From the IMG/VR virus record IMGVR_UViG_3300022865_000043, positions 1 to 23,018 of that record: DNA of 23,018 bases; one strand, written 5' to 3'. The position numbers and the translations under genes were made by a program. How positions within the stretch are numbered: position 1 is the first letter of the stretch; each line of letters starts with the position of its first letter. The notes below the pieces were generated by a model. That model saw nothing but the letters and a program-made list of their open reading frames with translations, was not told the origin of the DNA and did not search any database. This stretch comes from a virus. Below are positions 1 through 23,018 of the stretch, piece by piece.

Positions 1-646
1 TTACATTTTTTAAATTAAGTTTTGAAGCAAGATCAGGTCTATCTTCGTCTATTAAAGCTTGTCTTACTTCTGATAATCCTTCACTAACTAAATTAAAATC
101 TCTTCCATCATTTTCAAATGATTTTTTATCATTAGCTTTAGATGTTTCAATTTCTTTGATCACCGATCCTATGACATCAGTGCTATAATTACTTTCAATT
201 ATTTTTTTAGTTTGATCTAGAGTAACGTAAGGACCTATATCTTTTGAAAATGTAGAATATAATTCTATTGCATTTTCCATATCTTTTGTAATGTCAATTT
301 TAGTTCTTTGTTTATCTAATTGAAATTCATCATCTGGACCAATAATTTGATCATTTGGATCTGCAACTTCTTCTTTCGGTAATTTTATCTCTGCTTCTGC
401 GTTTACAGTGTCTAAAGAGTTATCTGTATTTTCTTCTACAATTTCATTAGCTACATTACTTGCTACGGTTGTCTCTGTATTTAAAGCTTCATTCTCTGCT
501 TCAACATTAGGCTCAACATTTTCTACAACTTCTTTAGGCATTACTACAGCATCTTTTTCTGTAGATGTTCCTACGTTTCTATTTATATCAAGTACGGGTA
601 TTTGTTTTTCTTCTTCAGTAATTACTTCTAAATTTTCACTACTCAT
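1..646 (-). CDS. Acidic virion-associated protein, 3' end cut by window edge
   Basis: An open frame starts at the ATG at 644-646 and runs off the left edge without a stop, giving at least 215 codons. It lies 2 bp after the stop of the preceding 472-aa gene, so it continues the same minus-strand operon. The N-terminal ~120 residues are very acidic and low in complexity, rich in Glu, Asn, Val and Thr, with repeated N-V-E/E-N-x-E type segments. After that the protein becomes more helical and charged (for example DITKDMENAIELYSTFSKDI). I do not recognise the family. Its place after the S74-domain and 472-aa genes suggests an internal or ejected virion protein, or a large tail-associated protein. 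That is inferred from position only. No clear Shine-Dalgarno precedes the start, so translational coupling is likely. Confidence 0.7.
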   Translation of the reverse strand, partial: MSSENLEVITEEEKQIPVLDINRNVGTSTEKDAVVMPKEVVENVEPNVEAENEALNTETTVASNVANEIVEENTDNSLDTVNAEAEIKLPKEEVADPNDQIIGPDDEFQLDKQRTKIDITKDMENAIELYSTFSKDIGPYVTLDQTKKIIESNYSTDVIGSVIKEIETSKANDKKSFENDGRDFNLVSEGLSEVRQALIDEDRPDLASKLNLKNV

Positions 647-648
647 GA

Positions 649-2067
649 TTAGTTAGTTTTTTTATTATTTTCTAAATCTTGAATCTTCTTATCTAAACCG
701 GGATATTTTTCTTGCCAACTATCTCCATCTAAAGGTTCTCCAGTTCCTGTTGTTGTAATATTTTTATCTTTATCAATTGGTATTTGTGAATTATAAAATC
801 TACTATATTCAGTTTTTCCACCCATATCTAAAGAAGCTTTAGCAGAAGCTATAGCAAAAGGAGAGAAGTCTGTAACATCTCCAGTGTATTTTTCATAATC
901 TGATTCAAAGCCTAATAATTTAGCTTCTTCATAAATTTGATCAGGAGAATAAGATGATTCTTTTAATATTTTATTTCTTAATTTAAGTGCGCCTTCAGTA
1001 TTAAATTCAGTATTAAAATCTCTATCACTTCCTTTTTTATAACCTCTATCTCTTTTAAATAATCTAGCATAAGCTATTTTTTCAGATTCAATTAAAGATA
1101 TAGCATCAGTAAAAACTATATTAGTAAGAAAAGTACTAGCTGCATCTGTTACTTGTGTTTGACCTGATCGTACTAAAGCAACATCTTTATCAGATACAGG
1201 AGTAAGTTTAGTATTAGATAAAGTATCTAAAGTTGCAACGGTAGCTAATTTATTAAAACTATTAATAAAATTAGCAGATGATTCTATACTTGAAAAAAAT
1301 TCACTATCTTGTCTCATGGTCTGTGGTAAAAGATCATTAATTGCTTGAATTGCTCCAGGGAATTTACTTCTTAAAGCACCAACAGGTAAAGATTTATTTT
1401 CAGGATTAGCAGTCCATGCTTTAATTAAATTTTTCTGAGATCCAAAAACTTGATTTAATTTAGTAGCACTTGCTATATCTTCCATTTGTTTATCTAAACC
1501 TTTATAAGCATCTAGTTCCATTGCACCTGGTTTATCTAATTCATTTGTAAGTTTTAACATATCTATTTGATTTTTTAATGAAGAAGCACCTGCTTTAGAT
1601 TTAGCAGTAGCAGCAGCTAGTTCTTCTGCTTTTACTTTTTTTACACCTCCACCTAAAGAACTTGTAACTATACCAAAAGGAGATTGTGCTCTACCTGAAG
1701 TAATAGGAGTGATCCGTGATGCTTTGTCAATCATATCAGTGCCTGCATAAAAAAGAGCACGTTTATTAGGATCCTCTAATACTTTTCCTATATTAGTTTC
1801 TAACTTAGCAGATATACTACTGAATGCACTTCCTATTGAATTTATTAAACTTTTCTTTTCTTTCTTTTCTGGAACTTCAATTTCTTTTTCTTTAAAAGCT
1901 TCTGTTAAAACCATACTTTCTAATTCATCATTATTAGGTAAAGCTTCTTTTGCATCAGTCATTTTTTCAAATTCTGCTGCTAAAGCTTGATCATCATTAA
2001 TGATATCTACTGAGATTTTATTTTCTTCATCACCTTTTTTAGGAAAACTGGAATCAAGTGCTGCCAT
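649..2067 (-). CDS. Putative internal/ejection virion protein, 472 aa, unknown family
   Basis: Hydrophilic, largely helical protein with no membrane segment or recognisable enzyme motif. Residues ~1-75 are acidic. Residues ~130-240 are rich in Ala, Lys and Leu, with a Gly-rich patch (SSLGGGVKK) and heptad-like stretches such as KNQIDMLKLTNELDK. The C-terminus is polar and ends in a charged helix. The start codon overlaps the preceding gene's stop by one base (TAATG), and a strong AAGGAGGT lies at 2071-2078 inside that gene, which fixes this start. Genes in this position, after the stopper-like and S74-domain genes of short-tailed phages, often encode proteins ejected with the DNA. That role is inferred from context and composition; I cannot name a family. 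Confidence 0.75.
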   Translation of the reverse strand: MAALDSSFPKKGDEENKISVDIINDDQALAAEFEKMTDAKEALPNNDELESMVLTEAFKEKEIEVPEKKEKKSLINSIGSAFSSISAKLETNIGKVLEDPNKRALFYAGTDMIDKASRITPITSGRAQSPFGIVTSSLGGGVKKVKAEELAAATAKSKAGASSLKNQIDMLKLTNELDKPGAMELDAYKGLDKQMEDIASATKLNQVFGSQKNLIKAWTANPENKSLPVGALRSKFPGAIQAINDLLPQTMRQDSEFFSSIESSANFINSFNKLATVATLDTLSNTKLTPVSDKDVALVRSGQTQVTDAASTFLTNIVFTDAISLIESEKIAYARLFKRDRGYKKGSDRDFNTEFNTEGALKLRNKILKESSYSPDQIYEEAKLLGFESDYEKYTGDVTDFSPFAIASAKASLDMGGKTEYSRFYNSQIPIDKDKNITTTGTGEPLDGDSWQEKYPGLDKKIQDLENNKKTN

Positions 2068-3098
2068 TAAACCTCCTTAAATTGTACATCAAGTTTATTG
2101 TAATCTACCATTAGATAACCATCATCGTTAACAGATGATACATGAGGAACTTGATGAGCCATTACGCCTTGATATTTTTTATCATTGCCTTTATATTTAA
2201 ATGTGTAAATATTAATTCCTGATGGAGATTTACCAACTAAATTAATATCTTCTTTTAATCTCATATCAGATAAAGCCATTCCTGTTGTTACAGCTCCAGC
2301 TATTTGACCAAAAGGACTTGCACCTTGTACTGGAACTCCAGTATATCCTGATCTTTCTTCTCCATAACTTCTTATAGGAGCACCTGATAAAGCACCAATC
2401 ATTTGTTTAACTTGTCCAGCACCATATTCTCTTTCTTCTATAAAGTCACGATATCCTTCTGCAAGTCCAGCTTGTTCTATACCACGAGCTTGCGCTCCAA
2501 ATCCAGCAAGTCCTGCTGAAGTTTGTCCTAAAGCATTTATTTGACTTTGTGCTGCGCCTAGTTGTGTTGCTCTATCTTGCATAAATCTATTAGCACCTGA
2601 TTCAAAACCAGCTTGTCTTAATCTAGCTGATGTATCTCCTGCACTATCTATAAATCTTTCTGCTCCTAAAACATTTTCTATACCTTGTCTTGATCCACCA
2701 AAAGCTCCTGCACCAATCGCTGAAGCATTCATTGATTTTTGAGTTTGACCGTAAGCTTCTCTTAAATCTCCTAAAGCTCCTGAAATAACTTGATTCTCAT
2801 ATGGGTTAGCATAAGCTTGAGCTGTAGCAGTGTCATAAGTTTGAGCACCTATTGCAGCAAGTTGTCCTGATTGTGGAAGAATTTGGTTTTGATATATATT
2901 AGCAGCTTGTGTTTCATAAGGATCAAGTTGAGCTATACGTTGACCTTGAAAACCTTGATATGGTTTACTAAATTCAGTTTCAGCTGTTCTTAAAGTTCTC
3001 TCTTGAATTTCTTTAAAATATTCAGGGATGTCATAGCTAGTCGTTGACTGCGATGGTGCCTGTACTGTTGTAACACTTGGTTTGAAAATACTACCCAT
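2067..3098 (-). CDS. Virion protein with C-terminal S74 self-cleaving chaperone domain
   Basis: The last ~70 residues look like the intramolecular chaperone/peptidase S74 domain known from endosialidase tailspikes. S277-D278-M-R-L-K282-E-D-I matches the SDxRLKxxI signature, whose Ser and Lys (five residues apart) form the self-cleaving dyad. It is followed by G-I-N-I-Y-T-F-K-Y and G-V-M-A-H-Q-V-P, also typical of the family. The preceding ~270 residues are Ala/Gly/Gln-rich and helical (ETEFSKPYQGFQGQRIAQLDPYE near the start) rather than a beta-helical fibre, as in many marine phage proteins labelled tail fibre domain-containing. It overlaps the upstream GNAT-like gene by 8 bp. The domain probably helps trimerisation and is then cleaved off. 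The job of the helical body, perhaps an ejected or tail-hub protein, is uncertain. Confidence 0.85.
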   Translation of the reverse strand: MGSIFKPSVTTVQAPSQSTTSYDIPEYFKEIQERTLRTAETEFSKPYQGFQGQRIAQLDPYETQAANIYQNQILPQSGQLAAIGAQTYDTATAQAYANPYENQVISGALGDLREAYGQTQKSMNASAIGAGAFGGSRQGIENVLGAERFIDSAGDTSARLRQAGFESGANRFMQDRATQLGAAQSQINALGQTSAGLAGFGAQARGIEQAGLAEGYRDFIEEREYGAGQVKQMIGALSGAPIRSYGEERSGYTGVPVQGASPFGQIAGAVTTGMALSDMRLKEDINLVGKSPSGINIYTFKYKGNDKKYQGVMAHQVPHVSSVNDDGYLMVDYNKLDVQFKEV

Positions 3099-3546
3099 TG
3101 ACTATATAAGTTCCTCCAATAACTTTAAATCCTAATTTAATAAAAGCCTTGTCTTTTCTTTCAACGTCTTTACCTTGAAAGATTTCGCATATCGCAGTTA
3201 CTTTATTTGCTAGTGCGTATTCTTTGAAAACTATCATTATAGAACGAAAGATCCTAAAATTTCTATGTTTAGGATTCACGTGTAACCATAAAGTTCTCAT
3301 GAACTTTTTGTCACTATACCATGTCTCATCAACTGTTGCAGCTAATGTTCCTATAATAATATTTTCATATTCCACTACTATAACAAAACTATTCTTAATG
3401 TAAAATACTATATTCTCTAAAGCTTTAGTATTATTAGTGTTTCCAAAGTTGAATGGAGCCTCTGTAAGCCACGTTTTTAGTAGTTCTCTTATACGAACAG
3501 CATCAGATATTCGAGCTGGTCTTATAGTATATTTATCTTTTTCCAT
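3091..3546 (-). CDS. GNAT-like N-acetyltransferase domain protein
   Basis: A 151-aa protein with the outline of a GNAT fold: N-terminal Y-T-I-R-P-A-R-I-S-D-A (residues 6-16), a central strand V-I-V-V-E-Y-E-N-I-I-I-G-T-L (55-68), motif A strand L-W-L-H-V-N-P-K-H-R (86-95), and a C-terminal F-I-K-L-G-F-K (135-141) typical of motif B. The acetyl-CoA pyrophosphate loop, usually R-G-x-G-x-G/A, reads R-N-F-R-I-F here, so cofactor binding may be altered or lost. It overlaps both neighbours (8 bp downstream, 14 bp upstream), so it belongs to the virion operon. GNAT-like proteins occur among tail and internal-protein genes of many short-tailed phages, where their substrate is unknown. It could be an active acetyltransferase or a structural derivative of the fold. 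Confidence 0.7.
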   Translation of the reverse strand: MEKDKYTIRPARISDAVRIRELLKTWLTEAPFNFGNTNNTKALENIVFYIKNSFVIVVEYENIIIGTLAATVDETWYSDKKFMRTLWLHVNPKHRNFRIFRSIMIVFKEYALANKVTAICEIFQGKDVERKDKAFIKLGFKVIGGTYIVNG

Positions 3547-5377
3547 CTTGTTTTATATTTACTCTTAATGTACCAAATCTCCAGTTATCTCCAACATTAT
3601 TATTTTGTATCTTAACATTAGATTGTCTACCACGAATACGTGTATTAACGAACCTAGTTGTGTTGTTTACAGTCAAAGTTTCTCCTACTGTTGCAGTATC
3701 ATTAGGATAATCTTTAACACTTAAAGTGATTACAGTGTTTCCAGTTTGATCTTGAAAGTCTGGTATAACTTTATTAATAAAACTAAATGTTTCACCATCA
3801 GCAATGTCTCCATCACCTGATTGAATATAAGCTGGTAAAGCAGATCCATCAGCATCTACTCCTGATTCTTGAGCATATATTAAACTTCTACCTTGAGTTA
3901 ATCCATTAATAGTAGTTATAGTACTTGCGTTAGAAGTAGATAAATACTCTGTAGCTAAAGGATTAAAATTAACTCCGTTATCTTGATAAGTACTTCTATC
4001 CATAGTTCCAAAATACCAAGAGTTTTCTAAATAATTATAAATAACATAACGATCACATTGACTAGCGGTACTTGAACAGTAATACCATATTACTTCTGAA
4101 AACTCTGAATTTTGTGCAGCATAAACTTGAACATACTGAACTTTATTAATATCTTGAAATACATGATTTAATATAGGACAAGGTATCTCCTGAACTGATC
4201 CAGCATATCTAAAGAATTGTCCATCTGACATCCAGTAAGCTATATCATCTATAACTATTGCAGAGTTAAGACCAACAGCTCCACAATCATTACCTAATTG
4301 TCTAAAACCAAATATAAAAGGAGGACCTATAAAAGACATTGATTGTAATGTAGTATCTGTCCATATTAATATAGTTCCTTTAGCAGGTCTTGCACATCTT
4401 ATTTCACTTCCACCAGCTATTTTTTGTGATCCTGCAGAGTTAGTTACATTAGGTGTCCATTGATTATAATTTTCTTGATCAGACCAACGTATAAACATCC
4501 TATCTTGACTTGAAGTATCTCCAATAGTTGTTTCTGTTCCTAAACATACTACATGTCTAGTTTCTGTAGATACTAAAGATAATGTAGAGCTAGTAGGAGC
4601 ATTAGCAATAGATGTAGCTCTATTAGTAGACATTCCTGCTGAAGTATTCCATTCGTAAGTTGCTCCATCTTTTTGAGTTAATATTAAATCTTCTCCCCAA
4701 TTATTAATAGACCATAACCGTGCATCAAGTACTACACTAGAAGTTGCTCTAGGTGTTCCCCAAGTAGAAGCACCCCAAGTAGAAGCACCCCAACCGTATC
4801 CAAAAGTTTGAATAGATGGACCTACATTTATTTGATAAGTAGTTGTGCAATTTGCAGTAGGACCTACCGCAGAAGTTGCTGTTGCACTACTTTCAACAGT
4901 ATAAGTATTAATAGTTGGTACACTTAAAATTTCATATTCAGCATCTAGTGTGGCTGCAGGAATTCCACCAACGTCAGTACTTACACTACTTAGTGTGACA
5001 AAATCACCTAATATAGCTCCATGACTTGTATCCGTGATAGTTATAATATTGCTACTTGATGTTGTAGTAATAGCATTAACAAGAGCATTGTTTGCTCTTA
5101 TAGGAGTAATGTCTTGATTATCTCCACCTTGATATACATACACTTTACGATCAGTTCCTAAAGCTTCATAACGAGATCCGTCTAAAGAATACCATTGTTC
5201 TAAAGCTCTTCCAACTCCTACATAATATTCTGGACTAAATTTAGTCCAGCCACCTATTTTTTGAGGAAGTCCTTTACGAAATCTTATTTTATCTCCATCA
5301 ATCCACCTACCTTCTGCTCCTGTAGGAGTATTCTCAGTATCTAATCCAGGTTGAAAGTTTAATTGAGTTAATGGCAT
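3533..5377 (-). CDS. Stopper/tail-hub-like virion protein (P22 gp10-like role)
   Basis: A 614-aa, beta-rich protein. Its N-terminus (P-L-T-Q-L-N-F-Q-P-G-L-D then R-W-I-D-G-D-K-I-R-F-R-K-G-L-P-Q-K-I-G-G-W) is a pattern I remember from marine phage structural proteins. By size and position it resembles packaged-DNA-stabilising/stopper proteins such as P22 gp10. Many short strands and aromatic W-Y/W-S motifs suggest a propeller-like core. Residues 193-208 contain a W-G-A-S-T repeat, encoded by a perfect 15-bp tandem duplication. It is the first minus-strand gene left of the inverted oxygenase island, so it probably needs its own promoter: a TATAAT at 5386-5391 sits 8 nt before the ATG, with no Shine-Dalgarno. 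The virion role is likely; exact assignment as stopper, nozzle or hub is uncertain. Confidence 0.75.
   Translation of the reverse strand: MPLTQLNFQPGLDTENTPTGAEGRWIDGDKIRFRKGLPQKIGGWTKFSPEYYVGVGRALEQWYSLDGSRYEALGTDRKVYVYQGGDNQDITPIRANNALVNAITTTSSSNIITITDTSHGAILGDFVTLSSVSTDVGGIPAATLDAEYEILSVPTINTYTVESSATATSAVGPTANCTTTYQINVGPSIQTFGYGWGASTWGASTWGTPRATSSVVLDARLWSINNWGEDLILTQKDGATYEWNTSAGMSTNRATSIANAPTSSTLSLVSTETRHVVCLGTETTIGDTSSQDRMFIRWSDQENYNQWTPNVTNSAGSQKIAGGSEIRCARPAKGTILIWTDTTLQSMSFIGPPFIFGFRQLGNDCGAVGLNSAIVIDDIAYWMSDGQFFRYAGSVQEIPCPILNHVFQDINKVQYVQVYAAQNSEFSEVIWYYCSSTASQCDRYVIYNYLENSWYFGTMDRSTYQDNGVNFNPLATEYLSTSNASTITTINGLTQGRSLIYAQESGVDADGSALPAYIQSGDGDIADGETFSFINKVIPDFQDQTGNTVITLSVKDYPNDTATVGETLTVNNTTRFVNTRIRGRQSNVKIQNNNVGDNWRFGTLRVNIKQDGKR
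4758..4787 (-). repeat. 15-bp perfect tandem duplication inside the stopper-like gene
   Basis: The plus-strand unit CCCCAAGTAGAAGCA occurs twice back to back, followed by a partial CCCCAA. It keeps frame and encodes the W-G-A-S-T W-G-A-S-T segment, which continues into W-G-T-P. A recent in-frame slippage or duplication is the simplest explanation. Confidence 0.9.
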
Positions 5378-5478
5378 AGTTTTGTATTATACAGTAAAAT
5401 TACAAAATATATACTATATTTTATAGCATATAATGCCTTATATAGTAATTATATAGATAATGAAAGAAACAAAATGAT
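5378..5478. promoter_or_regulatory. Divergent intergenic region with inverted repeat and -10-like boxes
   Basis: These 101 bp separate the minus-strand stopper-like gene from the plus-strand oxygenase island and must serve at least one of them. A perfect 8-bp inverted repeat, TACTATAT (5412-5419) and ATATAGTA (5440-5447), flanks a plus-strand TATAAT at 5429-5434. No convincing -35 box sits upstream. On the minus strand TATAAT lies at 5386-5391, 8 nt before the ATG at 5377. The arrangement would suit an operator-controlled bidirectional promoter. The region is extremely AT-rich, so chance -10 matches are expected. Confidence 0.4.
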
Positions 5479-6015
5479 ATGAAAACAGTAGTACTAGATA
5501 ACTTATTTTCTAAAAAAGAATTATTTTATATGTATAAAGAAATAATAAAAACTCCAAATTGGAGAATAGATGGGCAGTCTACAGACCAAGATGGACATAT
5601 AAGTGGGCCTGTTTTTGTGGTTAAACAAATTAATGAAAAACCTCAAAATTATCCTTTGTTTTTGTGGGGGCAAACTTTAGTTTTTAGAATTAATAAATTA
5701 TTAGAAGAAAAAAATATAGGTATTCCAACTAAATTAAATAGAATGTGGTTTAATTCTACTTCTCATGGTAAAAAAACACAACATTGGCTTCATGCTGATG
5801 ATGAAGATAATTTAAAATTAAAATCAATTTTGTTGTTTATGACTCCTATTTGGCAACCAGATTGGAGAGGATCATTTTATATTGATGGAGAAGAATTTAA
5901 ATTTAAACCTGGCTCTGCTGTTATTTTTGATTCTAAAGAATACCATAAAGGGGAATCACCTGAATCAGAAACATATAATTGGCAAAGAATAACATGTAAT
6001 ATTTTAGTAGGATAA
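5479..6015 (+). CDS. 2OG-Fe(II) oxygenase-like protein 1
   Basis: First gene of the plus-strand island, 178 aa. It fits the double-stranded beta-helix 2-oxoglutarate/Fe(II) oxygenases: H105-A-D107 as the first two metal ligands, H156 (E-Y-H-K-G-E) as the distal ligand, and R170 (W-Q-R-I-T) placed to bind the 2OG carboxylate. Between them, F-K-F-K-P-G-S-A-V-I-F-D is the usual loop and strand before the distal His. Such enzymes couple oxidative decarboxylation of 2OG to hydroxylation or demethylation of a substrate, which cannot be predicted here. The N-terminus (V-V-L-D-N-L-F-S-K-K-E-L) resembles those of the fourth and fifth island genes, suggesting common ancestry. No strong Shine-Dalgarno is seen. 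The next gene starts 1 bp after its stop. Confidence 0.8.
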   Translation: MKTVVLDNLFSKKELFYMYKEIIKTPNWRIDGQSTDQDGHISGPVFVVKQINEKPQNYPLFLWGQTLVFRINKLLEEKNIGIPTKLNRMWFNSTSHGKKTQHWLHADDEDNLKLKSILLFMTPIWQPDWRGSFYIDGEEFKFKPGSAVIFDSKEYHKGESPESETYNWQRITCNILVG

Positions 6016-6016
6016 A

Positions 6017-6562
6017 ATGGATCATTTAGAAGCAATTGTCGAGATAAAAAATGTAGTCTCCACAGAGTTTATAGATAAAATCATACCTTTAATAAATCAT
6101 AAAGCTAAAAAAAATTTAAAAGTTATGGGAGGTTTGGATAAAAATATAAGAAATGTAAAAGGTCATCAGTTAACTTTTAATACACCTACAGATTTATTCT
6201 ATTGGAACTATATAAAACAAGAAATAGAAAGACTTTATACTTATTATAAAATAAAATTTCCTAAGATGATGAGCTCTAAAATCAATCAAATAGATTTATT
6301 AAAATATTCACCAGGGGGAAAATATGAAATACACACAGATCATTTTACTACTTCTATTAGAGCTTTAAGTGTTATTATTAATTTAAATAATGATTATGAA
6401 GGGGGAGATTTAATTTTTACTGATCAAAAAGAAAAAGAAATTAAAAGATTAAAACTTGGAAAAGGTTCAATTGTATTTTTTCCAAGTAATTTTATGTACC
6501 CTCATGGTATTCAACCTATTACGAAAGGAACAAGATACAGTATAGTAGCATGGCTACAATAA
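6017..6562 (+). CDS. 2OG-Fe(II) oxygenase, prolyl-4-hydroxylase-like (PKHD-type)
   Basis: The clearest oxygenase of the island, 181 aa. It has L-L-K-Y-S-P-G-G-K-Y-E-I-H106-T-D108, the Y-x-x-H-x-D core of prolyl-4-hydroxylase-type enzymes. N-Y-E/D-Y-E-G-G-D-L-I-F (125-134) is the conserved G-G-x-L-x-F strand. The distal site is Y-P-H163-G-I-Q-P-I-T-K-G-T-R173-Y-S, with R173 as the likely 2OG-binding arginine. The length suits a stand-alone catalytic domain without an accessory region. Known relatives hydroxylate protein side chains or small molecules, so a phage tail or host surface protein is a possible target. Its end overlaps the next gene's longest reading frame by 13 bp. Confidence 0.9.
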   Translation: MDHLEAIVEIKNVVSTEFIDKIIPLINHKAKKNLKVMGGLDKNIRNVKGHQLTFNTPTDLFYWNYIKQEIERLYTYYKIKFPKMMSSKINQIDLLKYSPGGKYEIHTDHFTTSIRALSVIINLNNDYEGGDLIFTDQKEKEIKRLKLGKGSIVFFPSNFMYPHGIQPITKGTRYSIVAWLQ

Positions 6563-7095
6563 AACTTATGAACAAAAAAACACTTAATATATTATCTATT
6601 GATTGTGATTGGATAACAAATTCTAAACAACAAGAAGAACTTTTAAGTTTTCTTATACCTATAATATATAATAATAAAGATATACATACTGCATACTCAC
6701 ACGAAAAAATATATCCTTTGTTTTCTCATGGTTATGATGAGTACAATTTAATTAATATTGATCATCATCATGATTTTCATTATAATCAAAATTTAAATAT
6801 TTTAAACGAAGGAAATTGGTTGTTTCATTTATCTAATGTATTCAAAAACAAAATTAATTATACTTGGATATCTAACCCTCATTCTAGTTATCTTGAATTA
6901 ATGGAATTTAAAAATTTAAAATCATTTGTTTTTGATCATAATATTAATTATATAAAACAAAAAAAGTTTGATAAAATATTTATATGTTGTAGCCCTGAAT
7001 TTGCTGTTACACCTGAAGTTATTACAGCATACAAAATTATAGAAAGAATTGTTAATGAACGAAAAAACATAGAGCATGACTACAATAAAAACTAA
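6550..7095 (+). CDS. Arginase-fold/UPF0489-like metallohydrolase candidate
   Basis: A 181-aa protein in the midst of the oxygenase genes but unrelated to them. It opens with I-L-S-I-D18-C-D20-W and has N-I-D71-H-H-H-D75-F-H77, then G-N-W-L-F-H-L and a later F-I-C-C-S-P-E-F-A-V-T-P strand. An early Asp strand, a D-x-H-x-D-like metal cluster and a late S-P/D-P strand resemble the arginase/UPF0489 superfamily. From memory, similar uncharacterised proteins occur in marine T4-like phages. Substrate and activity are unknown, and the fold assignment is tentative. The longest frame starts at 6550. The internal ATG at 6568, 5 bp after the preceding stop and seven codons in, is an equally good start because neither has a clear ribosome-binding site. 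It overlaps the next gene by 20 bp. Confidence 0.7.
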   Translation: MATIKLMNKKTLNILSIDCDWITNSKQQEELLSFLIPIIYNNKDIHTAYSHEKIYPLFSHGYDEYNLINIDHHHDFHYNQNLNILNEGNWLFHLSNVFKNKINYTWISNPHSSYLELMEFKNLKSFVFDHNINYIKQKKFDKIFICCSPEFAVTPEVITAYKIIERIVNERKNIEHDYNKN

Positions 7096-7609
7096 AATAA
7101 TAAAAAATTTTTTCGATAAAAAAGAATTACAGATTCTTCATAAATATTGCCATAACAAATTAGATTCAAATAAAGACTATCAATTAGATAGTCAATCATT
7201 TTCACCCGCATGGTACAATGATCCTTTAATGACAAGTTTTTTAGATACGAAATTACCTTTAGTAGAAAAAGAAAGTAATCTACAATTATTTCAAACTTAT
7301 GCTTATTGGAGATATTATGTATTAGGTGCAACTTTAAAACAACATAGAGATAGACCAGCTTGTGAAATAAGTGTAACTGCTTGTATTAAAAAATATGATA
7401 ACTGGCCTTTAGTTATAGAAGGTGAAACATTTGAATTAGAAGAAGGTGATGCACTTTTATATGCTGGTTGTGAACAAAAACATGGAAGACCTGGAGTATA
7501 TAAAGGAGAGGGTATGGCTCAAGTATTCTTTCATTATGTAAATAAAAATGGTCAATATACTAATCATGCTTATGATAATTATATTAAAACAACAGGAAGA
7601 AAAATATGA
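7076..7609 (+). CDS. 2OG-Fe(II) oxygenase-like protein 3
   Basis: A 177-aa protein with L-K-Q-H90-R-D92-R-P as the proximal metal pair, E-G-D-A-L-L-Y-A-G as the strand leading to the distal site, and Q-K-H136-G-R-P-G as the third ligand. No arginine lies at the usual spacing after H136. K143 or a residue in M-A-Q-V-F-F-H-Y-V (147-155) may bind the co-substrate instead, so the 2OG site is less standard than in its neighbours. The N-terminus K-I-I-K-N-F-F-D-K-K-E-L matches the pattern of the first and fifth island genes. It overlaps the preceding gene by 20 bp and the following gene by 4 bp, so these genes are very likely co-translated. Function beyond the oxygenase fold is unknown. Confidence 0.78.
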   Translation: MTTIKTKIIKNFFDKKELQILHKYCHNKLDSNKDYQLDSQSFSPAWYNDPLMTSFLDTKLPLVEKESNLQLFQTYAYWRYYVLGATLKQHRDRPACEISVTACIKKYDNWPLVIEGETFELEEGDALLYAGCEQKHGRPGVYKGEGMAQVFFHYVNKNGQYTNHAYDNYIKTTGRKI

Positions 7610-8154
7610 CAAAAATAATTGAAAAAATAGAAAAAATGACAAAAAATAAACTCGAATTAAAAATAATTGACAACTTTTTTTCACAAGATGAATTAAATAT
7701 TTTAACAAATAATCTTACAAGAATACCTTATATCCCTTTAAAAGATCATTATGGTAAAGGAAATCATTTTGGAATGATCCATGACTTTAAAAAAAATACA
7801 ACAAACCAATGGTTATTTGATAAAATTAAAAAAAATTTTTTTCCTAATATCAATCTTATAGATGTAGAATCAAGATTTACAGTTAGACATAATAAATCTA
7901 AAGTTTTAGCACACGTAGATGACAAGGATTATAATTTTATAGCTTACCTTAAAGGAAAAGAATTAGTTTATAATGGTACTGGTTTTTATCACAATAAAAA
8001 CTTAAATACCTATGTTGGATTTGTCGTAAATAGAGCTATTTTTTTTGACGGTCTAAATAATCATCATACCGATCTTCAAGCTTTAGGAGAAAGTTCAATG
8101 AGATATACATTAAATGTATTTTATGATAAAAGGAGAAATAAAAATGAAAAATAA
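7606..8154 (+). CDS. 2OG-Fe(II) oxygenase-like protein 4
   Basis: A 182-aa protein with V-L-A-H103-V-D105-D as the proximal pair, N-N-H153-H154-T-D as the distal His site (either His could bind), and R166 (S-M-R-Y-T-L-N-V-F-Y) as the likely 2OG-binding arginine. The middle segment V-G-F-V-V-N-R-A-I-F-F-D-G takes the place of the usual strand before the distal His. K-I-I-D-N-F-F-S-Q-D-E-L (19-30) again resembles genes one and four of the island, here after a ~16-residue Lys-rich extension. The ATG overlaps the preceding stop (ATGA) with GGAAG just upstream, which supports this start; an internal ATG at codon 11 is less likely. The substrate is unknown. Confidence 0.75.
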   Translation: MTKIIEKIEKMTKNKLELKIIDNFFSQDELNILTNNLTRIPYIPLKDHYGKGNHFGMIHDFKKNTTNQWLFDKIKKNFFPNINLIDVESRFTVRHNKSKVLAHVDDKDYNFIAYLKGKELVYNGTGFYHNKNLNTYVGFVVNRAIFFDGLNNHHTDLQALGESSMRYTLNVFYDKRRNKNEK

Positions 8155-8758
8155 AAATGCAAAAATAGAAAATTTTATAGGTGTTTATGACAATTATATA
8201 ACCCCTGAAGAATGCAAGGGTCTTATAAAAGTTTTCGAAGATTATTCTAAATTTAATGAAACATTAAATAGAAGACAATGTAATGTAGATTGGCATGTAG
8301 CAAAAGATGAACAATTTTTTTATCACCCTAAAAATGTAAATGTTCATTGGAGTTCATTTAAACAAACAGTTTTTAACTTTGATATTGCTTTTAAACATTA
8401 TCTTGTTAACACTGGAGCTGATTATATGTTATCTGATAAGACCCCTACAGAATATTTTTTTACACAGTTAAAGATACAAAAAACTAAACCAACTGAAGGC
8501 TACCATGTTTGGCATCAAGAACAAGGAAGTACATATGAAACACTTCCAAGAGCTTTTGCTTGGACTGTATATTTAAATGATATTAATGAAGGAGGAGAAA
8601 CAGAATTTCTACATTTTTCAAAAAGAGTAAAACCTAAAACAGGTAGAATAGTTATATGGCCTGCGGGTTTTCCATATTTTCATAGAGGAAATCCTCCTTT
8701 AAAAGGAGAGAAATATATTTTAACATCTTGGATGTTACTTAATAATATTATGGGTTAA
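8144..8758 (+). CDS. 2OG-Fe(II) oxygenase-like protein 5, HxE metal site
   Basis: The start is set at ATG 8144 because AAAAGGAG lies 8 bp upstream; a longer frame from 8114 would add ten residues inside the preceding gene. The 204-aa product has G-Y-H-V-W-H124-Q-E126-Q-G, D-I-N-E-G-G-E-T-E-F-L (147-157), P-K-T-G-R-I-V-I-W-P, and the distal Y-F-H180-R-G-N-P. K190 (G-E-K-Y-I-L-T-S-W) may bind 2OG. This is the prolyl-hydroxylase-like layout, but with Glu in place of the usual Asp in the metal triad, a variant known in some 2OG enzymes. It is the last and longest island gene. Its stop lies 4 bp from the stop of the convergent minus-strand gene, with no terminator between them. Confidence 0.85.
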   Translation: MKNKNAKIENFIGVYDNYITPEECKGLIKVFEDYSKFNETLNRRQCNVDWHVAKDEQFFYHPKNVNVHWSSFKQTVFNFDIAFKHYLVNTGADYMLSDKTPTEYFFTQLKIQKTKPTEGYHVWHQEQGSTYETLPRAFAWTVYLNDINEGGETEFLHFSKRVKPKTGRIVIWPAGFPYFHRGNPPLKGEKYILTSWMLLNNIMG

Positions 8759-8762
8759 AATT

Positions 8763-9155
8763 TTATGATGAATAAGATGTAGGTCTTGCACCTAATCTTG
8801 TAATTTTTTCAGATTCAGTTTCAGTAGAATTACCATCTTCATCTACTACATTGTCATTATCCCAATCAAATTGTAATTGAGTTAAATGCGCTGAATCCCA
8901 TTTATTGCTAAATTGATTAATGTCTCCTAAGTTTGCATCTGCAAATGATGAATGAGGTGTTGTATCTCTATATTCTACTTCGTCAGAAGAATTTGAACTA
9001 CCGTGTTGAATAGCCCAAATATTAGAGAATTTAGAATCAGACCAGAACGAATCATCATTAATAACATATCCAATACCTTCTGAAGCACCTTCATCATGGT
9101 TTTTAATAATGCATTTGTCTTCAAATACTACTGTCCAATTTGCGTTAGTTGCCAT
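8763..9155 (-). CDS. Small tail-region protein, unknown family
   Basis: A 130-aa acidic, polar protein with no membrane segment. The N-terminus N-A-N-W-T-V-V-F-E-D-K is followed by D-D-S-F-W-S and F-S-N-I-W-A-I-Q-H-G. The C-terminal third is rich in Asp, Asn and Glu (F-D-W-D-N-D-N-V-V-D-E-D-G-N). From memory, similar short proteins accompany tail-fibre genes in marine phages, but no function is known to me. A clear AGGAG precedes the ATG. It is the last gene of the right-hand minus-strand block before the inverted oxygenase island and converges with it. It could be a small fibre-tip, chaperone-like or baseplate accessory protein; position is the only evidence. Confidence 0.7.
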   Translation of the reverse strand: MATNANWTVVFEDKCIIKNHDEGASEGIGYVINDDSFWSDSKFSNIWAIQHGSSNSSDEVEYRDTTPHSSFADANLGDINQFSNKWDSAHLTQLQFDWDNDNVVDEDGNSTETESEKITRLGARPTSYSS

Positions 9156-9163
9156 TTTTTCTC

Positions 9164-9754
9164 CTAAGTTTTTATAATATAAATTAAAGTTAAATAAGGT
9201 TGTAATACAGATGGGTTTGCTGTGTTTCCAGAAAAAGTAGCACTCATATTATGAGAGTGACCACCACCTGACCCTGAACTACTTGTGTTTTGATTAATAG
9301 TAGGTCCATTATTTGTTTGGGCTGATATTCTAGGGCTGCTACCAAAAGAAGCAGGTGGTTGCCCACTAATAGAGTGTGAGTGTGATGCAAGTTGAGGTGT
9401 TGATAAAGTAGCATTTGCTGTTGAACCACCTACGTTTCCTGAAGCAGTAACGGGTGCAGTATTTGCTCCACCCGTTGATGCTAAAGCTTTAGTTCCAGAT
9501 TTTCCTACTGGTGTATTGTCTTGTAAATCAGGTGTATTAAAAGTAGTGGATCCATCTCCTGCACCGTAAGTAGTACTTATAATTGCAAATAATGCTGAAT
9601 AAGTTGTTCTTGAAACTGCTACACCATCACATTCTAAAAATCCAGAGGGAACTGATGCTGAAGACCATGGAACAATAGTTGCTGTTGGAATACCTTCTAT
9701 ACCTGTAAGGTTTGCTCCATCAAAATCATATTTAGTTGCTTCGTAATTTGCCAT
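9164..9754 (-). CDS. Tail-collar domain fibre-tip protein
   Basis: A 196-aa protein with a phage tail-collar domain at residues ~22-80: I-V-P-W-S-S-A-S-V-P-S-G-F-L-E-C-D-G then Y-S-A-L-F-A-I-I-S-T-T-Y-G-A-G-D-G-S-T and F-N-T-P-D-L, the standard signature. The Gly/Ser/Thr-rich second half carries two H-x-H motifs, H125-S-H127 and G-H166-S-H168-N, like the metal-binding histidines that hold the T4 short tail fibre (gp12) trimer together. It ends L-Q-P-Y-L-T-L-I-Y-I-I-K, another family hallmark. It is probably a trimeric receptor-binding tip or short fibre. GGAG precedes the ATG, and its stop (TAG) lies by the Shine-Dalgarno of the next gene. Confidence 0.92.
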   Translation of the reverse strand: MANYEATKYDFDGANLTGIEGIPTATIVPWSSASVPSGFLECDGVAVSRTTYSALFAIISTTYGAGDGSTTFNTPDLQDNTPVGKSGTKALASTGGANTAPVTASGNVGGSTANATLSTPQLASHSHSISGQPPASFGSSPRISAQTNNGPTINQNTSSSGSGGGHSHNMSATFSGNTANPSVLQPYLTLIYIIKT

Positions 9755-9755
9755 A

Positions 9756-10454
9756 TTATTTCTCCGTGTATGTCCATCCTGTTGTAGCGTCTCCAGAATA
9801 TACTAATCCAAAAGCTGCACCTTGTGTATTAACTACAAGATCCGCTGCTCCATTAGCTATATTAGAAGAATTTCTACCAACAGTCAATGCGTTAGTGTTG
9901 AAATCATAACTTTGGTCTACAAAATGTACTTCATCACCTATAACAGGACTAGCTGGTAAAGTTATTGTAAAAGCTCCACCATTTGTATTTGCTAAAATTT
10001 TAGCTCCTGCTTGAATTGTTTCTGCTGCAGTAATAGCTCTCCATTTTTTAAATTCTAAATCTTTAATAATATTAGTTCCATTAGAATGACAAAAATAACT
10101 ATTGCCTTCACATAATAAAAAACCTGCTGCACTTGTAACTTTAAAAGTTAAAGTATAACCAGCGTGATTAGTTGAATCAATTACATTAAATACTTTTTCT
10201 AAACTTGCGGGAAAATTTACAGTTCTATTTGCTGCTAAAGTTCCAGTAAATTCTAATGTCATATTTCTTGCATTAGAAATAGTTTTATTAGTCATTGCTA
10301 AAGTTACATCAGCACCTGCAACATCAATCGCTTGATAACCGGCAACAGACTGTTGAATTAAATTTAAGTTATTATTAGTATCAGAACCCCAAGTACCAGA
10401 AGCATCGCCAGTTGCAATTAGTTCTAATTTTAAATCTGAAGAATAAGTTGACAT
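9756..10454 (-). CDS. Tail fibre / receptor-binding-like protein
   Basis: A 232-aa beta-rich protein. The N-terminus (S-T-Y-S-S-D-L-K-L-E-L-I-A-T-G-D-A-S-G-T-W-G) is a pattern I remember from many phage fibre-region proteins. The body alternates short hydrophobic strands with Asn/Gly/Thr turns, and its C-terminal end (W-T-Y-T-E-K) is typical of small fibre or baseplate proteins. It probably forms part of the fibre with the tail-collar protein encoded directly downstream. No Shine-Dalgarno precedes the ATG. Instead a TTTACA/TATAAC promoter-like pair ends 5 nt upstream, so the gene may be transcribed from its own promoter as a leaderless message. It is the first gene after a 61-bp gap in the tail operon. 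Confidence 0.78.
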   Translation of the reverse strand: MSTYSSDLKLELIATGDASGTWGSDTNNNLNLIQQSVAGYQAIDVAGADVTLAMTNKTISNARNMTLEFTGTLAANRTVNFPASLEKVFNVIDSTNHAGYTLTFKVTSAAGFLLCEGNSYFCHSNGTNIIKDLEFKKWRAITAAETIQAGAKILANTNGGAFTITLPASPVIGDEVHFVDQSYDFNTNALTVGRNSSNIANGAADLVVNTQGAAFGLVYSGDATTGWTYTEK

Positions 10455-10459
10455 AATTT

Positions 10460-10488
10460 GTTATATTTTATAAATTTATATTTGTAAA
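10460..10488 (-). promoter_or_regulatory. Putative sigma70-type promoter with leaderless start
   Basis: On the minus strand TTTACA (10483-10488) and TATAAC (10460-10465) are separated by 17 bp, each one mismatch from consensus. The downstream ATG starts 5 nt after the -10 box, so transcription would begin at about the start codon. It lies in one of the few gaps in the operon. The AT content makes chance matches common. Confidence 0.35.
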
Positions 10489-10515
10489 TAATACATATTT
10501 GTATTCATTTGTACA

Positions 10516-11484
10516 CTAAATATTAGTCCAAGTTTCAGTATTATCATCAATAATTGGATCCCAAAATCTTAAATCTACCGGTGTAACAGTCATTTCTTGA
10601 CCTGTTTGAAGAATAAAGTTATTAGTATCAAGTATAATATCATTTAAAGTTATAGTCATCTCTTGACCTGTTACTTTATGAAAACCTTCTGCTTTTATAG
10701 TTATTGAACTTACATTAGCATTAGCACTACTTCCAGTAATAGGAAGTATTTGATCTGTACTAAGTATAAAATCTCCTGTTGAGATATTTAAAATTTGACT
10801 ATTAACAGCAACATTAACAGCAATAGCAGCAATCGTATTTCCTAAAGTAGTATTCAAAGTAAATTCAGGAACTACTACTGTTATAGCTCCACCTGCCGCT
10901 ATTGTGTAAGTTCCTATACTTGTGTTAGTTTGTTGACCTGTAGTAGAAAGAAAGTTATTAGATGAAATAATAAAGTCACTTAAAGAAATAACTGCACCTT
11001 CACCTGTAACTGATATTGCAGCATTACCTATAATGTTTGCAACATTAGATACGAAAGCGGTTACTGATTGACCATCTTCAATAAATATATTTCCATCTCC
11101 AGTAACAACTTCTCCTAATGCTGTACCCCAAGCTCCACTACCCCATTCTTCTCTTCCCCAACCGTTACCAAAATTAAGTTCAAGTTCTAATTGTTGAAGT
11201 CCAGTAATAGTAACTTCTCTACCTTCTCCTGTAGATACACTGTTAATTGATGATGTAATTTGTTGACCAGTAGTAGTTTGATAAACAGAAACTACCGCAA
11301 GAACTCCAGTACTAACGTCACTATTTAAAGCTTGTCCTGAAATTATTGTTAAAGAAGGCGCAGCAGCAAATACATTACCAACAGATGTTGATGATGATAT
11401 TCCTGTAATGACAGCTATTGCGTCAGGTGATGTACCCCATGCGCCTGTGTTCCATCCATCTCTACCCCAACCAACAGTAGCCAT
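10516..11484 (-). CDS. Repetitive beta-rich tail protein with W-G motifs
   Basis: A 322-aa protein, rich in Thr, Ser, Val and Gly. Two matching Trp/Gly motifs, G-W-G-R-D-G-W-N-T-G-A-W-G-T (5-18) and G-W-G-R-E-E-W-G-S-G-A-W-G-T (108-121), each introduce a series of ~25-35-residue repeats. The repeats carry T-G-Q or S-G-Q turns (residues ~49, 72, 138, 182, 272 and 294), suggesting a repeated beta-sandwich or solenoid fibre. It ends L-R-F-W-D-P-I-I-D-D-N-T-E-T-W-T. This is probably a fibre shaft or tail-decorating protein; no enzyme motif is seen. The ATG and its Shine-Dalgarno are both paired in a perfect 9-bp hairpin that includes the preceding gene's stop codon, so translation is probably coupled to that gene. 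Confidence 0.75.
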   Translation of the reverse strand: MATVGWGRDGWNTGAWGTSPDAIAVITGISSSTSVGNVFAAAPSLTIISGQALNSDVSTGVLAVVSVYQTTTGQQITSSINSVSTGEGREVTITGLQQLELELNFGNGWGREEWGSGAWGTALGEVVTGDGNIFIEDGQSVTAFVSNVANIIGNAAISVTGEGAVISLSDFIISSNNFLSTTGQQTNTSIGTYTIAAGGAITVVVPEFTLNTTLGNTIAAIAVNVAVNSQILNISTGDFILSTDQILPITGSSANANVSSITIKAEGFHKVTGQEMTITLNDIILDTNNFILQTGQEMTVTPVDLRFWDPIIDDNTETWTNI

Positions 11485-11502
11485 AAGGAGTTTCTCCTTA
11501 TG
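11482..11502 (-). promoter_or_regulatory. Stop-start hairpin sequestering the ribosome-binding site
   Basis: In the minus-strand RNA, CAUAAGGAG pairs perfectly over 9 bp with CUCCUUAUG across an AAA loop. The 5' arm holds the upstream gene's UAA stop and the AAGGAG ribosome-binding site; the 3' arm ends in the AUG of the 322-aa tail protein. A ribosome finishing the upstream gene would melt the stem and expose the start, a layout for translational coupling. Confidence 0.65.
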
Positions 11503-11917
11503 CTATTCTGATTAAGCCAGCAGATGCGTTAGCAGTTGGAAACTGTAATTCAAAAGTTCCATTTGTAGAAGTTTTAACTCCTCCAAAATCTAAAACTGCA
11601 ATCGCAGCATTAGCACTAGAATTATTGTACAGTAAAGCAGCCTGAGCAGATATAGTTGCATTTGGAAATGTAACATTGTCTGCATCAAAAATTGCAGTAG
11701 TTCCGTCTACAGAGATAGCTACATTAGTTAATGTGTTTCCACCAGCAGTGTAGTTACCACCAGATACTTCAGCACCTGTTATATAAACAGACGTTGTTGC
11801 ATCTAAAGTTGCCGCATTAGTATATAGTGCACATTTAAGAGTTTGAGCAGCAAGGTTTCCACCAGGCGACATCAAGTCTTGTTTAAATACTGTGCAAATC
11901 GCTTGTGTTATTGCCAT
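11498..11917 (-). CDS. Small structural tail/virion protein
   Basis: A 139-aa protein with N-terminus A-I-T-Q-A-I-C-T-V-F-K-Q-D-L, then L-K-C-A-L-Y-T-N-A-A-T-L-D-A-T-T, E-V-S-G-G-N-Y-T-A-G-G, A-A-L-L-Y-N-N-S and A-V-L-D-F-G-G. From memory, this pattern belongs to a widespread small phage structural protein, often labelled tail or fibre protein, with a predicted beta-sandwich fold. No enzyme motif is present. GGAGG lies 9 bp before the ATG, overlapping the end of the adaptor gene, which shows co-translation with the connector genes. It probably links connector or tail to the fibre proteins encoded next. Its stop codon lies inside the hairpin controlling the next gene. Confidence 0.75.
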   Translation of the reverse strand: MAITQAICTVFKQDLMSPGGNLAAQTLKCALYTNAATLDATTSVYITGAEVSGGNYTAGGNTLTNVAISVDGTTAIFDADNVTFPNATISAQAALLYNNSSANAAIAVLDFGGVKTSTNGTFELQFPTANASAGLIRIA

Positions 11918-11918
11918 A

Positions 11919-12578
11919 TTATTGTCCTCCAGTTAATGTGTTTGTACCAACAGGGCTACCTGGAAACTTAAAGTCTGTTCTTCTTCTTCTACGGGCTTCA
12001 TTGTTAACAGTAGCAACTCTTGTATTATACAAATTTGTATATATAGTATAATCTTCTATGTTCTTTGTAAAGAGATTTGCTTGAGCTAAACAACCAAATA
12101 ATAAAACATCTGAAATATTTTCAGTATACCAGTTGGTAGTATTAGTATTAGATAATGGGTTAATTTTTCCTTGATATCCTAGTTTTAAAGTATAAGCTTG
12201 ATCTGGAGTAGGTGCTAAATATACTCGATCATCATCAAAATTAGAAAAATATTTAGGTTGACTTTGAAGAGAAGAATCAGGCCAATATTCTTGACAAAAA
12301 GCTAAAGTTTTTAATTCTAAATAACTTACATTAGAGCCTACTGTAATAGTTAAATAATTAAATAACATAGGCTCGATAGAAGTAGGAAGATTTACAAATC
12401 TATCTCCAGCTACTGCTGTAGTAGTTACGTTTTCATTAAATCCAATAGGGTCTATATCTCTTGATAAAGAATCAAAAGTATTATCTATAAAAGTATCTAA
12501 TTGATTAGTAAAATCAGTTCCTGTATTTTCAGCCCATGTTTGTATATCAGTCTTTAGACTGTCGTATGTCATTGCCAT
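11919..12578 (-). CDS. Head-tail adaptor protein (SU10-type/T7 gp11-like)
   Basis: A 219-aa protein matching the general layout of phage adaptor proteins of the SU10/T7 gp11 kind. It has an N-terminal helical segment (L-K-T-D-I-Q-T-W-A-E-N, F-I-D-N-T-F-D-S-L-S-R-D-I), a central beta part (R-F-V-N-L-P, Y-L-T-I-T-V-G) with L-E-L-K-T-L-A-F-C-Q-E-Y-W-P, then V-Y-L-A-P-T-P-D-Q-A-Y-T-L-K-L-G-Y and a C-terminal helix ending in five arginines. These rings bind the portal and form the tail-attachment platform. The start at 12578 lies 32 bp inside the glycosyltransferase gene. No strong Shine-Dalgarno precedes it, and the ATG two codons later is an alternative. Confidence 0.8.
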   Translation of the reverse strand: MAMTYDSLKTDIQTWAENTGTDFTNQLDTFIDNTFDSLSRDIDPIGFNENVTTTAVAGDRFVNLPTSIEPMLFNYLTITVGSNVSYLELKTLAFCQEYWPDSSLQSQPKYFSNFDDDRVYLAPTPDQAYTLKLGYQGKINPLSNTNTTNWYTENISDVLLFGCLAQANLFTKNIEDYTIYTNLYNTRVATVNNEARRRRRTDFKFPGSPVGTNTLTGGQ

Positions 12579-13359
12579 CTTTAATTACCTCATCAACTTT
12601 AAATTTAGTCCAAACGTGTCCTGCAAATGGATAAGTTCCATAGTGCGTTAAAGGACTTTGAAGATCAGCATGTATCTTACCACCTATTTTTTGCCATAAT
12701 CTACAAAAAGCATAATCCTCTGATAGATATCTATTACTTTTTTCATCAATAATACAGTCAAAAAATGCATAACAATTGTCACTACCATATCTTTTTCCAT
12801 TAACTATTTGATCGCTAGTATATTTAAGATTAGAATAAGCTTCTTTCATCTGATAAAAAACTTCTTTTTTAATACACATAAAACCTGTTGCAGCATCCAT
12901 TACTTCAGTAAAACCACCAGTTAATTCAATTTTATTAGGATCTGCAAAATTTAAATTATAACCTAAAGCTCTTTGTTCTAAATTTTTATCACTTGTTTTA
13001 ATTAAGTCAGGAATTTTATCCCATTCAATAGCTTTTCTAGGATATATTCCACAAGCTATATCATAACCTGATTCTAAAACACGTCTTACAGCTTCTCCTC
13101 TAAATCCTATATCAGCATCAATAAACATTAAATGAGTAAGACTATCATCTTCTTTATCCATATCTAAAAACTGACTGACAATAGTATTTCTAGCTCTTGT
13201 GATTAAACTTTCATTACCAATAGTATTCAATTGAACTTGAAAATTATTTTGAGAAGCTACTCTCGTTAAATCCATTATTCCATGTAGATAAGCTTCTGTT
13301 AATTGACCACCATAACAAGGTGTTCCAATCATTACTTTTAATTTTTTATTTTTTATCAT
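12547..13359 (-). CDS. Putative GT-A family glycosyltransferase
   Basis: A 270-aa protein with the pattern of GT2/Anp1-like GT-A glycosyltransferases. It has an N-terminal strand V-M-I-G-T-P-C-Y-G-G (9-18), a helix with I-T-R-A-R-N (53-58), then H-L-M-F-I-D81-A-D83-I-G-F, the DxD-type metal and nucleotide-sugar site. Next come A-C-G-I-Y-P-R-K, M-D-A-A-T-G-F-M-C-I-K-K, a late S-E-D-Y-A-F-C acidic motif that could hold the catalytic base, and T-H-Y-G near the C-terminus, where a metal-binding His is often found. It overlaps genes on both sides (ATGA with the 149-aa gene, 32 bp with the adaptor), so it is a fixed part of the connector operon. It may glycosylate a virion protein or a host surface component. 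Confidence 0.85.
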   Translation of the reverse strand: MIKNKKLKVMIGTPCYGGQLTEAYLHGIMDLTRVASQNNFQVQLNTIGNESLITRARNTIVSQFLDMDKEDDSLTHLMFIDADIGFRGEAVRRVLESGYDIACGIYPRKAIEWDKIPDLIKTSDKNLEQRALGYNLNFADPNKIELTGGFTEVMDAATGFMCIKKEVFYQMKEAYSNLKYTSDQIVNGKRYGSDNCYAFFDCIIDEKSNRYLSEDYAFCRLWQKIGGKIHADLQSPLTHYGTYPFAGHVWTKFKVDEVIKDGNDIRQSKD

Positions 13360-13805
13360 GTTACAACAGTAACACTTCCTAATCCTATCTGTAACAAATT
13401 TGTGTTGTTAGTATACCAAGAAGTTGGAATAGTTGCAACTCCAACATAAACAGATTGTCCTGATGTATTTTCAAATCCTGGTAAAACAGTTACTTGATTA
13501 GGAACACCACCTGTTTGAGATCCTGGTAATCCTCCACCAGTTCTTGCAGCCTCTGTTGCACTTATACTCGCTTGAGGTCTAGCATTTTGTAAAGTTTGTG
13601 CATCAGTAAAATAAGTTAAATCTAATTGAGGTTGTTTAGGTTCCCACTCTGAAGTATGAACAAACATACCAGTCCATTCAAATACCATTTCTTGATAAGG
13701 AAATGCCATACCTGATCTATCAGATATTGCTAAAGCGTGTCTACCACCTGCAAATTTTGCTGAAGGTGCTCTATGAGGTCTAGTACTTGCTGGAACTCTA
13801 GCCAT
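13356..13805 (-). CDS. Connector-region structural protein, unknown family
   Basis: A 149-aa protein. The N-terminal half is basic and Pro/Gly-rich (R-P-H-R-A-P-S-A-K-F-A-G-G-R-H), followed by F-P-Y-Q-E-M-V-F-E-W-T-G-M-F-V-H. The second half has Gly-rich loops and short beta strands ending L-G-S-V-T-V-V-T. I remember similar F-P-x-x-E-M-V-x-E-W-T-G segments in marine phage proteins beside head-tail genes, but no function is known to me. It sits between the gp4-like protein and the glycosyltransferase, starting with a TAATG overlap and ending with ATGA. A small neck or collar protein is the likeliest role, from position alone. Confidence 0.7.
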   Translation of the reverse strand: MARVPASTRPHRAPSAKFAGGRHALAISDRSGMAFPYQEMVFEWTGMFVHTSEWEPKQPQLDLTYFTDAQTLQNARPQASISATEAARTGGGLPGSQTGGVPNQVTVLPGFENTSGQSVYVGVATIPTSWYTNNTNLLQIGLGSVTVVT

Positions 13806-14494
13806 TACGAATAAAAGCTGTTGCCTGTTGCTGGTATAATTCTAGTAGATGGAGTATCATCACCAGCTATTAATCTTTGATAAGCTTCTTCATAATCTAC
13901 TTTTAATATTTGTTGAGTTTGAGGAGTTACACCTGTTCTTTTTTTAGAAAGATAATAAGCAAGTCCTGCGCACATACATTCGAAAGCTCTAAATGGAACA
14001 TCAATGTTTTGTTCTATTCCACTGACTGTAGAAGCTGTAATATCTTCTATTTTTCTCATACGATAATAAGTAAGAGTATAATTAGTATCAGGAGCTGGAT
14101 AAATTTTAAGTACAGGAGTACTTAATCTTTGTAAATAATATTGTGTAGGTCTAGCTTGAGTAGTTTTATTTGAAATTGCTGCATAGTCATTAAGACCTAG
14201 TGCTGTCATTGCATATTCATTTCCATCACTTGTTTGAATGTTTGCATTTATGATATCTACTGTATCATAATCTAAAGTATATTGAATAGTTCCTGTAGTA
14301 ATAGCTAAAGTTTTATATTCTACAGTCCATTGGTTATAACCTCTGTTAGCCCAATCACTAAACATAATATTCATACTACGTCTAGCTGACCTTACATCAT
14401 AACCTAAAATAGGATCACCACCTATTCTATCATAGGCTTCTTGTATTACATCATTTACTGTTAAAGTAAAAGTTGAAGTTCCTGATAAAGCCAT
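13805..14494 (-). CDS. Head-tail connector protein (P22 gp4-like)
   Basis: A 229-aa protein with the look of P22 gp4-type tail accessory factors. The N-terminal helix V-N-D-V-I-Q-E-A-Y-D-R-I-G is followed by L-G-Y-D-V-R-S-A-R-R-S-M-N-I-M-F-S-D-W-A-N-R-G-Y-N-Q-W-T, a well-known pattern. Next come strands with I-Q-Y-T-L-D-Y-D-T-V-D-I, R-P-T-Q-Y-Y-L-Q-R and L-K-I-Y-P-A-P, and a C-terminal helical part (P-F-R-A-F-E-C-M-C-A-G-L-A-Y-Y-L-S-K-K). In P22, gp4 binds below the portal and seals the packaged capsid. GGAG lies before the ATG. With the SU10-type protein encoded further downstream, this gives the phage two ring proteins between portal and stopper. Confidence 0.85.
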   Translation of the reverse strand: MALSGTSTFTLTVNDVIQEAYDRIGGDPILGYDVRSARRSMNIMFSDWANRGYNQWTVEYKTLAITTGTIQYTLDYDTVDIINANIQTSDGNEYAMTALGLNDYAAISNKTTQARPTQYYLQRLSTPVLKIYPAPDTNYTLTYYRMRKIEDITASTVSGIEQNIDVPFRAFECMCAGLAYYLSKKRTGVTPQTQQILKVDYEEAYQRLIAGDDTPSTRIIPATGNSFYS

Positions 14495-14503
14495 ATTTCT
14501 CCA

Positions 14504-14839
14504 TTATGCAAAAAATGCTGTTACACCATTTATAGTTGCTACATTAGCTCCAGCAACTGTAGATGAAACTTGTATACTTGTTTTAAATTTTATACCATCT
14601 GCTGGTAAATTAAGTTGTACTGTTGAAGCACCCGCAGCTGCATTACCTGTTTCAATATCAAATACATCTGTTCCACCGTCTTTCCAAGTAAGAACACCAG
14701 GAACATCAGTAGGTTCAATAATAAAACCTTTTAATCTCATTGGTCCTCCAAATATAGTAACTGTAGTGGCAACATTTGAAGCTGTATTAGATAATGCTGC
14801 TTTATTTTTACTTACAACATTTATGTCTGATCCTGCCAT
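14504..14839 (-). CDS. Small beta-rich virion protein
   Basis: A 111-aa protein with alternating short strands and Gly/Ala/Asn turns (R-L-K-G-F-I-I-E-P, V-L-T-W-K-D-G-G-T-D-V-F-D-I, I-N-G-V-T-A-F-F-A). There are no charged clusters, signal peptide or membrane segment. The fold is probably a small beta-sandwich, like decoration or head-completion proteins. Its T-W-K-D-x-G-T segment also appears in the 154-aa protein encoded upstream (S-T-W-K-D-V-G-T-S-D-V), which hints at distant homology between the two. AGGAG precedes the ATG and overlaps the preceding gene's stop. Minor capsid or neck protein is the best guess; the exact role is unknown. Confidence 0.68.
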   Translation of the reverse strand: MAGSDINVVSKNKAALSNTASNVATTVTIFGGPMRLKGFIIEPTDVPGVLTWKDGGTDVFDIETGNAAAGASTVQLNLPADGIKFKTSIQVSSTVAGANVATINGVTAFFA

Positions 14840-14848
14840 TTATTTCTC

Positions 14849-15304
14849 CTAAATTAAATTTAATTTTCGTAAGTTTTCATATAATAACCCAACTCTATCA
14901 GAATTGACAGAAGGTTTTAAGTAACTATTTATTAATTCTTTTGCTTGAACACTACCCATATCTATTGGTTTTAAATTAATGTTATCAGTAGTTTTAGAAT
15001 CTAAAGGATTTTTAGGTACCGAAAGTTGTTCTCCACCTCCACTAAAAGTATCAATCACTTTTTCTATACTTTTTAATTTTTTATCTAAATCATCTTCTTT
15101 GTTTTCTCTTTTAACATCAAAAACTTCTTTTTCTCTTTCCATAACATCTTTAGTGGAAAGATCAACTAATTCATCATCTCTTTCTCTAAGACGTTCTGCT
15201 ATTTTTTCATCTAAAGGATCTACCAATTCTTCTCTATCAGTGTCAATATTACTATCTCCAAATGATTTAAAAGCATCACCTATTTTTTTAAAATTTTCAA
15301 ACAT
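14849..15304 (-). CDS. Charged coiled-coil protein, unknown function
   Basis: A 151-aa protein dominated by Asp, Glu, Lys and Arg. Residues ~31-92 form a continuous charged helix (E-R-L-R-E-R-D-D-E-L-V-D-L and D-L-D-K-K-L-K-S-I-E-K-V-I-D-T-F) typical of a coiled coil. A flexible Gly/Pro-rich linker and a second short helical part follow (A-K-E-L-I-N-S-Y-L-K, Y-E-N-L-R-K-L-N-L-I). It may be an assembly factor, a minor scaffold or an ejected protein; no family is recognised. The start codon lies 9 nt after a stable 7-bp hairpin with no Shine-Dalgarno in between, so translation may be weak compared with the capsid genes upstream. Confidence 0.65.
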   Translation of the reverse strand: MFENFKKIGDAFKSFGDSNIDTDREELVDPLDEKIAERLRERDDELVDLSTKDVMEREKEVFDVKRENKEDDLDKKLKSIEKVIDTFSGGGEQLSVPKNPLDSKTTDNINLKPIDMGSVQAKELINSYLKPSVNSDRVGLLYENLRKLNLI

Positions 15305-15313
15305 ATTTTAAAT

Positions 15314-15331
15314 GAGGGCCCGAAGGCCCTC
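15314..15331 (-). terminator. Hairpin with UUCG tetraloop, partial terminator or RNA stabiliser
   Basis: In the minus-strand RNA, GAGGGCC pairs with GGCCCUC across a UUCG loop: seven pairs, six of them G-C, with an unusually stable tetraloop. The following AUUUAAAAU is a poor U-tract, so termination would be partial. It lies between the 154-aa virion protein and the coiled-coil gene. It may lower downstream expression or protect the 3' end of the capsid-region message. Confidence 0.7.
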
Positions 15332-15341
15332 GAATTATTTA

Positions 15342-15806
15342 TTAACTTAAATTAATATTTTGTGCGTAAGTGATAGTTACTATACAAGCACCTGCTGAAG
15401 CGTCTTGGTTTGCTCCATTATAAATAAATGCTATTTTAACATCACTCGTTCCAACATCTTTCCAAGTTGAACATAAACCTGTTACACCTAAGGCAACTGG
15501 ACCTATTGCTGAAATGACTGCGTCATTAACATAAAGATCAGAATTACCTACAATTCCAATATCAAGTAAATCAGTACCTGTATCATTGAAAGCAGTTTCA
15601 ACATTTATATCAAATGATATTATTTGTGAATTTGCTGGTATCACAGTAGTTGTAGTAACATCTGAACCTTCTTGTCCAAAAGCAATAGAAAATTGCTGTG
15701 ACATTACAACTTGTCCTGTATTTTTTACATCTGAACCTAAAGTAGTTCCAGTTGTTTCTTTAATTGTTCCAGCCTTAATTGGGCCAGAAAATGTAGTAGT
15801 TCCCAT
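15342..15806 (-). CDS. Beta-rich virion protein, possible decoration protein
   Basis: A 154-aa protein with an N-terminal F-S-G-P-I-K-A-G-T-I-K-E-T-T-G-T motif that I recall from marine phage structural proteins. Regular strands follow (Q-I-I-S-F-D-I-N-V-E-T-A-F-N-D-T-G-T-D, C-I-V-T-I-T-Y-A-Q-N-I-N), and no enzyme signature is seen. An AAGGAG lies 9 bp before the ATG. The gene is boxed in by hairpins: a strong terminator-like stem upstream, after the capsid gene, and a UUCG hairpin downstream. It may therefore be expressed as a separate unit. Capsid decoration or a fibre-like head protein are both possible. Confidence 0.7.
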   Translation of the reverse strand: MGTTTFSGPIKAGTIKETTGTTLGSDVKNTGQVVMSQQFSIAFGQEGSDVTTTTVIPANSQIISFDINVETAFNDTGTDLLDIGIVGNSDLYVNDAVISAIGPVALGVTGLCSTWKDVGTSDVKIAFIYNGANQDASAGACIVTITYAQNINLS

Positions 15807-15857
15807 AGTCTATCTCCTTATAATAGTCTGCTTTCGCAGTCGTTTGGGTTAGTTTAA

Positions 15858-15889
15858 AATTACTAGGCGTATTGCTACGCCTAGTAATT
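15858..15889 (-). terminator. Rho-independent-like terminator after the major capsid gene
   Basis: On the minus strand a perfect 14-bp stem (AATTACTAGGCGTA and TACGCCTAGTAATT) encloses a GCAA loop of the GNRA type. It begins 8 bp after the capsid stop codon. The RNA continues AUUUUAAAC (the first AUU closes the stem), a short U-run, so termination is plausible but may be incomplete, allowing some read-through to the next virion gene. Confidence 0.8.
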
Positions 15890-15897
15890 GTTTATTA

Positions 15898-16806
15898 TTA
15901 TGCTACGCCTTCAGATCCGTATACACCTCTCCAGTCTGTAAAACCGAAGCTGTATCTTTCTCTGCACTTGTATCTTAAATTACCAGTTTCAAAATCGCCT
16001 TCAACAGCTTTTTTGATTGGTGATCTAACGAAGTGTTTCATTCCATCTGGGCAATCAGTTAGGATAAAATACTGATCAGGGTTAGTAAATCTTTGATTTA
16101 CTACTACACCTTCAGGTATCATACCCATATTTCTCATTGCATTGATATCATTGTCAGCAGTACCAGGTCTTAAATTAGACTTGATAATTCTTTCTGCAAC
16201 GAACACCAATTGAGGTGGAACTGCAAGTTTTCTTCCTGATAACGCAACAGGTATGCTTCTATCATCTACAGCAGTTGAGATTTGAACTAAAAGTGTCTCT
16301 AAAGACGTTTCAGATAAATCCGCAGGTGTGCCTAGGATGTTAGATGCAGTACCACCGCCACCAAGTGGGTGAGAGCCGTTCATTAAAGCTACGCCGTCTC
16401 CTCCAGTTGAAGTAGTAGTTGCATTATTAAAGATATTTGCACCTTTGATCTCTTTAGTTTGTTGCATTGATCTTGCTAGTGCTCTTGCGTATTTAGCGCC
16501 TAGAGAACCGTACAAGCCATCTTCTTCAGCTTCTTCTGTAATCGCAAAAGCTAAAGCGACAGTTTCATGCACATATCTTGAGACAAAGCCTTCTCTGCCA
16601 GAATCATAATTGATCATGGCACCTTCTGCTTTAGTTGGTGCAGCACCGAATCCGATCATTTGTACATCTTCTTCGAATGCTTTCATTGATTGCTCTGTAG
16701 AATATAATGATCTCCATTGCTCAGGATATCTATCATATTCCATACCAAACACGGTGTTTAAACCTAGATTGAGCTGTTTGGTAAAAAGTGCTCTGTTTAA
16801 AGCCAT
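15898..16806 (-). CDS. Major capsid protein, HK97 fold
   Basis: A 302-aa protein and the best capsid candidate of the window. It lies downstream of the scaffold-like and decoration-like genes and is noticeably less AT-rich than most neighbours. Features include N-R-A-L-F-T-K-Q-L-N-L-G-L-N-T-V-F-G at the N-terminus, Y-D-S-G-R-E-G-F-V-S-R-Y-V-H-E-T (a strand region), L-A-R-S-M-Q-Q-T-K-E-I-K-G-A-N-I-F-N-N, G-S-H-P-L-G-G-G-G, the P-P-Q-L-V-F-V-A-E-R-I-I strand, and the terminal R-E-R-Y-S-F-G-F-T-D-W-R-G-V-Y-G-S, typical of Mu gpT-related capsids. AGGAG lies 9 bp before the ATG. A strong terminator-like hairpin follows directly, which fits high expression of this gene group. Confidence 0.93.
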   Translation of the reverse strand: MALNRALFTKQLNLGLNTVFGMEYDRYPEQWRSLYSTEQSMKAFEEDVQMIGFGAAPTKAEGAMINYDSGREGFVSRYVHETVALAFAITEEAEEDGLYGSLGAKYARALARSMQQTKEIKGANIFNNATTTSTGGDGVALMNGSHPLGGGGTASNILGTPADLSETSLETLLVQISTAVDDRSIPVALSGRKLAVPPQLVFVAERIIKSNLRPGTADNDINAMRNMGMIPEGVVVNQRFTNPDQYFILTDCPDGMKHFVRSPIKKAVEGDFETGNLRYKCRERYSFGFTDWRGVYGSEGVA

Positions 16807-16828
16807 TTTTTAACTCCTATTGTTAAGG

Positions 16829-17395
16829 TTAAACACCAGCCTGACGAGTACCATATAGAGATAGATTTATTACTACTTCTACTGATGCGTCAGCGCCTGC
16901 TGCGTTATTTGGATAATCAATTAATCTTAGTATTCTCAAAACTTTTGCAGTCGTTGCAAGAGTTGCGATATCTAATTCATCAGTTGAATGTCCATAGGTT
17001 GAGTTGTACGTTCCAATTGTAACATTAGCTAATTCACCAACATTTGCTGTTGCGAATACGCCGTTAGTTTGGACTGCGTAAGTGATATTTGGATCATCAT
17101 ACACATAAGCTTTAATCGGTTCACCCGATTTTGCTGTTTGTGCATTGTTCCAAACTTTTTTGAATTTAACATCACCAGTGTCATTATCGATGTACTCAAC
17201 ACCATAAAAAACACCGAGAGCTGTACCGCCCGCTGTGCCTCTTATAATTGTTCCATCGGTAGTTAAAGTAACGAGGTCTCCACTTGCAAGATTGGCTGCA
17301 TAGCCATTTGCAATTGCATATTCATTAGCTCTAATAACACCGCCTGTTAAATGTCTCAATGGTACGAAACCATTTGGTGCATCTACATTCGCCAT
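16829..17395 (-). CDS. Capsid decoration/stabilising-like protein
   Basis: A 188-aa beta-rich protein with N-terminus A-N-V-D-A-P-N-G-F-V-P-L-R-H-L-T-G-G, followed by L-A-S-G-D-L-V-T-L and A-L-G-V-F-Y-G-V-E-Y-I-D (turn-rich strands as in small capsid-binding domains). It ends in a strand-rich segment I-N-L-S-L-Y-G-T-R-Q. From memory, this pattern is common directly before the capsid gene in marine phages. It most probably coats or stabilises the capsid. AAAGG precedes the start at a slightly long spacing. Like the capsid gene it is less AT-rich than the late operon as a whole, a sign of high expression. Confidence 0.75.
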   Translation of the reverse strand: MANVDAPNGFVPLRHLTGGVIRANEYAIANGYAANLASGDLVTLTTDGTIIRGTAGGTALGVFYGVEYIDNDTGDVKFKKVWNNAQTAKSGEPIKAYVYDDPNITYAVQTNGVFATANVGELANVTIGTYNSTYGHSTDELDIATLATTAKVLRILRLIDYPNNAAGADASVEVVINLSLYGTRQAGV

Positions 17396-17417
17396 TTTTA
17401 TTTACCTTTGTTAGTTG

Positions 17418-17867
17418 TTAATTGCCGTCCGAACTAACTCTAGATTTAAAAGACCTTTGGATAGGTTGGCCTGGTGTTTCAGCTCTGTTCATGTCCTGTT
17501 CAACTGACTGCATTAAATTGTTAGTCATTTGAGCATAGTAATCATTTCTTTGATTAACCATTTCTTCAGGCATTTCACAAAGTACCATTCCTTCTATTCC
17601 AATATGCCCAGCGAATTTGCCATGTTCTATCGTTGGAAAATGTTGACCATCTTTGACACTTTTAATGTCTCGAGGCTGCCAACCTTCTCTCAACCGTTTA
17701 GCTACATTCGTAGGCGTTTCCTGTCCTAACACCATAGTTGCTACCCATCTCTGAGCGAAACCAGGTCTTGGTTCAGGCGCTTCTAATAAGTTACTCGGTC
17801 GCCATTTTGAAACCATTGTAGATTTTTCTACTCTAGTTTCATTGTTTATTTTATTATCTTTGTTCAT
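17418..17867 (-). CDS. Head-region protein of unknown function
   Basis: A 149-aa protein containing F-A-Q-R-W-V-A-T-M-V-L-G-Q-E-T-P-T-N-V, then R-L-R-E-G-W-Q-P-R and I-G-I-E-G-M-V-L-C-E-M-P-E-E-M-V-N-Q-R. I remember this pattern from small proteins placed between scaffold and capsid genes in many marine phages; their role is not known to me. The C-terminus is polar, with Q and M. It has one of the strongest ribosome-binding sites in the window (AAAGGAG, 9 bp before the ATG), suggesting that large amounts are made. It may assist scaffold or capsid assembly. Confidence 0.72.
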   Translation of the reverse strand: MNKDNKINNETRVEKSTMVSKWRPSNLLEAPEPRPGFAQRWVATMVLGQETPTNVAKRLREGWQPRDIKSVKDGQHFPTIEHGKFAGHIGIEGMVLCEMPEEMVNQRNDYYAQMTNNLMQSVEQDMNRAETPGQPIQRSFKSRVSSDGN

Positions 17868-17883
17868 AATGTCAGGCTCCTTT

Positions 17884-18819
17884 CTATTGTCCTGTGTCGC
17901 TAAAGCTTTTTACTTCTTTAGCAAATCGTTTTAGTGCCACTTCATCGCTGATGTCTATACCAAAAGTTTTAGCAGTTGATAAATCGTCAGAGGTGAGTTT
18001 AACTCTATTACCAGTTGTTCCTTTTTTACGAGAAACTCCAGCAACAGGAGATTGCACTCTATTGTTTTTTTGTACTACATTTTCCTCAGCTTTGGAAGTG
18101 TTTTCTTCTGATTTATTAAAATAAGAAAGACCACTTGATTTTAGTCTTTTACTCATCTCATCATAATATCCAGGATCGTGCACATCCCAACCTTCTTCTG
18201 TTAATTCAGCATCAATTCCATAAGCCATAGCTGTTTCTTTTCTATAACCAGGTTTATTAAACCATGTTGAATTTTCTTTTACCCAATCGGTGGCTAAAGG
18301 TGGAGCTTTTCTTTCAGCTTTTACAGTTTTTTCAGGTACTCTTGCAGCATAATCTTCTGTTTTAGTCATTTGACTACGAATTTCTGCCATACTTTCATAC
18401 AATTTTACTTGTTTTTCAGTATTACCTTCTTCAATTGCTGATTTAAGTTCAGTAGAAACATTAGAAAGTTGATTACCTAGTGATTTACTAGCTATATCAT
18501 AAGTTCTTTTTTCCATTGTTGCTAATTTTTCTTCTAAATCAACATTTCTTTGTTCAGCTTCTGCTCTTTTAGCTACTTCTTTTTGGATTCTTTTACGAAC
18601 TTTAACAGAGTAAGGCATATCATCTGAATAAGCTGGAGCTTTTTCAAGTTTAACTTCTCTTTCGTTCTCAAAAGATTTATCTTCATCTTTAGAAGGTTCT
18701 TCTTGTTGTTGTTGAAGTTTCTCTAACGGATTTAAAGGTACATTGACCTCTTTCTCTGTTTCAACTTCTTCAAGATTAACTTCTAATTCTTCATTCTTAT
18801 TTTTCTCATCTTCTATCAT
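17884..18819 (-). CDS. Putative scaffolding protein
   Basis: A 311-aa highly charged protein, placed between the portal/GroES genes and the capsid gene, as scaffolding proteins are. Residues 1-60 are acidic and disordered. Residues ~74-155 form a long charged helix, probably a coiled coil (R-K-R-I-Q-K-E-V-A-K-R-A-E-A-E-Q). Then come an aromatic, more ordered segment (W-V-K-E-N-S-T-W-F-N-K-P-G-Y-R) and a Lys-rich C-terminal helix (A-L-K-R-F-A-K-E-V-K-S-F), which would suit capsid binding. No protease motif is seen. AGGAG precedes the ATG. A hairpin in the short gap before the gene may affect message processing. Confidence 0.8.
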   Translation of the reverse strand: MIEDEKNKNEELEVNLEEVETEKEVNVPLNPLEKLQQQQEEPSKDEDKSFENEREVKLEKAPAYSDDMPYSVKVRKRIQKEVAKRAEAEQRNVDLEEKLATMEKRTYDIASKSLGNQLSNVSTELKSAIEEGNTEKQVKLYESMAEIRSQMTKTEDYAARVPEKTVKAERKAPPLATDWVKENSTWFNKPGYRKETAMAYGIDAELTEEGWDVHDPGYYDEMSKRLKSSGLSYFNKSEENTSKAEENVVQKNNRVQSPVAGVSRKKGTTGNRVKLTSDDLSTAKTFGIDISDEVALKRFAKEVKSFSDTGQ

Positions 18820-18836
18820 AGTTTCTCCTATGTTGG

Positions 18837-18854
18837 CATTAACCTAAGTTAATG
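18837..18854 (-). other. Small perfect hairpin in GroES-scaffold gap
   Basis: CATTAAC and GTTAATG form a 7-bp stem around a 4-nt loop in the 39-bp gap between the GroES-like and scaffold genes. There is no U-tract, so it is not a classic terminator. It might be a processing or stability element. Confidence 0.4.
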
Positions 18855-18858
18855 TATG

Positions 18859-19227
18859 TTACAGTTGTTGAGTTACTACTTCTGGACTTTCCAAAGTTGC
18901 AATAATCTCATCATCATTTAATAGCACCATTTTTACTTTTTGTACAGAAACTCTTGCTCCTGCATATCTACCAAAAATAACCCAATCTCCTACTTTACAC
19001 CAAGGATTTTTTCTATCACTATAACATTCTGGTCCCATAGCAATAACTTGTCCTACACTATTTAAGTAAGCTTGATTATCTTGTGAAGAATCTGATAAAA
19101 TTATTCCACCTTTAGTTTTTACTACTGCTCCTCTAGGTCTAATTAATATTCTATATCCTACTGGTTGTGGTAATTTTTTAGGTGTTGGGATTTCATTATC
19201 TGTTGCCCATGCTTCATTACTATTCAT
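18859..19227 (-). CDS. Phage GroES-like co-chaperonin (Cpn10)
   Basis: A 122-aa protein with the 10-kDa chaperonin fold pattern: V-G-Y-R-I-L-I-R-P-R (23-32), a mobile loop V-V-K-T-K-G-G-I-I-L (35-44) whose I42-I43-L44 matches the GroEL-binding Ile-Val-Leu of E. coli GroES, V-G-Q-V-I-A-M-G-P (58-66), K-V-G-D-W-V-I-F (78-85) and the final D-D-E-I-I-A strand (105-110). It has extra residues at both ends and a C-Y-S-D-R-K-N-P-W-C insertion before the V-G-D segment. As with T4 gp31, it probably partners host GroEL to fold phage capsid proteins. AAGGAG lies 9 bp before the ATG, and the start overlaps the upstream small gene by 8 bp. Confidence 0.92.
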   Translation of the reverse strand: MNSNEAWATDNEIPTPKKLPQPVGYRILIRPRGAVVKTKGGIILSDSSQDNQAYLNSVGQVIAMGPECYSDRKNPWCKVGDWVIFGRYAGARVSVQKVKMVLLNDDEIIATLESPEVVTQQL

Positions 19228-19420
19228 CTTCTATATCTCCTTTTTTATATTTTTCAATTGTTTCATTTATTATTTGAAATGCTTTATCTAAACCCTGCGC
19301 ATATCCATAGACACGTTTGAATTCAGATATATTTTCTACACCTTTACCTAATAAATTTTGTGATAGTTCTTGTTTGTGATTTTTAATATTTTTCTTGATC
19401 GCTTGAATCAGCTGTTCCAT
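19220..19420 (-). CDS. Small helical protein in portal-GroES cluster
   Basis: A 66-aa charged, helical protein (I-Q-A-I-K-K-N-I-K-N-H-K-Q-E-L, A-F-Q-I-I-N-E-T-I-E-K-Y) without a membrane segment. It overlaps the upstream gene by 38 bp and the GroES-like gene by 8 bp, and carries no recognisable domain. From memory, short proteins with R-V-Y-G-Y-A-Q-G-L-D-like middles follow phage portal genes. Its role is unknown; a small portal or packaging accessory protein is a guess from position. Confidence 0.6.
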   Translation of the reverse strand: MEQLIQAIKKNIKNHKQELSQNLLGKGVENISEFKRVYGYAQGLDKAFQIINETIEKYKKGDIEDE

Positions 19421-19577
19421 TTACATCTTTCTGTAGTTTGTTATATAGTTCATCAAAGCTATGACCTAAATCGTCAGAAGCTTGAGCAAACATTCTAGGT
19501 TTAACTTTTTTAATAGAGATTTTTTTATTTTCTAAAAACTTTTTAGCTTGTCTAATTTCTTCTGATCTAACTGCCAT
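19383..19577 (-). CDS. Small basic helical protein in portal-GroES cluster
   Basis: A 64-aa protein. The frame can also start one codon earlier at TTG 19580, but ATG 19577 is preferred. It has a basic N-terminal helix (R-S-E-E-I-R-Q-A-K-K-F-L-E-N-K-K) and a polar, acidic end. It overlaps both neighbours (11 and 38 bp), so all three small genes are tightly packed and probably co-translated. No family is recognised and the role is unknown. The large overlap with the next gene makes this the less secure of the three small genes. Confidence 0.55.
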   Translation of the reverse strand: MAVRSEEIRQAKKFLENKKISIKKVKPRMFAQASDDLGHSFDELYNKLQKDVNGTADSSDQEKY

Positions 19578-19749
19578 CAATATCTTTCGTTGCTAGTTTA
19601 TCTTTGTTAATACCTTTTTTTATTACATAAGATTGAGTTCCATTAGCTCCAGTTTCAACTTCTTTTTTAAGATTTTTAAATAAAGTCATTTCTTTATGTT
19701 TTTTTTCAAGACTTTTTTGAAAATTAATTAATACTTTATTGTCTCTCAT
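19567..19749 (-). CDS. Small basic protein following the portal gene
   Basis: A 60-aa Lys-rich protein (L-I-N-F-Q-K-S-L-E-K-K-H-K-E-M, L-K-K-E-V-E-T-G-A-N-G-T-Q-S-Y-V-I-K-K-G). Its ATG overlaps the portal stop by one base (TAATG), with only a weak purine-rich site (AAGAGAG) upstream, so it is coupled to portal translation. No family is recognised. The high positive charge would suit binding to nucleic acid or to an acidic protein surface; this is speculation. Confidence 0.6.
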   Translation of the reverse strand: MRDNKVLINFQKSLEKKHKEMTLFKNLKKEVETGANGTQSYVIKKGINKDKLATKDIDGS

Positions 19750-22073
19750 TAATCTCTCTTATTATCTTCCCTTGCAACTTTACTGGCAATCTCTACTACT
19801 TTAGCTTTTGTCTCAGTGTCTTTTCTAGCATTTTGTTTTTCACTTTGTTTAACACCTTCCATAAATCTAGCTTTTCTAATATTTAATTCTTCTGCTTTTA
19901 ATTGAAGTTGAGCTTGATCTTTTTGTGCTTCCATAGAAGCTTTTTGTTCTTCAGGAGAAGGTGGCATAGATCCCATTAATTGTTGTGCAGCTTGTGCTGC
20001 TGCAGCTGCTATTCTATTTTCTTCTTCTATACTTATCTCTTGTGATGGCTCATCATTTAATTCTCTATTAAAATCTCCAGAAGAAACAGGATTACCTTCA
20101 GGTACAGAAGCTTGCATTTGTTGTTGATATAAGAAAGCCATGTGTTGACCCATATGAGCTAACATTGCTGGATATAATCTTTCTTTAGCTTCAGGGTTTC
20201 CACCAAATCTAGGATCATTCATAAACTGAGAGTGAACTTGCATATGAGCTTGATGATCTTGATCTTCAAATACTTGAATAGGTTTAGTATTCAGTATAGC
20301 CATGTTCTCTGATACTGGATCACGTCTAGGTGTATCTTGATCTTCAATCATTAAATCCATATAATCAGGTATATTAAGAGCTTGTAAAAATCTTTTTGTA
20401 GCTTCTTTAACATCTACTATATCAGGAGAAGCTTGTGCTAATTGTAAACCAGTTTGAGCTAAAGCTATTCTTTGAGCTTGAGAAAATATATTAGGATCAG
20501 ATACGGGAACTACACTAATAGCTTTTGTAAAATCTTTTCTTCTAATTTTTTGACTTCCACCTATTACTTCAAATGAATATTCATCATCTAAATATTCTCC
20601 ATTTAATTCATAGATTAATTTAAATTCTCTACCTTGAGCTTGGTGTATTCTTTTATGAATAGCAGAAAATACTTTTGATCCTTGTTCTATTAAAGCAACA
20701 GTTGTTCCAACAGGACCTGATCCAGCTGAATCACCAATCATCGCATCTGCAATAGAAGCAAAACGTCTTCCTGATTCAGTTAATACTCCAAGTAATTGAA
20801 GTAATGTCGGTGAAGGTTCCTTAAAAGGAAGAGGGATAAAACTTTTTCTAAGATCATCACCATAAGCTTCAACTTCAACCCATTCACCAGGAGAAACAGT
20901 AATGTCTCCTCCTTCAATTCTTGCTCCTTTAGCTCTAAAGCCTCCATTGAGGTTAGCAAAGGCAGCTGAATCAAGTAGTGCTCTAAGAGCACCCGTGCTA
21001 GCGTGTTGTAGTCCGCCGATCATTTGAATAAGGCCAAAGCCATAGAAGCCTAAACCAGGAAGATATTTATAATGTATAAAATAAGTTCTTTTTCTTCTTA
21101 ATGTATCTTCTTCTTTCCAATTTCTTCTAATTGATAAAACTTGTTGTGATTCATAATCTATTGTAACAATATAAGGTAAAGCTAATTCATTTTTGTCTTC
21201 ACCTAAATCTAAATTAGTATGAACTTCTAATATAGTATGAATTTTATCTGCCATACTAGGAGACATTCCTTCTAATCGTTGTAAAGTTTGTTCAACCATA
21301 TCTCCATCATTATTACTTCCTGATCCACCAGCTTCTGATTTAGTTAAAGGTATATCTCTGTAGACACCTGATATTTGATATTTTCTAATATCGTTTCTTG
21401 TTAATTTCATTATCTGTGTATATCTTTCAGCAGTTTCTAAATCTGTATTTTCCATAGAAATTACAAAATCTTCTGCTGGTACAAATTTAGAACAAATTCT
21501 ATCTAACGTATTATCAAAATAAACTTTTTTAAAAGCACTTCCTGCAAGAGCTAAATAAAATAACATTTGATCTAGTTCATTAAAGTAATCTGGAATTTCT
21601 TGAGTAACTTGAAAGTTCATAAAGTCTTGAACTCTTTGAGCTTGTTCTAATTTTTTATCAGTAACTTTTCCAATGATTTGAGTTTTAACAGGACCGCCAG
21701 CTGGAAACATTTCTGCAATAGCTCTCGCTTGAAACTGTGTTGCTGCTTCAGCGAGTAAAGGGTGATGAACACCAGAAGCTCCCGGGAAAGGATCTTGTCT
21801 ATCTTCGACAATTACTCCTAACATTCTTAAACCTTTAGAGTATTGATCTTCCCAATTTTTTCTAGAGCTTTTATCATCTTCATAAGCTCTAGTTAATTCT
21901 TTACCTAAAAGACCAACTTCTGTTTCATCTAATTCCTCTGCTAGATTAGAATAGTGATTACTTTCAAAAACTTCTTCATCTTTTTCAGTTTGATCTTGAT
22001 CTACATCAACATTAACTTTTTCACCCTCATCATTGGTGAATTGTAATTTTTTTTTATCTAGTTCAACTTCCAT
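19749..22073 (-). CDS. Portal protein, P22-type
   Basis: A 774-aa protein, the longest in the window and close to the P22 portal (725 aa) in size. After an acidic N-terminus it has W-E-D-Q-Y-S-K-G-L-R-M-L-G (74-86), D-P-F-P-G-A-S-G-V-H-H-P-L-L-A-E-A (94-110) and A-E-M-F-P-A-G-G-P-V-K (120-130), which are standard in this portal family. A central stem/clip region follows with A-L-L-D-S-A-A-F-A-N-L-N-G-G and A-D-A-M-I-G-D. The last ~130 residues are Gln/Ala/Glu-rich and helical, like the barrel of P22-type portals. Twelve copies would form the DNA-packaging ring. The terminase is not visible. The start follows the 55-aa gene's stop by 3 bp, with only a weak ribosome-binding site. Confidence 0.93.
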   Translation of the reverse strand: MEVELDKKKLQFTNDEGEKVNVDVDQDQTEKDEEVFESNHYSNLAEELDETEVGLLGKELTRAYEDDKSSRKNWEDQYSKGLRMLGVIVEDRQDPFPGASGVHHPLLAEAATQFQARAIAEMFPAGGPVKTQIIGKVTDKKLEQAQRVQDFMNFQVTQEIPDYFNELDQMLFYLALAGSAFKKVYFDNTLDRICSKFVPAEDFVISMENTDLETAERYTQIMKLTRNDIRKYQISGVYRDIPLTKSEAGGSGSNNDGDMVEQTLQRLEGMSPSMADKIHTILEVHTNLDLGEDKNELALPYIVTIDYESQQVLSIRRNWKEEDTLRRKRTYFIHYKYLPGLGFYGFGLIQMIGGLQHASTGALRALLDSAAFANLNGGFRAKGARIEGGDITVSPGEWVEVEAYGDDLRKSFIPLPFKEPSPTLLQLLGVLTESGRRFASIADAMIGDSAGSGPVGTTVALIEQGSKVFSAIHKRIHQAQGREFKLIYELNGEYLDDEYSFEVIGGSQKIRRKDFTKAISVVPVSDPNIFSQAQRIALAQTGLQLAQASPDIVDVKEATKRFLQALNIPDYMDLMIEDQDTPRRDPVSENMAILNTKPIQVFEDQDHQAHMQVHSQFMNDPRFGGNPEAKERLYPAMLAHMGQHMAFLYQQQMQASVPEGNPVSSGDFNRELNDEPSQEISIEEENRIAAAAAQAAQQLMGSMPPSPEEQKASMEAQKDQAQLQLKAEELNIRKARFMEGVKQSEKQNARKDTETKAKVVEIASKVAREDNKRD

Positions 22074-22076
22074 TAT

Positions 22077-22244
22077 TTAACTTTGAGCTGTTTTAGCAGA
22101 GGCTTTTAAAGCTTTAGACGAAACAGTTCCTTTCCCGGATCTGCTTGTACCTGCTTTTTTTCTTTTGTTCATATTATAATACAAACCTTTTTTAGCAACT
22201 TTACCACTTTTAGTTTTGTGATATCCTTTTTTCATAGTTTTCAT
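22077..22244 (-). CDS. 55-aa Lys-rich basic protein before the portal gene
   Basis: A short gene read by hand: M-K-T-M-K-K-G-Y-H-K-T-K-S-G-K-V, then A-K-K-G-L-Y-Y-N-M-N-K-R-K-K-A-G-T and a Ser/Lys-rich end (S-K-A-L-K-A-S-A-K-T). It has about fifteen lysines and only basic charge. I remember K-K-G-Y-H-K-x-K-S-G-K type peptides upstream of portal genes in marine phages, which supports a real gene. An AGGAGG lies 12 nt before the ATG, a rather long spacing; a 3-codon minigene lies in the gap. The stop is 3 bp before the portal start. It might bind DNA or the portal; function is unknown. Confidence 0.7.
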   Translation of the reverse strand: MKTMKKGYHKTKSGKVAKKGLYYNMNKRKKAGTSRSGKGTVSSKALKASAKTAQS

Positions 22245-22323
22245 AATAACATATTACCTCCTGGTTCATACCATACTTTCCTATTTAGAGATATAAAACA
22301 AAAATATTGATAATGAAAGTCTT

Positions 22324-22512
22324 TTATTTACCTCTAACGGAATCAATAAAATTGTAAACCCTTCCAAATTGCTTGTCAATAGACATTAAGTCAGTTTGGA
22401 TCATGGTTACTGTTAATTGAAGTTCTATAAGTGTGACCAATGTCCAAGTAGCTAATCCCATAAGGATTGTACCCAATAAACCTATTAGCATTGTATTAGT
22501 TTTTCTGTTCAT
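22324..22512 (-). CDS. 62-aa single-span membrane protein, holin-like candidate
   Basis: Starts with a short basic tail (N-R-K-T-N), then a membrane segment of about 20 residues (M-L-I-G-L-L-G-T-I-L-M-G-L-A-T-W-T-L-V-T), followed by a helical tail (I-E-L-Q-L-T-V-T-M-I-Q-T-D-L) and a basic end. Small, one-span, heptad-tailed proteins like this are common in marine phages and are often guessed to be holins; no direct evidence is visible. The ATG overlaps the stop of a 23-aa membrane peptide (ATGA). No Shine-Dalgarno lies in front of it, so translation is probably coupled. Confidence 0.65.
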   Translation of the reverse strand: MNRKTNTMLIGLLGTILMGLATWTLVTLIELQLTVTMIQTDLMSIDKQFGRVYNFIDSVRGK

Positions 22513-22580
22513 AAAGGTGCTACAATTGCGGTTAATATAATAAAAGCTATTACTAACATACCTGTAAAATAATAATTCAT
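22509..22580 (-). CDS. 23-aa transmembrane mini-protein
   Basis: The ORF starts at ATG 22578-22580 and encodes M-N-Y-Y-F-T-G-M-L-V-I-A-F-I-I-L-T-A-I-V, then three more residues: almost a single membrane helix. GGAG lies 9 nt before the ATG. An in-frame upstream ATG (22593-22595) would give 28 aa but has no visible ribosome-binding site. Its TGA overlaps the ATG of the 62-aa membrane protein, arguing that both are made together. Possible roles include a lysis or membrane-inserted helper peptide. It could also be merely a leader for the next gene. Confidence 0.45.
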   Translation of the reverse strand: MNYYFTGMLVIAFIILTAIVAPL

Positions 22581-22644
22581 ACTAACACACTCCATATTAA
22601 TTATTTTTTTAGGAAAACATTATATAACAAAAACTATAATAGTT

Positions 22645-23018
22645 CTATTTCTTTTCTTCGATTTCGTAGAAGAAATTATCAGTATCTTCGGTTTTCCAAG
22701 CTCCCGTATCTTCTACATTCCATTCATTTGTTTGTACTTTCCAATCTGGAATATTATTTTTAACAGTAAATGAAGGTAAATCCCATATACATCTATTATT
22801 AGGCTGTGCTGCATAGTTGCCATCATCTAACGCAATAACATGTGCGCACTTATGTTCATGTGGAATTTCAGAGTGATCAGTATCTAATATATTACTTTCA
22901 GGGTGAGCCCAATCAATAGTAAATAAATATTTTCCATGATGCCACTTTTTATCTTTACCAATATACTTTCCTGAAGAAGCTGTTAAAATAGACCAGCTAG
23001 TAACAGTAGGATAATAAC
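22645..23018 (-). CDS. Unknown phage protein, N-terminus cut by window edge
   Basis: An open frame read from the right edge ends at TAG 22645-22647, giving about 124 C-terminal residues. It contains H-H-G-K-Y-L-F-T-I-D-W-A-H-P, then H-E-H-K-C-A-H-V-I-A-L-D-D-G-N-Y-A-A-Q-P-N-N-R-C, and a Trp/Glu/Asp-rich end with repeated D-W-K-V, E-W-N-V-E-D and A-W-K-T-E-D units. From memory, the H-x-H-K-C-A-H-V-I-A-L-D-x-G-N-Y-A-A-Q-P-N-N-R pattern occurs in uncharacterised marine phage proteins. His and Cys clusters could bind a metal. It belongs to the same minus-strand block as the portal; the missing start prevents further judgement. Confidence 0.75.
   Translation of the reverse strand, partial: YYPTVTSWSILTASSGKYIGKDKKWHHGKYLFTIDWAHPESNILDTDHSEIPHEHKCAHVIALDDGNYAAQPNNRCIWDLPSFTVKNNIPDWKVQTNEWNVEDTGAWKTEDTDNFFYEIEEKK

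Follow-up and report, generated by a model that had tools for sequence, protein, structure and literature searches.

A fixed island of predicted 2OG-Fe(II) oxygenases with a constant core gene beside pelagiphage tail genes

Why would a virus line up several different iron oxygenases at one point in its late operon, on the opposite strand from everything around them? The locus that raises this question lies in a 23,018-nucleotide viral sequence (IMG/VR record IMGVR_UViG_3300022865_000043), hereafter the window. At positions 5479–8758, six head-to-tail plus-strand open reading frames (ORFs) of 177–214 amino acids each are surrounded by a minus-strand late operon, the nearest genes on either side running from 5377 to 3533 and from 9155 to 8763. 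The GC content of this island is 25.6%, against 33.1% for the remaining window. A sequence-only reading had called the island AT-rich from counts of 11 G/C in 6781–6840 and 21 in 15961–16020, and our recount gave the same numbers. Its description of all neighbours as minus-strand virion genes holds for the strand of the flanks but not throughout for gene content, as an acetyltransferase-like gene (3091–3546) is not a virion gene. The island carries no signature of a mobile element: we saw neither mobile-element genes nor long repeats on its flanks. Late gene order and homologous virion proteins indicate that the window is a fragment of an HTVC023P/HTVC027P-type pelagiphage.

We confirmed that five of the six genes encode 2OG-Fe(II) oxygenase-like proteins, whose Fe(II)- and 2OG-dependent activity is predicted from iron-binding triads, profiles and one fold model. 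Four carry HxD...H and one HxE...H, exactly as first read from the letters; the accompanying label of the sixth as a metallohydrolase could not be established. Among the six proteins, only P0002 and P0006 pass the Pfam cut-off, while P0003, P0004 and P0005 have no Pfam match. Assignment to the double-stranded beta-helix (DSBH) fold comes from an AlphaFold2 model and Foldseek for P0004, from PF13640 for P0002 and P0006, and only from profile–profile links for P0001 and P0005.

P0002 (6017–6562; H106-x-D108...H163) matches PF13640 (2OG-FeII_Oxy_3; E 8.5e-18, above cut-off) and phrog_61 (E 1.6e-32), and falls in the subgroup that pairs HxD with arginine. P0001 (5479–6015; H105-x-D107...H156) and P0005 (7606–8154, possibly starting at 7636; H103-x-D105...H154) are putative members of the same superfamily. 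Both match phrog_274 (E 2.6e-14 and 2.7e-11), P0001 has a sub-threshold PF13640 match (E 9e-4), and hhalign links their families to the PF13640 family of P0002 and P0006 at 94.5% and 93.7%, respectively. H105, H156 and R170 are unchanged in 12/12 members of the P0001 family, as are H103, D105, H154 and R166 in 37/37 members of the P0005 family. At the usual position for binding 2OG, about 10–14 residues past the distal histidine, four proteins have an arginine or lysine: R170 (P0001), R173 (P0002), R166 (P0005) and K200 (P0006). PHROG 274 is annotated as "DNA endonuclease V", but Pfam found no endonuclease profile in P0001, P0005, the P-SSM2 "denV" or a Mosig homologue. The P-SSM2 protein retains HxD...H and has a sub-threshold PF13640 match (E 0.0014), so this "endonuclease" is probably itself a 2OG oxygenase.

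A second database label also appears to mislead. P0004 (7076–7609) matches PHROG 2954 (E 2.6e-41), annotated "ferrochelatase". Structure prediction, which the sequence-only reading had proposed as a check, yielded a model with a DSBH (pLDDT 92.7), and P0004 is thus predicted to fold as a prolyl-hydroxylase-like oxygenase. Foldseek matches in the PDB were the putative oxygenase 3dkq (E 6e-8), Pseudomonas putida prolyl 4-hydroxylase (P4H; 4j25, 4iw3) and PHD2. Its triad, H90-x-D92...H136, is unchanged in 37/37 family members, and H90, D92, H136 and R138 are invariant. P0004 has no arginine or lysine 10–14 residues past the distal histidine and instead has invariant R79, R93 and R138. The Pfam ferrochelatase profile was absent from P0004 and from four annotated "ferrochelatases"; with the predicted oxygenase fold and HxD...H, this led us to reject a ferrochelatase identity. 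PDB sequence searches with P0004 alone, or with profiles of P0003 and P0004, returned nothing useful.

P0003 (6550–7095, possibly starting at 6568) is a family separate from the oxygenases. Homologue alignment describes a conserved D/H-rich alpha/beta protein and putative metalloenzyme, with SIDCDW and NIDHHHDF common to 13 aligned homologues. Family searches gave no match, and its AlphaFold2 model (pLDDT 82) had no significant match among PDB folds. A relative from a clostridial metagenome-assembled genome matches UPF0489 weakly (E 0.0028, below cut-off). We also considered a ureohydrolase, which fold searches against PDB and BFVD and a genome scan did not confirm.

Is the island a real unit? 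To answer this, we used 61 relative loci chosen through the neighbouring tail-collar gene rather than through oxygenases. All 61 carry an island at the tail-collar site, with 1–9 genes of which 88% are oxygenases; each has exactly one HxE...H...K oxygenase, and the remaining genes are exchangeable. In total, 123 distinct loci, as well as the isolate HTVC027P, bear the island at the same site. The claim of a genuine module is therefore borne out, whereas the suggested conservation of a six-gene order is not: only the P0006-type gene is constant, and mean Jaccard similarity is 0.21–0.27. It is a hotspot whose position beside tail-fibre genes is fixed and whose gene content turns over quickly.

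The constant gene is P0006 (8144–8758), a P4H-like oxygenase with the triad H134-x-E136...H190 and a PF13640 match above cut-off (E 1e-10). Its ORF opens at 8114, but since homologues begin at 8144 and AAGGAG lies just before that position, 8144 is probably the true start. An HxE/K oxygenase occurs exactly once per island in 122 of 123 distinct islands, and where an island has a single gene, it is this one. In the family uniting P0002 and P0006, 146 of 147 members retain the iron triad, and HxE always goes with lysine and HxD always with arginine (147/147 aligned members). P0006 is orthologous to HTVC027P gp73 (61% identical).

The variable genes are not all oxygenases. Islands of relatives also encode a sulfotransferase, APS kinase, carbamoyltransferase, flavin halogenase and methyltransferase (Pfam Sulfotransfer_2, APS_kinase, Carbam_trans_N, Trp_halogenase, TylF and Methyltransf_23/24). 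Both islands with an APS kinase (n=2) also have a sulfotransferase. These accessory enzymes are compatible with the original proposal of one enzyme per substrate or a multi-step pathway.

The flanks place the island among tail genes. To the left is the virion structural protein P0007 (3533–5377, minus strand; phrog_3287, E 3.5e-84). To the right are P0008 (8763–9155, minus strand), a conserved tail-region protein homologous to HTVC027P gp71 and without a PHROG match, and P0009 (9164–9754, minus strand), a tail collar/fibre-tip protein matching phrog_9116 and phrog_19618 and carrying two HxH motifs. The same flanks enclose a three-gene island in HTVC027P (gp72–74), a phage that can be cultivated on HTCC1062. 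Identity to HTVC027P is 69% for P0009 and 74% for P0008, but just 39% for P0007. The correlation between what an island contains and the adjacent tail proteins is weak (Mantel r 0.09–0.32), so these neighbours need not be the targets, and we dropped the idea that co-evolution with a tail gene on the flank could reveal the substrate.

Between P0007 and the island, a divergent spacer (5378–5478, plus strand) holds a conserved leader, GCATATAATGCCTTATATA...AATGAAAG, a candidate promoter/ribosome-binding region. The consensus from 49 distinct relatives, TTTTGTAGCATATA.T...TTATATAttA.TTtT.tA.A.AATGAAAG, matches once in the window and once in HTVC027P, both at the left edge of the island; in most relatives, the neighbouring gene begins with the TTTTGTAGCAT stretch of this consensus. 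The leader may act as a promoter. A sigma-70 promoter scan gave 32 against 29.6 in shuffled background, not above it. Antisense orientation in this lineage implies transcription separate from the late operon, and the accessible text of the HTVC027P transcriptome report (PMC12753301) gives no timing for gp72–74. Orientation itself is not essential. Lineage A carries its genes mostly antisense (429 versus 21 sense), whereas lineage B carries them mostly sense (127 versus 14 antisense), in similar arrays that sit inside the late operon and are bounded by the same flank and a tail protein. We therefore rejected antisense orientation as a functional signature.

What might the enzymes do? The computation shows a fixed plug-in island with an obligatory P4H-like core and a variable set of other oxygenases. 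Our best guess, held tentatively and at somewhat below even confidence, is that these enzymes hydroxylate a virion or host-surface substrate; we infer this choice of target. Drawing on host 2-oxoglutarate, O2 and Fe(II) during infection, the oxygenases would add hydroxyls to side chains or small groups of a virion part that the phage itself makes, most likely the tail fibre or collar, or alternatively of the host surface. Transferases encoded by some of the phages would then cap these hydroxyls with a sulfate, carbamate or methyl group. The core enzyme would act on a substrate common to all these phages, and accessory swaps would give different surface chemistry, selected by receptors and competitors. 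A more specific version is rather unlikely as it stands: a virion chemical-diversification locus in which one universal hydroxylase of the HxE/Lys type tags a conserved part of the tail, to be decorated further by exchangeable oxygenases together with sulfo-, carbamoyl-, methyl- and halogenating enzymes. If true, related pelagiphages would differ by tail chemistry as well as by protein sequence.

In other systems, ribosomal proteins are substrates of JmjC_2 enzymes and EF-Tu is a substrate of prolyl hydroxylases, which makes host translation proteins possible targets too. Hydroxylation of such host proteins, reprogramming the SAR11 cell, is a minority possibility. It gains from the JmjC_2 proteins encoded in some islands, from the P. 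putida P4H structures matched by P0004, which were solved with EF-Tu, and from the short conserved divergent leader, which suggests that the island is expressed independently of the late operon. Yet the site adjoins tail genes in two lineages, with the genes sense in one, and neither the halogenase nor the three kinds of transferase (sulfo-, carbamoyl- and methyl-) encoded beside the oxygenases is a known partner of ribosome hydroxylation. Modification or repair of DNA or nucleotides is improbable, despite the "DNA endonuclease (V)" labels, a weak Oxygenase-NA match of P0002 (E 2e-4, below cut-off) and DNA hypermodification genes reported from certain clades of such phages (PMC9599517): those genes sit near polA, away from the island, the labelled proteins themselves resemble 2OG oxygenases, and the best structural matches of P0004 are prolyl-hydroxylase-like. 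Slightly less probable still is that the enzymes burn or sense 2-oxoglutarate and so shift the nitrogen or carbon metabolism of the host, a role proposed in print for cyanophages with several 2OG oxygenases (PMC3037559), since draw-down needs neither many diverse oxygenases nor transferase partners, nor a constant core with a variable set at a tail-gene site.

Published annotation would make the locus a heme/iron module, with ferrochelatase and iron oxygenases acting jointly; their co-occurrence has been reported, and two papers treat "ferrochelatase" as a partner of 2OG oxygenases (PMC9599517, PMC11561400). The predicted oxygenase fold, invariant triad and missing Pfam match described above make this very improbable. 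Chance assembly or an assembly artefact is hardly credible and is ruled out by recurrence at one site: absence from related phages, named at the outset as what would refute the island, is contradicted by the 123 loci and HTVC027P. An anti-defence role was also set aside, PADLOC having matched only a generic 2OG "CRISPR-associated" profile.

Hydroxylation of a virion or surface substrate remains our preferred reading, and an invariant core with exchangeable accessories offers one clear target for finding what these phage oxygenases modify, in viruses whose hosts are the ocean's most abundant bacteria. That pelagiphages can be rich in oxygenases was known before; what appears new is the fixed position, the invariant core gene and the reclassification.

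Fixed sites between structural genes that gather variable accessory genes are familiar from cyanomyoviruses as the hyperplastic region, whose content is mixed metabolic genes, whereas the island holds mainly one superfamily. That region (term used in PMC2984593) resembles the island in its variable accessory genes at a fixed site but belongs to another phage group. T4-like cyanophages carry several 2OG-Fe(II) oxygenases per genome that are homologous to the island enzymes (PMC3037559, phrog_61). S-CAM8 has carbamoyltransferase, 2OG, "ferrochelatase", 2OG and 2OG genes inside ~5 kb; in S-RIM12, a homologue sits between major head and tail completion genes, with single oxygenase genes among head and recombination genes and no fixed antisense array seen. 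Prolyl 4-hydroxylases (P. putida P4H, PHD2, viral vCPH) share the fold and Fe-binding triad of P0004, but sequence identity is ~10–20%, and they use HxD with arginine where the core enzyme P0006 uses HxE with lysine. Ferrochelatase shares with P0004 the database label alone; fold and active site differ. Closest are the HTVC023P-type pelagiphages, the same phage group, with eight co-located non-orthologous 2OG oxygenases and 1–2 adjoining "ferrochelatases" (PMC9599517). That paper describes the oxygenases as nearby without being adjacent and reads the partner as a ferrochelatase. In the island, the genes make up a single tandem array at one location, with a partner that is itself a predicted oxygenase and a core gene that never varies, and the site also accommodates transferases and a halogenase. 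The pairing of "ferrochelatase" with 2OG oxygenase underlies published pelagiphage ecology (PMC9599517, PMC11561400). Should PHROG 2954 prove to be a 2OG oxygenase, this pairing becomes largely oxygenase beside oxygenase, and its heme/iron readings need rethinking.

Six plus-strand ORFs fill 5479-8758 of this 23,018-base virus record, which is related to the cultivated Pelagibacter phage HTVC027P, and minus-strand late genes lie on both sides. Each ORF abuts or overlaps the next (P0001, 5479-6015; P0002, 6017-6562; P0003, 6550-7095; P0004, 7076-7609; P0005, 7606-8154; P0006, ending at 8758), and the last stops 4 bases short of where the convergent gene P0008 (8763-9155, minus strand) ends. P0006 probably starts at 8144, because its homologues begin there and AAGGAG stands ahead of the ATG. 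The island has 25.6% GC against 33.1% in the remainder of the window, and the two local GC counts behind the sequence-only reading of an AT-rich island proved exact on recount. Terminator-like hairpins are in excess across 5200-9300 (9 found versus 1.3 expected from shuffles); several are on the minus strand within the island, where they could stop late-operon read-through.

P0002 and P0006 pass the 2OG-FeII_Oxy_3 Pfam cut-off, P0001 has a sub-threshold match, and the Pfam search returned no match for P0003, P0004 or P0005. The PHROG labels are 2OG oxygenase for P0002 and P0006 (phrog_61), “DNA endonuclease V” for P0001 and P0005 (phrog_274) and “ferrochelatase” for P0004 (phrog_2954). In profile-profile comparison, the P0001 and P0005 families join the PF13640 family, the P0004 family joins only those of P0005 (74.8%) and P0001 (52.4%), and three flank proteins run as controls show no link. 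The metal-site triads previously picked out by eye in five oxygenase-like proteins are conserved within each family. The endonuclease V label of phrog_274 looks doubtful, as P-SSM2 denV itself keeps an HxD...H site and matches PF13640 below threshold (E 0.0014).

The ferrochelatase label fares no better. A P0004 structure model built on 36 aligned homologues (mean pLDDT 92.7, pTM 0.89) has 2OG oxygenases as its top PDB fold matches: the putative oxygenase 3dkq (E 6e-8), Pseudomonas putida P4H by itself and together with EF-Tu (4j25, 4iw3), PHD2 and a viral collagen hydroxylase. Throughout the island family H90, D92, H136 and R138 are invariant, as they are in the annotated “ferrochelatases” of S-CAM8, Mosig EXVC030M, HTVC033P and S-H9-2; neither P0004 nor these four proteins match Pfam ferrochelatase. 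A cyanophage hypothetical protein with a ferrochelatase domain was listed earlier (PMC3037559), phrog2954 was taken as ferrochelatase in a seasonal-enrichment analysis (PMC11561400), and ferrochelatase-encoding phages of this group always had an adjacent 2OG oxygenase (PMC9599517). On fold and conserved residues, we read the PHROG 2954 family as a probable oxygenase itself, with cofactor use a prediction: the family has neither Arg nor Lys where 2OG is usually bound.

P0003 belongs to a family of its own, marked by two invariant motifs, SxDxDW and NIDxHHDF. Searches with its structure model (pLDDT 82) gave nothing significant in the PDB; in BFVD the one match was an uncharacterised S-RSM4 protein. 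Two clostridial MAG contigs hold homologues, one weakly similar to UPF0489. In several relatives (among them L163-L170; for example L163:7276-7779) the homologue lies outside the island, downstream of the P0007 homologue and co-directional with it. This second variable slot is occupied in the window by an acetyltransferase-like gene (3091-3546).

The equivalent site in HTVC027P holds three antisense genes, gp74, gp73 and gp72. We fetched relative loci by four routes (left-flank gene, core oxygenase, P0003 and tail-collar gene P0009), the last selecting loci without regard to oxygenases. All 61 distinct islands selected through P0009 contain at least one oxygenase, a count that holds for this lineage rather than for all pelagiphages, since their tail-collar proteins are all at least 68% identical to that of the window. 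They carry 1–9 genes each, 88% of which are of 2OG or JmjC type. Pooling all routes gave 123 distinct islands, 387 proteins at 90% non-redundancy and 36 clusters, with low similarity of content between islands (mean Jaccard 0.21-0.27). Within the large PF13640 cluster two types separate cleanly, HxE...H...K with 79 members and HxD...H...R with 68 (one of the 68 has Tyr in place of the distal His), and no mixed HxE/R or HxD/K pairs occur. The HxE/K gene, P0006 in the window, is single-copy in 122 of 123 islands (all but locus L171), is the sole gene of single-gene islands, and comes last or second-last in 85 of the 115 islands that have it on the plus strand. Clavaminate-synthase-like enzymes also use HxE ligands, so this site need not be dead. 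What recurs at the locus is one constant oxygenase and many exchangeable ones.

A conserved leader (consensus of 49 sequences) separates the divergent left gene from the island. The window and the 57,175 bases of HTVC027P that were scanned contain one match each, at the edge of the island, and this leader probably carries the island promoter; a generic sigma-70 scan for promoters did not stand out from shuffled background (32 against 29.6). A second lineage (L005-L082), in which the left-flank gene shares 79-90% identity with P0007 (3533-5377, minus strand), has arrays of the same oxygenase families upstream of that gene, mostly in sense orientation (127 sense to 14 antisense), and the HxE/K core gene is absent from every such array examined. 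These arrays also hold halogenase-like and carbamoyltransferase genes. P0007 is only about 40% identical to its counterparts in most island-bearing relatives. In the window, the left gene of the second lineage stands beside the island of the first, and the spacer (5378-5478) keeps a remnant resembling the old gene start, ATAGCATATAATGCC; together these suggest that recombination joined the two at the left edge of the island.

Non-2OG genes in relatives' islands include those for carbamoyltransferase, tryptophan-halogenase-like, Sulfotransfer_2, APS kinase, TylF, other methyltransferase and ParB-like proteins; in the two islands where APS kinase occurs, a sulfotransferase accompanies it. Coherently read, hydroxylation would come first and a partner transferase would then cap the hydroxyl. 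A virion or surface substrate is suggested by the tail-gene neighbourhood seen in both lineages, by the sense orientation of the second lineage's arrays and by the presence of transferases as partners; it is a tentative reading that we place a little short of an even chance. P4H and JmjC enzymes hydroxylate translation proteins, which counts against such a target, as does the weak correlation of island content with neighbouring tail genes. Also on that side, the searched text of PMC12753301 does not give expression timing for gp72-74.

Elsewhere in the window, a 270-aa ORF of the late operon (12547-13359) appears glycosyltransferase-like by eye and has no Pfam match, and the C-terminal end (DMRLKEDI...) of an ejection-protein-like ORF (2067-3098) resembles, also by eye, the peptidase S74 self-cleaving chaperone domain. 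P0009 (9164-9754, minus strand), adjoining the island, contains HSHS and HSHN motifs; such HxH motifs resemble the iron-binding tips of T4-type fibres. They may connect with the “Ferrojan Horse” idea, which PMC12753301 cites.

The literature searched, with few subscription papers and no supplements, contained no description of the fixed site, of an invariant HxE/K core gene or of a reclassification of PHROG 2954. That pelagiphages and cyanophages are rich in oxygenases was already known. The genomes of the cyanomyophage S-CAM8 and the pelagimyophage Mosig EXVC030M contain clusters that include genes of these oxygenase and carbamoyltransferase families, which suggests that unrelated marine phages exchange them.

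Follow-up and report, generated by a model that had tools for sequence, protein, structure and literature searches.

A hairpin spanning stop codon, Shine-Dalgarno sequence and start codon at a putative tail-gene boundary in relatives of HTVC027P-like pelagiphages

The window, namely the whole stretch of DNA analyzed here, is a virus record of 23,018 bases. The gene order on its minus strand includes the genes for a portal (phrog_1216), a head protein (phrog_371), an SU10-type adaptor (PF24175, E 5.6e-24; 11919..12578) and a 139-aa protein (11498..11917), followed by a gene for a 322-aa WG-repeat protein (10516..11484), the genes for a 232-aa protein and a collar-domain protein (PF07484), and a 130-aa gene. 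The same succession of similarly sized and annotated genes was found in the cultured Pelagibacter phage HTVC027P (gp67-gp71). The 322-aa protein had neither a PHROG nor a Pfam match and its structure model was unusable (pLDDT 41), and we regard it as a putative tail fibre or adhesin part from its position and the synteny with HTVC027P gp68. The 139-aa protein matched phrog_644, a family of unknown function, with an E of 4.9e-21, and its AlphaFold model had a mean pLDDT of 80. Foldseek alone retrieved no significant match to this model (best E 0.24), and a PDB sequence search with the protein gave no match. In the second-look alignment by VIA-align, the top 12 rows were all chains of phage tails, baseplates, necks or fibres with Z of 6.4-9.7 (7.3 for the GP4 fibre-tail adaptor) and the first row thereafter dropped to 3.9; note that Z under 8 can reflect merely a shared arrangement. 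Judging from the structure model, the 139-aa protein is likely a virion adaptor. Amid the minus-strand virion genes, six successive plus-strand genes encoding 177-214 aa occupy positions 5479-8758. The 2OG-Fe(II) oxygenase family PF13640 was detected in three of the six (6017-6562, E 8.5e-18; 8114-8758, E 1e-10; 5479-6015, E 9e-4, the last being below the cut-off), and no Pfam match was found for the other three.

The 139-aa and 322-aa genes are on the same strand, and the stop of the former is separated from the start of the latter by 13 nt. The minus strand from 11502 to 11482 reads CAUAAGGAG-AAA-CUCCUUAUG and forms a perfect stem of 9 bp (9/9 Watson-Crick pairs) with a 3-nt loop, precisely as the original prediction described for this boundary. 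The 5' arm (CATAAGGAG; 11502-11494) contains the UAA stop of the 139-aa gene (11500-11498) and the Shine-Dalgarno (SD) sequence AAGGAG (11499-11494), all bases of which are paired, and is followed by the loop AAA (11493-11491) and the 3' arm (CTCCTTATG; 11490-11482). The AUG start of the 322-aa gene (11484-11482; like the stop, assigned from the sequence and the ORF list) makes up the base of the 3' arm, 9 nt after the SD sequence. The stop, SD and AUG are thus all in the stem as predicted, but the prediction counted AA twice, since the stop and AAGGAG overlap and read UAAGGAG. In the outer three pairs, AUG faces CAU, which consists of the CA of the GCA codon and the U of the stop. The assignment of the whole element (11482..11502, minus strand) rests on sequence, fold, conservation and covariation.

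The hairpin alone has a dG of -9.9 kcal/mol. When the start regions (-30 to +6) of 19 gene boundaries in the window were folded, only the boundary at 15342/15304 (-14.7) was more stable than the hairpin boundary (-11.3). The 106-nt surroundings of the hairpin were ordinary in overall stability, with a z of -1.49 and 19 of 200 shuffles being equally or more stable. Both closure of the start site and a reach into the zone read by the upstream ribosome are present at the hairpin boundary. A structure closing the second start is common in translationally coupled gene pairs, albeit not required. Other structures were noted in the window: a GC-rich hairpin (15313-15332) at the junction of the 154-aa and 151-aa genes, which lies in the most stable of the 19 start regions, a perfect 14-bp stem with a 4-nt loop situated 9 nt beyond the stop of the head-protein gene (15858-15889), and a stem of 7 pairs (with G-U permitted) where the 111-aa and 229-aa genes meet (14494-14506), close copies of which occur in loci L011, L016, L019, L043 and L044.

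The stem had been proposed to be unlikely by chance. The window contains three distinct perfect stems of at least 9 bp with loops of 3-8 nt, which amount to five entries when counted per loop size, two of them with a 3-nt loop, and 60 dinucleotide shuffles of the window gave on average 1.28 entries (0.15 with a 3-nt loop). A 9-bp stem by itself is therefore not very rare in such DNA; what upholds the proposal is that its exact position on a boundary is rare and that the stem is conserved. Because of this, the case rests on position and conservation, and the proof against chance is the conservation, not the 9-bp stem alone.

We assembled 331 loci from four protein searches (best 80 loci each), 11 loci of a phage collection and the window. 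Seven loci had no stop or nearby start, leaving 324 usable loci, and 265 were retained after the removal of duplicates. A hairpin was scored when a stem of at least 7 bp (G-U allowed) with a loop of 3-8 nt had its 3' arm ending at the AUG. Such a stem was found at the boundary in 145 of the 265 non-redundant relatives of the upstream gene; this share is not an unbiased prevalence, as each of the four queries was itself from a locus with the hairpin, although the protein searches were blind to it. Among unique boundary strings, 77 of 166 carried the stem, whereas elsewhere in these loci it was found at 12 of 416 boundaries (Fisher 3e-36, with relatedness inflating the counts), and 136 of 5300 spacer shuffles reached the same threshold. 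The 5' foot of the stem lay 2 nt ahead of the stop in 94 of the 145 hairpin loci; in the remaining 51, it was 2-6 nt downstream of the stop's first base. The stem was found in 48 of 169 loci with a downstream gene of family 0, 20 of 43 with family 2 and none of 48 with family 1 (NDRVKE type), and the median dG was -9.7 kcal/mol for the 77 hairpin boundary strings versus 0.0 for 34 strings of family 1. Nine more distant relatives with family 0 or 2 genes (L310, L311, L374, L415, L416, L420, L422, L423 and L427) had no start-site stem of 6 bp. A protein search of 50,697 phage records gave 15 matches including HTVC027P, HTVC023P and five Roseobacter phages, and blastn of the phage collection with the region gave no match. 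The hairpin was absent in 10 of the 11 loci fetched from the phage collection, and one of these ten, L211, had no start within 50 nt. The stem of HTVC027P reads TAGGAGG/CCTCCTA, and HTVC023P has no hairpin. Altogether, the hairpin is widespread in the relatives of HTVC027P-like pelagiphages.

In scans with sequence patterns, the element was concentrated at this one boundary. The pattern TAAGGAGNNNCTCCTTATG was found at no fewer than 120 loci in 2.9 million viral contigs, and 118 of the 120 among the matches listed had, by eye, both a downstream ORF and the upstream C-terminus of the 139-aa family; the other two were a locus ending just past the AUG (L178) and an unrelated one (L173). The family profile recovered a member in 114 of the 120 listed loci, and the upstream gene was cut at the contig end in five of the six misses. 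The second pattern, TAGGAGGNNNCCTCCTATG, gave 112 loci, 105 of which had the family profile upstream, and each of the remaining seven lacked an upstream ORF of 40 aa, a downstream ORF of 60 aa or both. A control pattern with a shuffled stem was found at two loci. In bacterial genomes, the hairpin pattern occurred at 31 scattered loci, only one of them with this gene pair, namely a contig in a Maricaulis MAG (L506), where a phrog_644-like gene precedes the pattern. The variant with a compensated stop, TGAGGAG...CTCCTCATG, was considered as further support and rejected, as none of those listed among its 33 loci was at this boundary. Its palindrome (L213-L245) recurs in other phages, where most of the sites listed fall within a single GC-rich gene (MLGPVLERLHNELL...).

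A lack of covariation in relatives had been named as an outcome that would refute the original prediction. This refutation did not occur, and stems of other sequences with two-sided changes were found at the same boundary. The variants (5' arm/3' arm) comprise C(A/G)TAAGGAG/CTCCTTATG, C(A/G)TAGGAGG/CCTCCTATG and C(A/G)TAATAGG/CCTATTATG, as well as CATAGGAGA/TTTCCTATG and ATAGGAAG/CTTCCTAT. In the 126 boundaries with downstream families 0 and 2, for which the hairpin was not a selection criterion, the arms paired at 6.44 positions with their own partners versus 5.04 +- 0.12 with permuted ones (0 of 5000 permutations as high), and family 2 alone gave 1 of 5000. No excess of pairing was found for the 29 boundaries of family 1 (3.66 vs 3.83). 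Across 38 distinct stems, two-sided changes occurred in 35 cells versus 11.7 +- 2.6 in shuffles, 88.3% of the cells were paired versus 80.3, and the covariation score was 0.388 versus 0.225 (0 of 500 shuffles in each case); in this test the register was fitted, part of the change reflects movement of the SD with respect to the AUG, and relatedness inflates the counts. There was no excess in the number of pairs with any two-sided change (5 of 9 vs 4.0 in shuffles; 135/500) or in further pair types (11 vs 10.1; 153/500), and slid partners paired in 33-68% of the cells. The loop triplet varied freely, with 15 kinds in the 118 loci among the matches listed. We consider it very likely that selection acts on the RNA structure.

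The coding side of the stem pointed in the same direction. The last sense codon of the upstream gene is often Ala, the third base of which stands opposite the U of the AUG in the stem type of the window. All 92 hairpin loci with an Ala codon had a purine at this silent position, compared with 39 of 64 loci without a 7-bp stem (Fisher 7e-12, or 6e-4 against families 0 and 2 only, relatedness uncorrected), and the 118 loci found by pattern among the matches listed used GCA 98 times, GCG 19 times and GCC once. Contrary to the purine rule, T preceded the stop in 4 of 99 stems of at least 6 bp that include the stop; four such stems of 6 bp are from family 1 and resemble chance pairings. When both types of mismatch were permitted, the stems contained 66 G-U versus 12 A-C, a difference to which base composition could have contributed. 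The retention of G-U, the rarity of A-C and the purine at the Ala wobble position together suggest that the element acts as RNA rather than DNA.

The hairpin survives the exchange of the downstream gene. The window and the loci L009 and L016 shared 0.98 identity over the last 150 coding bases of the upstream gene and 1.0 over the spacer, but identity fell to 0.48 and 0.53 past the ATG; random 150-mers have a mean of 0.48 and a maximum of 0.55. A quick tree built from 203 upstream proteins required a minimum of 33 changes of downstream family and 22 changes of hairpin state, and this state was mostly the same between families 0 and 2 (7.5 of 9 supported pairs). For family 1, six supported independent pairs were available, of which 2.2 were in the expected direction, 3.8 showed no difference and none was opposite; the tree test of a link between the hairpin and the downstream type was not significant over these six supported pairs (median p 0.5). 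The distribution over loci is suggestive of a link between the absence of the hairpin and the NDRVKE-type downstream gene.

Such a junction, with upstream gene and hairpin nearly identical and the downstream gene different, as well as the frequent changes of the downstream family, would also be expected if the palindrome were a DNA element, i.e., a recombination site or a shared link for the swapping or inversion of tail genes. Invertible tail-fibre switches with hix- or gix-type sites have their site twice per genome, the second copy being inverted. The window holds one exact copy of the hairpin site, and in 12 further records of 18-58 kb at most one copy per record was found at 0-1 mismatches (seven with one, none with two), the window and most of the records being possibly fragments. 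Matches with three mismatches were equally common for a reversed control pattern, the bias toward G-U over A-C is what RNA would show, and the genes of family 1 follow the same upstream gene without the hairpin. We thus regard a DNA element as very unlikely.

Hairpins between phage genes often serve as signals for mRNA processing or stability or as transcription terminators, and the same could be asked of this one. An intrinsic terminator combines a GC-rich stem with a T-run behind it. No T-run follows the stem and coding sequence comes directly after it, and the hairpin is absent among the 13 terminator-like sites listed for positions 8000-20000; a hairpin for stability has no need to hold both SD and AUG. 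No Rfam family matched the window above the curated cut-off. We give next to no credence to this explanation. Ribosomal bypassing or readthrough was also rejected: the stop (counted from its first base) and the ATG are 16 nt apart and in different frames, and this distance varies, being 10-24 nt in all but two relatives.

The coat-protein operator of phages MS2 and R17 at the replicase start is a small hairpin with the SD in its 5' part and the AUG in its 3' arm, and its loop and bulge are read by the protein. The layout of SD and AUG is shared by the hairpin found in this study, and a phage protein, perhaps a virion part, could accordingly bind it and repress the downstream gene. In contrast to the MS2-type operator with its conserved loop, the loop is free and the sequence of the stem changes here, which leaves little for a protein that reads sequence. 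We therefore consider a protein operator highly improbable.

With selection on the RNA structure, we propose that the hairpin probably serves as a lock on the start site that makes the 322-aa gene depend on ribosomes finishing the 139-aa gene, a reading based on the arrangement and variation of the sequences. The selected hairpin would close the entire start site of the downstream tail gene, and with SD and AUG paired, free 30S subunits would rarely initiate. A ribosome at the stop of the 139-aa gene would occupy the foot of the stem and have to melt it; all 145 stems start between -2 and +6 nt from the first base of the stop, which means that the foot must already be open when a ribosome is on the stop. 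Given the size of the ribosome, a terminating one would cover the nearby SD and AUG as well, and a fresh 30S subunit could bind only once it is gone, when the stem can refold. The tail protein would hardly be made from an mRNA whose upstream gene is unread.

A simpler possibility is a plain damper, in which spontaneous opening of the hairpin sets a low rate of initiation of the tail gene and upstream translation matters little. The paired SD and AUG and the median dG fit this equally, and structure directly past the stop can hinder coupling, its presence there having correlated negatively with coupling in one screen covered in the review by Brown and Wade (PMC12548453). As reading of the stop is incompatible with a standing stem, and a damper has no need to reach into the upstream codon, whose wobble base nevertheless follows the pairing, we regard the damper as unlikely, albeit this counter-evidence is not decisive, since short spacers force the stem and the stop close together anyway.

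The proposed coupling lock agrees with the established principle that start-site structures are opened by upstream translation (reviewed in PMC12548453). In the account of that review, the mechanism of coupling is not firmly established and restart by the same ribosome versus entry of a new ribosome after unfolding is still open. Refolding competes with a new ribosome and, where genes are close, a second ribosome can start only after the first has left (PMC12548453); for these reasons, the main route here would be restart, a few bases on, by the just-terminated ribosome or its 30S subunit. The same review reports that a larger gap weakens coupling in several systems and that +13 nt abolished it in one study. 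A transcriptome of HTVC027P is available (PMC12753301), and the gp67/gp68-type pair is not mentioned in the sections examined.

Known systems share parts of the proposed lock. In MS2 coat/lysis, f1 VII/IX and rpmI-rplT, a second start closed by structure is opened by translation of the first gene; f1 VII/IX has a long hairpin with a spacing of -4 nt, MS2 an overlap (-50 nt) and rpmI-rplT a spacing of +52 nt, according to the pertinent parts of the review (PMC12548453). The boundary analyzed here differs in that stop, SD and start share a single local hairpin of 21 nt, whose pairing has been maintained through matched changes in a large group of phages, the coupling itself being inferred. Termination-reinitiation at overlapping or nearly touching genes is alike in that the same ribosome may serve both genes, but the pairs described in the parts of those studies covered (PMC6728339, PMC10666635) overlap or adjoin closely, whereas the gap of 13 nt is filled by a hairpin here. 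At the level of titles and the openings of abstracts, with most subscription journals outside the scope, no description of this element was found in the literature, and the word 'hairpin' occurs 0 times in the portion of PMC9599517 covered. We read the hairpin as a new, widespread form of the known translational coupling by a start-site hairpin.

Same-ribosome restart would imply a cap near one for one, and for each molecule of the adaptor-like upstream protein, no more than roughly one tail protein would be made. The original prediction went further and held that the hairpin fixes the ratio of two virion parts. The resemblance of the 139-aa protein to a tail or adaptor part is in line with this, but the 322-aa protein is without a family match and the NDRVKE-type relatives do without the hairpin, and thus a fixed ratio of the two proteins is plausible only. 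We tentatively extend the proposal to a portable gate for one ribosome. Because stop, SD and AUG are all under it, only the terminating ribosome could start the next gene, and each upstream chain could be accompanied by at most one downstream chain; because the hairpin belongs to the locus and not to either protein, unrelated tail genes swapped into the locus would take the same stoichiometry. This extension is possible, yet we hold it with considerable doubt.

As the unfolding ribosome would physically cover the start site, the two models of coupling predict different outcomes at this boundary, and the many natural variants of the stem and the relatives free of the hairpin constitute a ready test series. 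A covarying RNA element is now assigned to widespread and barely annotated ocean phages, and it may represent a possible rule for the matched expression of exchangeable tail genes.
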